A stretch of 64,000 nucleotides of DNA from Candidatus Woesearchaeota archaeon (GTDB lineage: Archaea; Nanobdellota; Nanobdellia; Woesearchaeales; GW2011-AR9). Under the pieces are notes generated by a model, which was given only the letters and a program-made list of their open reading frames with translations, searched no databases and had not been told where the DNA came from. Each line of letters opens with the position of its first letter. The first letter of the stretch is position 1. The translations under genes were made by a program, and so were the position numbers. The stretch covers positions 380,359-444,358 of the forward strand of contig JABHDY010000003.1 of the NCBI GenBank assembly GCA_018676855.1. The letters run 5' to 3'. Shown piece by piece: positions 1 through 64,000 of this stretch.

Positions 1-195
1 CGATAAAGGATGCAAATTTGATCCTGGATTTGCAATACCTGCATCTGCAGCAGACGAATTTTGAAGAACGTTTCGTATCGTAACACCTTCAGAACCAAAC
101 AATTGTGGTTGAATCGTAATGAACGCCATAACAAGAAATGCTAATAACAAGATCACTTTCCAATTAGTAAATATTTCTTTTAATCGTTGTTTCAT
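1..195 (-). CDS. secD: Protein translocase subunit SecD, N-terminus (partial, runs off window)
   Basis: Reverse translation MKQRLKEIFTNWKVILLLAFLVMAFITIQPQLFGSEGVTIRNVLQNSSAADAGI...; start overlaps the secF stop (TGA 192-194)... adjacency to secF. Confidence 0.75.
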   Translation of the reverse strand, partial: MKQRLKEIFTNWKVILLLAFLVMAFITIQPQLFGSEGVTIRNVLQNSSAADAGIANPGSNLHPLS

Positions 196-1079
196 TTTTT
201 TCTCTCAAGATATAAACGAAGGACACCAACGTTCTGTATCCATGTCATTACTAAATCAACAAGTAAACCTATGAACAAAATTATCATGATTTGTTTAACA
301 ACTTCACTTTGAACAAAAATAAGTGCCACTAATACTGCTGAAATTGTCGTTGAACTCATTGTTAAACCGGTCTTCATTGCACCGTACACACGGTCCATAA
401 CCGTTCCCTCTTTTCGTTTCAGGACACGGGTACTTAACAAGATATCGGTATCAACTGAATATCCTATAAGCATAAGGAATGCTGCAATTCCTGCCGTACT
501 TAATTTAATACCTGTAAGATTGAATATGGCAAGGGTAACAACAATATCAGAAAATGCTGCCAGGATAACTGCTAAGCTAGGAGCTAATGTTCTGAAGTAA
601 ATAAAGACAACAATTCCCATTAATAAAAATGCAATAAAAAGTGCGATAACTGTTTGTTTGAAAAAGCTACTTCCTAGCGAGGAACCCATTACTTCTACAC
701 TATATTGATTATCATTAAGATTAAGTTCCGTTTTTACAAAATTTACTAACACATCAATTTCTTGTGTTTCCTGTGCATCAGAATCTATTGCAACAGCAGT
801 AGTTATCCCCGCCGAACTTAACATCCGTATAGAAACTTCTGCTAATGGAAATTTTTGATTAAGTGTAGATTCAATTGCAGAAATGTCTATAGAAGAATCG
901 TAATCAATAGTAATTGTTGAACCGCCTTTAAGACTGATACCTTTATTTACAAAGTCACCAGTAACAGCTGTCTGGACGCCAATTTGTATAATGGCAAGGA
1001 CAATAAGAATGAATGGAATTAAGAGTAATATTTTGTACTTTTTCTCATAGATCGTTTTAAAACTCATGCTGATACACAA
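192..1079 (-). CDS. secF: Protein-export membrane protein SecF
   Basis: SecF-like KGGSTITIDY and SAFSDIVVTLAIF/YSVDTDILLSTR motifs, multiple TM segments. Confidence 0.9.
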   Translation of the reverse strand: MCISMSFKTIYEKKYKILLLIPFILIVLAIIQIGVQTAVTGDFVNKGISLKGGSTITIDYDSSIDISAIESTLNQKFPLAEVSIRMLSSAGITTAVAIDSDAQETQEIDVLVNFVKTELNLNDNQYSVEVMGSSLGSSFFKQTVIALFIAFLLMGIVVFIYFRTLAPSLAVILAAFSDIVVTLAIFNLTGIKLSTAGIAAFLMLIGYSVDTDILLSTRVLKRKEGTVMDRVYGAMKTGLTMSSTTISAVLVALIFVQSEVVKQIMIILFIGLLVDLVMTWIQNVGVLRLYLERKK

Positions 1080-1108
1080 AATTAGGGATTTCTATATAAA
1101 GATTGTGA

Positions 1109-2806
1109 TTAACTCAACACAGCTTTCAAGAATCCCATATATAACGGATGTGGCGTAAGAGGTTTTGAACAATATTCTGGATGAAATTGTGTTCCAACAA
1201 AAAACTTCTTCTCAGGCAATTCTAAAATTTGCATAATCTCGCGGCCAGGAGCTTTACCACTAAACACTAACCCGTTTTCTTCAAGTATTTGAATATAGGA
1301 AGGATTACATTCCCATCTATGCCTGAACCGTTCACGAACTAATGTTGAACCGTACAACTCTGCCGCTTTAGAACTGGGTTTAATTTCAACATCATGACCA
1401 CCTAACCGCATGTTTCCCCCCAACTCTTCAATACATTGCTGTTCAGGTAATAAATCAATAACAGGTTGTGAACAATCTTTAACAATTTCAGTCGTATTTG
1501 CTGATGATAAGCTACATACGTTTCGTGCAAATTCGATAACTGCCATTTGAAATCCAAAACATAATCCTAAATAGGGCAAGTTATTTTCTCGTGCATGTTT
1601 GATACACATAATTTTTCCTTCTGCGCCCCTACTACCAAATGCACCTGGGACTATAATCCCTTTTACATCATGTAACGTTTCTTTAACAGATTCTTCTGTT
1701 AAATCAGTTGTATCAATCCATTTAATATTAACATGAACACCACAATGTGTACCTGCATGTTCAAGAGCTTTAATTATTGACGCGTACGAATCTCTTAAAG
1801 AAGTATATTTTCCCGTTACGCCAATCGTAATTTCTTTATCCAAATTTGTAATCTTACGAACATACTCTTCCCACTTATCACGCCCTTCATAATCGTTCTT
1901 TACTTTAGACCGTAACCCTAACAAATCTATTGTTTGATCATCAATACGAGACTGTTCTAACAATCCAGGAATAAGATAAATACTGTCAACGTCATGTGTA
2001 CTGATAACTCTACCAAGTGGAACATTTGCTGCAACACTAATCTTTTCACGAACTTTTTCAACTACTGGATGTTCACACCTACATGCAACAATGTCTGGTT
2101 GAATTCCTGACGCCATTAATGATCGTAACCCAAGTTGTGCAGCTTTACTTTTTTGTTCTCCTAAAAATCCTGGATTGAGAACTAATGTTAATGCAACATG
2201 ACACACATTTTCTTTTCCTTCTTCATACTGTAATTCACGCATTGCTTCAATATAATGACTGTTTTCTAAATCTCCAACTGTACCACCAATCTCTACAAAT
2301 ATAATGTCTGCCTGAGTACGTACCGCGAGATTTCGTAACCGTAACTTCACTTCCCCAGTAATATGTGGTATGAACTGAACATCCCTTCCAAGATATCCCC
2401 CCTGCCTTTCTCTTGTAAGTATTGACGTAAATATTTGACCATTTGTAATAAAATTATCTTTTGAAAGGTTCAATCCTAAAAATCGTTCGTATGTTCCAAG
2501 GTCCATGTCCGTTTCCGTACCATCATCTAAAACAAAAACTTCACCATGTCTAAACGGATTTAACGTCCCAGAATCAACGTTGAGGTACCCCTCAACTTTT
2601 ATTGATGCAACGTTCATTCCACGTAATTGTAACAATTTTGCAAGGGACGATGCAAATATTCCTTTTCCCAACCCAGACATAACCGTTCCATAAACAATAA
2701 CATACTTTGTCTTCCCAATATGATATCCTTCAGGCATAGGATTATAAAATTCGTGTTCATCAGACGTCGCTGATACATTATCTAATATTTCGCTCATCAA
2801 AACCAC
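1109..2806 (-). CDS. pyrG: CTP synthase (divergent)
   Basis: HGEVFVLDDGTETDMDLGTYERF, VEIGGTVGDLE, C-terminal class I glutaminase with GLCFGFQ and QFHPE. Confidence 0.93.
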   Translation of the reverse strand: MVLMSEILDNVSATSDEHEFYNPMPEGYHIGKTKYVIVYGTVMSGLGKGIFASSLAKLLQLRGMNVASIKVEGYLNVDSGTLNPFRHGEVFVLDDGTETDMDLGTYERFLGLNLSKDNFITNGQIFTSILTRERQGGYLGRDVQFIPHITGEVKLRLRNLAVRTQADIIFVEIGGTVGDLENSHYIEAMRELQYEEGKENVCHVALTLVLNPGFLGEQKSKAAQLGLRSLMASGIQPDIVACRCEHPVVEKVREKISVAANVPLGRVISTHDVDSIYLIPGLLEQSRIDDQTIDLLGLRSKVKNDYEGRDKWEEYVRKITNLDKEITIGVTGKYTSLRDSYASIIKALEHAGTHCGVHVNIKWIDTTDLTEESVKETLHDVKGIIVPGAFGSRGAEGKIMCIKHARENNLPYLGLCFGFQMAVIEFARNVCSLSSANTTEIVKDCSQPVIDLLPEQQCIEELGGNMRLGGHDVEIKPSSKAAELYGSTLVRERFRHRWECNPSYIQILEENGLVFSGKAPGREIMQILELPEKKFFVGTQFHPEYCSKPLTPHPLYMGFLKAVLS

Positions 2807-2934
2807 CCGCGTTTTTTACTTTCAGGGATTTTTATCATTTAAGTACTTTCAGCACAACCAATGGGTAAGAAAATGTATAAGTTCGCACACAAATTTACCC
2901 ATAAGATTTATAAACATAAAACATTTCTTTTTTT

Positions 2935-3879
2935 GTGATGTTGTTAAAGTTAAAAGGGGTGACGAAAGAGTACCGTAAGAAAACTATTCTAGAAGATGTT
3001 AACCTTAAGATTGAAGAGGGAGACATTCTCGGCGTTATCGGCCAATCAGGAAGTGGAAAGACAACATTATTAAATCTTATTGCAGGGTTTATTGAACCGA
3101 CCGATGGAGAAGTAACATACTTATCAAAAGTAACGAACGAAGAACGAAGTTTAACAAAAAATTTACACAAAATTAAACGACACATTGGTTTCACACCTCA
3201 ACATAATTCTTTTTATCCAAAATTAACAGTAAAAGAAAATTTGTGGCATTTTGGTAAGTTGTATAAAGTTCCGTCAGCAGTATTAAAAAATAATATTAGA
3301 AACCTTCTCAACTTTACAAAACTTATTGATCATCAGAACGCACTAGCTGAACATCTTTCAGGTGGTATGCAGAAAAGATTAGATTTATCATGTAGCCTTA
3401 TCCATAAACCAAGATTGCTTCTTTTGGACGAACCGACAGCCGATCTTGATCCAATACTTCAAAAGGAGATTCTTCATCTTCTTCAAGAAGTTAACAAACA
3501 GGGCGTAACGATTGTTATTGCGTCACATCAACTTGATAGTATAGAAATGTTATGTAACAAAATTGCTATTGTTCACAAGGGAAAAGTTCATTCACATGGT
3601 TTACTTGAAGACATACAAAAACCGTACCTTAAAGAACATTTTACAATTAAAATGAAACAGGGCCAAGATAAAGAACGATTACTTGCTCGGTTAAAAGTGT
3701 TACCAATACAAAAAATTGTTGACAATGGACATAGTCTTGAAATATATCCTAAAGACATTCAAAAAACAATGAATAGTATATTAGAAATTATTCGAGAAGA
3801 AAATTTGTACCTTCACGATTTAGACATGCGAAAGCCGTCATTGAATGAAATATTTGAAAAAATTGCAACGGGGAAATAA
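2935..3879 (+). CDS. ABC transporter ATP-binding protein
   Basis: Walker A GQSGSGKTT, signature LSGGMQKR, Walker B LLLLDEP. Confidence 0.95.
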   Translation: MMLLKLKGVTKEYRKKTILEDVNLKIEEGDILGVIGQSGSGKTTLLNLIAGFIEPTDGEVTYLSKVTNEERSLTKNLHKIKRHIGFTPQHNSFYPKLTVKENLWHFGKLYKVPSAVLKNNIRNLLNFTKLIDHQNALAEHLSGGMQKRLDLSCSLIHKPRLLLLDEPTADLDPILQKEILHLLQEVNKQGVTIVIASHQLDSIEMLCNKIAIVHKGKVHSHGLLEDIQKPYLKEHFTIKMKQGQDKERLLARLKVLPIQKIVDNGHSLEIYPKDIQKTMNSILEIIREENLYLHDLDMRKPSLNEIFEKIATGK

Positions 3880-3882
3880 ATA

Positions 3883-5616
3883 ATGCGCTCAATTTGGTTA
3901 ATTACAAAAAAGAACGTTAGGTTATTATTACGTGCAAAAGGATCTGCATTAATTGTTATCTTTGCACCATTACTTATAGTTCTTATCTTAGGTCTTTCAT
4001 ATAATACAACGTCGCAATTTGGCCTTTCTATTGGTGTATACGCACCATCATTTACCGAAGATGTTAATTCTTTTATTACAACACTTGAAGAAGAAGAGTT
4101 TACGATAGAACGATACGAATCATCGATTGACGAGTGTGTTGAAGAAATAAAAATGGGAAAGGTCCACACATGTATTTCTCTTCCAGAAAGTTTGTCTGTT
4201 GAAGATAATACGCCACGAGAAGTCAAGTTTTATGTTGATCCAAGTAGGCTCAATTTAGTGTGGATGGTACAGGAAACTGTTCAGGGAAAATTTGATATTA
4301 AAGCGCAAGAAATCTCAGAGGGATTAACGCAAAATATTCTTACAAAAGTTGCTCAGACACAAACAACCATTACTGAAACAAGTGGAACACTCAGTTCTGT
4401 TCAAAGTGAAGCTGCTGCCGTATCTGGCATAACTGCGTCGGTAAAATCGGATTTATCAATATTAGATTTACAACCAACAACGTCAGATTTTGGAAGTGAA
4501 GTGTTGAAAAATCTTACTGGTGAACTAAAAAATGCTGAAGAAAATATTCAAAAATCTCTAGAACGGCTTGAAACTGCCAACATGAGTACGTCTGACAAAA
4601 ATGTTATTAAACGATATTTAGAATCTGCTGCAGAAAGTCTTTCATCAACTGACGATATTGACGATAATGGTACGTCAACAAGTGCAAAGTCCGTCTTTAC
4701 AAATATTATTGACGAACTTAATGCAACACGAACAAAATTGTCAAAAGCGAGTTTAGCAGTATCCGATGCAACGCCCGCACTTGCATCGTCAGGTAATACG
4801 TTACAACAAATTCAATCATCGCTTGATTCTGTATTAGCATCATTAAACGATATATCTGCAACGCTTAGCGCTCAAAAAGTGACGGAAGCTGGAACAATTG
4901 TATCGCCGTTAACAACAGTGATTGAACCTGTCCGTGAAGAAAGTACATACCTAAACTATCTTTTCCCTGCAATCCTTGTATTGGTTGTTATGTTTAGTTC
5001 TTTATTGTTAGGAACAACGCTTGTTATGATGGAAAAGAATAGCCCAGCGTATCTACGAAACTTTTTCCTTCCTATTAGAAAAACGACATTTATTATTTCA
5101 ACGTACATGACAAATGTTATACTTATTGTTATTCAACTGATTGTCATCCTTGGCATTTCACTCTTTTTCTTAACTGATACCCTTCCACAATTTCCAAGCC
5201 TTGCATTAATGTTATTTATTGCAGCATCCGTCTTTACATTTTTGGGAATGGCAGTGGGATACTTTTTTGTGTCTGAAGAAACTGGCATTCTTGCATCAAT
5301 TTCGTTAGGAAACATTTTCCTTTTCTTTTCAGGTTTAATCCTTCCTCTTGAAGGCCTTTCACCATTATTACGAAGCATTACACAGTACAGTCCGTTTGTT
5401 ATAGCAGAGAAGTTAGTACGAGAAGTCTTCTTATTTAGCACACCATTAGAAGCTGTGTGGTTAGATGCAGTCATTTTTGTTGGATATGCTGTTGCATTAT
5501 TTGTTCTGATCATAATATTAGAATCATTCATGCACAAACATCTTGTACATAAATTCTTACGACATCACCATAAAGCACACAGACAGAAAGATAAAAGGAA
5601 TAAAGGTCGGGCATAG
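3883..5616 (+). CDS. ABC-2 type transporter permease with large extracytoplasmic coiled-coil loop
   Basis: N-terminal TM, long soluble region, C-terminal ABC-2 membrane domain; adjacent to the ATPase gene. Confidence 0.85.
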   Translation: MRSIWLITKKNVRLLLRAKGSALIVIFAPLLIVLILGLSYNTTSQFGLSIGVYAPSFTEDVNSFITTLEEEEFTIERYESSIDECVEEIKMGKVHTCISLPESLSVEDNTPREVKFYVDPSRLNLVWMVQETVQGKFDIKAQEISEGLTQNILTKVAQTQTTITETSGTLSSVQSEAAAVSGITASVKSDLSILDLQPTTSDFGSEVLKNLTGELKNAEENIQKSLERLETANMSTSDKNVIKRYLESAAESLSSTDDIDDNGTSTSAKSVFTNIIDELNATRTKLSKASLAVSDATPALASSGNTLQQIQSSLDSVLASLNDISATLSAQKVTEAGTIVSPLTTVIEPVREESTYLNYLFPAILVLVVMFSSLLLGTTLVMMEKNSPAYLRNFFLPIRKTTFIISTYMTNVILIVIQLIVILGISLFFLTDTLPQFPSLALMLFIAASVFTFLGMAVGYFFVSEETGILASISLGNIFLFFSGLILPLEGLSPLLRSITQYSPFVIAEKLVREVFLFSTPLEAVWLDAVIFVGYAVALFVLIIILESFMHKHLVHKFLRHHHKAHRQKDKRNKGRA

Positions 5617-5647
5617 ATTTATATTCTTATAATTGTTTTCTTATAGT

Positions 5648-6133
5648 ATGATTATTGTTATCACGGGAACGCCCGGTGTTGGAAAAACAACGTTAGCGAA
5701 GGTTCTTGAAACTAAATTAAAGTGGAAACGGTTAAACTTATCGTATTATTATAAGAAACTATCAACAAAATATAATAGAAAGAAACAGTGTTACGATATT
5801 GATATGAAAAAGTTTGAAAAATTGATTGTTGATAAATCTAAAGATAATTTGATTATTGATTCACATATTGCCCATTTACTTCCAACAAAAATGGTTGATT
5901 TATGTATTGTTCTTACATGTTCCAATCTTAAGAAGTTGGAGAAACGGTTAGTTGATAGGAAATATTCTACAAAGAAAGTTCGGGAAAATCTTGATGCAGA
6001 GATCTTTCAAGTATGTTTATTAGAATCTCGTGAAATGGGACATAAAGTTATTATTGTTGATACGAGTACAAAGTATGTGTTAAAACCAATTTTGAACGAA
6101 ATCAAAAACATAACTACAATAAACAATCACTAA
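5648..6133 (+). CDS. AK6/Fap7-like adenylate kinase (NMP kinase)
   Basis: MIIVITGTPGVGKTTLAKVLE P-loop; the ATG at 5648 gives a better start than the ORF-track start at 5633. Confidence 0.75.
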   Translation: MIIVITGTPGVGKTTLAKVLETKLKWKRLNLSYYYKKLSTKYNRKKQCYDIDMKKFEKLIVDKSKDNLIIDSHIAHLLPTKMVDLCIVLTCSNLKKLEKRLVDRKYSTKKVRENLDAEIFQVCLLESREMGHKVIIVDTSTKYVLKPILNEIKNITTINNH

Positions 6134-6167
6134 ACTTTTATAAACCAAGTTTATTCTTATTACTATT

Positions 6168-7268
6168 ATGGCAATTACTGCACATGAGAAACTACAACTA
6201 AAAAAGTTCATGAAAGAGTTACGTAGCCATAAGGCTCCCCATACAGAGTTTGTTACGGTTTATGTGCCTGCAGGGTATGATCTAACAAAGATTATTCAAC
6301 ATCTTGCTGAAGAGCAGGGAACAGCATCAAACATTAAGTCTGCATCTACAAGGAAAAATGTTCAGGGTGCACTTGAAAAGATGATACAGCACCTAAGAAC
6401 AATGGGAAAGACGCCAGTTAATGGATTAGCAATATTTTCTGGAAACGTTGCAGCTGGAGAAGGAAAGCAAGACATGCGTGTATGGAGTTTTGAACCGCCT
6501 GTACCACTTAATATTAGAATTTATAGGTGTGATAAGAATTTCGTCGTTGACATTATTGAAGAAATGTTAGTTGAACATAATGTGTATGGTTTAGTTGTTC
6601 TTGATAGAAGAGATGCAAACATTGCATTACTGAAAGGAAAAACTATTGTTCCTCTTAAAAAAACACATTCTGAAGTTCCCGGCAAATTTAAAGCTGGTGG
6701 ACAATCAGCACAGAGATTCGCGAGATTACGTGAAGGTGCTATTAAGGACCATTTTAAAAAAATTGCAGAATATATGAAAGAACAATTATTACCTCTTGGA
6801 AATAATCTTAAGGGTATAATTCTTGGTGGACCAGGAACTACGGTTAATGATTTTATTAACAAAGATTATCTTACAGGAGATATTAAGAAGAAACTTATTG
6901 GTACGAAAGATTTGTCATATACGGGCGATTTTGGATTACAAGAATTGTTAGACAAATCACAAGATTTGCTTGCTGATGAAGAAATTGCGCAAGAGAAAGA
7001 AATTGTACAGAAATTTCTTAAACAGATGCTTGACAACATGAAAAAAACTACGTACGGTGAAAAAGAAACCCTACGAGCATTAGAGATGAACGCTGTTGAT
7101 ATGTTACTATTATCTGAATCTCTTTCTGAAGATTTAATATTTGATCTTGAAGAGAAAGCGCAGGTAGGTGGTTCTAAAGTACATATTATTTCTACTGAGA
7201 CGAGAGAGGGTGTTCAACTACGTGACTTAGGTGGTATTGCAGCAGTTCTACGGTTTGAGATTGAGTAA
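6168..7268 (+). CDS. prf1: Peptide chain release factor aRF1
   Basis: NIKS motif (SNIKSASTRKNV), GGQ motif (KAGGQSAQRF). Confidence 0.96.
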   Translation: MAITAHEKLQLKKFMKELRSHKAPHTEFVTVYVPAGYDLTKIIQHLAEEQGTASNIKSASTRKNVQGALEKMIQHLRTMGKTPVNGLAIFSGNVAAGEGKQDMRVWSFEPPVPLNIRIYRCDKNFVVDIIEEMLVEHNVYGLVVLDRRDANIALLKGKTIVPLKKTHSEVPGKFKAGGQSAQRFARLREGAIKDHFKKIAEYMKEQLLPLGNNLKGIILGGPGTTVNDFINKDYLTGDIKKKLIGTKDLSYTGDFGLQELLDKSQDLLADEEIAQEKEIVQKFLKQMLDNMKKTTYGEKETLRALEMNAVDMLLLSESLSEDLIFDLEEKAQVGGSKVHIISTETREGVQLRDLGGIAAVLRFEIE

Positions 7269-7270
7269 AG

Positions 7271-7921
7271 ATGAACCTTATCCAAGAATCATATACACGA
7301 TTATTTCCAGAGAAAGATATTCCATACGTTACAGCAATGGAATATAATAGACGACTATCAGATTTTAACGCGAACATTTCTCTCAGAGGAAATCTATTAC
7401 GAATTCATCTAAATTTGCAATGGAAAGATATTGACGATGAAATAAAAATTGGGTTAATACAACATCTTCTTCTTAAGTTGCTTAAAAAGAAAGTTCACAC
7501 ACCAAATATTGATTTGTATAACAATTTTGTCAAAAAAATTCCTATATTAACACCGAAAACAAAAACGCATCCAGTACTAGAAGAATCATTTCTAAGAGTA
7601 AACCAAGAGTTCTTTGATAACAATATCGAACTACCAAATTTACAATGGGGAACAAATTCGCGGAGAAAATTAGCAAGTTACAATTTTCATAATGATACCA
7701 TTACTGTATCTACATTATTCAAAGAAGTAAATCAAAACATACTTGATTATCTTATGTATCATGAGATGTTACATAAACACCACAAATTTAACCATAAGAA
7801 TGGGAGAAGTGCATACCATACAAAAGAGTTTAAGCATGATGAGAAACAATATCCTGGTTGGAAGACAATAGAGCAAGATATTCATAAAATTATACGAAAA
7901 CGTCGTTGGTCATTCTTTTAA
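7271..7921 (+). CDS. SprT-like / zincin metallopeptidase
   Basis: YHEMLHKHHKF (HExxH) in a ~216-aa protein with SprT-like layout. Confidence 0.6.
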   Translation: MNLIQESYTRLFPEKDIPYVTAMEYNRRLSDFNANISLRGNLLRIHLNLQWKDIDDEIKIGLIQHLLLKLLKKKVHTPNIDLYNNFVKKIPILTPKTKTHPVLEESFLRVNQEFFDNNIELPNLQWGTNSRRKLASYNFHNDTITVSTLFKEVNQNILDYLMYHEMLHKHHKFNHKNGRSAYHTKEFKHDEKQYPGWKTIEQDIHKIIRKRRWSFF

Positions 7922-7972
7922 CAAGCTCGTTATAGCGATACATTTAAAAACAGGGCATATTATTAGCTTTAC

Positions 7973-8182
7973 ATGACCAAAAAGAGGTTTCTGTCTCATA
8001 ACGCGATGGACAAAATAATGCGTGAAGCTGGTGCTGTACGTGTTTCAGATGATGCAAAAGCGGCCCTAGCGGAATTGTTAGAACAGAAAGCGATAGAAAT
8101 TTCCGCAGAAGCAAAACGGTTTGCTGAACATGCAGGAAGAAAAACAGTAACGGAAAAGGATATACGTCTTTCCAACAAATAG
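7973..8182 (+). CDS. Archaeal histone
   Basis: MDKIMREAGAVRVSDDAKAALAELLEQKAIEISAEAKRFAEHAGRKTVTEKDIRL histone fold. Confidence 0.95.
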   Translation: MTKKRFLSHNAMDKIMREAGAVRVSDDAKAALAELLEQKAIEISAEAKRFAEHAGRKTVTEKDIRLSNK

Positions 8183-8197
8183 AATGGTGGTTTTGAA

Positions 8198-8590
8198 ATG
8201 GATGAAACAAGGTTAGTAAGTGTAGGAAGTCTCAAGAAAGGCGATACAATCATTATTGATGGTGCAGCGTGTAAAATAACTGACACATCAACATCACGTC
8301 CAGGAAAACATGGACATGCAAAAGTTAACTTGATGGCTGTTGGTTTATTAGATGGAAAGAAAAGACAACTGATGATGCCAGGGCATGATAAAGTTGAAAC
8401 GCCAATAATTGAGAAAAAAAGTGCACAAGTATTATCCGTTTCGGGCAATACGGCAAATGTTATGGACATGATAACGTACGAAACATTTGATATGGATATT
8501 CCAGAGGAGATGAAAGAACAGGTAAAAGATGGTGTTGAAATCTTATACTGGGCTTTGATGGGTGTTAAGGTCATGAAACAGGTGAAATAA
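8198..8590 (+). CDS. eif5A: Translation initiation factor aIF5A
   Basis: SLKKGDTIIIDGAACKITDTSTSRPGKHGHAKV hypusination loop. Confidence 0.95.
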   Translation: MDETRLVSVGSLKKGDTIIIDGAACKITDTSTSRPGKHGHAKVNLMAVGLLDGKKRQLMMPGHDKVETPIIEKKSAQVLSVSGNTANVMDMITYETFDMDIPEEMKEQVKDGVEILYWALMGVKVMKQVK

Positions 8591-8592
8591 AC

Positions 8593-8754
8593 ATGGTTAA
8601 GTTCGAAGAAGCAAACGCACGGTTAATGAAAAACATTTTTGTATGTCGAAGATGCAAATCGAAAGTTAGAACACCTAGTCTTAAAGTTAGTTTAGGCAAG
8701 TCTAAATGTCGTAAATGTAGTTCTCAAAAGCTTCGGCCAAAACGAAAGAAATAA
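8593..8754 (+). CDS. rpl40e: Ribosomal protein L40e (absent from ORF track)
   Basis: MVKFEEANARLMKNIFVCRRCKSKVRTPSLKVSLGKSKCRKCSSQKLRPKRKK, 53 aa, two CxxC pairs. Confidence 0.9.
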   Translation: MVKFEEANARLMKNIFVCRRCKSKVRTPSLKVSLGKSKCRKCSSQKLRPKRKK

Positions 8755-8780
8755 ATAGCTTTTACATTTCTTTTTATTTT

Positions 8781-9968
8781 ATGATTGAATCTATCCTTTC
8801 TTTTATTATTAAATATAAGATCATATTCTTATTTTACTTAGCAATAATTGTTATTTTATTTATTAAAAGAAAGAAAATTGAAACACAAGCAAAAATCATC
8901 ATTTTGTACCGTATGAAATGGGGCCTCAAATGGATGGACAAATATTCTAAAAAATTTAGAGAATGGATTATTTTGTTAGGATATATTGGTGTTGGTGCAG
9001 GATTTGTTGGTTTAGTATTTATTTCATACATCCTTATAAAAAATTTGTATGACCTTATTGTAAGTCCTACAGCTGTGTCCGGCGTTTCATTAGTTCTTCC
9101 AGGTATTAACGTACCAGGCCTTGGCGTTCTTCCATTTTGGTACTGGTTAATTGCTATTTTTATCATAGCTATTGTTCATGAGTTTTCACATGGTATTGTT
9201 GCTCGAGCGCATGATATTAAAGTGAAGAATACAGGAATTGTTTTTTTTGGTCCCATAATTGGTGCGTTTGTTGAACCGGATGAAAAGAATTTACAAAAAC
9301 GAGAAGATATTAAACAATATTCTGTCCTTGCAGCTGGATCATTTTCAAACATACTTCTTGCAATTGGTGCGTTTATCTTATTAATGGTAGTATTTACACC
9401 ATTACAAAATTCTATGGTAGAACCAGCAGGATTTACGTTTGACGCATATTTTGGAGAACCGTCACCGTTCGAACAAGCAGGTATTGTAACGGGAACTGTC
9501 ATAACGGGCATTAACGGCATTCCAACAATGGGTTTTGAAGAATTTAGTGATGAATTAATAACCCATAAACCGGGCGACACCATTACTGTTAATACTGCTG
9601 AAAAGGATTATACAGTAGCGTTAACAGAAAATCCTGACAACATTAAAAAACCGCTAATTGGCATCCAATCTATCAAAAACGATGTTGATGTTAAACCACG
9701 ATATGAAGCTGGTTTCTTAAGCACGGTTTATTATGGTATTGATTGGATAACAGGATTTTTACGATGGTTATTCTTACTAAGTTTAGGAATTGGTTTGTTC
9801 AATTTGTTGCCTTTACCTATTGTTGACGGTGGACGAATGGCACAAGTATTTCTGCATAAGTTACGTGGTCAAGAGAAGGGTGAAAAGTCGTACAGAAAGA
9901 TTAGTATGTTCTTCTTGTTTATTTTATTATTGAACTTGTTCTTTCCATTAATTGTGAAGTTGTTTTAA
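8781..9968 (+). CDS. Site-2 protease family M50 membrane metalloprotease with PDZ-like insert
   Basis: IVHEFSHGIVAR (HExxH), LLPLPIVDGGRM (NxxPxxxLDG-like), PDZ-like FEQAGIVTGTVITGINGIPT. Confidence 0.88.
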   Translation: MIESILSFIIKYKIIFLFYLAIIVILFIKRKKIETQAKIIILYRMKWGLKWMDKYSKKFREWIILLGYIGVGAGFVGLVFISYILIKNLYDLIVSPTAVSGVSLVLPGINVPGLGVLPFWYWLIAIFIIAIVHEFSHGIVARAHDIKVKNTGIVFFGPIIGAFVEPDEKNLQKREDIKQYSVLAAGSFSNILLAIGAFILLMVVFTPLQNSMVEPAGFTFDAYFGEPSPFEQAGIVTGTVITGINGIPTMGFEEFSDELITHKPGDTITVNTAEKDYTVALTENPDNIKKPLIGIQSIKNDVDVKPRYEAGFLSTVYYGIDWITGFLRWLFLLSLGIGLFNLLPLPIVDGGRMAQVFLHKLRGQEKGEKSYRKISMFFLFILLLNLFFPLIVKLF

Positions 9969-10690
9969 ACTTTCTTAAAATGTAACAACCTTGCAATGGT
10001 ATATTTCTTATCCAACATTAAAACGCCCGTAGGAACACGCAATTTCCATTTGCTAACAACATAATCTAAAACACTATTAAACACAACGTATGATCCTGCA
10101 ATACCCATTCCGAACAAGAAACGTTCGTATGCTACCACTGGAATTAAACCTACCCATTGGCCCGCAGTCATAGGAACTGTATAAATCCATAATACACTGC
10201 CAATAGCATGTGCTGTGAAGGTTGCACCAAAACTTTTGAAAAGTAATTGTCCTGGAACTTTTTTAGGTAATACTACTGCAAAGAATGGAATTAACCAATA
10301 TAATGTATACATCCATGCCTCTCCACCAATAGGATGAATAATAAATAAAAACATACAAACTAATGAGATTATAGCACTTACTGCTCTTTTCTTACTACTA
10401 AAATAATAAACCGCAAATAACATGGGTAATAATCGTAATACATTGATAATCGTAAATTCTTTTCCAACTATCAATAGATCAGCAAACTGTGAAAATAAGA
10501 CTGTAATTATTCCAAAGACGGGTCCAAGGAATGTTCCTGCAGTAGGACCAAAGAATTGAAAAAGTGTAAAGAACTGACTTTCAGCGCCAACAAGAGATGA
10601 AAAGTTAATGTTCTTTCCAATTAAAACAAGTGCAAAGAATAGGAGTAAGAATATGATTCGTTTTGGTGTAAAGATATTTTTTATGTTCAT
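9965..10690 (-). CDS. Polytopic membrane protein, possibly ECF transporter S-component-like
   Basis: ~6 TM segments; FFGPTAGTFLGPVFGIITVLFSQFADLLI layout. Confidence 0.4.
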   Translation of the reverse strand: MNIKNIFTPKRIIFLLLFFALVLIGKNINFSSLVGAESQFFTLFQFFGPTAGTFLGPVFGIITVLFSQFADLLIVGKEFTIINVLRLLPMLFAVYYFSSKKRAVSAIISLVCMFLFIIHPIGGEAWMYTLYWLIPFFAVVLPKKVPGQLLFKSFGATFTAHAIGSVLWIYTVPMTAGQWVGLIPVVAYERFLFGMGIAGSYVVFNSVLDYVVSKWKLRVPTGVLMLDKKYTIARLLHFKKV

Positions 10691-10710
10691 CTCTCAGATC
10701 AGAAGATTGT

Positions 10711-11970
10711 TTATTTAAATACATTATGGAAAAGTGTCTTATGCGTCAGAACATCACCAACAAGATATAATGATCCGGCTATAACGATCATATCATCTTT
10801 CTTTACAAGAGAAATGGCTTTCTGAATTGCGTCTTGAACCTTAGGAAATTTTAGTACTTTATTTCCATATGGAATACAAAACTGTTCAATATCATCAACA
10901 GACGCAGGTTTGTGATTGCTTTCCGTTAGAATAATCGTATCTGCTAATGGTGCAAGAATGGAAACCATTTTTTCAATTTCTTTATCTTTTGAAAAGCCAA
11001 GTATCATGATCTTTTTCTGTGGTAATTTATGGAGAAACTGTGATAACTTTTCACAACATGAAACATTATGGGCACCATCAACAAGAACTAATGGGTTTGA
11101 TTGAATTATGTCTAAACGACCAGGCCACTGTGCTTCTTGTAATCCTTCTTTGAGCGCTTCATTAGAAACACGCAGCCCAACACTATCAAGAATTGAACAC
11201 GTTTCAATCGCAGTACACGCATTATTAATTTGGTGTTCTCCTAACAAATTTATTGTATAATTCTCATTCTTATATGAAAATGATTGTGATTCTAATGGAT
11301 CATTTGGAGAAGTAACATGCGGAATTGTAACAAGAGATAATGGAGAATTCTTTTCTGTACAAACACTTTCAATCACATCAATAACATTTGAATCATTCTT
11401 TCCAAGAACAACAGGAACGTTGCTTTTGATAATACCAGCTTTCTCTCCGGCAATCTTTTCGTTTGTTTCTCCCAAAATTCGTGTATGGTCCTTACTGATA
11501 CTTGTTATAACAGAAACTAAGGGGGTGATAACATTTGTAGCGTCTAACCTACCGCCAAGACCAACTTCAATACTAGCAATATCAACATTATTTTGAACAA
11601 AATGTTCAAACGCGACTGCTGTTGTAAATTCAAAGAATGTAGTTTCTGCATCGCCAAGTGTGTTTTTAATCTTAGCAACCAAAGTAGCCAACTCTTCATC
11701 AGTAATGTGTTTTCCATTAATTTGAATACGTTCATTGAAACTAACCAAATGTGGGCTTGTATATAACCCCACTTTGTACCCTGCTTTTTGAAAAATTGTT
11801 GCTAAAAATGAGCACACACTTCCTTTTCCGTTCGTTCCTGCAACATGAATTGATTTGAATTTGGTGTATGGTTTATCAATTTTATTCATAAGATCTTGGA
11901 CTCTTTCTAAACCTAGCTTACTACCAAATGAGTGTAGGCTATACAGGTATTCTAATGGATATAGTATCAT
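10711..11970 (-). CDS. folC: Folylpolyglutamate synthase / dihydrofolate synthase
   Basis: HVAGTNGKGSVCSFLATI, TSPHLVSFNERI, GLGGRLDATNVI, LVDGAHN. Confidence 0.95.
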   Translation of the reverse strand: MILYPLEYLYSLHSFGSKLGLERVQDLMNKIDKPYTKFKSIHVAGTNGKGSVCSFLATIFQKAGYKVGLYTSPHLVSFNERIQINGKHITDEELATLVAKIKNTLGDAETTFFEFTTAVAFEHFVQNNVDIASIEVGLGGRLDATNVITPLVSVITSISKDHTRILGETNEKIAGEKAGIIKSNVPVVLGKNDSNVIDVIESVCTEKNSPLSLVTIPHVTSPNDPLESQSFSYKNENYTINLLGEHQINNACTAIETCSILDSVGLRVSNEALKEGLQEAQWPGRLDIIQSNPLVLVDGAHNVSCCEKLSQFLHKLPQKKIMILGFSKDKEIEKMVSILAPLADTIILTESNHKPASVDDIEQFCIPYGNKVLKFPKVQDAIQKAISLVKKDDMIVIAGSLYLVGDVLTHKTLFHNVFK

Positions 11971-12010
11971 TAACAGTTCAGAACAGAAGTACTTTAAAAA
12001 TGTTCAGAAC

Positions 12011-12727
12011 TTATCTTCCTGACTCATAAAATATTTCTGGATTTTCTACTCTTAGTTTAGCAATTGGTACTGTTCCATCATATTTGAATTGTAAATGAGG
12101 GAATTCTGTATACACAGCATTTTCTAGATCTACAAGAGCACCACCATCTCTAGGAAAACCAACAAGGGTTGGAAGAATTCCTACCAAACCCATCCCAACA
12201 TCGAATTCTTCAAGCATTTCAAACACTGGCTTAAATTCATCGGCCTGATCAGCAAAGTTATCACACGATAAATAAATTGCTCGAAATGGGAGCATTCTTG
12301 TTACCCGAATGTTTCGATCAAAAATAATAACAGATTTCTTTCCGAAACGGCTCGCAATTTGACTTTCTACCCCTATGCCATCCGAAGGAAGTAGTCGATG
12401 ACCTGTAAAGTATTCGCCAGCAATAACACGTGCAGCATCAAATGAATATACTTCTGGAGGAGGAGAAGATAAATCTAAATCTGGAGAATAATCTTTTGAT
12501 GAACCTGGATCGTATGCAGCAATTCCAACAGACCCTAACATTTTCATAAGAATTTGTTGTCTTTCTTTCAGCCATGGTTTTTGATCTTGAGGTACAGATG
12601 TTAATGATATTGGACAATATGCCGTTCCGACCTCTTCTCTAACATGAGATAAACAATCAAGAGCAAGAACACGTGTCATATGTTCAATCCTTTGTTCAGG
12701 ATCAAGTAAAACTGTTAAATTCCTCAT
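12011..12727 (-). CDS. Soluble hypothetical protein, nucleoside 2-deoxyribosyltransferase-like fold suspected
   Basis: GSVGIAAYDPGSSKDYSPD / GIGVESQIASRFGKKSVII resembles NDT-type layout; start re-assigned to MRNLTVLLDP; next to the ThyX-like gene. Confidence 0.3.
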   Translation of the reverse strand: MRNLTVLLDPEQRIEHMTRVLALDCLSHVREEVGTAYCPISLTSVPQDQKPWLKERQQILMKMLGSVGIAAYDPGSSKDYSPDLDLSSPPPEVYSFDAARVIAGEYFTGHRLLPSDGIGVESQIASRFGKKSVIIFDRNIRVTRMLPFRAIYLSCDNFADQADEFKPVFEMLEEFDVGMGLVGILPTLVGFPRDGGALVDLENAVYTEFPHLQFKYDGTVPIAKLRVENPEIFYESGR

Positions 12728-12837
12728 TCCCATTATATAAAATCCAATATTAATAACTATTATTGTTATTAAAACTCCATAATCCAAGGAAAATTCTTGA
12801 GTACCACAATATATTTAAACCACTTTTATTCCTAGAT

Positions 12838-14556
12838 ATGTGGGTGGTTATAATCAAAGAAGCAGAATATCTTTCAAAAACGGGAACGTGTGCACAAACA
12901 CTTGAACAACGAGAATATACGGATGATGAAAGGGTTGTCCTTCTTCATTTCTTTACTAATATTGACAAGAACATTTATGCAGCAACAGATGCAATGCCAA
13001 ACTGTCTTTGGGCACTATTGGAGGGAGGGTATAGCAGGTCACAATTATCTATGAGAATGAGATTTCTTCAAATATTTGAAGAGATGGAACAAGAGTGTGA
13101 AAAAGGAATCTTATCAAAAGAAGATTTAGTAACAATTAAAGATATGGCTGAACAAATTCGTCAAAAGTCTGGTATTAATCTTTCGTTCTTTTTAGAAAAA
13201 GCTGAAAAGTTTATGCGTAAATGGGCAGTACAGTACGGCCATGATTCGCTTAAAGATTCTGACATTCTACGATTTGCAATTGAAAACGTTTCTCAAGCAA
13301 TCATCCCATTTATTGAAGAAGCAAGACTTGGGGCATACCAAGAGAAATCTACCAGATATGTAGAATTTTCGCGCGAACATTTAATCGTTCCTCCTGATCT
13401 CAAAAAATTTGAAAAGGAAATTAAAAAATGGAACGATTTTTTAATGACACAGTATGAAGAGTCAATGCCAATCGTGAATGCATTTATTCAAAAACGGTTA
13501 GATCCAAAATCTTTCAAATCTGAAGCGGCACTCAAAAGAACAGTTGACGCAAAAACGTTTGACGTTGTGAGATATTTCCTTCCTGCAACAATGTTAACCT
13601 CTCTGGGAGTTGTCTGGCCAACACGTGAAGCTGAGAGGCACATATCACGGTTAATGAGTTTTCCTCAAGAAGAAGTACAATCTGTTGGCAGATTATTATT
13701 AGAAGAAGGAATGAAAGTATCACCAGGATTGTTACGCCATGTTGCAATTAATGAGTATCACGTTTTGCAACAAGACGCCATTACAAAAATTCAAAAGAAA
13801 CTCAAACTAAAAAAAACGGAATGTAGTGCAGGAAGAAACAACGATGCAGTAAAACTTGTTTCCATATCATCACATATGGACGCACGAATTGCAGCATCAA
13901 TATTATTCAGGAACGATTCAGGAACAAATGAGTATAAAGAATATGTAAAATGTTGTATTGATGATCCTACGCTTGTTACAAAAACGTTTGACGCATTCAT
14001 ACAAAATCGTGGGAAGTTTGATTCATTTCCAATGGCATCAGAAACTGGCAATATGTTATTTGAAATTTGCGTAGATTTTGGTGCGTACAGGGATATTAAA
14101 AGACATCGACGAAATTTGTTTCTTCATGCACCCTTTACCGCATTACAGGGATATGAATTTCCTGAGTATGTTAACGAAGAGCCAGAGTTAATTGATGTGA
14201 AAAATAAAATGGCATTGTGTAATGAAAAAACTATTGCGTTACATACAAAAATTGTAAAGAAAAAGAAACATTGTAGCATGTACATTATTATGTTTGCACA
14301 TAAGCAACGAATGTTATGGCAAATGGATCCACGGCAGTTTGCGTACGTTGTTGAGTTAAGAACAACGCCAGCGGGACATCATTCTTATAGAACAATTTGT
14401 CAGCAAATGTTTAGGGTGGCAGAACCGCACATGCCAGAATTTTGTAAACATATTCGTGTTGATATGTCATCTGGAGAAGAGGGTAGAAAAAAACAAGAAG
14501 AAAAAACGGTTGAAAAGATTAAAGCTCTTGGTGGTAATGTTGAGAGAGTGTCATAA
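12838..14556 (+). CDS. Two-module ThyX-like (FAD-dependent thymidylate synthase family) protein
   Basis: N-module EARLGAYQEKSTRYVEF, C-module KRHRRNLFLHAPFTALQGYEFPEY; start at MWVVIIKEAEY preceded by tatatttaaa. Confidence 0.75.
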   Translation: MWVVIIKEAEYLSKTGTCAQTLEQREYTDDERVVLLHFFTNIDKNIYAATDAMPNCLWALLEGGYSRSQLSMRMRFLQIFEEMEQECEKGILSKEDLVTIKDMAEQIRQKSGINLSFFLEKAEKFMRKWAVQYGHDSLKDSDILRFAIENVSQAIIPFIEEARLGAYQEKSTRYVEFSREHLIVPPDLKKFEKEIKKWNDFLMTQYEESMPIVNAFIQKRLDPKSFKSEAALKRTVDAKTFDVVRYFLPATMLTSLGVVWPTREAERHISRLMSFPQEEVQSVGRLLLEEGMKVSPGLLRHVAINEYHVLQQDAITKIQKKLKLKKTECSAGRNNDAVKLVSISSHMDARIAASILFRNDSGTNEYKEYVKCCIDDPTLVTKTFDAFIQNRGKFDSFPMASETGNMLFEICVDFGAYRDIKRHRRNLFLHAPFTALQGYEFPEYVNEEPELIDVKNKMALCNEKTIALHTKIVKKKKHCSMYIIMFAHKQRMLWQMDPRQFAYVVELRTTPAGHHSYRTICQQMFRVAEPHMPEFCKHIRVDMSSGEEGRKKQEEKTVEKIKALGGNVERVS

Positions 14557-14558
14557 AA

Positions 14559-15023
14559 ATGATTACTATTGTTGCTGCCATCTCTAAGAACAACGTTATT
14601 GGAAATAATGGGATGCTTCCATGGGACATCCCTGAAGAGTTTAATTTGTTTCTATCAATCATTGATGGTGGAACTATTATTGTTGGAAGAAAAACGTGGA
14701 ATTCGATTAAGAGCCCAGATTTTACACGAAAGAAGTATATCGTTGTTAGTAAAAGTTTGGATAAGATAGAAAATGTATCAATATGTAAGACTTTTAATGA
14801 AGCAATTACTCTAGCTCAATCGTTTAACAGAGACATTCATGTTTGTGGAGGAGTAGATATATACAAAGAAGCGTTCAAAGTTGCCGATACATTAATTATT
14901 TCTTATATAAAAAAGTCGTATGATGGAGACACATACTTTCCTAAATTTAATAAGGATGATTGGAAAATTGAAAAAACAAAAGAATATGATGAGTTTAACT
15001 TTGTAATATATAAAAAGAAATAA
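14559..15023 (+). CDS. folA: Dihydrofolate reductase
   Basis: AISKNNVIGNNGMLPWDIPEE, VGRKTWNSI, VCGGVDIYKEA. Confidence 0.92.
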   Translation: MITIVAAISKNNVIGNNGMLPWDIPEEFNLFLSIIDGGTIIVGRKTWNSIKSPDFTRKKYIVVSKSLDKIENVSICKTFNEAITLAQSFNRDIHVCGGVDIYKEAFKVADTLIISYIKKSYDGDTYFPKFNKDDWKIEKTKEYDEFNFVIYKKK

Positions 15024-15039
15024 AAGGAAATAAACAAAA

Positions 15040-16386
15040 ATGACATTACACCATACAGATCCTGAAGTTCACACTATTATCGCACAAGAACAGCAACGGC
15101 AACAATTAAAATTATCATTAATTCCTTCAGAAAACTTTTTCTCAGCATCTGTACGTGAAGCTGTTGGTTCAGTCTTCATGCACAAGTATGCTGAAGGTAA
15201 TATTAAAAAACGGTATTATGAAGGAAATGTTTTTGTTGATAAATTAGAATCTTTAACGATCAGGAGAGCAAAGAAAGCGTTCAAACTTCCAGATGAGTGG
15301 AGTGTTAATGTTCAAGCACTTGCGGGAAGTAATGCGAACCTTGCTGTTTATTTGGCACTGTTAGACATTGGCGATACGATGATGGGCATGTTTCTTCCTG
15401 ACGGCGGACATTTATCCCACGGATGGAGTTATGAACCAAAAACTGTGCAGGATCCTCACAGTTACATTTATTTTGGTGGAAGTAGAAAAGTTAACATCAC
15501 ATCACGGATTTTTAAAACCATACAGTATAAAACATCTCCATTAACACAACAGTTTGATTATGATGAAGTTGAACAAATTGCCATGGAACATAAACCAAAA
15601 CTTATCATTACGGGTGGAACGGCATACCCTAGAGAAATTGATTATCATCGTATGAAATCCATTGCACAGAAAGTAGGCGCTTATTACATGGCAGATATTG
15701 CACATGAAGCTGGCCTTATTGCTGCAGGTGCAATGAAATCTCCTATAGGTATTGCGGACGTTGTTACCATGACAACTCATAAAACTCTTCGTTCTGGTAG
15801 AGGAGCGTTAATCTTTGCACATAACGATATTATAAAAAAAATTAATAGGGCAGTTCTTCCAGGGTTACAGGGTGGCCCTTTTAATCACAGTATTGCTGGT
15901 ATCTGTGTAGGTCTTGGCGAAGTATTAAAACCGGAATTTAAAGAGTATGCATTTCAAACTGTACGAAATGCACAATTTCTTGTAGAAGAATTGAAACGTT
16001 ACAATTTTACTATTGTTTCTGGAGGAACGGACAAACATTTAATATTGCTTAATTTAACAAACAAACCAATTTTGGGTAAAAAATTTGCACGGGCACTTGA
16101 TTATGCAGGTATCGTTGCAAACATGAACACTATGCCACAAGAAATTAGGTCACCGGCAGACCCATCTGCGCTTCGTATTGGAACACCATGGATTACCACA
16201 CGCGGAATGAAAGAACAAGAAATGGTACAGATTGCATCATGGATAAATCGTGTGATGGAAATATGTTCACCATGGAAAGAGTATGAATTTGATGAGTTTG
16301 AAAAAAGTGTTAAAGAAAGTGTTGAAATTCAAACGATTTCTGATGAAGTGAAAGAACTGTGTTTAAAGTTTCCGTTAAAGATATGA
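15040..16386 (+). CDS. glyA: Serine hydroxymethyltransferase
   Basis: SLIPSENFFSASVREA, PDGGHLSHG, TMTTHKTLRSGRGALIF. Confidence 0.95.
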   Translation: MTLHHTDPEVHTIIAQEQQRQQLKLSLIPSENFFSASVREAVGSVFMHKYAEGNIKKRYYEGNVFVDKLESLTIRRAKKAFKLPDEWSVNVQALAGSNANLAVYLALLDIGDTMMGMFLPDGGHLSHGWSYEPKTVQDPHSYIYFGGSRKVNITSRIFKTIQYKTSPLTQQFDYDEVEQIAMEHKPKLIITGGTAYPREIDYHRMKSIAQKVGAYYMADIAHEAGLIAAGAMKSPIGIADVVTMTTHKTLRSGRGALIFAHNDIIKKINRAVLPGLQGGPFNHSIAGICVGLGEVLKPEFKEYAFQTVRNAQFLVEELKRYNFTIVSGGTDKHLILLNLTNKPILGKKFARALDYAGIVANMNTMPQEIRSPADPSALRIGTPWITTRGMKEQEMVQIASWINRVMEICSPWKEYEFDEFEKSVKESVEIQTISDEVKELCLKFPLKI

Positions 16387-16389
16387 ATT

Positions 16390-17310
16390 TTATTCTTTCT
16401 CAGCCAAATACTTCTCTGCTTCCATACCTGCCATACAGCCAGAACCTGCTGCAGTAATTGCTTGTTTGAACCGCGTATCTTGAACATCGCCAGCCGCAAA
16501 GATGCCAGAAACAGACGTTTTCATTAATGTATCGGCTTTAACATATCCTAACTTATCCAAATCAACTTTTCCTGTTAGAAATTTGGTATTAGGAATATGA
16601 CCAATCGCTAAAAAGACACCGTCACATTTGAATTCTGTAATATCATTCGTCTTAACATTCTTCAGTTTAACTCCTGTAACAACTTTACCATCGCCAAGAA
16701 TTTCTTCAACAACCGAATCCCATATAACTTCAGTATTCTCATTTTTTTGAAATTTATCTTGCATAATTTTTGATGCCCTAAATTCATCACGCCTATGAAT
16801 CACAGTAACTTTAGTTGCAAATTTTGTTAAGAACAATGATTCTTCCATAGCAGAATCGCCACCGCCAACAACAATGATTTCTTTACCTTTGTAAAATGCA
16901 CCGTCGCACGTTGCACATGTACTCACTCCACGACCTTTATACTTTTCTTCTGATGGAATGCCTAACCATCGGGCAGATGCACCAGTTGCAATTATAATTG
17001 TTTTCGTTTGAATTTTATCTCCTCCCATTAAAGAGATTTCGAAACCGCCATCAATTGGATTAAAGTCTTCTGCAATGTCGGTTTTAAACTTTGCACCAAA
17101 CTTTTCAGCTTGTTTCTTTGAATTGGCAACAAGATCCTGACCATTAATACCATCAGGAAATCCTGGAAAGTTTTCGACTTCTGTAGTTAACATTAATTGA
17201 CCACCATCTTCCTGACCAGAAATAAGAAGTGGAGATAAATTTGCACGGGCTATATAAATTGCTGCTGTTAAACCAGCTATTCCAGTTCCTAAAATAATAA
17301 CATTTTCCAT
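16390..17310 (-). CDS. trxB: Thioredoxin reductase
   Basis: GTGIAGLTAAIY FAD motif, CATCDGAFY redox motif, GGGDSAMEE. Confidence 0.95.
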   Translation of the reverse strand: MENVIILGTGIAGLTAAIYIARANLSPLLISGQEDGGQLMLTTEVENFPGFPDGINGQDLVANSKKQAEKFGAKFKTDIAEDFNPIDGGFEISLMGGDKIQTKTIIIATGASARWLGIPSEEKYKGRGVSTCATCDGAFYKGKEIIVVGGGDSAMEESLFLTKFATKVTVIHRRDEFRASKIMQDKFQKNENTEVIWDSVVEEILGDGKVVTGVKLKNVKTNDITEFKCDGVFLAIGHIPNTKFLTGKVDLDKLGYVKADTLMKTSVSGIFAAGDVQDTRFKQAITAAGSGCMAGMEAEKYLAEKE

Positions 17311-17348
17311 TGTAGTATAATCCTCTCATAACCCCTTAATGTATTTTT

Positions 17349-18773
17349 CTATGCTTCAAAAAATGCTTTGTACAATAGGTATGCGGAGTAGACATCAGCT
17401 TTTGACGTGACTTCACACGGCGAATGCATTGCAAGTACGCAAGGACCAGCATCTACACAGTTCATACCGTACCGTGATAAGAACATTGCAATTGTTCCGC
17501 CACCGCCCAAATCAATCTTACCATTTTCGCCAGTTTGCCACACAATTTTGTTCTTAATAAAAATAGAACGTATATAAGACATGTATTCAGCACCAGAATC
17601 GTGCGTGGAGTACTTTCCGCCACCACCGCCATACTTTTCTATAGATACGCCGTATCCTAAATATGATGCATTTCTTGGATCATGAACATCTTTATAATTA
17701 GGATTCATTCCCGATGTTACGTCAGCAGAAATTGCGTTTGACATTTCTAACAATCTTGAACATGGAACTTTTGAATTTACAAGTTCTACATAATCGTGTG
17801 CAAAATTTTTAAGGATAAAACTTGCTGCACCTGTATCACCCATTGAACCTATTTCTTCTTTATCAACGAAGAAACCAACAGCAGTATGTTTTGGAGTTTT
17901 AATTTTCAGTAATGCCATTAACGACGTGTATACACACACTTTATCGTCCTGGCCATATGCAGCAATCATTGACGCGTCAAAACCAATATCCATAGGATTG
18001 CTTGCAGGTACAAGTTCTAGTTCTGCACAGGTAAAATCTTCTTCAACAATACCATATTCTGTGTTAAGATGTTTTAAAATAGCAAATTTTACTTGTTCTT
18101 TAATTTCTTTATCGTCAATGGGAATGTTTCCTACAAGAATGTTAAGTTCTTCGCCCTCAACAATCTTAGGCGCCTTTCGTTCCATTTGATTTTTTGCTAA
18201 ATGTGGAAGTAAATCAGGGATGATAAACTTAGGTTCATTATCATTTTCGCCAATATGAATGTTAACTTTTTTTCCCGTTTTTGTAAAAACAACACCGTGC
18301 AGAGCAAGAGGTGTATTTACCCATTGATATTTTTTTACCCCACCATAATAATGCGTTTTCATTAAACCAAGACCACCATCTTCATATACTGGATGTGGTT
18401 TAAAATCTAACCGGGGTGAATCAACATGACTTCCTATCAATTGCCAATGACCAGAATCTGTACCTACAACTGCTGCTAAAACGGTTTTATCTTTAACATT
18501 TTTATAGAGTTTATCACCAGCTTTTGTTTTTGTAATGGTATTAATATCTTTAAATCCGTTCTTTTTCAAAATGGTAATAACATTTTCGATGCAGAGGCGT
18601 TCAGTTTTACTTTCGGCTAAGAATTTCTTATATCCATCAGTGAACGTAAAAATATCTTTTTTTTCTTTATCACTAAACCTAAGCCATGAACTTTTTGGTT
18701 CAAGAACAAGTTTATCATGTAATAATTTATTTTTCGATTTTGCTGCTTTCCCCGTATCTGCCATAATAATCAC
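17349..18773 (-). CDS. M18-family aminopeptidase
   Basis: IGSHVDSPRLDFKPHPVYEDGG, DKEEIGSMGDTGA, HSPCEVTSKADVY. Confidence 0.9.
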   Translation of the reverse strand: MIIMADTGKAAKSKNKLLHDKLVLEPKSSWLRFSDKEKKDIFTFTDGYKKFLAESKTERLCIENVITILKKNGFKDINTITKTKAGDKLYKNVKDKTVLAAVVGTDSGHWQLIGSHVDSPRLDFKPHPVYEDGGLGLMKTHYYGGVKKYQWVNTPLALHGVVFTKTGKKVNIHIGENDNEPKFIIPDLLPHLAKNQMERKAPKIVEGEELNILVGNIPIDDKEIKEQVKFAILKHLNTEYGIVEEDFTCAELELVPASNPMDIGFDASMIAAYGQDDKVCVYTSLMALLKIKTPKHTAVGFFVDKEEIGSMGDTGAASFILKNFAHDYVELVNSKVPCSRLLEMSNAISADVTSGMNPNYKDVHDPRNASYLGYGVSIEKYGGGGGKYSTHDSGAEYMSYIRSIFIKNKIVWQTGENGKIDLGGGGTIAMFLSRYGMNCVDAGPCVLAMHSPCEVTSKADVYSAYLLYKAFFEA

Positions 18774-18806
18774 CTTTTTTTAGTTTGTTATATTCCGCTT
18801 AATTAT

Positions 18807-19493
18807 TCAATTATATCGTTCAAACTTAATATTCTTTTGGTCAACCCCTTTCTGAAGAAGGAGTTCTTTTACATCTTCTACAAGAGAGTTTAATCCACAA
18901 ATATAAAAAGTTTTGTTTTTCACGTCATCGGGAAGATGAGTTTGAACCCTTCCCGTTTTTCCTGTCCACTCTTCCCTCGTTAATGTTGGAATATACGTAA
19001 AATGAGGGTTATCTTGTTCGATTTTCAGAAACAAATCGTGTAATAAAAGATCTTTTTGAGTTTTTACACTGATAATAAGCGTAAATTGTGAATTTGGATA
19101 CTGTGAAAGGTGTGTAACAACAATACTATGAAGGGGCGCTATTCCACAACCACAACCAATCAACCAATGGTTTGAAGAACTTTCATCCAATAATAAATGG
19201 CCAAACGGTCCTTTAAGTTCAAACGTATCTTTCTCTTTTGTTGTTCTAAACGTTTCAGACGCAAAACCACCGTCTATAAGTTTAATAACAAATTCCAGTT
19301 TATTTTTTTGTACAGGTGAGTTTAATATTGAATATGCGCGAGATTTACTTTCACCATCCTTGACTATTGTAAACGTAACAAACTGGCCCGCATTAAATGT
19401 AAATGTGTCTGGAGCGTCTAATGATAACAGAATAGTATCTTCTGTAAGGTTCTTTTTTGAAAGTACAGTACTCGTAAATGTTTCTATTGCCAT
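18807..19493 (-). CDS. FAD/NAD(P)-binding oxidoreductase (ferredoxin-NADP reductase family)
   Basis: SRAYSILNSP, ELKGPFGHLLLDE, GCGCGIAPLHSIV. Confidence 0.85.
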   Translation of the reverse strand: MAIETFTSTVLSKKNLTEDTILLSLDAPDTFTFNAGQFVTFTIVKDGESKSRAYSILNSPVQKNKLEFVIKLIDGGFASETFRTTKEKDTFELKGPFGHLLLDESSSNHWLIGCGCGIAPLHSIVVTHLSQYPNSQFTLIISVKTQKDLLLHDLFLKIEQDNPHFTYIPTLTREEWTGKTGRVQTHLPDDVKNKTFYICGLNSLVEDVKELLLQKGVDQKNIKFERYN

Positions 19494-19543
19494 AAAAATA
19501 ACCTATAATGAGTATTTAAATAACTTTCTGTGAAGTGCTATTT

Positions 19544-19909
19544 TTACTTACTTTTACGGAACTTCCCAACAAGTCGTGTTAACCTGTTACCTGAGCGATT
19601 AAATTGTTTACAAAACACTTCAACACGTTTTTCGCCGCGCGGTTGTGCATTTTCTCCAATTGAATAATATATTTTTTCAACAATTGTTCCCCACGAAAAG
19701 TTTCCTTCTTCTTGTTCAATAGTATGAACAACTATCTCTTTAAGTTGAACGCCCTTTCTAAGATGATAATAAATGCTTCTTTGTGTTACTGTAGGAAAAA
19801 TTTCGTTGTATATCTTTGCAATTTGATACCCATATCCTTTCTTTAAATAGAATAAGATTTCTATAATGTTCTGCCGTATTGGACTGTGTGTTGGTCTACC
19901 ACGTTTCAT
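19544..19909 (-). CDS. Winged-helix DNA-binding protein
   Basis: HSPIRQNIIEILFYLKKGYGYQIAKIYNEIFPTVTQRSIYYHLRKG, PadR/archaeal wHTH-like. Confidence 0.6.
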   Translation of the reverse strand: MKRGRPTHSPIRQNIIEILFYLKKGYGYQIAKIYNEIFPTVTQRSIYYHLRKGVQLKEIVVHTIEQEEGNFSWGTIVEKIYYSIGENAQPRGEKRVEVFCKQFNRSGNRLTRLVGKFRKSK

Positions 19910-20011
19910 ACGATGTTAGAAGAATAACTCACTTATATTTCTTTTTGTTCTTTATTCATTCTTCACTTACCTCTAAAAAAGTTTATTAAGTACAACTTGT
20001 TCTTTTCGTGT

Positions 20012-20326
20012 ATGCCAAAACCACGAATTGATAAGAAGAAACAGAAAGAAATTGCGAAGGAACGTATTTCTGTACTATTTAAACAAGCAGCGGAACGTTT
20101 TCCTACAAATAAATCTCTTGCAAATAGGTATGTTACCCTTGCACGTAAGATTGCAATGAAAGTTAAAGTACGTATTCCACAACAATATAAACGGCAATTC
20201 TGTAAACATTGTTACAAATATTTACAGCCTGGAGTTAACGCACGTGTACGAACAAGGGACGGCAAAGTCATCATTTCTTGTTTTGAATGTAAAAAGTTTA
20301 TGAGGATCCTTGTAAAGAAGAAATAG
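20012..20326 (+). CDS. rnp4: Ribonuclease P protein component 4 (Rpp21/Rpr2)
   Basis: basic protein with FCKHCYKYLQPGVNARVRTRDGKVIISCFECKKF zinc ribbon; start at MPKPRID. Confidence 0.9.
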   Translation: MPKPRIDKKKQKEIAKERISVLFKQAAERFPTNKSLANRYVTLARKIAMKVKVRIPQQYKRQFCKHCYKYLQPGVNARVRTRDGKVIISCFECKKFMRILVKKK

Positions 20327-20387
20327 AAAGATATTTAAAAAAGGAAATTACAAAAGAAAAATAGGTAGATGTTCTGAGAGTATTAAA

Positions 20388-20609
20388 ATGAATAAAGAGT
20401 CAAAAATCACATTATTAGATTTAGAACGTCGCTTGCAAGATTTTGCTGGTTTCTTAGAAGATCTCAGAATAGATGATGGTCGACAGGAAGAAGGTTGGAG
20501 AGATAAACAAATAACTGATGCGTTTGATGCTGCCTACATTCATGTAGCAGAAGCGTTTTATCGAAGATTTCCAGAATATAGAACAGAGCATAGAAAAAAG
20601 AATTATTAG
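20388..20609 (+). CDS. Small hypothetical protein
   Basis: 73-aa ORF, helical, no recognised motif. Confidence 0.4.
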   Translation: MNKESKITLLDLERRLQDFAGFLEDLRIDDGRQEEGWRDKQITDAFDAAYIHVAEAFYRRFPEYRTEHRKKNY

Positions 20610-20670
20610 TTACAAATTTCTTGTGTCAACCTAAGTAAAGTATTTAAAAGTAGTAACAAAAATAGGAAGT

Positions 20671-22308
20671 ATGGAGTTACTAACACTGGACGATGTTCGG
20701 CATTCAATAGCGCAGGCGAGAGTAGATTATGGTGCTACAATTTTTGAGAACCATAGAATTTCGATTGAAGAACTACTAATTATTCCTAAGAGGAATAAAA
20801 TTTCGCTTGAAAAACAAGTCGCGAGATTATTCCCTAAAATCCAACCAGAAGGATTTGATGTTAAAACAGAAGTTATGAAAGACTTAATATATTTTGAAGA
20901 AAGTAAAGACAGAAGCGACGATTGGCAACGAACAAAGTTTCCATATCGTAAACATACAAAAATAATTGAAGGTATAGAAATTGACGGAGAATTTCTTGCA
21001 TATTGTGGAGCCCTTCCAAAAGAGTGGGTTATTGAAGATTCAAAAGAAGTATTTGGTACTTACAGTATTGAAAGATTTGCAAAACTAACAGGAATAAATT
21101 TATTTGTTCTTAAAGCTGGAGTAAATAAGAAAAATGGAACGTTTTTTGGACATAATTTACGATTGTCTCCAAAAGGATATGTTATTTCGCAACATTTGGT
21201 TAAAGACGTATTAAAAGATGCCCAGGGAAAGGTACTTCTTTCTGAAATAGCTGATTATTATACTAAAGTTCTTGGAGTTGAAATTTCAAATGATGAAGTA
21301 ATGAGTGTCATAAGCCAAACTAATGGAACCACTCCTAATGAAAATCCTCTTGAATCTCACAACTTCCAAATCTGTGAAGTCTTTAGTTATAAAGCGATAC
21401 ATCTTTCAGAATTAAATATATTGGCCAATATTCTTAGAAGAAAAGGAAAGTTTTCAGATGATCGTACTTCTGCACAAGAAGTTAGAAAAGTTCTTTCAAA
21501 GTCTGGCGTTACCTCTCACCACACTTTTGTGTATGATTATTTAGAAGCTGAAGGGCTAATACAGGAAAGGATTGCGAGACAACAAAAAGGAATAAAACGT
21601 GTATGGATCCCATCTATCGTACAAGATTTTAGAGAAAAAAAACGATTTTCACATGATTATTTAACGTACTGTCGAGGGAAAGGCGTTCAACCAGAAGATA
21701 ATTTTGCTAACTTTGAAAATGATTATGAAACGTTCATGAGATCTAAAAGAATTCTTACTACTGTAAACAAAACATTAGATTTGAATCTTGATGGAAATAG
21801 GTTCTGTGACGTTGATATAGGAAAAGAAAATGTAAAATCATTCAGAACAAGATTACGAGAAAAAAATAAAACTAGAATTGAGAAATTAATTGAGGAATAT
21901 GGGGGCGACATACAAGATCTTGTTAGTGATGAATCGTTGTATGTTCCTCTTATTGCTAACCTTCCTGGCCGACCTAATCAAAACCATCACATTGTAAAAA
22001 AACTTAAAGAATTAGAGATTTCGCGAGTCTTTGGACATCATGAATATATAGAAATTTGTGATCTCATAGAAGTTTTTGCAAATCTACAAAAATATCATGA
22101 AGTGAGAGAAAATACTCTTAGTCGTCAAGACGTAGTTTTAAGAACGGGTATTTCAAAATCTAACCTTACATTATTGTTTCGAAGGAACGTTTGTAATCCT
22201 ATTAAGTTAACATTCCCTTATTCCGATAAGAAAGATTATGATTTACGATTTTCTGAGCAAGATGTAGATAAATTGATTTCTTACAAGGACCGAACCAAAA
22301 TTAATTAA
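20671..22308 (+). CDS. Hypothetical protein with several HTH-like segments
   Basis: 545 aa; YSIERFAKLTGINLFVLKAGV, LLSEIADYYTKVLGVEISNDEV, LSRQDVVLRTGISKSNLTLLFR look like helix-turn-helix units. Confidence 0.55.
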   Translation: MELLTLDDVRHSIAQARVDYGATIFENHRISIEELLIIPKRNKISLEKQVARLFPKIQPEGFDVKTEVMKDLIYFEESKDRSDDWQRTKFPYRKHTKIIEGIEIDGEFLAYCGALPKEWVIEDSKEVFGTYSIERFAKLTGINLFVLKAGVNKKNGTFFGHNLRLSPKGYVISQHLVKDVLKDAQGKVLLSEIADYYTKVLGVEISNDEVMSVISQTNGTTPNENPLESHNFQICEVFSYKAIHLSELNILANILRRKGKFSDDRTSAQEVRKVLSKSGVTSHHTFVYDYLEAEGLIQERIARQQKGIKRVWIPSIVQDFREKKRFSHDYLTYCRGKGVQPEDNFANFENDYETFMRSKRILTTVNKTLDLNLDGNRFCDVDIGKENVKSFRTRLREKNKTRIEKLIEEYGGDIQDLVSDESLYVPLIANLPGRPNQNHHIVKKLKELEISRVFGHHEYIEICDLIEVFANLQKYHEVRENTLSRQDVVLRTGISKSNLTLLFRRNVCNPIKLTFPYSDKKDYDLRFSEQDVDKLISYKDRTKIN

Positions 22309-22317
22309 AATACTATT

Positions 22318-24618
22318 TTAATTCTTTTCCAACAATAATTTCTTTTCCATCTGCGCAACGGTATGTCTGATCTCATCAACAACATCAACATTTGAAGAAA
22401 TTGAATCAACGCCTAACCTAACCAAAAATTCTGCCATTTCTGGTCGTGAACCTGCCTGGCCACATATAGAAGTTTTAACATTATGTCTTTTACACGTTTC
22501 AATAACTTTAGTAATCTCGCCCAAAACTGCAGGATGCATTTCATCAAAAAGTTTTGCAATACGTTGATTATTTCTGTCAAGGCCAAGAGTTAACTGTGTT
22601 AAATCGTTAGTGCCAAAACTTACAAAACTTATACCTTCCTTACACAACTCATCAATTATCCAGCATGATGCTGGAGTTTCTATCATAACACCAAAATCAA
22701 TGTCTTTACATGGTTCCAGTCCAATACTACGCATAATATCTTTCGCTTTTGTAAGTTCATCAACATTAATAACAAATGGAAGCATAATACCAACATTATC
22801 ATGTCCGTCATCATGCAATTCTTTTACTGCTTGAAATTCTGCCTTTAACAATTCGGGTTCATCTAATAAACGACGAATAGCGTGCCAGCCAATCATTGGA
22901 TCGGTTTCCTTCGGTTCTTGATCACCGCCCTGAAGGTTTCTATACTCATCAGTTCTCATGTCAGAACATCGTACCCAGACAGGTTTGTGAGCAAATGCAG
23001 TTGCAATTTTTCCAATACCTTCTTTTAATAAATCAATATAACTTTGTACCTTTCCCTGCCTAAGATATTCCGCTGGATGTATACCACCATTCGCAATCAT
23101 GATTTCTATTCGAACTAACCCAACACCGTCCGCCCCGGTTGCAGCTGCATGTTCTGCTAAGTCAGGAAGGTCAAGAATAACTTTAATTTCTGTTGCAGTA
23201 ATAATGTCTGTATCGTAATGTTCTTCATGTTTAACAGTTTCCTCTTTAGGCACTTCCATAATTCCACGAAATACAACTCCCTGCGTTGCGTTAACAGTAA
23301 CTTCTTGGCCGTCTTTCAAAACGTCAGTTGCATTTTCCGTTCCAACAATACACGGCGTACCCATTTCCCTACTAACAATTGCTGCATGGCACGTCATCCC
23401 ACCTTCGTTTGTTACGATTGCGCCTGCTTTTTGCATAGCAGGAACCATGTCAGGAGTTGTCATTGTTGTAACAAGAATATCACCATTTTCAATTTTGTTA
23501 AGTTCGGATGCGTTTTTAATAACTTTAACCTTTCCTGCATATACGCCCTTAGATGCCGTTTCTCCCTTAAGAATTATTTCGCCATGTCCTTCATTAACAG
23601 GTTTTACTTCTCCGGTTGTTTCAACTTTTTTTGGTTTGAATGTTGTAACTGCACGTGATTGAACAATAAAGATATTATTATTTTCAATTGCCCATTCAAT
23701 ATCTTGCGGCATACCATAATGTTCTTCAATCTTTTTACCAATCCTTGCAAGGTCTTTTATTTGTGCATCAGTAACAACTTGTGTTGTTTGGTCTTCTTTT
23801 GGAATGTCTTGTTTTTCGTTCTCTCCCTGTTCATTTCTAAACAAACCCACTTCTTGCTTTTTAACTTCAATCTTTTTAATTTCACGAGTTTTTTTATCAA
23901 TGATGTACAAGTTAGGATTAACTTGACCACTAACAATCATCTCACCTAAACCATAAACAGCTTCAATAACAATTTCATTCTCAACATTTGTTGCTGGATT
24001 AACAGTAAACATAATTCCTGACCTATCAGAATTAACCATCTTTTGTACAATAGCAGAAATAAGAACTTTTGAATGGTCAAACTTATTTTTTTCACGATAA
24101 TATATTGCTCGTGCAGTAAACAATGATGCCCAGCATGCTAACACTGCAACTACAACATTATCTTTTCCTTTGATATTAAGGTATGTTGCCTGTTGACCAG
24201 CAAAACTTGCTTCTGGTAAATCTTCTGCCGTTGCAGAACTTCGTACAGCAACAAATACTTCTGTCCCTTCGACAAGTTCATGCGCTTGATCTTTATCAGC
24301 CCCTAAAAGTTCATAATTATCTTCAATTTCTTCTACAATATTCTCAGGGATGGGAGTAGAAATTATTAGTTGTTGAATTTGTTGTGCCGTATGTTGAAGT
24401 TGTTCAGTATTATCAATGTCAATACCCTGAAGAAACTGTTCAATTTGACTTTTAATTTGTGTCGTTTCAATATATTCAGCATAGGCCTGTGCTGTAACAG
24501 AAAAACCGTTTGGAACGTTAATTCCTTTATTGAACATCTCTCCTAAATTTGAACCTTTACCACCAGCTATAGCAATAGAATCTTTTGATAAATCTTTAAA
24601 CCATGCAACGTATGACAT
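22318..24618 (-). CDS. ppsA: Phosphoenolpyruvate synthase
   Basis: GGKGSNLGEM, GGMTCHAAIVSREMGTPCIVG, CGQAGSRPE. Confidence 0.96.
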   Translation of the reverse strand: MSYVAWFKDLSKDSIAIAGGKGSNLGEMFNKGINVPNGFSVTAQAYAEYIETTQIKSQIEQFLQGIDIDNTEQLQHTAQQIQQLIISTPIPENIVEEIEDNYELLGADKDQAHELVEGTEVFVAVRSSATAEDLPEASFAGQQATYLNIKGKDNVVVAVLACWASLFTARAIYYREKNKFDHSKVLISAIVQKMVNSDRSGIMFTVNPATNVENEIVIEAVYGLGEMIVSGQVNPNLYIIDKKTREIKKIEVKKQEVGLFRNEQGENEKQDIPKEDQTTQVVTDAQIKDLARIGKKIEEHYGMPQDIEWAIENNNIFIVQSRAVTTFKPKKVETTGEVKPVNEGHGEIILKGETASKGVYAGKVKVIKNASELNKIENGDILVTTMTTPDMVPAMQKAGAIVTNEGGMTCHAAIVSREMGTPCIVGTENATDVLKDGQEVTVNATQGVVFRGIMEVPKEETVKHEEHYDTDIITATEIKVILDLPDLAEHAAATGADGVGLVRIEIMIANGGIHPAEYLRQGKVQSYIDLLKEGIGKIATAFAHKPVWVRCSDMRTDEYRNLQGGDQEPKETDPMIGWHAIRRLLDEPELLKAEFQAVKELHDDGHDNVGIMLPFVINVDELTKAKDIMRSIGLEPCKDIDFGVMIETPASCWIIDELCKEGISFVSFGTNDLTQLTLGLDRNNQRIAKLFDEMHPAVLGEITKVIETCKRHNVKTSICGQAGSRPEMAEFLVRLGVDSISSNVDVVDEIRHTVAQMEKKLLLEKN

Positions 24619-24684
24619 ACTTAAACACCTCTTTATTAAAAGAAGTACATAGTACTTTTAACCTTTTTGGTACTTGCTGATATC

Positions 24685-24915
24685 TTACAACACAAGAAAC
24701 TTAAACAATTCGTATACAAGTATCGCTGGCCATACCAATGCTTTTAATAATCCAAGAACTCCTACCCAAAAACCAGTCGCGGTAGAGAAAAAATATATTA
24801 CTGCACCGATAAATCCTAAACCGTACACTGCACCTGAAGGACTACATGGACTACTCATACATTTCTTAGTTTTTGGTTGTGTTGATTTCTTAACTGCTTT
24901 CTTTTTAATTTTCAA
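24685..24915 (-). CDS. Small membrane protein
   Basis: 76 aa with two hydrophobic segments. Confidence 0.45.
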   Translation of the reverse strand: MKIKKKAVKKSTQPKTKKCMSSPCSPSGAVYGLGFIGAVIYFFSTATGFWVGVLGLLKALVWPAILVYELFKFLVL

Positions 24916-24921
24916 TCACCC

Positions 24922-25263
24922 CTATTGTTCTTCAATGTCTGCACCGAAATCGTCCGTATCTTCATACTGACTTTCAGGTTCATACTCTTCTTCCTGTGCC
25001 ATTTGATTCGTAGAGACAGTTTCGAACCGTCTTTCACGTTTTGGCCTATCAGGTTTTGTAAGTTTTTCAGCAACTTCTGCAAACCCAACATTTTGCAAAA
25101 CTTTAGTTATTTTAATCTTAACATAATCGCCTTTCTTAACATTGGGAACGAATAAAACAAATCCCTTCACACGAGCAATACCGTCACCTTTGCCCCCAAT
25201 CGATTGTATTTCTACTTCATATGTTTCTCCTGCACGTACAGGAGCATCTTGGCTTTCATTCAT
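24922..25263 (-). CDS. TRAM-domain protein with acidic C-terminal tail
   Basis: AGETYEVEIQSIGGKGDGIARVKGFVLFVPNVKKGDYVKIKITKV. Confidence 0.88.
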   Translation of the reverse strand: MNESQDAPVRAGETYEVEIQSIGGKGDGIARVKGFVLFVPNVKKGDYVKIKITKVLQNVGFAEVAEKLTKPDRPKRERRFETVSTNQMAQEEEYEPESQYEDTDDFGADIEEQ

Positions 25264-25382
25264 AGATACATACCTCCATGTAGTTCTATAGTTAATATAA
25301 GAGAATTAGACATTTGTTATTATTTTATTGTTCATAAATTATAGAGTATGATGAGTTGTGAATATATAAATGTTTTGGCAAA

Positions 25383-26693
25383 CTATTCATTATTAATTCC
25401 AAAAGATGTTTTTTCTCCTTCCCAAGGAAATAAATCAAGTGTTTTTTGTATATATGATTCTGCTTGGTCAAGTGTAATTGAGGTAAAGTATTTACACTGC
25501 AATCGAACCAATTCTCGATAATCAAAGAAATCATCTTTATCTAAATCTCCTTGATACTCTCTTCTAACATTTTCATTTCCTCGTAAATTTTCAAAGAGTT
25601 GTGTTCCAGGAAGAGGAAGAGCAAGACTAACAACTGCTTTCATTTGTTCGGTTCTAGCAGCTGATTTTTCTGCAAATTTATAATTTTCTTGCATGATTTC
25701 CTCTGTCTCGCCAGGTAAACCATACAGAAATGGAATGTGTAATTTAAGTCCACGCCCTGAAATTAGATCAATTGCTCGCTCAATATCTTTTCTTCTGTAA
25801 CTTTTCCCCGCCCTAGCTAAGACTTCATCATTAACACTCTCAACACCAACAAAAATTTCATGACAATTTAATGCAACCAATGTATCAACAACTTCTTCAT
25901 TAATTTGGTCAGGAGATGTATACACTCTCCAAGTAACATGTGATAAATGTTTAGGACGAGCTTGTAACAATTTTTGCGGATAATTACCAACAATAAAACT
26001 ATCTCCAGTTTCCCAAAATCGTGTTGCCCCATATTTATTGAGCAAATTTACTTGCTTCCAAACTAATGTTGGGTCCATAACTTTTAATGTATGATCTATT
26101 GAACAGAATGAACAACGATCATCTAGTTGAGCTTTTATACAACCTTTTATTGCTGCAATAGGCATAACATTCTTTGGATCAAATGTATCAAAATCAACCA
26201 ACGCTTCCAAATCAAAAATTGTCTCAGGACGTAAATCCTGACGTGAATTTCTTTTGATTTGTTTACGATAAACTAAATTAGGAATCTCTGTCAGAGGTTT
26301 TCCTTGAACAAGTGCACGTAATGCTTCTTCACCATCACCAACAACTGCATAATCAACAAAAGAATGGTTCGCAAGAATTCTTTCCGCTAAGTAATTAACA
26401 TTAGGTCCTCCGATGATTGTTGTCGCTCCTTTCCTTTTTGCTTCTGCCAAAATAGCTAAACTATTATGATGAGTTGAGTAAAGATCAGTAACTCCAACAA
26501 AATCTCCAGAAATTTTATTTAATGTTTCTTCTAATGGTGTAAACATACCATCGTCAACCCTCACTTTAATTCCAGAATTTCTTAAAACAGTTGCTAAAGA
26601 ACAAAGACCAACTGAAACAGAAAATAATTCTGTCAACTGTTTGGTTGTATACCAATCATCCAACGATGGACGAATTAATTGTACTCGAGACAT
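25383..26693 (-). CDS. B12-binding-domain radical SAM protein
   Basis: IIGGPNVNYLAE B12-like domain, KGCIKAQLDDRCSFCS cluster motif, FVGVESVNDEVLARAGKSY, GLPGETEE. Confidence 0.85.
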   Translation of the reverse strand: MSRVQLIRPSLDDWYTTKQLTELFSVSVGLCSLATVLRNSGIKVRVDDGMFTPLEETLNKISGDFVGVTDLYSTHHNSLAILAEAKRKGATTIIGGPNVNYLAERILANHSFVDYAVVGDGEEALRALVQGKPLTEIPNLVYRKQIKRNSRQDLRPETIFDLEALVDFDTFDPKNVMPIAAIKGCIKAQLDDRCSFCSIDHTLKVMDPTLVWKQVNLLNKYGATRFWETGDSFIVGNYPQKLLQARPKHLSHVTWRVYTSPDQINEEVVDTLVALNCHEIFVGVESVNDEVLARAGKSYRRKDIERAIDLISGRGLKLHIPFLYGLPGETEEIMQENYKFAEKSAARTEQMKAVVSLALPLPGTQLFENLRGNENVRREYQGDLDKDDFFDYRELVRLQCKYFTSITLDQAESYIQKTLDLFPWEGEKTSFGINNE

Positions 26694-26716
26694 TATAAAA
26701 AATTAAAATAAAAAAA

Positions 26717-27466
26717 TTAAAATGGTTTCATAACAAATCCACCATACCTAGGTGTAAGATCACCAGATCCAGTTACATTTAGATCTGCAGCAAAACCTAT
26801 GTGGTATCCGTCAATATCTACACCAGCACGTAATCTTGGCTCAGCAAATGTTATCCCACTTTTATCAAATCCTGCAGGAATTTCTGCGCCAAAAACTAGG
26901 CGCACTGTATCTGACACTGCTGGAGAATATCGCACATTGAGTAATGCAGATCCATCAGGAGTTTCTTTCAGACCAACTGATGCTAGGCCGAACAATGATA
27001 CATCTCCAAGCTTTGTAAAGTATTGTACTCCTGCTCGAGGATCAAGTTCAACACCTGGAATGGCATCAAGTTCACCGAAGACTTCTATTCCTTTGAAGAC
27101 ATCATATGCTAATGATGCAATGTGGAATGATCCAACTTTACCAGTTTCATAGTCAGGCGTTATTCGGCTTCTTGTGAATAATGTTGTATCAGGTGCTACA
27201 GGTACAAACAGTTTTGTATCAAGTGTTGCCGATTCATGTCCTGCCATAAGTTCAACGCATCCAGACGCTGGTTTTGCTTGTGCCGTTGCAACAGTTTGTG
27301 TTCCAACAAGAGCATCTAGCGCAGCAGATGCAGGATCAACAAAAGTTACCCCTGCTATAGCTTTACTTACAGCCCGTGCAGTTTTATGCGTACTATACCA
27401 GTCACGCATCGTTGTTAGTAATCCATGTTTTTTTGTTTCTTCCATAGTTTGTACCTCCGTTATCAT
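26717..27466 (-). CDS. Putative secreted beta-rich (beta-barrel-like) protein
   Basis: Tandem amphipathic strands ending in aromatic residues, terminal GGFVMKPF; TVATAQA possible processing site. Confidence 0.45.
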   Translation of the reverse strand: MITEVQTMEETKKHGLLTTMRDWYSTHKTARAVSKAIAGVTFVDPASAALDALVGTQTVATAQAKPASGCVELMAGHESATLDTKLFVPVAPDTTLFTRSRITPDYETGKVGSFHIASLAYDVFKGIEVFGELDAIPGVELDPRAGVQYFTKLGDVSLFGLASVGLKETPDGSALLNVRYSPAVSDTVRLVFGAEIPAGFDKSGITFAEPRLRAGVDIDGYHIGFAADLNVTGSGDLTPRYGGFVMKPF

Positions 27467-27509
27467 TCATAAGTGATTAATGGTTGTCAAACTATATAAA
27501 CATCGCCCA

Positions 27510-27522
27510 CCCCCAAAGGGGG
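27510..27522. promoter_or_regulatory. Palindrome CCCCC-AAA-GGGGG in a divergent promoter region (candidate operator)
   Basis: Perfect 5-bp G/C arms in an otherwise AT-rich spacer; TATA-like boxes on both sides (ctatataaac, tataaaaag). Confidence 0.5.
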
Positions 27523-27567
27523 AGTTAAAGCAAAAAGTATAAAAAGAAAGACTAACAACATCAAAAT

Positions 27568-29568
27568 ATGCGTTCAACAATAGGGTTGTTAGAAGACATT
27601 GGCTTAATCAAGTCAGAAATTAAAGTATATTTGGCTCTTTTAGAGTTAGGATCTTCAACTACAGGACCAATTGTTGAAAAGTCGGGTGCATCTTCTTCAA
27701 AAATTTATGAAATTCTTGAAAAACTCATGCAAAAGGGGTTAGCAAGTTTTGTTATCAAGTCAGGAACAAAATATTTTGAAGCAGCAGAACCAAAAAGACT
27801 TGTTGACTATCTTAAGGAAAAGAAAAGTAAGCTTAAACTACAAGAAGAAGAACTTAAACAACTCATCCCAGAATTAGAACTTAAGAAAAATCTTTCTAAA
27901 CACAAATCAGAAGCGACAATTTACAAAGGAATGAAAGGATTAGAAACAGCATTTTATGAAGCATTAGACACCCTCAAACCAAAGGACGAGTTTTTAGTTA
28001 TTGGTGTTCCTTCACGTTCAGATAAAGTAAATAGATTTTTTGTAAAGTGGAACAAGGAAAGAGGCAAAAGAAGAATTCAATCCCGACAACTGTTTGATGA
28101 AAGCGCAAAAGGTGAATTACAAACTCTACCAGAAAACAACCCAGCATCTGATATCAGATTCCATCCTACAGGAGTCACGACTCCTGCGGCCGTTAATGTT
28201 CTTAAAGATAGAGTAATAATATTTCCTTCTGAAACCGGTAAAGACCCATTATTAATTTCTATTAATAATAAAGAAGTAGCAGAATCTTTTAGAGCACAGT
28301 TTGAACAATTATGGGACCAAGATGTAAAGATATATCGAGGGTTTGAATCTGTAACAAATAGATTTGCATCCATGCGAGATGAACTTAAGAAAGGTGAAGA
28401 ATATTACACCCTAGGAGCAACATATGGTAAGAGAGGAGAAAGATTAAAAAAATGGTTTGTCGAATATCACAAAATAAGAGTTAAAAGAGGAGTTATTGCT
28501 AAACTTCTTACAGTTTCTAATGATCATGACGAAGTTAAAAAAACATTAAGTCCGCCAAGTGATCCAGGAATGAAGTTTGCAGAGATTAAACGTTTACCTC
28601 CAAACTTTTCAAGTCCAATGCAAATAACAATGTATAAAGGAAACAAAGCCCTTATGCTTCTTTTCAGCAAAGATATGGTCTGTTTTGAAATTGAATCGAA
28701 ACAATTACACGATAACTTCAAAAACTATTTTGATTCTTTATGGAATCAAGAAACAAGAGTTGTTAAAGGTCTCGATGCAATTCAAGATATATTTGAGGAC
28801 ATGTTACAATATAACCATGTTGATCTTATTGGTGCAAGGGGATATTTCATGGATTATCGTCCAGAGTACATTAACGCATGGGAAAAGAGAGCAATAAAGA
28901 AAGGATTTACAATGAGAAACATTGTTGATGTTGAAACTAAAGGACACCGAGTAACAATATTACCATTTATGAAAACACAATATACCATCCCAAAGGAGTT
29001 TAGTGCATCAAGCGTTTTCTGGATTTATGGAAATAAAGTAGTTATCAGTAATTGGGTAGAAAAAGAACCAACAGCAGTGATAATTGAAAATAAAAATTTA
29101 CATGATGTTTACAAGAAACAATTTGAACAATTATGGAATCAAGAAACGGTACGATACGAAGGAATTGAAGGGATGAAAATAGCATATTTTGATGCACTTG
29201 ACGCAACACCAGAAGGATCAGTAACCTTTGTATACGGAGCATCGATAACATCAAAAGAAACTGACGAAATCTTATTTGAGTATAACAAAGAAAGAGCAAA
29301 GAAGAATGTTAAACTTAAAATCATATTTAATTTGGACGCTAAATCTTCTGCAACAACAAGATCGGCAAAAAAAGAGTTTAATCCGCTAGCAGAAATAAAG
29401 TTTATTCCATATTCAGCTACACCAACAAACTTTGAAATATTTCCAGACAGAGTAATTATGAGTACTGCGACGAAGAAAGATCCAACAACAATTGTTATTA
29501 AAAATAAAGAAGTTGTTGAATCATTTAAAGCGAATTTTGAAGAATTATGGAAGAAAAAAATAAAATAA
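27568..29568 (+). CDS. TrmB-family transcriptional regulator with four tandem C-terminal sensor-like domains
   Basis: N-terminal wHTH (GLIKSEIKVYLALLELGSSTTGPIVEKSGASSSKIYEILEKL) then repeats beginning YKGMKGLE / YRGFESVT / VKGLDAIQ / YEGIEGMK. Confidence 0.85.
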   Translation: MRSTIGLLEDIGLIKSEIKVYLALLELGSSTTGPIVEKSGASSSKIYEILEKLMQKGLASFVIKSGTKYFEAAEPKRLVDYLKEKKSKLKLQEEELKQLIPELELKKNLSKHKSEATIYKGMKGLETAFYEALDTLKPKDEFLVIGVPSRSDKVNRFFVKWNKERGKRRIQSRQLFDESAKGELQTLPENNPASDIRFHPTGVTTPAAVNVLKDRVIIFPSETGKDPLLISINNKEVAESFRAQFEQLWDQDVKIYRGFESVTNRFASMRDELKKGEEYYTLGATYGKRGERLKKWFVEYHKIRVKRGVIAKLLTVSNDHDEVKKTLSPPSDPGMKFAEIKRLPPNFSSPMQITMYKGNKALMLLFSKDMVCFEIESKQLHDNFKNYFDSLWNQETRVVKGLDAIQDIFEDMLQYNHVDLIGARGYFMDYRPEYINAWEKRAIKKGFTMRNIVDVETKGHRVTILPFMKTQYTIPKEFSASSVFWIYGNKVVISNWVEKEPTAVIIENKNLHDVYKKQFEQLWNQETVRYEGIEGMKIAYFDALDATPEGSVTFVYGASITSKETDEILFEYNKERAKKNVKLKIIFNLDAKSSATTRSAKKEFNPLAEIKFIPYSATPTNFEIFPDRVIMSTATKKDPTTIVIKNKEVVESFKANFEELWKKKIK

Positions 29569-29572
29569 AAAA

Positions 29573-30601
29573 TTAATTAATATCTCTCAACCCCTGCTCC
29601 TGTACTTCAAAGCAACATTCTGCATCAGGTAAGTTAGGAGCATCAATAAGCTTCGCAACACGTGAACCTTTCCGCCCTTTACGTAAGTAAATTCTAAACG
29701 TTGATGCATGAGCAACAATATGTCCACCAATAGATGTTGTTGGATCACCAAAGAATTGGTCAGGCTTTGCCATAACTTGGTTCGTTACATACACACAAAG
29801 ATTATGTGTATTACCAACTTTTGCAAGCGTATGCATATGCCTATTAAGCTTCTGCTGTCGTTCTGCAAGAGTTCCACGACCAATATATTCTGCTCGGAAA
29901 TGAGACGTTAACGAATCAATCACAAGGAGTTTGATTTTCTTTCCTTGTTCAACAATCAAACCATCAACTTTTTCAACAAGTAACATTTGATGATCAGAAT
30001 TGTACGCTTTCGCCACCATTATTCTTTGAAGTGCTTCTGTTGGATCAAGTCCGATACCTTCCGCTAATTGTGTAATTCTTTCTGGTCGGAACGTATTTTC
30101 AGTATCAATATACACAACTTCTGCAGTAGGATCTTCTTTAAGTGTGTTTACTGCAAGGATATGGCCAATTTGTGTCTTGCCACTTCCAAACTCGCCGAAG
30201 CATTCAGTTATAGCACCAGTTTCAAAACCGCCACCCATAAGGGTATCAAAGTTTTCTGATCCCGTTGTTATCTTAAAAACTAATTCTCGTTTTTTAAGAA
30301 TGTCCATACCAGTTTCAAAACCCATTTTCATACTGTCACGTGCAGCGTTAATCATTTTACGTGCAACAGCTTCTGAAACGCCAGTAGTTTCTATTAACTC
30401 ACCAAGGGTTGCAACTGCTACTGCCATAAGATCTCTATATCCAGCAGATTCTAACTTTTCTGCTGTTGCAGCCCCAACACCGGGCAAATCTTGTATTGTC
30501 AATTTTTCCATTTTCATCTCACTTTTAGATTTTTTTTCTTTAACTTCAGGTTCAACGACCAATTCCATTTCTGGATTTCCATTCAATTGTTCTTCTGACA
30601 T
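29573..30601 (-). CDS. radA: DNA repair and recombination protein RadA
   Basis: HhH N-terminus (DLPGVGAATAEKLESAGY), Walker A GEFGSGKTQ, LLVIDSLTSHFRAEY. Confidence 0.97.
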   Translation of the reverse strand: MSEEQLNGNPEMELVVEPEVKEKKSKSEMKMEKLTIQDLPGVGAATAEKLESAGYRDLMAVAVATLGELIETTGVSEAVARKMINAARDSMKMGFETGMDILKKRELVFKITTGSENFDTLMGGGFETGAITECFGEFGSGKTQIGHILAVNTLKEDPTAEVVYIDTENTFRPERITQLAEGIGLDPTEALQRIMVAKAYNSDHQMLLVEKVDGLIVEQGKKIKLLVIDSLTSHFRAEYIGRGTLAERQQKLNRHMHTLAKVGNTHNLCVYVTNQVMAKPDQFFGDPTTSIGGHIVAHASTFRIYLRKGRKGSRVAKLIDAPNLPDAECCFEVQEQGLRDIN

Positions 30602-30623
30602 TATAAATCACCTCATTTTATAA

Positions 30624-30890
30624 TTATTCTTGTAATACACAATGTTCGTACGCTTTTTGTAATACAACACGTGCTTTTGGCATGTCATTCACACGCAAAG
30701 AATTTGTTGACTGCCACTTTCCATCTTTGTCCGTATAATTACGTTCAATGGAAATGGATTTATATTCAGACAATTCCCCATTCTGTTTCTGGCCCCTATT
30801 AAGCCAGACAGTAGCAGAAATAGCTCCTGCTCGATATTTTTTTTCTGGTACATTATTCTGTACCTGTTCCACAACTACTTTTTTTTGCAT
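30624..30890 (-). CDS. Small conserved-looking hypothetical protein upstream of radA
   Basis: 88 aa, AGAISATVWLNRG...YKSISIERNYTDKDGKWQSTNSLRVND, beta-rich; co-directional with radA. Confidence 0.65.
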   Translation of the reverse strand: MQKKVVVEQVQNNVPEKKYRAGAISATVWLNRGQKQNGELSEYKSISIERNYTDKDGKWQSTNSLRVNDMPKARVVLQKAYEHCVLQE

Positions 30891-31079
30891 TTTTTAATAC
30901 CTCTTGCTTTCGCGTTTTGTTTCAACTGACATTTGCCAGTGAGGCGTAACCAATTTTGATTACAAGAACTACAATTGCAAAACTCATTTATATAGGCTAT
31001 CCGTGGTTGTCCAGTGGGTTGTGGGTCCTACATTTAAGCACAAATAAGAGTAAGAAAATTGTGTCCAGTGGGACAAAAA

Positions 31080-31439
31080 TTATACAACAAGAAATTCTAT
31101 TCCTTTATACATAACTCGTGCGTTAACTGCAACTTTGTCCAATATTTCTTTAGGAGCACGAGGAATATTTTCTCCAATTCCAGAAAAACCACGATAATAT
31201 ACTCGACCAGAAAGAGTAACAACATTAATTGAATCGGAAGAATCGTTAAGAACTTCACCAATAACATTCAACAAATCATCAACACTATCGCCAAGGGCGC
31301 CTCTACCGCTTATTTTTTTTGCTGTATATGCGCCTTCAAACACTTTACCATCATACGCTAAACTAATATTCAACTGATTGTTAGATTCATTTTTGTCCAT
31401 GAAAATGAAAGAGAGATATGTATATATAAATATTATCAA
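31080..31439 (-). CDS. Hypothetical protein
   Basis: ORF with start probably at MDKNESNNQ; no family recognised. Confidence 0.45.
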   Translation of the reverse strand: MIIFIYTYLSFIFMDKNESNNQLNISLAYDGKVFEGAYTAKKISGRGALGDSVDDLLNVIGEVLNDSSDSINVVTLSGRVYYRGFSGIGENIPRAPKEILDKVAVNARVMYKGIEFLVV

Positions 31440-31900
31440 AACGAACCAATCAAATACTTAGCAATTAACAAGATCAATAAAATCAAAATAATATTTTCAA
31501 CCAAGCCACCTACTTTGATAGGCCCGCGCACTTTCCACTTTGAAAATGGATAAAGTGGAGATACGCCCATCGGCGTAATAACATCGCCAATAAGGTGTGC
31601 AAGATATCCAGCAAATAATGCAAATGCATAATACACGCCAAAAAACGTGTACATAATCCAGAAAATAATTGCATAGAATATAATGGAATGAAACAATCCT
31701 CTATGCGTTGAAAAGAACGCAATTATCTTACCAACGAAACCTGCCCATTGGTTAACCTTACTCCATTTTGTATCTATGTCAGGAATAACACTTCCCACCA
31801 ATACTAATAGAAAAAATAGTATTTCGTTTCCACCAGGAAAAACATTTCTAGTTACAAAATACATTACCACGCCAAAAAGTATATGAGTATGAAATAGCAT
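31436..31900 (-). CDS. YdjM/DUF457-like membrane-bound metal-dependent hydrolase
   Basis: HTHILFGVVMYF, GSVIPDIDTKWSKVN, HRGLFHSIIFY, GYLAHLIGDVITPMGVSPLYPF. Confidence 0.88.
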   Translation of the reverse strand: MLFHTHILFGVVMYFVTRNVFPGGNEILFFLLVLVGSVIPDIDTKWSKVNQWAGFVGKIIAFFSTHRGLFHSIIFYAIIFWIMYTFFGVYYAFALFAGYLAHLIGDVITPMGVSPLYPFSKWKVRGPIKVGGLVENIILILLILLIAKYLIGSF

Positions 31901-31931
31901 TTAAAGAAGAACATAAAAAATCTATTTAAAC

Positions 31932-32906
31932 TTACTCTTTTTCAAGTTTTGCCAATTCTTCTTCAGCACTTGCCTTTTCAACTATCTGTGCATGAAATTC
32001 TAACCGTGCAAACATTTCGTTTTTCTGAACACGGCCGAGAAGTTTAAACTGTTCGCCAAGAAGTTCAGTTTTTACATCTTCAAACGATGCAGCATTATCT
32101 TTATATTCAACAATTTGTTCGTCATTCTTTTCTAACAAATGATTAGTTTGATTTTTCCAAAAGACAACACGAATATTTCCTGAACCGTCATCGATAACTG
32201 CATTCATAACGTACGAAAATGAAGGTTCAACCTTTCCATGAGTAGCACATTGATCTTCCATAACACGTTTGTTACATTGTGGACATACAGTAAAAAAACG
32301 TGGATCAAATACTTGGACAACCGTTCCCATAATTTCTGTATTATCTTCGCCGCCCTCAAGATCTTTAATTGATTTACGTTCATACGACGTTGTTTTTCGT
32401 ACAGATTCAACAGTTTCTCCCTCAGGATTGATTTCAACGGATGCCCTATCACCCATATGAATCTCTTTATTACCATTATTTTCTTTTACATACGCATCTT
32501 TAATAACAAGAACATCATCTTCTTTAACATCTTTAATTTCGTTAACTTTATCATTCCAGAAAACTATACGAAGTGTTCCCGTTTCATCTCCCAAAACAAT
32601 TGATTGAACTTTACCCGTACTTTCTCCCTTAGAAAATTCGCGCATTTCAAACAGCCTAGTAACTTTGCCCACAGTAGAAACGTTACGCATACCCGCATAA
32701 ATCTCTTTAATTTTAAGTTTTGCGTCGCTTGGTGGAACTAATGATATTCCTAATTCATTCGCAATAATATGTGCTGCACCTTCCTCACTTATTAACCCAG
32801 AAAGTTCATTAATCTTCGCTTTGATACGACCGTCAAACTCTGTATCAGTAATCTTACCAGTCGCAATAATTTTTTCTTTTAATTCAGATAAAGGAATCTT
32901 GTACAT
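31932..32906 (-). CDS. Replication protein A / OB-fold ssDNA-binding protein with zinc finger
   Basis: VSTVGKVTRLFEMREFSKG...GKVQSIVLGDETGTLRIVFWND; CPQCNKRVMEDQCATHG. Confidence 0.9.
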   Translation of the reverse strand: MYKIPLSELKEKIIATGKITDTEFDGRIKAKINELSGLISEEGAAHIIANELGISLVPPSDAKLKIKEIYAGMRNVSTVGKVTRLFEMREFSKGESTGKVQSIVLGDETGTLRIVFWNDKVNEIKDVKEDDVLVIKDAYVKENNGNKEIHMGDRASVEINPEGETVESVRKTTSYERKSIKDLEGGEDNTEIMGTVVQVFDPRFFTVCPQCNKRVMEDQCATHGKVEPSFSYVMNAVIDDGSGNIRVVFWKNQTNHLLEKNDEQIVEYKDNAASFEDVKTELLGEQFKLLGRVQKNEMFARLEFHAQIVEKASAEEELAKLEKE

Positions 32907-32978
32907 TATACACCACCCACCCTAACAATAGACAAAAATATGTTTATAAGGATTTATATCGTAGAGGATATAGGTGTT

Positions 32979-35138
32979 TTATCTATCTGCATATTCTTCT
33001 CGAATACGTCGCATATCTTCAAGTTTTATGCCACCATCATCATACACTTTTTCTAATAACGTAATGGTTTGATATGCATATTTGTTGTTTGAAAATAAAT
33101 CGTCCCAACTATACTCTTCATTAGCTGCATATTCAACAAGAGAAGCGTAATGTTCGTATTGGTCTGAACAAGCATATGCTCGAGGACAACTATATTGTGG
33201 TGTTGAAGGTGTAGGAATATCTTTTTCATTTGAATATTGGCTACCTTTCCAAACAGTATATCCATGAGGATCTACAGTAGTTGTAGTATACATTCCGTAT
33301 TCTATTGTCCTATACCAATCTTGCCAAAAAATAGGTTGTACTTCTAATACTGTATCAATTTCCTGAGCTCGAAGGAAACGTTCATTTTCTATAAGGAACG
33401 GAGCTTCTTCAAGAAGGTCAGAGATTGTTCTCTCAATAGGTTTGCCAGAAACAACACGTTCAGGTTCTCTTTCTAAACCATATTCCTTTCTTAATTCTAA
33501 AAGTAATCGTCTTTTTTCCTGTTCTAATTCTTCTCTTTCTTTGGCATATTCATATTCTAGTTCAAAATTTAGTGTATGGCCAGATTCATGTTCAAGAACG
33601 TATCCATCAAGGTATGAAGGGTTAACCCATATATCGCCCATCACATTAGCGCAACCAATAACTAAACCTGAAGAACTACCACATTCTATTTGAATACCAT
33701 CCCATTTTCTTAAATTAATGGAGGTTATACTTTCTCGCAGTTTAACTGGTAAGTCTTCTAATTTTCGTTCTAAATCAATTACGCTTTGAATTGAAAGGTC
33801 TGCACTTGTAACAGGTATCCCATACTTTCGTTGTATGCGGTCAACTACTTTCTGAGTTGCAAATATTTGTGACACTTCAAAATTCATATCATAAACGCAT
33901 GTTAAACATTCGGTTTTTGATGAATCTACAGATTGTGGAACAACTGCCCACCCTTGATCTTTCACAAAAAGTACTTTGTAATCGCTTATTATGTCATCGC
34001 CTGATGAACCAGAAAAATGAAGAACGAAAGATTCTGGTGGTGAAACGGGTATTGGACCGTCAACGCCAATAGTTTTTCTAAAATTATTATACAAAATTTT
34101 TTGACTATATTCTTCTGAACTCATTGAAACACTAGCAAAACCGTAAACTTCATCAAATTCCATTAATAAACGAGGAATTAATCCTTCATCTTCCCTTGTC
34201 TTATACTGCATTTCGCCATTTGCAATTAGTGCTACAACTCCTGATGGCAAAATTATTCCAAGGCTTTCTAGATTAACATCTATATCAACAAAATCTCCCT
34301 CTCTTGGAACGGTTGAACGTGCAACAATATCAGTTTCACCAATAGCAACATAATTATCGTCATCATGCGGTTTATCATCATTGTACACAAACGTTTTTAT
34401 TTTTGTGTTAATATTAATGCCTTTTTTTGTTATTAAAAAAGGACTATTCTCATCGACAAAAACACGACCATCAGAGTCTATTCCTAATCTTCCTTCAAAC
34501 ATCTGAATACCGTTAACTATAAGATTTCCTTTCGTATCAACTGTCTTAATAAAAAGAGCGTCGCCAGTTTTTCGTGTATCAATTGTACGTACTTTATCAG
34601 TTCCAACGGGTATGGAAATGTCTACTTCAATTCCTTTATCAGTTACTGTATATTTTGAATAATCTGGATAATTTGAAAGAGTGGCAGACGTTTTTGTCTC
34701 TGGATGAGAAAAGCCAGTTTGTGTAAAAATTATTCCTCTTTCAAGACCAGAATCAACGTATAAACTATTACCAAGAAATCTTTTATCTTCAAAATACTTA
34801 TCAGCATCAATTAAATCATGATCTGGAACTAATTTGTAATTTACCAAATTATAATCAAGCTCTTTAAATTTACTATCTGGCAAATTTTCATAAAGTCCTT
34901 TATTAGCATAAATGTCTGTTCGTGAAAAATCAACATATTGCCAATCAACATAGGCCCAGTTCCATTCTGACGGAGAAACTGTTGTATAGAAATCTACCGA
35001 GGCATACGAATCTACATTTAATGGATTAAAATCTTCTCCCGTAAAAACGCTTTGTTCTGGATCAGGCAATGTTAATTCCGCAACAACAAGACTACTTAAA
35101 ACTAATAATATTACAAAAAAAATATATTTACTTTTCAT
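32979..35138 (-). CDS. Secreted beta-rich protein with C-terminal zincin-like metallopeptidase motif
   Basis: Signal peptide MKSKYIFFVILLVLSSLVVAE; VLEHESGHTLNFE (HExxH). Confidence 0.6.
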   Translation of the reverse strand: MKSKYIFFVILLVLSSLVVAELTLPDPEQSVFTGEDFNPLNVDSYASVDFYTTVSPSEWNWAYVDWQYVDFSRTDIYANKGLYENLPDSKFKELDYNLVNYKLVPDHDLIDADKYFEDKRFLGNSLYVDSGLERGIIFTQTGFSHPETKTSATLSNYPDYSKYTVTDKGIEVDISIPVGTDKVRTIDTRKTGDALFIKTVDTKGNLIVNGIQMFEGRLGIDSDGRVFVDENSPFLITKKGININTKIKTFVYNDDKPHDDDNYVAIGETDIVARSTVPREGDFVDIDVNLESLGIILPSGVVALIANGEMQYKTREDEGLIPRLLMEFDEVYGFASVSMSSEEYSQKILYNNFRKTIGVDGPIPVSPPESFVLHFSGSSGDDIISDYKVLFVKDQGWAVVPQSVDSSKTECLTCVYDMNFEVSQIFATQKVVDRIQRKYGIPVTSADLSIQSVIDLERKLEDLPVKLRESITSINLRKWDGIQIECGSSSGLVIGCANVMGDIWVNPSYLDGYVLEHESGHTLNFELEYEYAKEREELEQEKRRLLLELRKEYGLEREPERVVSGKPIERTISDLLEEAPFLIENERFLRAQEIDTVLEVQPIFWQDWYRTIEYGMYTTTTVDPHGYTVWKGSQYSNEKDIPTPSTPQYSCPRAYACSDQYEHYASLVEYAANEEYSWDDLFSNNKYAYQTITLLEKVYDDGGIKLEDMRRIREEYADR

Positions 35139-35721
35139 TCTTTCTTTTTATTACTATAACAATAACCAGTATTACGATTAATAACACAACCACAATAAGT
35201 ATTGGCCATAATATTGTACGTATTATTTCGCCATCATCTTGTTGTATACCGCCTACGGTCGTGACATCTTCTGCTTCATCTTCCACTACAGATGTAGGAA
35301 CGTCTTTACTGAACCGAGTAACATCGATAGTTTCTAATAACTTTAAATCAGGATTGTACAAGTTAATCTCTTGCGCATTTTCATAATACGGAACAAAAAT
35401 GGTTAAATCCGTTTCATTCAATATAATCTGTCCACCCCGATCAATCTCTCCTTCTTCATTAACGCCGTCCCAAAAGATTTCTAACGGAACAGTAAAGAAA
35501 TTAATGGAAAGAATCTCGTTGTCAAAAGACACAATTTCTGCTGCATACAGATCTCTATCAACAATCTCTTCTTCAGCAGGAACAATAGTAATACTTTCCA
35601 TTACCAAATCGCCAAAAGAATAATGTAGATCAATTTTGTACTGTTTCTCTACTTCTCCTACTGCCAGAGGTACAAGTAATAAAAGTAAAAGTAACATAAT
35701 TTTAAATTTCATTGGTATCAC
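35128..35721 (-). CDS. Secreted protein with C-terminal TM anchor
   Basis: N-terminal signal MKFKIMLLLLLLLVPLAVG; C-terminal ILWPILIVVVLLIVILVIVIVIKRK. Confidence 0.6.
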   Translation of the reverse strand: MIPMKFKIMLLLLLLLVPLAVGEVEKQYKIDLHYSFGDLVMESITIVPAEEEIVDRDLYAAEIVSFDNEILSINFFTVPLEIFWDGVNEEGEIDRGGQIILNETDLTIFVPYYENAQEINLYNPDLKLLETIDVTRFSKDVPTSVVEDEAEDVTTVGGIQQDDGEIIRTILWPILIVVVLLIVILVIVIVIKRKNEK

Positions 35722-36484
35722 CTTCTTGTAATGGATATTTGTTAAGAAACTGTAACGTTACAATTTCGTTAGAATCGTCATTAATTATTTCAAAAAGGAC
35801 AGTTTCATTATCAACTTTATACATACCAACCCTAAGATCTCTTTCTAATGACCAGTTTAAAAGACAACTTAAGCATATTGAATCGGGAAATGTTACTTGT
35901 TCTTCCATAAACAATTCTGTTAATTCGTGCATGACTTTTAAATCTGTAGAGACATCACTTTCAAATAATGCTAGTTCCTTTCCAATAGTTCCCTTACTAA
36001 AGTACAACGGTAATTTTACAAAGAATCGAACTTTTCCTTTCTGTAAATCAACATCTGTTTCTATATCTTCCATGTCTATCTCATAGCCCTGTTCAGTAAA
36101 TGTGTTAAAATTTTGTAAACAAAAGAAAAGCATATCATCCATATATTTGCCAAGTTCTTTATTGACAGTTTCCTCGTCTGGAACAAGATCTTGTTCTTCA
36201 TAAAAGTAATATGGTAATGTAAATAATGGATCAAACGGTGTTGGAACGTCATAATATCCGCCATGATTTCCTATATAGATAACTGCCTCTTTACCAGTTT
36301 TAGCAATACAATTTTCTACATAACTTTGGATATTGTCACCCAATTGAATACCAGAAAGAGTCACTAACTCTTGTTCTTCAACATTTTCACTTACAACATC
36401 TTGAAAATATATGAATAGGGCCGCTGCTACCAAAATTAATATTCCAACAACCATAAAGATAGTTATTTGACCTCTTTTATTCAT
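35702..36484 (-). CDS. Prepilin-like membrane protein (cassette copy A)
   Basis: MNKRGQITIFMVVGILILVAAALFIYF; paralogous to 51838-52878 (NYVQSCL/SYVENCI, GHQGGYYNPP/GNHGGYYDVP); ATG at 36484 preferred over TTG at 36505. Confidence 0.7.
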   Translation of the reverse strand: MNKRGQITIFMVVGILILVAAALFIYFQDVVSENVEEQELVTLSGIQLGDNIQSYVENCIAKTGKEAVIYIGNHGGYYDVPTPFDPLFTLPYYFYEEQDLVPDEETVNKELGKYMDDMLFFCLQNFNTFTEQGYEIDMEDIETDVDLQKGKVRFFVKLPLYFSKGTIGKELALFESDVSTDLKVMHELTELFMEEQVTFPDSICLSCLLNWSLERDLRVGMYKVDNETVLFEIINDDSNEIVTLQFLNKYPLQEGDTNEI

Positions 36485-36561
36485 AAAAAGAATGATTGAT
36501 TTCAACTATTTAAGTGTTTTGTGACGTCAAGAATGTCAGATTCCTTATTATTAAACGTTGT
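36434..36561. repeat. 128-bp direct repeat, copy A
   Basis: 127/128 identical to 52828-52955 (single c/t difference at 36452/52846). Confidence 0.95.
36502..36561 (-). pseudogene. Orphan 3' fragment (TTFNNKESDILDVTKHLNS*) of the gene at 52896-54077
   Basis: DNA identical to 52896-52955, but no open upstream gene here. Confidence 0.8.
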
Positions 36562-36596
36562 ATTATATTATGTAATTTAAATTTCTTGAGAATTCC

Positions 36597-39014
36597 TTAA
36601 GCTACACTCTCTTCAACAGAAGTTATTCCTAAATTTCGCATAGCATATCCAATAATGGCTGGAGCTGGCATTATATTGGTTGCTCTTTCTTGTCTGCAAT
36701 TAAGTCTATCATAAGCACCCTTTACTTCCGTTTCTAATCTATTTAAATAACTAACACCAAAATTATCAAAACCGAAATCAAATGCAATAATCTTACCACT
36801 ATCATCAAAATATGCTGGTTTATGTTGACCTTCAAATCGTTCTTTAATCTTTTCAGGAATCTGTTCATCTAAAACACCAACATTACAAAATATCATTGTT
36901 GGTTGTTTAACATTTCCATTATATGGCCTAACAGTAGCAATAACTTCTCTTTCCCCACGAATTGCTAATTCCATTTCAGCAGTATTCCACAATTCAAAAG
37001 TATATGGATTCTTTTGTGAATGACCAATAGACACATGTTTGTAAACTTCAACTGCTCTTTTAAATTCAGATGATTCTCTTAATCTTTGAAGATCATCTTC
37101 TGTTTTTCCAACAGGTGAATAATCTTCATCAACAAAACCATTAGCATCATTCATTGCTATAACTTGATTCAAATACCCTTGATGAGCATCAGGATATCTT
37201 GCAGTGGAATTTCTATTGTTATTTGTTACTAAGTTGTATGTTCCATCAACTATTAACATAACTGGTTGTTTATCAACAATTCCCGTTCTATGGCCCTTAA
37301 ACAATCTACTGTTCATAACTTCTTTATCACTATGACTTTCAGTTGAACCAATTTTCACACCAATAATTGTATCAATTCCAGCCTCCAAGAATTCCTCAAC
37401 AAGAGGAGACACAGGCAAATAACCATAACTTAAGTTTGGAACTACCACAACTTCTTTACCTAATTCGTCAGCCATTTCTTTAACAGTAAGAATATAATCT
37501 CTCAACAACATTGTTTCATATGCAACACAATCAATTTCAAATCTATCTCGATCACTAAACGGATTAATACATCCAAAGTCATTTTGCTCAAAAATTTTTA
37601 AATAATCTATAAACGTGAAATGGTTTTTAATATGCTTGCGTAATTTTTCATGTTCAATAACTTTTCTAAATCTTGTGTATTCTAGATTTCTGTGAAGTGT
37701 ATTTGTAAAATCAAAATTTCCTGTACCAAATGAATCAATTGTCTTAATCCATGATGTAAGAGTTCCTTGTCTGTCGGTTGATGAAGAAAGCTCAGAGACC
37801 AAATATTCTGTTGGTTCAATACCCATGCTTTTCAAATCTCTTAAATTAGAAGTTAAATCTTCAAAAAGTAATTCACCATCCTCAACTTTAGTTAATATTT
37901 TGTCTAAACCATGTCCATAAACTTCTGGAAGTGTTCTTAAAGCAAGTCCTGGTTCTTTTCTGGCTACACTTTTCAATTGGTCAATTACATTACAATATCC
38001 TGACTCTCTTAACCTTTCCAGGGATTTAACATACACAGAGAGTCCATCCTTTGGAGGATCTAATACAGCCTCTCTCACTAATGGAAATAATAGCTCATCA
38101 TCTAAAGAATTTGTAATTGAAGAAAACTTATACAACACTTCGTCTCGTTTTTTTAACATATCTTTTATTTCGGAATCAGAAACAACATCTCGTAGAGGGG
38201 CAACAATGAAGTAAGTTCTTTCCAACTCCCTTAATAAACCATCTTTATTATACCAAGATCGATTACTCACACTTTGATCAAACAATACATCTCTATAAGA
38301 ATTAAAATCTGATTTGATGTCACAAGCAATTTCTTGCTTAACACCAATTGCTTTACAAATCCTTTCTAATGTTTCACCTTTTCTTTGTGGGTCAGGCAAT
38401 CTTGCTAAAAAACGATCAGTTGGCGTAAAATTACATGATTCAATAGAAAAAGAATTCTCTCCGAAATTGTGCATCAGTCCGACAAGAACACGTAAAGATT
38501 TTAAACCGAGTTTTAATCTATTCTCGTCACATTTATTTCTTTCAAGATAACTTAACCTAAAATTTAGAGACGAAAGTTCTATTTCTTGCCATCCTGAAAT
38601 ATACTCACCTTGCCATTTGCTAAAATCTGGTTGTTGGAGTTCTTTTTTATGCTCAAATACATCCCTCATATTCTCCATTGCTGAAAGAACTTCCTCCAAA
38701 TCAGTAACGTCGTAACCATCTCTTTCTAATTGCCCAAATAATTCTCTTCTTGGTCTTGAGTCAAATAAACTTAAAACTTCTTTAGCACATAAAATACCAT
38801 AATTTTTAATCATTATATCAGGAATAAAATGAAGTTGGTGATATGGGTGTAATGATGCAACATTAAGCAAATCTTCTTTTTGGTTTGATGGACAAGTTCC
38901 AGTTATTTTACTATTAATCTTATGTATAGTATCGCTAACTCTAACACGTGACATTTCGCGCCAAAATTCTTTCAAATCATCATAAAAATAAAGATTCACT
39001 TCATCTGATTTCAT
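36597..39014 (-). CDS. 805-aa orphan protein; possible phosphoribosyltransferase-like segment
   Basis: Long clean ORF; EVVVVPNLSYGYLPVSPLV...PVMLIVDGTYN is weakly PRTase-like. Confidence 0.6.
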   Translation of the reverse strand: MKSDEVNLYFYDDLKEFWREMSRVRVSDTIHKINSKITGTCPSNQKEDLLNVASLHPYHQLHFIPDIMIKNYGILCAKEVLSLFDSRPRRELFGQLERDGYDVTDLEEVLSAMENMRDVFEHKKELQQPDFSKWQGEYISGWQEIELSSLNFRLSYLERNKCDENRLKLGLKSLRVLVGLMHNFGENSFSIESCNFTPTDRFLARLPDPQRKGETLERICKAIGVKQEIACDIKSDFNSYRDVLFDQSVSNRSWYNKDGLLRELERTYFIVAPLRDVVSDSEIKDMLKKRDEVLYKFSSITNSLDDELLFPLVREAVLDPPKDGLSVYVKSLERLRESGYCNVIDQLKSVARKEPGLALRTLPEVYGHGLDKILTKVEDGELLFEDLTSNLRDLKSMGIEPTEYLVSELSSSTDRQGTLTSWIKTIDSFGTGNFDFTNTLHRNLEYTRFRKVIEHEKLRKHIKNHFTFIDYLKIFEQNDFGCINPFSDRDRFEIDCVAYETMLLRDYILTVKEMADELGKEVVVVPNLSYGYLPVSPLVEEFLEAGIDTIIGVKIGSTESHSDKEVMNSRLFKGHRTGIVDKQPVMLIVDGTYNLVTNNNRNSTARYPDAHQGYLNQVIAMNDANGFVDEDYSPVGKTEDDLQRLRESSEFKRAVEVYKHVSIGHSQKNPYTFELWNTAEMELAIRGEREVIATVRPYNGNVKQPTMIFCNVGVLDEQIPEKIKERFEGQHKPAYFDDSGKIIAFDFGFDNFGVSYLNRLETEVKGAYDRLNCRQERATNIMPAPAIIGYAMRNLGITSVEESVA

Positions 39015-39175
39015 TGTACTTCCTCTTGGAGTAATTTATTCGCAGCTAATTCAAAAAAGTGAGATTTATTCCTAAAAGTCTTCGATCTAAGTGAATCTTG
39101 TATTCTTTCTAATGTGTCTTCACCTATCGTAATACTTACTCGATGTCGCATAATATAAGATAAAGTATTACTCAT
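39011..39175 (-). CDS. Ribbon-helix-helix (CopG/Arc-like) small protein (absent from ORF track)
   Basis: MSNTLSYIMRHRVSITIGEDTLERIQDSLRSKTFRNKSHFFELAANKLLQEEVQ; stop overlaps the start of 36597-39014. Confidence 0.75.
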   Translation of the reverse strand: MSNTLSYIMRHRVSITIGEDTLERIQDSLRSKTFRNKSHFFELAANKLLQEEVQ

Positions 39176-39464
39176 TTATAAATATTTCTGAACAAGTGTT
39201 ACTATTTAGTGACTACTTGCCCGAGACCGCAGAATTTGTACGCAAGAAGCGTTCGTTCGCTTTTCATTAGGCAAATATTTTGCGAAATCATTTTCCCAAA
39301 TTTTGGCTCAACTCTCAAGAGCAACTCATTGCTCCTATTTGGAGCAGGTTAATACTAGAATAGAGGAAGAGATATATAAAAGCATCCTTTGTTTTGTAAG
39401 AAATTGCGCTAAGTTTCATATGGAAATACTTATTAAGATTCAAATATTACTTGTACTCATAAAG

Positions 39465-42041
39465 ATGGTGAAGAGAAAATCATATTTTTTTTGTTTAGTT
39501 GTATTGTCATTACTCTTGTTTGGATGTAATTCTCCTATTGATCATACAAATGAGCAGCAAGTAGGTGATAACTTTGTGGGTCAAGCATATAAATTTGTAC
39601 GACCCACGATATCTTCAAAAAATACATTGAAAGAATCTAATTGTTTTGATGGAAAAGATGATGATCTCGATGGTAAGATTGATTGCCAAGATAAAAATTG
39701 TAATGGTAAACAAAACCCAAAAAGTGGTGGATTGTGCGAATATAAAAAAGAGTTAACTTGTAATGATGCGTTCGATAATGACAGGGACGGAAAAACTCAA
39801 ACGAATTCTCTACTTAAGAATAAAGCAGTTGAACTACTTAACAAACAGAATCCTAAGACTACTTTGCGAATAACAGAAAAGAATATTATTTCAATTCAAA
39901 AAACATTAATTCCAAAAGGAACTGACATCTCTCTCAAAGATTGTGTGGGAGGAGGTTGCTTTATTGTATATATGGATAAAACTACTGCTTTACTCTCAAC
40001 TCCAAAGGAATCAACATCATTTGGATATTCGTCCCAAAAGAGTTTCATAACAGATGCAGGACTTCAATCACAAAAAGCTCTAAATCGAGAAATAGAGTCT
40101 CGTGGTGATATATCATATCAAGTAGGTAATGGCATTGCAAATCAAAATACATTTAATCAAGAGATGCAGGGGAAAAGTAGCTTTGGGAATGTCCAACAGA
40201 AAAATACTCTTCCAAATGTGGGAAATGCCATTGCAACTGACATAAGCAGAGAAAATTTTTTATTAAGTTCTTGGTTTAGTAAGGTCAGAGACTTTTTGGT
40301 TGGTAGAAGAAATCCTGTTGGTGGTGACGCGATAAAAACTATGTCTGGGGGGATAGATTGTGCTGATTCTGATTGTATTGGTAAGAAGAATGCTGATGGA
40401 AATATTTGTTGTCAAAGTGATTCTCATTGTTCAAATAATAAGATTTGTGTGGCAAATCAATGTATTCTTACGGAACTAAATTGTGAGGATAATAGAGATA
40501 ACGATGGTGATGGTAACTTAGATTGTAGTGATTCCGATTGCTCAGGAACATCAAAGTGTCTTGTTCCAACGCTAACTGGCGAGATACATAATGATTATAT
40601 CAAGTATGATACAAATTTTCCTCCATTACGTTGCTATCCGGAAACATTAGGCAAGGTAGTCAATGTTCAATATGGTTCCCTACAATTTAATGCTGTTTGT
40701 TTGGACATAAATGGTTATGAGTGGGTAGAATGTGATGTTGATGGGAAGCGTGAACAGAGAGGGGAAGGAACATCTATTGGAAACGCAAAAGAGGAACACT
40801 ATATCTGTTCAACTGATCCCTCTGATGAGAGTGAACTCTGGTATTATTGTGGAAATGGTGATGTTTTTTCACTTATGCAATCAGAGAATGATGAATTGAG
40901 AGATGAACCTATTGTAGTTAAAGGACAAGACTTTTACTGTCGCAATGGGAAATGGAAAACGTATTCTGCAAAAATATTTTTCCCCAACACAATTTCTAAT
41001 CCTCAGAGAACAGAGGTGATATTGTCTAATTTGGTTGAACCATCTAAGCTTAAAGGAAAAAATGTGCAGATACAATTCGTCTCTCCTGATGGAACGCAGT
41101 TACTTGAACCAGACATAGATGTTGAAATGCTCATTGACAGCAATCTTGATCTTTCACGTCACACGAATTTTGAGGCTGACCCTTACACAATATCCGTATT
41201 TGATTTAGTATCCAGCTATTATTACAACGATGTTGGTGTTGAATTTCTTAGAAAGCTTGGGTTAGAAACAAATGGAGATACATTCGTTCCGATAATTGTG
41301 TATTATTTTAATATGGATATACGAGAACATGCTGGTTCAACTAATGTAGATCAGAATGTATGGAATCAGATAGTAAGTCACGACTATCCGCTAGGTAGAT
41401 GGTCTAGTGAGGTTCTTGATGACTTTGATAATTACATTTGGAATTTGCAGCCAACGTTTCATGAAATGGTTCACACAATCCATTATTATTTAGGTGGCGG
41501 GGTACAGAATCAACAAATGATGGCACAAAATATTGGTGATTCAGACTTTGATTTGTATGCTGAAGTCATGCAAGAATCATATGCAATGTTTTTTGAGATG
41601 GCTATCATTGATTCACCCCATCGCAAGCCAGGTGGCTTTAGCTATGATAATACCTATGATCTTGAGAGGTATAGTTCTTTTGCAGAGTGTCATGAATCGC
41701 AAGCTCATTCATGTGATCATAGAGCAACAATATTAGTTTCTGCTCTATGGAGAATGAGAGAACGTTTTGGAGAAACTAATTTTCGCGGTAACATAGTCAA
41801 CAAAGGTGATCGCCTCATTTTTGAGACTATGAAATATCGCTTTCATGATTCTCCAGACCATTTTGATTATGGACCAGCGGGAGGAATTCATTTCCATTGC
41901 AGTGGACCTATGGAAACGATGCTTGAGATGCTCATTAGAGCTGACGAGGTTTATTATAATGGAGAGGATGTTGACGAGATAGTTGAATCTTTTGCTATTC
42001 ACGGTATTGAGAGAGATACTGGGTGTGTAATTAGGAGTTAA
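39465..42041 (+). CDS. Lipoprotein with Asp/Cys-rich calcium-binding-like repeats and C-terminal metallopeptidase motif
   Basis: Lipobox LLLFGC; NCFDGKDDDLDGKIDCQDKNCNG / NCEDNRDNDGDGNLDCSDSDCSG; PTFHEMVHTIHYY (HExxH). Confidence 0.65.
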   Translation: MVKRKSYFFCLVVLSLLLFGCNSPIDHTNEQQVGDNFVGQAYKFVRPTISSKNTLKESNCFDGKDDDLDGKIDCQDKNCNGKQNPKSGGLCEYKKELTCNDAFDNDRDGKTQTNSLLKNKAVELLNKQNPKTTLRITEKNIISIQKTLIPKGTDISLKDCVGGGCFIVYMDKTTALLSTPKESTSFGYSSQKSFITDAGLQSQKALNREIESRGDISYQVGNGIANQNTFNQEMQGKSSFGNVQQKNTLPNVGNAIATDISRENFLLSSWFSKVRDFLVGRRNPVGGDAIKTMSGGIDCADSDCIGKKNADGNICCQSDSHCSNNKICVANQCILTELNCEDNRDNDGDGNLDCSDSDCSGTSKCLVPTLTGEIHNDYIKYDTNFPPLRCYPETLGKVVNVQYGSLQFNAVCLDINGYEWVECDVDGKREQRGEGTSIGNAKEEHYICSTDPSDESELWYYCGNGDVFSLMQSENDELRDEPIVVKGQDFYCRNGKWKTYSAKIFFPNTISNPQRTEVILSNLVEPSKLKGKNVQIQFVSPDGTQLLEPDIDVEMLIDSNLDLSRHTNFEADPYTISVFDLVSSYYYNDVGVEFLRKLGLETNGDTFVPIIVYYFNMDIREHAGSTNVDQNVWNQIVSHDYPLGRWSSEVLDDFDNYIWNLQPTFHEMVHTIHYYLGGGVQNQQMMAQNIGDSDFDLYAEVMQESYAMFFEMAIIDSPHRKPGGFSYDNTYDLERYSSFAECHESQAHSCDHRATILVSALWRMRERFGETNFRGNIVNKGDRLIFETMKYRFHDSPDHFDYGPAGGIHFHCSGPMETMLEMLIRADEVYYNGEDVDEIVESFAIHGIERDTGCVIRS

Positions 42042-42052
42042 AATAATAAAAA

Positions 42053-44068
42053 ATGTCTAATAAAATCATTCCAAAAATGTTTCTTGTAGTATTTATCACA
42101 ATTTTATTTATAGCTGGATGTTCTGAGGAAGCGAATACTGATAAAGAACTAGCTAATGAACTGAAAAATTTATCAGATGAAGAACTACATTCTTTGATTC
42201 AAGATGGCGAATCAGAAGAAAATAAAGCCCTAGCAGGGGAGGCAAGTAAGTGGCAAAATTCAATAAAAGTTGGCAAAAAGAAATATCCCTTACAAAAAGT
42301 TACAAAAACTGCGAAGGAAACTTTTCAAGTTAGACAAAAAGAGTTTCTCAAAACTATAACCAACCCTGTAGAAAAGTATCAATTAGAGAGTTTGCTCTAT
42401 TCTAAATCGAAACAAAAAAAAGATGATAAAGGCAATATTCTTATGAAACTCAAATCTGGTAAAACTGTTGCTCTTTCAGGCTATCTTGAAGAAAAACGTA
42501 ATCTTATTAGTATCAAGAAATCTCCAGTAGTATGGAAAGAGATTGAAAGATTAAATTCACTTTCTTCCGAAGAGATTGAAAAATCGTTAGAACCAGTTTC
42601 TCAATTCATCATGAACTTGAAAGAGATAGGTGAAACATGTGAAACCCATTTAGAATGCATTAGTAAGAGTTGTCAGATGGAGAGTATAAACATTGCTCAC
42701 ACTCAAGTTGAAGGGATTAGTAGATGTGTTAGAGCGACTTGTGAAGATGGTGTTCAAAATCAAAATGAAGAAGGAATAGATTGTGGCGGGGTATGTCAAA
42801 GAGAAGAGAACAAATATTGTTTTACTCCTTCTAGATCAAATATGGGAGGTGGTTCTTCATGCGAATTTCATTATGAGTGTTTTAGTATGCGTTGCGAAGA
42901 AGTAGGAAATGGAGAAAAGGAATGCACTCAAGCAACTTGTAGCGATGGAATCATAAATCAAAGGGAGTCAGATATTGACTGTGGTGGACCTTGTGGAAAT
43001 TGTATTTTGAACCAACGATGCCTTAGAAGTGATGATTGTCAGTCTGGAATTTGTTATGAAGAAGTTTGTGTTTTAGATAACTTAAATACTGTGAACTCAC
43101 ATTTTTATAGAAATGACTATAATCCGCAAGGATTTATGTTTTGGGGAAATAGTTTTTATGAACAAGGGAGCTTTCCATTCTTTCCCTATCTTACTACAAT
43201 AAAAGATCAGGGAGATAGACCTAGCTGTCAGTCTTTTTCGGCAGTAGGAGCTACCGAAATATTGCTTATGGATAAACATGATTTATCTGAACAAAACCAC
43301 AGGTATAATTTAGTGTACAACCAAGCTTATCCCAACCAAGTAGGTATTAACATTGGCTCAGAAACACAATGGCCTTATAATGCTTATTGTAACCCAAAGT
43401 TCAAAACGTACTATAGTGAATTATTAAATAAACGAATTCCTTGTTCTGATACAGAACATCAAGGGATTGCTAATGGAAATAATTTTGACCCTTATTATCA
43501 AATCCAAAGCACTACTGAAGGCAAATGTGTTGTAGTAAGTACGCTTCTTCTCTATCAAATTCCACAAGAATCTATCACTCTTAGTTTAGCTCATGTACTA
43601 AACAATCTAAAATATCCAATTAGCTTCGTAATAAATATTGTAAATCCAAATGAAGAAGAAGATGGCTTTGTTCAGGAAGGGTTCTTCAGTTCTAACCCTT
43701 GGAACTATCAATTCACGACTCGTTCTTGTGATTGGGATAATCCTTGTCCTGAAGAAGAATCTTGTTTTGGAGACGTTAGTATGTGTGTTCCACGACTTCC
43801 AGATGGGGGGCTTCATTCTATGCTATTAGTTGGTTTTATACATAAGAATCTAATACCTTCACAAATAAGAGAAAATCCCAATTATATGGATGAAAATTAT
43901 TTCATTGTAAAGAATTCTTGGGGGGTAGAATTTGGAGATGGTGGTTTTCTTTACATTCCAGAGTCTATGTTACAATCAAGTATTTTGGGTGCAACCTCTT
44001 ATAAGTATGATTTTGAAGGATTAGCTTATGCTGGTTGTCCGTACAGAGAAACAAAAGGAGTGATATGA
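42053..44068 (+). CDS. Lipoprotein with C-terminal papain-like (C1A) cysteine protease domain
   Basis: Lipobox LFIAGC; KDQGDRPSCQSFSAVGA, LHSMLLVGF, FIVKNSWGVEFGDGGFLYI. Confidence 0.8.
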   Translation: MSNKIIPKMFLVVFITILFIAGCSEEANTDKELANELKNLSDEELHSLIQDGESEENKALAGEASKWQNSIKVGKKKYPLQKVTKTAKETFQVRQKEFLKTITNPVEKYQLESLLYSKSKQKKDDKGNILMKLKSGKTVALSGYLEEKRNLISIKKSPVVWKEIERLNSLSSEEIEKSLEPVSQFIMNLKEIGETCETHLECISKSCQMESINIAHTQVEGISRCVRATCEDGVQNQNEEGIDCGGVCQREENKYCFTPSRSNMGGGSSCEFHYECFSMRCEEVGNGEKECTQATCSDGIINQRESDIDCGGPCGNCILNQRCLRSDDCQSGICYEEVCVLDNLNTVNSHFYRNDYNPQGFMFWGNSFYEQGSFPFFPYLTTIKDQGDRPSCQSFSAVGATEILLMDKHDLSEQNHRYNLVYNQAYPNQVGINIGSETQWPYNAYCNPKFKTYYSELLNKRIPCSDTEHQGIANGNNFDPYYQIQSTTEGKCVVVSTLLLYQIPQESITLSLAHVLNNLKYPISFVINIVNPNEEEDGFVQEGFFSSNPWNYQFTTRSCDWDNPCPEEESCFGDVSMCVPRLPDGGLHSMLLVGFIHKNLIPSQIRENPNYMDENYFIVKNSWGVEFGDGGFLYIPESMLQSSILGATSYKYDFEGLAYAGCPYRETKGVI

Positions 44069-44113
44069 AATGAAGAAAAAAACATTATTACAAAATTCAA
44101 AAGAGGTATTAAA

Positions 44114-44452
44114 ATGGTTACAAAACAAAAAATAGGTAAAGTACAATTTTATCTTGGGATAATATTGCTTATTATCACAATTATTGGTTCTATCGTTCTT
44201 TTTAAGAGTATGTTGTCATCATATGTAGATGGAGTTTCAAGTGAGACGACGACGTGGACTGATGCAAGCAAAATACTTGGTGAAGGAAGTCCTGAAAATG
44301 AAATGATTGTAGGAATACTTCTTAGTGATGTGATAACACAAGGATTAATTGTAAGATCGTTTGGATATATTTTCGGTGCAAGCGCGTTAATATTATTGAT
44401 TATGTCTGTAATGTTAATACTGCAGGGGTTAGCAAATCAATCAAAGAGGTAA
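44114..44452 (+). CDS. Small two-TM membrane protein
   Basis: YLGIILLIITIIGSIVLF and IFGASALILLIMSVMLIL. Confidence 0.55.
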   Translation: MVTKQKIGKVQFYLGIILLIITIIGSIVLFKSMLSSYVDGVSSETTTWTDASKILGEGSPENEMIVGILLSDVITQGLIVRSFGYIFGASALILLIMSVMLILQGLANQSKR

Positions 44453-44456
44453 AAGA

Positions 44457-45497
44457 ATGAAATATCACAATATTATGGTCGCTGTGTGTGTCTTAGGTTT
44501 CTTATTGTTGGTTGTTGGTTGTTCAAACGAAGCAGAATTGCCTGCTGAAATTACAAATGAAATTGAAGCAAAATGTAGTGATCCAAACATCGATAAAGAT
44601 CTTTGTACTTATGATTATGCTATTAACAATCAAGATGAAAAATTCTGTTTAGTGTTAAGTGGAGAAGATGATAAAAATGCATGCATTGCTGAAATAAAAG
44701 ACGATTCTTCTTTTTGTGATAACATTGATGATGAGACTGAAAACTATTATTGCATCCTAAATTCAGAACCAGACAAAGTCGACATTTCATTTTGTGATAC
44801 TTTAGATGAATTTAGCAGAGACAGCTGTCTTGGTATGGCTGCAAGTAAGACAAAAAATTCTCTATTATGTGAAAAAATTAATGACCAGATGTATATTAGT
44901 CTCTGCTTAAGTGATGTTGCTAAAGAAAGCAGAGACATTGAGCCTTGTGAGAGAATATCAGATACTCTTGTTAAGGGTTCTTGTATGGTTGAGGTTGCTA
45001 AAGTTAGTGGAAATAAAGAGATTTGTAATCTTTTAAACGAAGAATATGATCAGAATCAGTGTTTTAAAGGCGTTGCAACAGCTATAATGGATGCATCGGT
45101 TTGTGATGAAATAACAACAGGATCAACTTTTGAAAAATTGCGCAGTACAAAAGATGAATGCTTTAGAGAAATTGCCATTGTAAAAGAAGATAAAGTTCTT
45201 TGTGAACAAGTAAAGAATGCAGATGTTAAGAATTGGTGCCTAGCTTCATTTGATGATTCTGGAGAGCTATGTAAGAAAATAGAAGATGCTACTTTTAGAT
45301 TAGACTGTCAAGTGGGAATTGCAATTAAAACACAAGATCTCTCAATATGTGAGAGTATTGTTAGTTTATCAAAGAAAGATGAATGTTTTGAGGGAGTTGC
45401 TATTGCAATGAAAGACAAAGAAATTTGTGAAGAAATTTTGGATGAGTATTCAAAAGATTCTTGTACTTTTGAGATTGAATATGGAAATATGGGTTAA
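44457..45497 (+). CDS. Lipoprotein with tandem ~30-aa Cys-pair repeats
   Basis: Lipobox LLVVGC; repeating C-E-x-I-...-C-x-x-x-V/I-A units such as CERISDTLVKGSCMVEVA, CESIVSLSKKDECFEGVA. Confidence 0.7.
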   Translation: MKYHNIMVAVCVLGFLLLVVGCSNEAELPAEITNEIEAKCSDPNIDKDLCTYDYAINNQDEKFCLVLSGEDDKNACIAEIKDDSSFCDNIDDETENYYCILNSEPDKVDISFCDTLDEFSRDSCLGMAASKTKNSLLCEKINDQMYISLCLSDVAKESRDIEPCERISDTLVKGSCMVEVAKVSGNKEICNLLNEEYDQNQCFKGVATAIMDASVCDEITTGSTFEKLRSTKDECFREIAIVKEDKVLCEQVKNADVKNWCLASFDDSGELCKKIEDATFRLDCQVGIAIKTQDLSICESIVSLSKKDECFEGVAIAMKDKEICEEILDEYSKDSCTFEIEYGNMG

Positions 45498-45630
45498 TCC
45501 TGTTTTTCTCTTTTTTTTCTGTATTTTTGTTTTGTAGTTTATCTATTTGATATTGCTAATTCTCTATCTTAGTATACATACGACATACATTCTCCGATAT
45601 CTCATTAAAAACGATAGCAAACTCTATTTT

Positions 45631-45896
45631 TTGTGTATACTTGTGGCAAAATGCCGTACAAACCTAATAAGCAAGTTCCACCACATGATTTTGTGTGGAC
45701 ACTTTGCAAAAAGCGTGTTACAGCGCTAATAAATGAGGAATGCTCCATACTAAACTTGTCTTGACATCTCTTCCAAAACATCAGTACAAGACTATTAAAC
45801 AAACTACACTCAATAGAAAATTAGGAAATTTGTGTATGCAATCGATATACAAGGCTAATAAAGGTTTTGTGCACCGGATGCAAATTAGACTAATAA
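45631..45896 (+). repeat. Five imperfect hairpin + CTAATAA units upstream of a recombinase gene
   Basis: Boxes at 45664, 45726, 45792 (CTATTAA), 45855 and 45890, each preceded by an imperfect inverted repeat, mostly TTGT...ACAA type. Confidence 0.65.
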
Positions 45897-45950
45897 GAGT
45901 CCTACAAATGTCCTACAAAGTATAAAAACAACACGGAGGTAAAAACTATC

Positions 45951-46466
45951 ATGACCCAACACTACAAACGTGAACCTTTGGAAGAAGATGAAATGTTCTT
46001 GCTCAAACAAGCATGTAAAACATTTGAAGAATCGTTAATCATCAACGTCTTGTTAGAAACTGGAATGAGAGTTAGTGAACTTGCCAAACTAACCAAGGAT
46101 CAAATCTCATGGCAACGAGATTGTATCACAACCTATGGCAAGGGTAACAAGAGAAGAGTAATTCCTGTGAGTAGCACCACGAGATTTTACTTGAGTGAAT
46201 ACTTCAAAGAACAAGCGAAGATAAAATACGGTGAGAGATGGATTCAAAAGACGGTCAAACGAGTAGCTGAGAGAGCAAAGCTGATGAAGAAAGTAAGTCC
46301 GCATGTTCTTAGGCACACTTTTGCTGTGTGCTATTTGCACAAAGGGGGGAATGTGAGAGCATTGCAGGGTATATTGGGGCACTCTCATATTCAAACAACG
46401 GACATGTATCTCAACTATTCTGGGATTCGTGTGATAGATGATTTTAAGAGGGTATGGGAGCAATGA
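45951..46466 (+). CDS. Minimal tyrosine recombinase/integrase (catalytic domain only)
   Basis: LLETGMRVSELAKL, HVLRHTFAVCYLHKGGNVRALQGILGHSHIQTTDMYLNY; RBS-like ggaggt. Confidence 0.92.
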   Translation: MTQHYKREPLEEDEMFLLKQACKTFEESLIINVLLETGMRVSELAKLTKDQISWQRDCITTYGKGNKRRVIPVSSTTRFYLSEYFKEQAKIKYGERWIQKTVKRVAERAKLMKKVSPHVLRHTFAVCYLHKGGNVRALQGILGHSHIQTTDMYLNYSGIRVIDDFKRVWEQ

Positions 46467-47521
46467 AAGCAAGATATTATGTTATGGGAATTGTGCTCAT
46501 TGCAGTGAGTTTTCCAGTAGAACTTTTGGCAGGAAAACTCTCGTTTTTGAGCACTTGGCTTGCTCAAAACCTATTTTGGTTTGGGTTAGGTATTGTATCT
46601 GTGTTAATCGTGCTTGAAATCGTAACACAGATTTACAATGAATACAATGACAATTTTCGAACACCTCGCACGTTGCTCTTTGAATCGAAAGAGCGTATTG
46701 ACAAAGAGCGAGAAATGATAAAAAAACTCTTGGAGTTTGATGCTGAGAATTGTTCACATCAAAAGCTCAGCGATCATTTCAATGAGCTTATGGATTCTAA
46801 CTTTTCACGAGAGGCACTTGCACCACTTGCGTTCAAGTGGTTTGAGCATGTTGAATTAACTGTACATGAATTCAATACATATTACAATGATAAAGAAATT
46901 GAAGCATTAGATCAACAAATCTCTGAGAAGAAAAAGAAGTTAAAGCAAACGAAAGCAGATGTTCATTACCAAAAAACGTTAGAAGAGGAACATCTCACTT
47001 CACGCAAAGAAGAATTCTTGGAAGAGAACAAAAACAGAAAGTTTGTGCATGCTGAGTATTTAGATGAAGAACAAAAAACATGGCTTGAAGAAGCAGGATT
47101 CGTGCGAGATCATCAATGGTGCATCCAACACAAAGAAACAGAAGAGTTCATGATACGAACTGCAAAGAAGGAGAGTACATCGCATGCGTATTTAATGGGA
47201 GCGATCTATGAGTACGTTGATGAGCACGCAACTGTTGAGATGCTTGACACCAAATCGCCCGATGTTGTTTTTGAGTATGCAGGTAACTCTTGGGCGATTG
47301 AAGTTGAGACAGGTTCAGTTCTCAAGAAGAGTAAGAAACAGTTGCTAGAGAAAGTCAAACGTTTGGAGAGTAAATATCCTGAGACATGGTTCTTTGTTGT
47401 GACCAACAAGAACTTGATTTCAAAATACAAAAAGTATGGTCAAGCATTTGATCGAAGTGCAATTGTTGATCATCTGGATTCAATTTTTTATCCAGATGGT
47501 TATTCTAACACCCCTCAATGA
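46463..47521 (+). CDS. Membrane-anchored protein with C-terminal PD-(D/E)xK-nuclease-like domain
   Basis: Two N-terminal TM helices, coiled coil, then SPDVVFEYAGNSWAIEVETGSVLKKSKKQLLEKVKRL. Confidence 0.5.
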   Translation: MKARYYVMGIVLIAVSFPVELLAGKLSFLSTWLAQNLFWFGLGIVSVLIVLEIVTQIYNEYNDNFRTPRTLLFESKERIDKEREMIKKLLEFDAENCSHQKLSDHFNELMDSNFSREALAPLAFKWFEHVELTVHEFNTYYNDKEIEALDQQISEKKKKLKQTKADVHYQKTLEEEHLTSRKEEFLEENKNRKFVHAEYLDEEQKTWLEEAGFVRDHQWCIQHKETEEFMIRTAKKESTSHAYLMGAIYEYVDEHATVEMLDTKSPDVVFEYAGNSWAIEVETGSVLKKSKKQLLEKVKRLESKYPETWFFVVTNKNLISKYKKYGQAFDRSAIVDHLDSIFYPDGYSNTPQ

Positions 47522-47573
47522 ATGGGTGTTTGGAGTATATAAAGAAAGATAGTTTTTTCCTCCATGCCATATT

Positions 47574-47636
47574 TGGGGTGGTGGAGGGGGTGTTTTGTGT
47601 TTAAAATTTGCAAAATTGCCCCTTTTCCGCCACCCA
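47574..47636. repeat. GC-rich imperfect inverted repeat between convergent genes
   Basis: TGGGGTGGTGGAGGGGG (47574-47590) versus GCCCCTTTTCCGCCACCCA (47618-47636). Confidence 0.6.
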
Positions 47637-47666
47637 TATATTACTATGTATTAGTAAGGTGGTTTG

Positions 47667-48398
47667 TTACGCGGGAGATTGGAGGAAGTTTAGTTTTTCA
47701 TGATACTCTTCTCTGCTCAGATCTCCGTTGGCAAATCTGAGTTGCAAAAGTTGCACTGGATCTGTGATATTATGATTGAGTTTGTGTTTTTTGTTTTTTC
47801 CAAATGCTCCATTAATTTTGTTCTGTAAATCTTTATTGCTAATATAGGCATAGATTTGCGTTGTGTGAATATCTGAGTGCCCCAAAGCTCGTTGCACATA
47901 ATAGAGATCAACTCCTTTTTCCAAGAGAAAGGTGGCATACGTATGTCTGAGAGTGTGGAATGAGTATGCATGACGTTGCTGACCATGTTTGGTTTTCTCA
48001 GTTGGGATAAGTAACTCTGCTTTTTTCAGATACGCTCTGAACTTCTGTGAGAGTTGCCCAGTTGCCATTGTCTTATTATACATTCCAGGAATCACAAATT
48101 CTGAATCCGAGATGCGAAACCATTTTTGCAAAATGGGTTTCATTTTCTCTGGCAGCATCACGTAGCGATCTTTACTTCCCTTTCCTTGCACGATTTTTAT
48201 TTTCTCTGCTTCGAAATCAATGTCTAACTTTTTCAAATTGCACACTTCTGAAATCCTAAGTCCGCAACATAATCCTAACAGTGCTGCAATGAAGACATCT
48301 GTTTGTTCAATCACTGAGAATAGTTCAGTGAGTTGCTTTTTGTTGAGAACGTTTGGCAACTTTCTTCCTTTTTCTTTGATTCTTCTAACGTTTACCAT
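47667..48398 (-). CDS. Tyrosine recombinase/integrase with C-terminal SHOCT-like motif
   Basis: LCCGLRISEVCNLK, HTLRHTYATFLLEKGVDLYYVQRALGHSDIHTTQIYAYI; tail DPVQLLQLRFANGDLSREEYHEKLNFL. Confidence 0.92.
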   Translation of the reverse strand: MVNVRRIKEKGRKLPNVLNKKQLTELFSVIEQTDVFIAALLGLCCGLRISEVCNLKKLDIDFEAEKIKIVQGKGSKDRYVMLPEKMKPILQKWFRISDSEFVIPGMYNKTMATGQLSQKFRAYLKKAELLIPTEKTKHGQQRHAYSFHTLRHTYATFLLEKGVDLYYVQRALGHSDIHTTQIYAYISNKDLQNKINGAFGKNKKHKLNHNITDPVQLLQLRFANGDLSREEYHEKLNFLQSPA

Positions 48399-48399
48399 T

Positions 48400-48786
48400 T
48401 TACATCTCCCTCACAATTCTCAAGCCGTGTTGTCTGATGTCAATTTGCAAACTGGTGTGCGTTTCATGTTTTCGTTGAAAGGCTACACTTGCTGCTTTCT
48501 TTTGACTAAGGTAATGATTCTTAAGCTGGAAGCGAATTTCATCAGGTACTCGCTCTAAAAGCGCCCAGCGATAGACTGTGTAGGGATTGTAGCTATTTTC
48601 TATTAAGTGGTTGTAGACTTGTCTCTCTTTTCCCAATAGCATCACTTTTCGTTTCTTGTAATGGTAGATTGCTAATTTGCTCAGAAATGAACACCAATTA
48701 CGAACTTCTATCTCGGGAAACCGAACTAGAATTAGTTTTTTTACTTTGTCTAACTCTTCATAGACATTTTTACGAACTCTTGCCAT
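48400..48786 (-). CDS. Hypothetical protein paired with the downstream recombinase
   Basis: 128 aa, basic/helical, 1-nt gap to the recombinase gene; ggaggt ahead of the start. Confidence 0.6.
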   Translation of the reverse strand: MARVRKNVYEELDKVKKLILVRFPEIEVRNWCSFLSKLAIYHYKKRKVMLLGKERQVYNHLIENSYNPYTVYRWALLERVPDEIRFQLKNHYLSQKKAASVAFQRKHETHTSLQIDIRQHGLRIVREM

Positions 48787-48928
48787 TTTTTGTGTACCTC
48801 CATGTTTAGAGTTCTCTCAAATGCCAAAATTTTGGGGATACGTAAGGCAAGCGCAACAATTCGCAGTCTATAAATGTTTGTTGTTTTTACTACTCCAAAG
48901 TAATGTTTATAATAAACTTGTCATTATC

Positions 48929-48953
48929 CGTCCAAAAGATAAAAATTTGGACG
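48929..48953. repeat. Inverted repeat CGTCCAAA-N9-TTTGGACG
   Basis: Perfect 8-bp arms read directly. Confidence 0.8.
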
Positions 48954-49019
48954 AAATCTTTCTGCAATAAATGTGTGAAGAAAATAATAAGAACAAATAT
49001 TGTAATTGTCGAATTGGCA

Positions 49020-51836
49020 CTATGTTTGTCCTGCAACAGTACCTGTTGAAAGTTTATATATTTCATCTATTTTTTCTTTTGTTTTTCCTCTTCCTCTAAA
49101 CTTCCACCGATATATTGAAAAGATATCTTCTGTTTCACGTAATTCATCAATGCTAATAACATGATCTAAAATATGGGCATCAATTGCTGGTTGAGACCCT
49201 TCAAAGATTCTTACGTAGGGTCTACCATCAATTTCTAATACTTCTTTTATAGCTTGAGCATGTCCTCCTCTCAAAATCACATCTCCTGGTTGAACACCAT
49301 CATATCTTTCTGGAGGTATTATTTCAATATCTTGTTCCCATGACCTACCTTTTTCGATTCCTTCAACCAACGCTTCATACGTTCTTGTGGACTTACTCAT
49401 CCAATCACTAATAAACACCCTGCCCCTACCAGGATAATCACTTAAACATGTTGCACCTTTATCATAACAGATATCTCTTCCTGTTACGCGCGCATACTCA
49501 TACGCTAACCGAAACTGAGTATCTATACATTCTTGTTTTTTGCTTATTATACCTAACGCAAGTTTGTCCTGATTAAAATATACTATTTCAGGAACTTCTA
49601 AAAGTTGACCGCCAACAGTAACATGTGATTCGCGGTCAAACCATTCTCTTGTATATTGATAAATGTCAGACTTTTTCATTACTGGAAAACCTTCAAGGTA
49701 CTCAGAATAGCTTAATCTTGCATTTCCATCTTCAGAACTGATAACTTGGCCGAAAACGCCCGTCTTTCTTTCTCCAATATCAACAGTTAAGTCCGATTCA
49801 ATTCTTTTAAGATGGTAGGATTTACTATTAAGTTCACGACTAAGCCCTATGTATTCCAAGAAACGAGGGTCGGATTCGATTTTGTTTAATTCTAAATATA
49901 CTGCTTTAATTTTTTCTTGAACTTCTTGATATTCCTTTTTAATTTGTTCAGCTTCTTCAGGCGTTCCACGTTGCTCTGCCCTTCGTAAATCTCCTAATAA
50001 AATACGACTTTGAGTTCGTAGTCCCATTGCTACCTGTTTAGTACCACCATATAAAAGATCAGTATATTCTGATCTTTTACTTCTAAGAGATAAAGCATCT
50101 TCCTCAATAGGTTTGATTAATGTAGTTAACTTTTCTATTTCTGTTGTTAATCTTTTTTTTTCTTGTAGAAGATCCTCCCTCTCTTCAAAAGTAAGAGCAG
50201 GGTAATAAGACGTGTCCACACCAAGATCGTACGTTTTTTCTTCTCCAGAATCTGTAGTATACAAAATACGCAAATCAGAGGCCACTAAAGCTGTATCCTT
50301 ACTTTCACTTGCTTTACCAATAATATCCTCACCGTCTGTCTTTAGATGCCACTTACCATCAAGGATTTCAACATTTCCTGATGCCTTAGCACTTAATGCC
50401 AAAGGTCGATTAGTTTCTGACTCTCTTTGAAGAATTATTTCTCCACCATCCATTGTAAATTCAAAACGCCCTTCCCTTTTCTGAGTTTTCCAATCCTCAT
50501 AAACAAGTTGAAATTCTGGGAATACTGGATTATCATCTTCTAATTTGGTTGTAAAACCATTTCCACTTGCCAGAACATAATCCTTCCCAGAAATAAAATG
50601 GTTACCCTCTGGCCTCATTGAAGGAACAAGCTTTTCATATAATTTTTCTCTTTTCTGACGGTACCGCAAATTAATATCTTCTCGTTCAATGATAAAAGGG
50701 AGAGATTCTTGTGTTAATTCTCTTAAAGCACGTCCCGCAGAATTAACTTCTGAAATAACTGAGAACAGTTCAGTTTCAACAGCAGAAATTTCTGTGTAAC
50801 CTGCTCTACGTTCGTTAAGATGCTTTAACTTTATTTCTAACTCTTTCTGTTTCTTTTTGCTTGATGCAAATTTTGCACTTGTTTCACCAAACACTTTATC
50901 AAATTCGTCTAATTGAGAAAATTTGGCAAGATCTTTCTTTTCTCTTTCGTTAAGTTTGTCTAATTCAACATTTTCAATATACAACAATTGTAACGTTGTA
51001 TCTTTCTTTGTGACATGAGTAAAACCGTCGACGGAAACGTCAGAAGAGGACCCCACTAAAACTGGTTTACCATCTTTAAAAGTGAGTGATCCTTTTCTAA
51101 TCATATCTTTATTTGGAAGATTAATGTCTTTACCTTTAATAGTTAAAGAAAGATCTTCATCCATACCAGCAATTGTAGATTTTGATAATGTAAGTTCTTC
51201 TAATTCCTGATCAAATTGGAAAATAGTTTGTCGATCAAAACGCACTCCTGCAAAACCCATGGCTTCGCCCCGAATCGTACCTTCTTTAAATGAAAATGTT
51301 GCTAACTGAACCTTTTTACCAGCAATCTCACCTTCTTCCAAACTAAAATCTGTAAATCCATAGGGCATGACTTTTGCGCTTAATGTCCCTTTGAAGTCCC
51401 ATTCTTTCTCGGCCGTATCAATTATGAAAATGTTACCTGATGAATCTATTTTTATTTTTTCGTCAGCATCAGAAAAATCATAAACGTTAATCTCTTGACC
51501 AGCAGTTCCTCTCAGTACCCCCTCTTGTTCATAATTAAAAAGTTGAGAAGAAACTCCTGGATCAATTGTTATGCTAATACCTTTATATTCCATATAATTC
51601 TCAAAAACAACTGGAGCAGTAACAATATTAGAAGAATCCATAAAGTAATCATACGCAATCTGAACATTTTCGTCAGTAAATACGACTATTTGTTTAATGT
51701 ACGTTATTTGATCTGATGAACTTAAGAAACTAAAATCGTCAGGATTACCGTCAAACTCTTCTAATGTAATTTCTCCTTCTGCCACGACAAAGTTAATTGC
51801 CAGTACAAGCACTATAGTTAAGATTAATTTTTTCAT
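49020..51836 (-). CDS. Large secreted beta-rich protein with C-terminal NlpC/P60- or CHAP-like domain
   Basis: Signal MKKLILTIVLVLAINFVVAE; C-terminal ECIDTQFRLAYEYARV ... PGDVILRGGHAQAIKEVLEIDGRPYVRIFEGSQ. Confidence 0.5.
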   Translation of the reverse strand: MKKLILTIVLVLAINFVVAEGEITLEEFDGNPDDFSFLSSSDQITYIKQIVVFTDENVQIAYDYFMDSSNIVTAPVVFENYMEYKGISITIDPGVSSQLFNYEQEGVLRGTAGQEINVYDFSDADEKIKIDSSGNIFIIDTAEKEWDFKGTLSAKVMPYGFTDFSLEEGEIAGKKVQLATFSFKEGTIRGEAMGFAGVRFDRQTIFQFDQELEELTLSKSTIAGMDEDLSLTIKGKDINLPNKDMIRKGSLTFKDGKPVLVGSSSDVSVDGFTHVTKKDTTLQLLYIENVELDKLNEREKKDLAKFSQLDEFDKVFGETSAKFASSKKKQKELEIKLKHLNERRAGYTEISAVETELFSVISEVNSAGRALRELTQESLPFIIEREDINLRYRQKREKLYEKLVPSMRPEGNHFISGKDYVLASGNGFTTKLEDDNPVFPEFQLVYEDWKTQKREGRFEFTMDGGEIILQRESETNRPLALSAKASGNVEILDGKWHLKTDGEDIIGKASESKDTALVASDLRILYTTDSGEEKTYDLGVDTSYYPALTFEEREDLLQEKKRLTTEIEKLTTLIKPIEEDALSLRSKRSEYTDLLYGGTKQVAMGLRTQSRILLGDLRRAEQRGTPEEAEQIKKEYQEVQEKIKAVYLELNKIESDPRFLEYIGLSRELNSKSYHLKRIESDLTVDIGERKTGVFGQVISSEDGNARLSYSEYLEGFPVMKKSDIYQYTREWFDRESHVTVGGQLLEVPEIVYFNQDKLALGIISKKQECIDTQFRLAYEYARVTGRDICYDKGATCLSDYPGRGRVFISDWMSKSTRTYEALVEGIEKGRSWEQDIEIIPPERYDGVQPGDVILRGGHAQAIKEVLEIDGRPYVRIFEGSQPAIDAHILDHVISIDELRETEDIFSIYRWKFRGRGKTKEKIDEIYKLSTGTVAGQT

Positions 51837-51837
51837 T

Positions 51838-52878
51838 TTATATAATTTTTAGTTGTAACAATTCAATAACTTCATTTCCAATGGTATCTGTAACTTTTAT
51901 ATCAACAAAATATATGCCCTGTTGACCATCCTGGGGAGTGAAAGAGATTATACCATTTTGATCAATATCAAATATGTTTGTGTTATCAGTATACATAACG
52001 TCATCTTTGTTAGTTTTAACTTCTAAATAAAACTTTTCACCGATAAATGTTTCATGATTCTTTAATTCTTCAACATTCAAAGTTTCATCATCATCAGAGA
52101 TCATTTCTATTATAAATTCAAAAGTAAAGTATTCATTATCAAAACTTACAAAACCGTCCTGTAATCGATATAAAATAATGTTGTTCTCAAATGGAGATGA
52201 GTCATAAATGGGGTATGCGTCAATATGTAAATTCTCATCATCTGCCCATCCATCTAAACAAGTTAAGCATATGAACCCTACATTTTCTTTATAATGTTCA
52301 ACTATCTTTCGCGCAGTTGTTAAGAATTTGTTGAGTTTGATCGGAGTAGAATAAATGAACTGGCTGACTTCTGTAACTGACTGTCCTTTACTTATTCTTA
52401 GAGGATATGTTAATTCAATTATTGTTTGTGTAGCATATGTAACCTGAACGACCGGATTTTCAGCATAAATGTTGTACCCCTGTTCTTTATGAAGAACAAA
52501 ATCGTTAACACATTCTACCATTTTTTCTTCAACATACTTTTTAAGTTCTTCTTCAGCTTTATCTTTTTCAATGACCATTGACGTATCGTCAAAATAATAA
52601 TATGGAAGTAAATCGTCAAAGAACACTATTGAATAATCAACTGGTGGGTTATAATAACCTCCCTGGTGGCCAGTTCGTAATAAACCTTTTTCAGACACTT
52701 CATTTAAACATGATTGAACATAATTCTCTACAGAAGAAGAATAGGGAACTTTAATCAAATCGTAATTCACTAACAATTCCTCTTTCTGAGTTTCTCCACG
52801 AAATATGAAAAAACCTACAGTTAGAATAATTAATATTCCAACAACTATAAAGATAGTTATTTGACCTCTTTTATTCAT
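51838..52878 (-). CDS. Prepilin-like membrane protein (cassette copy B)
   Basis: MNKRGQITIFIVVGILIILTVGFFIF; paralogue of 35702-36484. Confidence 0.7.
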   Translation of the reverse strand: MNKRGQITIFIVVGILIILTVGFFIFRGETQKEELLVNYDLIKVPYSSSVENYVQSCLNEVSEKGLLRTGHQGGYYNPPVDYSIVFFDDLLPYYYFDDTSMVIEKDKAEEELKKYVEEKMVECVNDFVLHKEQGYNIYAENPVVQVTYATQTIIELTYPLRISKGQSVTEVSQFIYSTPIKLNKFLTTARKIVEHYKENVGFICLTCLDGWADDENLHIDAYPIYDSSPFENNIILYRLQDGFVSFDNEYFTFEFIIEMISDDDETLNVEELKNHETFIGEKFYLEVKTNKDDVMYTDNTNIFDIDQNGIISFTPQDGQQGIYFVDIKVTDTIGNEVIELLQLKII

Positions 52879-52955
52879 AAAAAGAATGATTGATTTCAAC
52901 TATTTAAGTGTTTTGTGACGTCAAGAATGTCAGATTCCTTATTATTAAACGTTGT
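52828..52955. repeat. 128-bp direct repeat, copy B
   Basis: 127/128 identical to 36434-36561. Confidence 0.95.
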
Positions 52956-54077
52956 TGTAACACTAACAACAATTCCTTCGTCTTCAGCAGGATTCTCAAG
53001 ACGAACATCAGCAATGAAATATAGTATTGTATCGCCGCACAAGTACGCTTTATTATCATCTCCCAAAACATAATCATTACACACATTATCATTATCAATA
53101 AAGTTACTTTTTTGTATTTCATTAGATTCATAGAAGTAGCCGAACTCAGATAAAACAGAATTAAATATGTCTGATGGTTTTCCCGAACGTCCTTCCAGGT
53201 ACGTTGCATCACTATAATACACAGTATATTTCTCTGCAAAATTGTCTTGTGCAAAACTAACAACGTATCTGTCTAAAGAGGAGTCGTACGTTACATCAGT
53301 AAGACTTACAGGTAATGCGGTTGTTGGTGTAAATTCTAATGCAAATTTGTATTTAATATCTATTATTGACGGGCTGATCACACAAAATTGTAGAACTCTT
53401 GTATTTGCAGTTAAAAAACCGTTATTTGTTATACATGTTCTGTCACGCCATTGATCGCCCATGTTTTGTTTTACACATTCAACTATATTGGAAGCAGTAC
53501 CACAGGCAGTAACAAGTGTCTGCGCTTCTTGATATATAGTATTATATTCAGAAAGATCATATCCTGTCTTAATAGTAAATGCGTAGGGAGTAATGTACTG
53601 TTGTGTATACATTTTATTTGCAGTAGTATGAAATAATGTATTATCCAATTGTAATACATGTCCATCTCCTTTAACAACTTCTTTATCAACAATTACATTT
53701 TCTGCTTCATGTGCAAACTTTACTTTGAACGCATTCTTAAACAATGAAACGAAATTAGTTTTTGAATCTGGAACACACCAATCATCATCTTTGTTCCATT
53801 TGTAAACATCGTCCAATATGCCACACGAAGGTTCAGTACTAAACCCACCTTTACCTGCTAAAGAAACTGCAGAATCTCGTGCAAGAACTCTCGTAGTTGA
53901 ATCTCGTTCCAAGAATTGTAATTCTGAAGTATAAAACCCATCATATAACAAATCAAAACTCCATTCGCCAGGAACTTCTTGTGAAAGAGTTACAGCATCA
54001 CTCATAATAAAGAACGTTGCAATAGCTCCAATAACTCCTAACAAAACCCAATGGAAAAAAGCACCTTTTTTATTCAT
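52896..54077 (-). CDS. Prepilin-like membrane protein
   Basis: MNKKGAFFHWVLLGVIGAIATFFIM then a large extracytoplasmic domain. Confidence 0.65.
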   Translation of the reverse strand: MNKKGAFFHWVLLGVIGAIATFFIMSDAVTLSQEVPGEWSFDLLYDGFYTSELQFLERDSTTRVLARDSAVSLAGKGGFSTEPSCGILDDVYKWNKDDDWCVPDSKTNFVSLFKNAFKVKFAHEAENVIVDKEVVKGDGHVLQLDNTLFHTTANKMYTQQYITPYAFTIKTGYDLSEYNTIYQEAQTLVTACGTASNIVECVKQNMGDQWRDRTCITNNGFLTANTRVLQFCVISPSIIDIKYKFALEFTPTTALPVSLTDVTYDSSLDRYVVSFAQDNFAEKYTVYYSDATYLEGRSGKPSDIFNSVLSEFGYFYESNEIQKSNFIDNDNVCNDYVLGDDNKAYLCGDTILYFIADVRLENPAEDEGIVVSVTTTFNNKESDILDVTKHLNS

Positions 54078-54082
54078 TATAT

Positions 54083-54388
54083 TTATTTACCATGTACGGG
54101 TACGATAGGTACTGGCTCTCCTCCCCTTATTTGTGTAATATATCTATTTATATCATCACTATCAATAGAATCGTCATTTTCATACCGTTCTATTTGATCA
54201 ACAACATAATTACTTGCTTCGTTAGCTTTCCTAACATTGCTATTAACAACCCTATCTCTATCATTCAATCCACCAATAAGTAAACCGTTGATAAGTAATA
54301 ACGCAAGAACTGCAATAAAAACTGTAAAGACTAAATCAAAAAAGTCGTCCAGCATAGCTTTTTTATTCATTATTTTATGTATCCTCAT
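54083..54388 (-). CDS. Small prepilin-like membrane protein
   Basis: MNKKAMLDDFFDLVFTVFIAVLALLLING. Confidence 0.6.
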   Translation of the reverse strand: MRIHKIMNKKAMLDDFFDLVFTVFIAVLALLLINGLLIGGLNDRDRVVNSNVRKANEASNYVVDQIERYENDDSIDSDDINRYITQIRGGEPVPIVPVHGK

Positions 54389-54881
54389 AATTTCTAAAGT
54401 GTGGTATTTTAACTTGTGTATGTATTAACAACTCATCTTTTGATAATATTCCGTTTGCATCCCTCACAAAGACATTTCGTTTTAACGTAAACGTTGCTGC
54501 ATTAAAATAATTGTTCGTTTTAATGGTGGTACCCTTATCACGAAGTTCAAGTTCAAAATTGAACGTTCCGTGACCTTTTTCAGGATTAGTTTTGTAACAT
54601 AATAATTCCATTCGTTCAGTTGTAAATTTGTCTAAATCAATAACTCCTGGATAGACACGTTTAGTATCGACGTCTTGATATGCAAAACATTCAGGAATGT
54701 TTGTAAAGCGCAGAGAAATAAATTCTGCGTTAATTTCTGGTGGAAATTCTGTTAAGGCATTACGATAATTAACAATTATTAACACAAATCCAATAACAAC
54801 TAACGTAATGATAAATCCTGCAATCATCCAATATATTGACTTTCGTGCAACGTCAAACTGCGCTTTTTTGTTTATTGACAT
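54375..54881 (-). CDS. Prepilin-like membrane protein
   Basis: MSINKKAQFDVARKSIYWMIAGFIITLVVIGFVLI. Confidence 0.65.
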   Translation of the reverse strand: MSINKKAQFDVARKSIYWMIAGFIITLVVIGFVLIIVNYRNALTEFPPEINAEFISLRFTNIPECFAYQDVDTKRVYPGVIDLDKFTTERMELLCYKTNPEKGHGTFNFELELRDKGTTIKTNNYFNAATFTLKRNVFVRDANGILSKDELLIHTQVKIPHFRNYEDT

Positions 54882-55300
54882 GGTTTAATTGTAACTATTT
54901 TATTTTGTTTTTTTATACATAACGTTCCCGTATCTTTTACTGATCCTGATGCAGAATGTTCAAATGGAAGGGACATGTATCGTCGTACAGGAAATGGATC
55001 TGTTCCTTCATCTTGATCTTCAAGAACAACAATCTCGTCCGAGGTAAGAAGGAACGTATATCCAGTAATATCTTTTGGATATTCAATTGACGCATCGCCA
55101 GGAGTTCCAACAAGCGTATTTATCATCATACGCATATCTTCTGCATAGAACGTTTTCTGCGTATTTGTTGACCCTGCAAATTCTGTCGCAACTGAAAATG
55201 TTATAAGAATGACAAGTATGACGGCAAGAATTTCAAAAATGGCCATAAGAATGCTTGAGCCTTTTTTATTCAAACGTAACATACACCATTCCTCCTTCAT
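54872..55300 (-). CDS. Prepilin-like membrane protein
   Basis: LNKKGSSILMAIFEILAVILVILITFSV. Confidence 0.6.
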   Translation of the reverse strand: MKEEWCMLRLNKKGSSILMAIFEILAVILVILITFSVATEFAGSTNTQKTFYAEDMRMMINTLVGTPGDASIEYPKDITGYTFLLTSDEIVVLEDQDEGTDPFPVRRYMSLPFEHSASGSVKDTGTLCIKKQNKIVTIKPCQ

Positions 55301-55985
55301 TCTTCAGTTTGGTGACTGTTCTACGAGGATCGTCTCCTGATCTAAATTTGTAAAATTGTTGGACGTTAACATCATCTTCAAGTTGAATGACGACTGATTG
55401 TTTACAGAATAGTTCTCTGTTGAATATTTGTAAAACTCCAGTAACTGTTTGAGAACGAGGTAATGGTTCTTCACGCACGAACGTATCAATAAATTCAACT
55501 TGTTGACATAACATCATACAATCTTTCTTAATACCTTCTTTTGTACATTTATTATCGGGATAATCATAAAAAACATAGTATTGTTTACAATCATCGCCTG
55601 AGCATTGACGCATGTATTCTTTTGTTGGTGATCCACCAAAATTTGGAACATTTTTTCCAAATCCAGACCGAGCATCAAAATCGAAAGCAGGAACTGAAGG
55701 ATATTTCAACCAAACTTTTTCACCATCCTCATTAAACTTCACAATTGACGTATCATCATCTAATATTAACAAAAAACTTGACTGGCTCCCATCACCACTA
55801 TTAGAAACCGTTCCAATAACATTAACAAAATCGTTAAAGTTTGTTGCAGCTTGATTACTTAACCTAAACAATTTAGATGTAAAGTAACATGCAGGAGTAA
55901 AAATAAGTAATGCTAAGACTACTGTTACAAGAAACTTTATCATGATAGCTTTTTTGTTCATTGTTATGTTAGTGTGTTTACACAA
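55266..55985 (-). CDS. Prepilin-like membrane protein
   Basis: MNKKAIMIKFLVTVVLALLIFTPAC. Confidence 0.6.
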   Translation of the reverse strand: MCKHTNITMNKKAIMIKFLVTVVLALLIFTPACYFTSKLFRLSNQAATNFNDFVNVIGTVSNSGDGSQSSFLLILDDDTSIVKFNEDGEKVWLKYPSVPAFDFDARSGFGKNVPNFGGSPTKEYMRQCSGDDCKQYYVFYDYPDNKCTKEGIKKDCMMLCQQVEFIDTFVREEPLPRSQTVTGVLQIFNRELFCKQSVVIQLEDDVNVQQFYKFRSGDDPRRTVTKLKNEGGMVYVTFE

Positions 55986-56272
55986 TCTGTTGCTTTATTA
56001 AACGGATCAGAACATGGTTTACTACATATTTCATCATTCCCTAACTGATCTTTTCCTAATTCTTGCTTTTCTGGATCGCAGGGACAATCATCAAACGCAT
56101 CAGCAGCATTATCTTTATCACAGTCTGCTAATCCAGCAATTCTTGTATCGATAGTATCAAACGCTTTACTACTTCCTCCACGGAAATATACTAATATTAA
56201 CAAAACAACTACTAACACTAATAATGCAGTTCCTATAATCCACCACATTTGTGACATTCCTTTTTTATCCAT
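55964..56272 (-). CDS. Small prepilin-like membrane protein
   Basis: MDKKGMSQMWWIIGTALLVLVVVLLILVYF; DKDNAADAFDDCPCDPEKQ. Confidence 0.65.
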   Translation of the reverse strand: MDKKGMSQMWWIIGTALLVLVVVLLILVYFRGGSSKAFDTIDTRIAGLADCDKDNAADAFDDCPCDPEKQELGKDQLGNDEICSKPCSDPFNKATDCVNTLT

Positions 56273-56289
56273 AATTAAAACACCTCTTT

Positions 56290-57150
56290 TTACGTTCCTG
56301 CAATGCCTGCAACAAGGTTACAGTTCTTAAAAAATTCCTTTTGAATTCCTCGTTCAAGATCTACTAATATAATACCATCTGTAGTAACTTTTTTAGTCAT
56401 TAAATCAGAAACTGTAGTGCTTATCCCAGCAGCGCCAATAGCTAATAAACCTAACCCACCCGTACCAATTCCAAATATTGCAATAGATGTTATTCCAATT
56501 GCAGCTGCAGCCGTACCGCCAGCAGTAAGTTCTGGAACCAGTACGCCACTTGTTGACTTTGCTTTAAATGCAATACCGTACGCCCTGTCAGGTTTAATAC
56601 CTTCATTGGTAAGAACGCCTATAACATATCCTGGGCCGCCACCACCATATTGAAAATAATCTAAATATTTTATATTCTTTTTTGGATAATCTGTTGTTCG
56701 TAAAAAATCTTTAAATTCTTGTGCAGAAACTCCATCGCCAACAAAATCATTATCTTCTTCAACAAGTATTGTTGAACAGACAAAACATTTTGAACCGCCA
56801 CTAAACGCGTTTGTATTTTCAAACACGCTTGTTTTGTACCGGCCCTCACCAAAAATGTCCCAACAACGTGCCATTTTGTCTGCAATAATTTGTTGAACCT
56901 CTTCTTTACTACCAGATATCTTTTTATCAATAGTTTGACATAGTAATGGCGCAATTTTTTGTTCCGTCCCTAACACTTTGAAAGATGCGACTGAACGGAG
57001 AGCAACACTATCTTTACATAACGCTTCCGCCTGTTTTTCTTCAGCATCAGACATGAACCTAAATACGACACCTGCAATAAGCATAAAACTAAGTATGACT
57101 ATTATTAACGCTACAAGAAATCCCATACTAAGACCTTTTTTATTTACCAT
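56290..57150 (-). CDS. Prepilin-like protein with second internal Gly/Ala-rich hydrophobic hairpin
   Basis: MVNKKGLSMGFLVALIIVILSFMLIAGVVF; later GGTAAAAIGITSIAIFGIGTGGLGLLAIGAAGIS. Confidence 0.6.
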   Translation of the reverse strand: MVNKKGLSMGFLVALIIVILSFMLIAGVVFRFMSDAEEKQAEALCKDSVALRSVASFKVLGTEQKIAPLLCQTIDKKISGSKEEVQQIIADKMARCWDIFGEGRYKTSVFENTNAFSGGSKCFVCSTILVEEDNDFVGDGVSAQEFKDFLRTTDYPKKNIKYLDYFQYGGGGPGYVIGVLTNEGIKPDRAYGIAFKAKSTSGVLVPELTAGGTAAAAIGITSIAIFGIGTGGLGLLAIGAAGISTTVSDLMTKKVTTDGIILVDLERGIQKEFFKNCNLVAGIAGT

Positions 57151-57152
57151 TT

Positions 57153-57977
57153 TTAACTACATGAATTAATTTTCCCTGTTTTCAATTGTTGTGGAATAGA
57201 AAATTCGTCGCCGTTGTTAGAGAAATAATCTTCGTCAAGACCATCTTCATCATTATCACCAGTTGGAAAAAAACAAATATGTTCATTGTCTGGTTTGTAC
57301 AAGAACCCATTGTCATTGAAATTTTCATATTCATTAATTATGTTTGATGGAAGTACAGGGATACGAATAATATTACCTTCCATCATTCCTTGAAAAGAAT
57401 CAAACGTAATCATAATTTGTTTTACAGGCATAAAATATTGACCAAGTGCTGGATTTTCAAGATATACTTTTTTTCTTTCCAAGGGTCGTACAACACCATA
57501 ATTCCACTCTCCAAAAAAGACATCATAAAATTTGTCAACAACATCCTCACTTCCAGCAATAACGCAGGGTTTAACACCTTCAATTTCTTTATAGAACACT
57601 TCTTGTACACCACCAACGCCACGTAACACTTCTATTGCAGTTGATTTTTTTTGTTCATTGTATGTAAGGGTAATCGTTGTTCCACCTAACGATGAAAATC
57701 CACCATAATTATCAAAACAAAATTTTGTAGTACTACTTTTCATACGTTCCATCGTTGATATTAATTTATCAACTTCTGCTTGTTGAGCTGGAGGGAGTGT
57801 AGGTCTACTTGCAGTAACTTCTTCTGCACCTATTAAATCGTCAATACTTGCGTTAACATCTGACACAACATCTTTCACACTTTCAAACGCGCCAGTAGGA
57901 TTATAATAAAACAATAAAAATAGAACAAGAACAACGAGAGGTATTATGTACGATAAAAGTTTTTTTATTGCAACCAT
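57153..57977 (-). CDS. Membrane-anchored extracytoplasmic protein
   Basis: N-terminal VAIKKLLSYIIPLVVLVLFLLFYY. Confidence 0.6.
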   Translation of the reverse strand: MVAIKKLLSYIIPLVVLVLFLLFYYNPTGAFESVKDVVSDVNASIDDLIGAEEVTASRPTLPPAQQAEVDKLISTMERMKSSTTKFCFDNYGGFSSLGGTTITLTYNEQKKSTAIEVLRGVGGVQEVFYKEIEGVKPCVIAGSEDVVDKFYDVFFGEWNYGVVRPLERKKVYLENPALGQYFMPVKQIMITFDSFQGMMEGNIIRIPVLPSNIINEYENFNDNGFLYKPDNEHICFFPTGDNDEDGLDEDYFSNNGDEFSIPQQLKTGKINSCS

Positions 57978-58129
57978 TACAACAACTCCTTCAATTTATC
58001 AAATAGTCCGACCAATTGTGTACGTAAACCACCATACCATGCAATAACAAACAAAAGAAGGATAAGTGAAAGAATAATAATTACTAATTGCCACATCTCC
58101 ATACCCTTCTTATCTTTAAACATATTCAT
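57977..58129 (-). CDS. 50-aa prepilin-like mini membrane protein (absent from ORF track)
   Basis: MNMFKDKKGMEMWQLVIIILSLILLLFVIAWYGGLRTQLVGLFDKLKELL. Confidence 0.65.
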   Translation of the reverse strand: MNMFKDKKGMEMWQLVIIILSLILLLFVIAWYGGLRTQLVGLFDKLKELL

Positions 58130-58254
58130 GGTAATAACCGTCCTTTTAGTTTAATAAAATAAAAAATTAAAAAAAAGCCAAGCAATGCGCCAATGATAAC
58201 GATAACCAGTGTTGTTGGACTTGTCCAGTCAACCCCTTTCTTGTTAAATTTCAT
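58126..58254 (-). CDS. 42-aa prepilin-like mini membrane protein (absent from ORF track)
   Basis: MKFNKKGVDWTSPTTLVIVIIGALLGFFLIFYFIKLKGRLLP. Confidence 0.6.
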   Translation of the reverse strand: MKFNKKGVDWTSPTTLVIVIIGALLGFFLIFYFIKLKGRLLP

Positions 58255-58647
58255 TTATGTACATTTTTTGTCAGTTCCACAAGTACCTGAAATACATTCT
58301 ATACCTGAAGTACATGTTTTCCCTTGACTTTTCTTTGAACCAAAGCAACATTCTTTTGCTGTATCCTTACAACTAAATGCACTAGAAACAGATCCACCAA
58401 CGTTCTCGCAATCTGCTACAGTAGAATGTGTACAATCTCCACCTTTACTCTCACAATCTAACAAACCGCCTTCAAGTGTACCTGTCTTGCTTGTAAACAT
58501 GACCATCAATATGATCATAACTACAAGCGCTATAACAGCACCAATAATTATCCACCACATGTTTGCGGAAGCTTTCCGACCATGAGGAAGGAAAGTAAAA
58601 AAATTGCTAAACCAATTTTTATTTACTTTCTTCATTTCTAGCTCCAC
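58255..58647 (-). CDS. Cys-rich single-TM protein
   Basis: GRKASANMWWIIIGAVIALVVMIILMVMF followed by ~10 cysteines. Confidence 0.6.
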   Translation of the reverse strand: MELEMKKVNKNWFSNFFTFLPHGRKASANMWWIIIGAVIALVVMIILMVMFTSKTGTLEGGLLDCESKGGDCTHSTVADCENVGGSVSSAFSCKDTAKECCFGSKKSQGKTCTSGIECISGTCGTDKKCT

Positions 58648-58979
58648 TTACAGCCAGCAATTAAACAACTGGTTTGATCATTAGCTTTACAATCAGCAAC
58701 TCTCGTTTCAAGATCTGTAATTGCTTCCTGTTGTTCTTCAGGTGTTTCTGCAGAACCGTATGCACGAAGGAAATTTTGTTCTGATAAGCCAGTTGGTTGA
58801 CAATCACCATACGAAATTCGTATTTTTGCTATTTCTGTTTGGCCTTCTTTACTGACACCTCGTTCAAAATCTGCAGATTTTGCAGTAAAAATAACTACAA
58901 GAACTACGAGAACTATTAACGCTATAGCAGCAACAATTATTACATTTAACGAAAGACCTTGCCCTTTTTTGGAAAACAT
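58638..58979 (-). CDS. Prepilin-like membrane protein
   Basis: MFSKKGQGLSLNVIIVAAIALIVLVVLVVIF. Confidence 0.65.
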   Translation of the reverse strand: MFSKKGQGLSLNVIIVAAIALIVLVVLVVIFTAKSADFERGVSKEGQTEIAKIRISYGDCQPTGLSEQNFLRAYGSAETPEEQQEAITDLETRVADCKANDQTSCLIAGCKWS

Positions 58980-59073
58980 TCTTCTTTCACCTCATTTTTT
59001 ATCTATCTATGACTATTCTATCCTTCTATTTGAGAAAGAAAAATGGTATATAAACCTTGCTATAATTTCACGT

Positions 59074-59604
59074 CTATTCACACACATACAGCACACTTCT
59101 GACAAGACCGTTACCTGATGGCAAATAGAAATCTCCTGACGTATCACGTACACGATCTTGACAATGTCCACCTGTACCGGTTACCGCATTATATCCATCA
59201 ATGTACAAAAACTCTTCATTGTTTGAAACCATTTCAGATACAAAATGGTATTTCTTTCCCCACACGCCAAGAGTTTGGTCTAAAAGTTCTTCAATTTTAA
59301 ATTGTAAAAATTCACAACTTGGTTTTCCTTCACAAATATAGTTACTATGTACATCGCCAAATACTGCACAATCGTCAAGTAAATCACCTTCAATTTGTGG
59401 AAATTGTGCTGTTCCTTCGGTACAACCAGTTACTGTCATTTTCATAACTGCTGCCATTGTACTTGCAGCAAGTTCCTTCCGAGTAAATATGTTCTTATCA
59501 GGTTCATCTTTAAGCGCAAATTGTGCCATGAAAAGAATGCCAAGAGTAATAAGTATAACTATAACAACCAACCCTGCCATTTCCATCTGTGCACGTCGTC
59601 TCAT
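59074..59604 (-). CDS. Prepilin-like membrane protein
   Basis: MRRRAQMEMAGLVVIVILITLGILFMAQF. Confidence 0.6.
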   Translation of the reverse strand: MRRRAQMEMAGLVVIVILITLGILFMAQFALKDEPDKNIFTRKELAASTMAAVMKMTVTGCTEGTAQFPQIEGDLLDDCAVFGDVHSNYICEGKPSCEFLQFKIEELLDQTLGVWGKKYHFVSEMVSNNEEFLYIDGYNAVTGTGGHCQDRVRDTSGDFYLPSGNGLVRSVLYVCE

Positions 59605-60113
59605 GAATATACCTCTACCGTAACAACGCCAAAACCGTACGTTGGTTCACCGTTTGATTGTTGCGATTCATCTTTCAATGTCACGATAAAATATGTTGGT
59701 TTTGTTTTAGTAGTATCAGGTTTTTGATTATCATATATTGTCCACGTATCTGTACCACCATCCGGAACTTCAGGATAATATTGTTTCACAGTTATCTTCG
59801 CATACGAAAACATGTTAAAATAATAATTTTTATTATCAGCAAACACTGACTCGGCAGACTTTAATTTCATCATGTCAAAACAAAACTGTTCAGCTTCTGC
59901 GTCTCCCTTACTACATAACAGTTCAGGTAAGAATAACGTTTTTGTGGTTGTATCAATGGCCCTTCTAGCAAACAATTCGTCCTGTTGTTGATTAAATGAT
60001 ACTTCAGAATATTTATAATAAAAAATTGAACCAAAAAGTACTAATATAAAAAATATGAAAAGGACGGCAATAGTTTCGGACATGTGAACTTGTCCACGTT
60101 TTGTTCGTTTCAT
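59601..60113 (-). CDS. Prepilin-like membrane protein
   Basis: MKRTKRGQVHMSETIAVLFIFFILVLFGSIFYY. Confidence 0.6.
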   Translation of the reverse strand: MKRTKRGQVHMSETIAVLFIFFILVLFGSIFYYKYSEVSFNQQQDELFARRAIDTTTKTLFLPELLCSKGDAEAEQFCFDMMKLKSAESVFADNKNYYFNMFSYAKITVKQYYPEVPDGGTDTWTIYDNQKPDTTKTKPTYFIVTLKDESQQSNGEPTYGFGVVTVEVYS

Positions 60114-60120
60114 TGTATAT

Positions 60121-61266
60121 TTAGTATAATGCGATACAATTTGTATCGCGCATATCTTTGTTCAGTGTCATAAGGTTAACAGCAGAAACTATTAATGAAG
60201 TACATGAATCAAATTCTGACAGCGTAATAGCAACATTACATGTATTAACAGCAGATAGATACACATTAAACTCTTGTTGAATATTATTCGTTCCAATAGA
60301 CGTAAATGTTGAATAACAAATATTATCCGTTTGTCCATCATAAAAATCAATAATATCTGCCGTTTTTGATGTATAAATTTCTGATAAATATGTAAGTCGT
60401 GTAAAGGCTTTCTGCATACCGCACTTGTATATGTCATCATCTCCTGCAAAAATTGCTGCGTACTTAGCAGCTTGCCTCTCACCAGGAACCATTATTAATG
60501 GAACTGGCGAACCATCTTGTACAAAAGAATTTGCACTTTTACGATAGTATTGAACAGTATTTCCACTAAAAACAACTGCGCTTACTTTATCGTCAGGAAG
60601 TGTTGACAATTTGGAGCTAGAAGGAATGTCTGGCGGCTGATTATCATTAACAACAATTAACCGTACGTGCGAACTTGCACCAGGATCAATTTGTAAAATT
60701 TCTTTATATTCAACATCTATCTTTAACAATTCTTCACGCGGCGTTAATTCCGGCGTTTCACCATTCTCATCAGTTTCTTTCTTTGTAGATGCTGCACGTT
60801 CAAACTCGTCAGAAAAATCGTCCTCGCCAATAAGAACATACTTTGCGTTTGACGGAATGACAAACAAAAAATCGATAACTTTATACGGAAGTTTGTACGG
60901 AAGGCTCCATAAGACAAGTCGTGGAGCTTGAATAGTTTTCATTGAAAACATGGGATTGATACTGTTCTGTACCCTTGTACCCTGTTCTTGAATTCCAAAA
61001 TTGCTTACACCATCTTCACAATTAAAAAAGAATTCTGTGTCTGCTAAACCGCTAATATCAATAGAATTTTTTGTACTTTCAGACACTTCAGCAGCAGTAA
61101 ATATCGATTCCATGATTTGAACAACTTCAAAACTTAATTGTTCTTCAGATACCGCTTTCTGTTTCACTACAAGACCGACAAAGAATAAGAGAATTATCGC
61201 ACCTGCTATAACTATATATATCCAATGAAATGTTATTTGTATCTGTCCCTGTTTCGTTTTTTCCAT
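60121..61266 (-). CDS. Prepilin-like membrane protein with large extracytoplasmic domain
   Basis: MEKTKQGQIQITFHWIYIVIAGAIILLFFVGLVV. Confidence 0.65.
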   Translation of the reverse strand: MEKTKQGQIQITFHWIYIVIAGAIILLFFVGLVVKQKAVSEEQLSFEVVQIMESIFTAAEVSESTKNSIDISGLADTEFFFNCEDGVSNFGIQEQGTRVQNSINPMFSMKTIQAPRLVLWSLPYKLPYKVIDFLFVIPSNAKYVLIGEDDFSDEFERAASTKKETDENGETPELTPREELLKIDVEYKEILQIDPGASSHVRLIVVNDNQPPDIPSSSKLSTLPDDKVSAVVFSGNTVQYYRKSANSFVQDGSPVPLIMVPGERQAAKYAAIFAGDDDIYKCGMQKAFTRLTYLSEIYTSKTADIIDFYDGQTDNICYSTFTSIGTNNIQQEFNVYLSAVNTCNVAITLSEFDSCTSLIVSAVNLMTLNKDMRDTNCIALY

Positions 61267-61283
61267 AATACTTTTCCACGTTA

Positions 61284-61844
61284 TTAATTAACAAGGATAC
61301 GTGTCTTGTCACCCCTACCCATATATTTAAGTTCAAAAGAGCCACCATTGATTGGAACGCAATGGAAACCTACTAATTCGTCGTCATCTTCATCATCAGT
61401 ATTTTGTCTATCAAAAATCTCTATCCGACTTACTTTAATCTTTTCAGATGATAATGGTGTTAAGAACACGTTCGCTTCAACGTCATCAAATACAGTGTTT
61501 GTATATCCCTCCCATGCATCGCATGCAATGGGATCTTTGGTACATAAGCGAGCCATTTCAGAATTTAGATCATCTTCATCATATTCCATATTCACAAAAC
61601 ATATCTGTGTATATTGTAATGGTGTATGAAACGTATCAATACGTATTGCACCATATTCGGTATAAATACGTTTAATTGACTGTTCCAAATCAGTTTTAAA
61701 CTGTACAAATTCTACCCTTTCGCCCGTATCTAAAAAGTCAGTAACTGCTTTATATCCAAATATCATGATAAGTGCAAACGTGATTGCAGCAACAATAAAA
61801 ATAAACACTTGGCCGATAGCCATTCCTCTCTTTGAACAAACCAT
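61284..61844 (-). CDS. Prepilin-like membrane protein
   Basis: SKRGMAIGQVFIFIVAAITFALIMIF. Confidence 0.6.
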   Translation of the reverse strand: MVCSKRGMAIGQVFIFIVAAITFALIMIFGYKAVTDFLDTGERVEFVQFKTDLEQSIKRIYTEYGAIRIDTFHTPLQYTQICFVNMEYDEDDLNSEMARLCTKDPIACDAWEGYTNTVFDDVEANVFLTPLSSEKIKVSRIEIFDRQNTDDEDDDELVGFHCVPINGGSFELKYMGRGDKTRILVN

Positions 61845-64000
61845 TATGATTCACCCTTTCGCTTTTTACTAATTTTTTTAAGTTTTGTAAAGATATCTTT
61901 CGCTTCATCTTTACTTACAACTTCATGAATCTTTTTCGTCTTAGTCTTTTTTGCAATAGATTCAAGTTTTGCAAAGATACCCTTTTCGTGCGACTTTAAT
62001 CCTGGTTGAATCTCGTCCTTATGAGCAACGTACCTATTTGCAAGCGATTGAACTTTTGATAAGTGTGGCGCTTTTTTCTGTATAAACTCGTCAACGTGTG
62101 GTATTGACGGAGAACTTGTACTAAATGATCCAAACAATGACTTCCGTGACCGTTCTTTTGTACGACCCTCCCTTTTCCGTCGAAGGAACGATAAACGATC
62201 TTTCCACGTAATATCTTCTTGAACAGGCTTTTCCATAACTGCCCGTGGCTTTTCTGCAGTGGAAGGTTTCTTCGTTCCTGGTGCTCCGGAAAATTTGTAA
62301 TAATATAGTAAATAACCAACACCGCCAAGCAATAATGCAAGTCCAATGAAAAGGAATGCGAATGCAAGAGTATTATCATCAGGAGTTATTGATGGACCAG
62401 CAGTACTAGGCGGTAAATCTCTTGGTTCGTCAATATCAGAACCTGTACCTGCAGAAAAGTTAAAATCGTCCTCATCAGTATCGTACGGCGGATATGAAGG
62501 GTACACGTCATTATCATCATCGTCAACGTCTGACGCATCGCACGGATCTGTATCAGCTTTATACTCTTGATAATTCGTTTTTCCATCATCGTCATAATCT
62601 TCGTCAGGGTCTAACACACCGTTACTATCAGAATCGTTCCGTGCAGAATTAAATTCGCAATTGAACGCATTATACTGTTTTTCCCATGCGTCTGGAAGTG
62701 TATCATTATCAAAATCTCGCGTCTTTTCCAATTCTGAAAGTTGGTCAGATGAACAACCTTCACCGTCAACAACTTTACCTGAACCAGTATCGTCACAAAT
62801 GTCGCACCTTCCTACAATACCATCACCGTCAGCATCGTCAAATTCAACAGTGTCAACTGACCGAATACTATTACCAAGAGGATCAGATACTGAATAACAT
62901 ACCCAGCCCGTCCTATTAAATAATATGTTCTGGCCAGCATACGACCTATTTTCTGTACATTCGTCAGACGAATAACTTTGACTAAACTCAAACGAACTGC
63001 ATGAAGTTTCGTCAGTACAATCTAATGATACGCCAACACGTGTACATGATATTGTATTTAACGAAATCATTGTAACGGACGGAGCTGTCGTGTCCATGAA
63101 ACAAATTGAATGATTTTCATTAATGATAGTAACGCCATCACTTTCAGATATCTGGGCAGTATTTCCTGCTTCGTCCCACGTATATAATTTAACACTATAC
63201 GTATGATTTTCAATAAGTGTTTCTGTTGAAATGTTAATTGGCATGCCGGGACCAACAGTTGCTTCTAACACTTTTCCTCCGGGACCTACAGCCGTTGCGT
63301 TAATATTGTGTGCAATAACACCATCATCGTACAATTCGTATGAATATCCCGTGATAACTTCTTCATCAGTTGTGACAAAAATTGAAATAACATCACTTCC
63401 ACACGTATAATTACCGTCAGAAATTTGGGTAATAGTAGGCGGTGTTTGATCTATCGTAAACATAATTGTTGATTCTGCAGTATGTTCGCCAATAACACAT
63501 TTAACAGGAATAATGTACTCGCCCTCGCCAAGTTCAGTTAATGTTGACGTGTGTACTTTACCACCAGTTTCTGTAAATGGATAAATGATAGTGTCAAGTT
63601 CATATTCGCATAATGCATTCTTATTAGTTTCAATATATAATGTCATGTCAGACGCTGAAAAATAACCATTCTGGGGAGATAATGTAAGAATATTTCCAAT
63701 AATAGAATAATCAACATCAAACTCTATAGTTTCAACTTCAGAAATGTCGCCGGCACCGTTCATGCACTGTGTCAGTAACGAATACTTTTTCGTTGTTCCA
63801 AGGAAATTGATTGAAAATTCGTCATCGTGATCAGTAAACAATTCCTTTTCAGTAGTTCCAGGAAATGAATATTCCATTGCAAAATAATCTTTCGTTCCCG
63901 CATCATCAGAATTGTCACTGTACTTACATAACGTTTTATCATCAGTTTCAACAAAAATGTTTGTCGATATTCCTTCAACGACATTATCGGGATCAGCGTA
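61844..64000 (-). CDS. Large surface protein with Asp-rich thrombospondin-type-3/EF-hand-like repeats and C-terminal TM + basic tail (partial, open at window edge)
   Basis: DDADGDGIVGRCDICDD, DFDNDTLPDAWEKQY, DSDSNGVLDPDEDYDDDGKTNYQEY; TM LAFAFLFIGLALLLGGVGYLLYYY; frame remains open to base 64000. Confidence 0.75.
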   Translation of the reverse strand, partial: YADPDNVVEGISTNIFVETDDKTLCKYSDNSDDAGTKDYFAMEYSFPGTTEKELFTDHDDEFSINFLGTTKKYSLLTQCMNGAGDISEVETIEFDVDYSIIGNILTLSPQNGYFSASDMTLYIETNKNALCEYELDTIIYPFTETGGKVHTSTLTELGEGEYIIPVKCVIGEHTAESTIMFTIDQTPPTITQISDGNYTCGSDVISIFVTTDEEVITGYSYELYDDGVIAHNINATAVGPGGKVLEATVGPGMPINISTETLIENHTYSVKLYTWDEAGNTAQISESDGVTIINENHSICFMDTTAPSVTMISLNTISCTRVGVSLDCTDETSCSSFEFSQSYSSDECTENRSYAGQNILFNRTGWVCYSVSDPLGNSIRSVDTVEFDDADGDGIVGRCDICDDTGSGKVVDGEGCSSDQLSELEKTRDFDNDTLPDAWEKQYNAFNCEFNSARNDSDSNGVLDPDEDYDDDGKTNYQEYKADTDPCDASDVDDDDNDVYPSYPPYDTDEDDFNFSAGTGSDIDEPRDLPPSTAGPSITPDDNTLAFAFLFIGLALLLGGVGYLLYYYKFSGAPGTKKPSTAEKPRAVMEKPVQEDITWKDRLSFLRRKREGRTKERSRKSLFGSFSTSSPSIPHVDEFIQKKAPHLSKVQSLANRYVAHKDEIQPGLKSHEKGIFAKLESIAKKTKTKKIHEVVSKDEAKDIFTKLKKISKKRKGES

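Follow-up and report, generated by a model that had tools for sequence, protein, structure and literature searches.

A conserved operon of class III-signal proteins in Woesearchaeota that probably encodes components of a surface machine resembling type IV filaments

What would a long operon of prepilin-like proteins build if no motor gene lies beside it? This question is raised by a locus of a Candidatus Woesearchaeota archaeon (GCA_018676855.1), which we analyzed in a window of 64,000 nucleotides (contig JABHDY010000003.1, positions 380,359 to 444,358). As listed in Table 1, g2-g17 are 16 consecutive minus-strand ORFs of 42 to 393 aa, arranged head to tail from 52896 to 61844, with intergenic gaps of −35 to +17 bp and a single larger one, 94 bp, that separates g5 from g6. 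The run is headed by g1, a giant surface protein of which only the C-terminal part lies inside the window. Both the count of about 16 genes and the surface protein at the head are as given in the original prediction, made from the sequence of the window; g18 is of the same class as g2-g17 and lay outside the coordinates of that prediction. With about 17 genes, the number of pilus-type surface proteins that the locus encodes is unusually high. Further genes of the locus, among them u165 and u633 on L003, lie beyond the window on its upstream side. A common tail of g1 and u165, suspected by eye, was unsupported by BLASTP (E = 1.4). The archaea that carry the locus are tiny and probably host-dependent.

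Table 1. Genes of the locus and other window features named in the text (window positions; ^, predicted cleavage site)
Feature	Position	Strand	Length (aa)	Class III signal	Remarks
g1	61844-64000	-	2091		Surface protein; C-terminal 718 codons in window; full gene L004:10202-16477
g2	61284-61844	-	186	SKRG^MAIGQVFIF	Phylum-wide core member
g3	60121-61266	-	381	TKQG^QIQITF	Core; 6 Cys
g4	59601-60113	-	170	TKRG^QVHMSE	Core
g5	59074-59604	-	176	RRRA^QMEMAG	Core
g6	58638-58979	-	113		Small pilin-like; paralogue of g7 and g12
g7	58255-58647	-	130		Small pilin-like; paralogue of g6 and g12
g8	58126-58254	-	42	Present	Signal and single helix, nothing more
g9	57977-58129	-	50	Present	Signal and single helix, nothing more
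g10	57153-57977	-	274	Absent	N-terminal anchor
g11	56290-57150	-	286	NKKG^LSMGF	Relatives often have duplicate copies
g12	55964-56272	-	102	DKKG^MSQMWW	Paralogue of g6 and g7
g13	55266-55985	-	239	NKKA^IMIKF	
g14	54872-55300	-	142	NKKG^SSILM	
g15	54375-54881	-	168	NKKA^QFDVARK	Signal as in source genome
g16	54083-54388	-	101	NKKA^MLDDFF	
g17	52896-54077	-	393	NKKG^AFFHW	Closes conserved gene order
g18	51838-52899	-	353	MNKRG^QITIFIVVGI	'QITIF' family
g19	49020-51836	-	938		Sec-type exported protein at operon end
g18 paralogue	35702-36505				
HESGH-bearing protein	32979-35138				Exported; follows g18 paralogue
Recombinase-like gene	45951-46466				Tyrosine-recombinase-like
Recombinase-like gene	47667-48398				Tyrosine-recombinase-like

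Nearly all products of the run had been predicted to start like prepilins, and in 14 of the 16 genes g2-g17 the class III signal is indeed kept in relatives. The exceptions are g10, which lacks the motif in every species examined, and g15, which has it in 13 of 21 species; many relatives carry an acidic N-terminus (MSDD.FDVARK) in its place. Across 15 gene families with 11-21 species each, K/R was found at a mean frequency of 0.88 at −3 and 0.88 at −2, and G/A at 0.95 at −1, compared to a mean of 0.135 in ectodomain columns. G or A stood at −1 in 252 of 267 aligned sequences over the 15 families (239 of 246 when g15 was left out), and the two residues alternated there in 14 of the 15. The FlaFind-type check that had been proposed gave a corresponding result, since a FlaFind-like scan was passed by 15 of the 17 ORFs g2-g18 but by 5 of the 46 other window ORFs that are 80 aa or longer, one of the five being the g18 paralogue. 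The class III motif is real and beyond chance, and the alternation of G and A at −1 points to a prepilin peptidase. Similarity between the operon gene families resides mainly in the N-terminal helix; pilins likewise resemble each other mainly in this helix.

We further examined two of the core proteins with AlphaFold. In the model of g4 (mean pLDDT 93.2), a continuous N-terminal helix of 56 residues (5-60) is joined to a head with a beta sheet; in that of g3 (mean pLDDT 92.7), the helix spans 48 residues (14-61) and is followed by a beta domain and then by a C-terminal helical domain. As modeled, both proteins have the extended helix of about 50 residues and the globular head that are seen in pilins. 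Foldseek searches of the two models against the PDB returned no match at E ≤ 0.001, and PDB sequence searches with the g3 and g4 profiles gave chance-like matches only. Of the pilin fold that had been anticipated, the models thus bear out the pilin-length N-terminal helices, but leave the heads without a solved counterpart. Head folds vary widely among known type IV filament subunits, so that a match of the head is not strictly defining.

The unmatched heads of g3 and g4 could also be those of a static surface array, that is, of N-anchored proteins, cleaved or not, that assemble laterally without motor-driven polymerization. The plain anchors of g10 and of many g15 proteins and the great diversity of subunits fit such an array, but the G/A alternation at −1 indicates a prepilin peptidase, and helices of 48-56 residues are far longer than a membrane anchor requires.

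No pilin or archaellin model was matched in Pfam by g1-g7 and g9-g19 or in NCBIfam by the eight operon proteins searched; apart from g1, no operon protein received a usable name from Pfam, NCBIfam or PADLOC. The ectodomain of g1 contains CarboxypepD_reg and TSP3-like Asp-rich repeats and is rich in Cys (80 residues), and the protein's C-terminal transmembrane segment precedes a conserved cytosolic tail of ∼150 aa. A long run of small unknown proteins near recombinases might suggest a cluster of structural genes from a virus or an integrated element; however, PHROGs gave no match for the operon proteins, the g4 model had no Foldseek match among viral models at E ≤ 0.001, and the genes are colinear, mostly with one copy per genome, across the order and the phylum. 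We consider a viral origin of this kind extremely improbable.

In Woesearchaeota genomes, g1-g17 are all colinear, and most of this gene order is kept in other families. The order g2-g3-g4-g5 is kept in other orders as well, where an S-layer gene and a gene of the QITIF family often lie in the neighborhood of this core; a QITIF-family member lies after g17 in the same genus (G001) and ahead of the core in those orders. The g3 profile matched 203 of 245 genomes of the order and 290 of 380 of the phylum, and the locus is mostly single copy. One locus record (L172) is labeled Diapherotrites, that is, outside the phylum, a label that may be wrong. At the level of single genes, the Glu at +6 of g4 is almost invariant and its Cys pair is conserved, the copy number of g6 differs among relatives, and g19 has no homologue at the same place in the relatives examined. 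Conservation of motif and synteny in relatives substantiates the claim that the class III-signal proteins belong to one long and coherent operon; a lack of conserved synteny had been expected to contradict this claim.

Neither the window nor any operon locus examined, those of relatives included, contains an ATPase, TadC-like platform or peptidase gene. For the window, this had been stated in the original prediction, along with the proposal that the components could lie elsewhere, and an ATPase, a TadC-like protein and a peptidase are all encoded elsewhere in the same genome; the additional idea, that the missing ATPase means an apparatus that works differently, is unsupported. The ATPase, of the FlaI/GspE2/CpaF type, is the sole T2SSE-family ATPase found in the genome. 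Its best PDB match is archaeal GspE2 (2oap, E = 9.8e-32), with further matches to FlaI (4ii7, E = 1.2e-18) and CpaF; with the FlaI equivalog model it reaches 135 bits, where the cut-off is 550, and orthologues occur in 76 of 80 genomes of relatives. The adjoining gene encodes a TadC-like membrane protein of 738 aa with ∼9 hydrophobic segments in two groups, which has no match to PF00482 or in NCBIfam and is present in 78 of 80 genomes. Many other families of the order also have the two genes next to each other, so we rejected the notion that their adjacency is exceptional; they are apart in many genera of the source's family. Their neighborhood (L005) includes coiled-coil-like proteins. The prepilin peptidase, encoded at L002:1015-1866, is FlaK-like (Peptidase_A24/PF01478, E = 1.1e-14; PDB FlaK 3s0x, E = 1.2e-8), carries the catalytic motifs DIKTREVPDWL and GGGD, and was found in 225 of 245 genomes of the order. 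Operon and motor are linked by co-occurrence only, which is weakly informative because all partners are near-universal. A static array would leave the conserved ATPase and platform without known substrates, and we regard it as quite unlikely.

That archaeal GspE2 is the closest solved structure of the ATPase also agrees with a T2SS-like pseudopilus, a short piston across the S-layer that would export enzymes or adhesins without forming a long pilus. Many different single-copy subunits, few of them repeated, would suit such a piston, as would the S-layer gene that adjoins the core in other orders and the exported proteins encoded after g18-type genes (g19, and the HESGH-bearing protein after the g18 paralogue). 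However, no secretin was seen, the exported cargo genes are not conserved together with the locus, and no outer membrane to cross is known from archaea of this kind. An export piston of this type seems unlikely to us.

In our view, the products of the locus are probably the building blocks of a surface machine in this DPANN lineage that resembles type IV filaments. Within the type IV filament superfamily it would be a variant rich in subunits, probably a pilus or pseudopilus of heteromeric composition that bears a giant adhesin. About 15 of the proteins are prepilin-like (g2-g9, g11-g14 and g16-g18, with g15 in some species) and would be inserted with the N-terminus inside and cleaved after G or A by the FlaK-like peptidase. 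The ATPase and the TadC-like platform would extrude them as an ordered hetero-oligomer, which may be a short pseudopilus or else the complex at the tip or base of a pilus. The uncut membrane anchors or scaffold could be g10 and, in species where its signal is absent, g15, while g1, with its giant ectodomain and conserved tail, would be an adhesin or S-layer-spanning partner. The likely use would be attachment to the host or to other cells. A bolder reading, that this is a distinct machine class and a general attachment organelle, with a fixed hetero-oligomer of about 15 subunits, new head folds, a phylum-ancestral core, the motor pair of the lineage and a giant adhesin with a cytosolic tail, strikes us as possible but doubtful.

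Minor (pseudo)pilin tip complexes of T4P and T2SS consist of several single-copy subunits in fixed order that have only the N-terminal helix in common. The present operon resembles them also in having subunits with extra domains, such as the C-terminal helical domain of g3, but holds three to four times more subunits, shows no PilY1/DUF2341 match in Pfam, and has heads that are not homologous as far as compared. Archaeal type IV pili loci (PMC4858521) likewise combine class III-signal proteins, minor pilins and a large surface protein or adhesin with a peptidase, a VirB11/FlaI-family ATPase and TadC. Unlike them, the locus described here has no ATPase or TadC gene in its one colinear operon, and its different prepilin-like subunits number about 15, compared to "at least 5" likely minor pilins in methanococcal-type loci (Makarova et al. 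2016, PMC4858521), and its proteins have no detectable similarity to pilin models.

In DPANN "dark matter" islands, uncharacterized signal-peptide proteins have been read as diverse pilins on the basis of the FlaI/TadC-type genes and surface proteins present (Makarova et al. 2019, PMC6393860). Judged by the text on the example islands, that account includes motor genes, whereas our operon has none, and does not extend to gene-by-gene orthology, order-wide colinearity or structures. A CpaF ATPase, coiled-coil proteins and TadC are encoded in two type IV pilus-like loci that are conserved in DPANN archaea, Woesearchaeota included; of the two, only locus 1 has FlaF and PilA (Hamm et al. 2024, PMC11291902). 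In the sections compared, these loci resemble the ATPase/TadC-like neighborhood L005, and a multi-pilin operon is not among what they describe. Within reach of our literature search, we found no description of the present locus. The original term "undescribed" thus applies to the locus itself, but not to the concept of diverse DPANN pilins, which were already predicted in the dark matter islands.

Pilus motors without recognizable pilins have been noted in nanoarchaea (PMC4858521) and in Nanohaloarchaeota and Undinarchaeota (PMC9563170), and the locus may hold the pilins missing from DPANN pilus systems. With a defined core, g2-g5, and with candidates for these subunits that are aligned and phylum-wide, it makes the question of how these archaea hold their hosts testable. 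If our reading is true, this order-conserved operon of about 15 subunits would be an extreme example, within the type IV filament superfamily, of how far subunits can diversify.

The window (C1:380359-444358) belongs to a 944-kb assembly of four contigs. The original prediction of a long consecutive run of minus-strand genes was borne out: g2-g17 are separated by gaps of -35 to +17 bp, plus one of 94 bp, a spacing like that of one operon. The giant surface protein gene g1 heads the run; its frame extends past the window to 2091 aa in all. The g1 product carries 80 cysteines, a hydrophobic segment at the N-terminus, CarboxypepD_reg domains, TSP3-like Asp-rich repeats, and a TM segment (residues 1920-1938) followed by a tail that is conserved within the family and presumably cytosolic. 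A reasonable guess is that g1 is an adhesin or an S-layer-crossing anchor docking inside. Beyond g17 lie g18, which shares the N-terminal type of the run, and g19, encoding an exported protein of Sec type; in G001, a genome of the same genus, g17 is directly followed by a close relative of the g18 paralogue found in a smaller second gene set. Two tyrosine-recombinase-like genes near the downstream end are a possible source of lineage-specific genes there. Upstream of g1 we noted u165, u633 and exported proteins that are large and rich in Cys, among them u1771 (48 Cys); u633 is a class III protein of the g18-related QITIF type, and 28 ORFs in related loci are homologous to it.

Features discussed in the text (unprefixed positions refer to the window; L002, L003 and L005 are other loci of the same genome)
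Feature	Position	Strand	Remark
g2-g17	61844-52896	-	headed by g1
Second set of exported/class III-type genes	32979-36505	-	smaller than the g2-g17 run
g18 paralogue, MNKRGQITIFMVVGI	35702-36505	-	member of second set
197-aa exported protein	within 32979-36505	-	member of second set
719-aa exported protein, HESGH metalloprotease-like motif	within 32979-36505	-	member of second set
Tyrosine-recombinase-like gene	45951-46466	+	near downstream operon end
Tyrosine-recombinase-like gene	47667-48398	-	near downstream operon end
u165, u633, u1771 region	L003:4196-15761		upstream of g1
169-aa protein	L002:412-921	-	adjoins peptidase gene
SepF neighbourhood	L005:3099-7951		near ATPase/TadC-like genes

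Lack of conserved synteny in relatives would have counted against the original prediction. In the 20 loci fetched, g1-g17 kept their order and strand, and where contigs permitted the set was complete or nearly complete, even at only about 30% protein identity. Within the family, g17 was present in 44/47 other genomes searched. A g3 profile matched 203 of the 245 genomes in the order and 290 of the 380 in the phylum; its weakest hits (E near 1e-4) are less certain. Other families of the order begin with g1-g2-g3-g4-g5, continue with one to several g6/g7-like genes and g11 copies, and end with g13-g14-g15-(g16)-g17, with losses. Among the other orders of the class that were examined, the recognised members were g2-g3-g4-g5 only, often preceded by a QITIF-family gene and a large Cys-rich protein; the large gene that often follows matched PF05124 (S-layer family) in both cases tested, once above and once below the curated cut-off. 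This narrower set suggests that the g2-g5 core is old and that the long operon arose by expansion in the Woesearchaeota-type order. We note that in L118 (genome G050) g3 lies within a 2520-aa open frame, apparently fused with upstream locus sequence, and that L172, a record titled Diapherotrites, contains g3 and g4 homologues, so that either the system extends to another phylum or the label is wrong.

The class III signal was counted in orthologue alignments of each gene (15 families, 11-21 species each). At the presumed cleavage site, K/R averaged 0.88 at both -3 and -2, and G/A averaged 0.95 at -1, compared to 0.135 in ectodomain columns. Position -1 was G or A in 252 of 267 sequences (239 of 246 leaving out g15), and both residues occurred in 14 of the 15 families, others being rare; a prepilin peptidase tolerates such alternation. 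Position +1 was nearly always Q in g3, g4, g5 and g6. A FlaFind-like scan of the window passed 15/17 ORFs of g2-g18 versus 5/46 other ORFs of at least 80 aa, missing g10 and g14; in g14 the hydrophobic helix contains a Glu, which explains the miss. The signal predicted for nearly all genes is thus real and conserved, but in the species examined g10 has an ordinary anchor without the motif, and g15 frequently lacks a basic leader and begins MSDD.FDVARK instead; by sequence, these two genes do not behave as prepilins.

Profile-profile comparison identified g6, g7 and g12 as paralogues and placed similarity between other pairs mainly in the N-terminal 20-60 residues. Type IV pilins likewise share an N-terminal helix, of about 53 residues, and have unrelated heads. 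AlphaFold2 models of g4 and g3, from 69 and 68 natural sequences, have N-helices close to that length: residues 5 to 60 in g4 (pLDDT 93.2, pTM 0.79), as a single helix with a head of two helices and several strands, and 14-61 in g3 (pLDDT 92.7, pTM 0.87), followed by a beta domain and a C-terminal helical domain. Nearly all g4 sequences retain a Glu at +6 and a Cys pair. Foldseek returned no solved relative of either model (E ≤ 0.001), so the heads look new in these two proteins.

Assembly components, absent from the window, had been expected to lie elsewhere unless assembly worked differently, and candidates for them are encoded elsewhere in the genome. There is one PF00437 ATPase; its best PDB match is archaeal GspE2 (2oap, E 9.8e-32), ahead of FlaI and CpaF. 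About 60 bases downstream, a gene encodes a 738-aa protein whose roughly nine hydrophobic segments form two groups; it is TadC-like by position and shape, with no PF00482 match. A 283-aa peptidase matches Peptidase_A24 and FlaK (3s0x), and the adjoining gene encodes a probably beta-rich protein, which bears a class III-like signal and may be a major pilin. Since no second secretion ATPase was found in the genome, this ATPase is the likely motor if the operon proteins are motor-assembled. Of 80 genomes, 76 have an orthologue of the ATPase and 78 one of the TadC-like protein, the two genes being adjacent in many families; across the order, the peptidase is found in 225/245 genomes and a T2SSE-family ATPase in 244/245. 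Because the machinery is near-universal, co-occurrence alone proves little. Inteins are suggested in G003, G033, G036 and G054, where the ATPase orthologue has an interruption near residues 500-557 and its open frame spans 1263-1333 aa. The surroundings of the ATPase and TadC-like genes also include SepF (PF04472), two coiled-coil-like proteins, three small proteins with several membrane spans and a DUF11 membrane protein, which recalls the two DPANN loci of PMC11291902 that combine CpaF, TadC and coiled-coil proteins.

In earlier work, nanoarchaea were described with a clade 4F ATPase whose pilins were not identifiable (PMC4858521), pilin genes were annotated neither in the Nanohaloarchaeota genomes studied nor in Undinarchaeota (PMC9563170), and signal-bearing unknown proteins of DPANN islands were predicted to be diverse pilins (PMC6393860). 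In the main texts searched, largely of open-access papers, we found no description of this operon, of the colinearity across the order or of a g2-g5 core.

We propose that the prepilin-like subunits enter the membrane N-in, that the FlaK-like peptidase cuts them and that the ATPase and platform pull them into a helical bundle; g10 and signal-less g15 would be fixed anchors. With so many different subunits in a fixed order, an ordered complex is the favoured form (tip, base or short pseudopilus); any longer shaft might consist of small subunits that are repeated (g6/g7/g12), of tiny g8/g9, or of the protein next to the peptidase. Support for superfamily membership comes from the signal, peptidase, ATPase and N-helix; the platform is a candidate, and the g3 and g4 heads have no solved match. 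Taken together, these data show that the locus is real and conserved, and it most likely represents a variant of the type IV filament superfamily that is rich in subunits and may form a filament.
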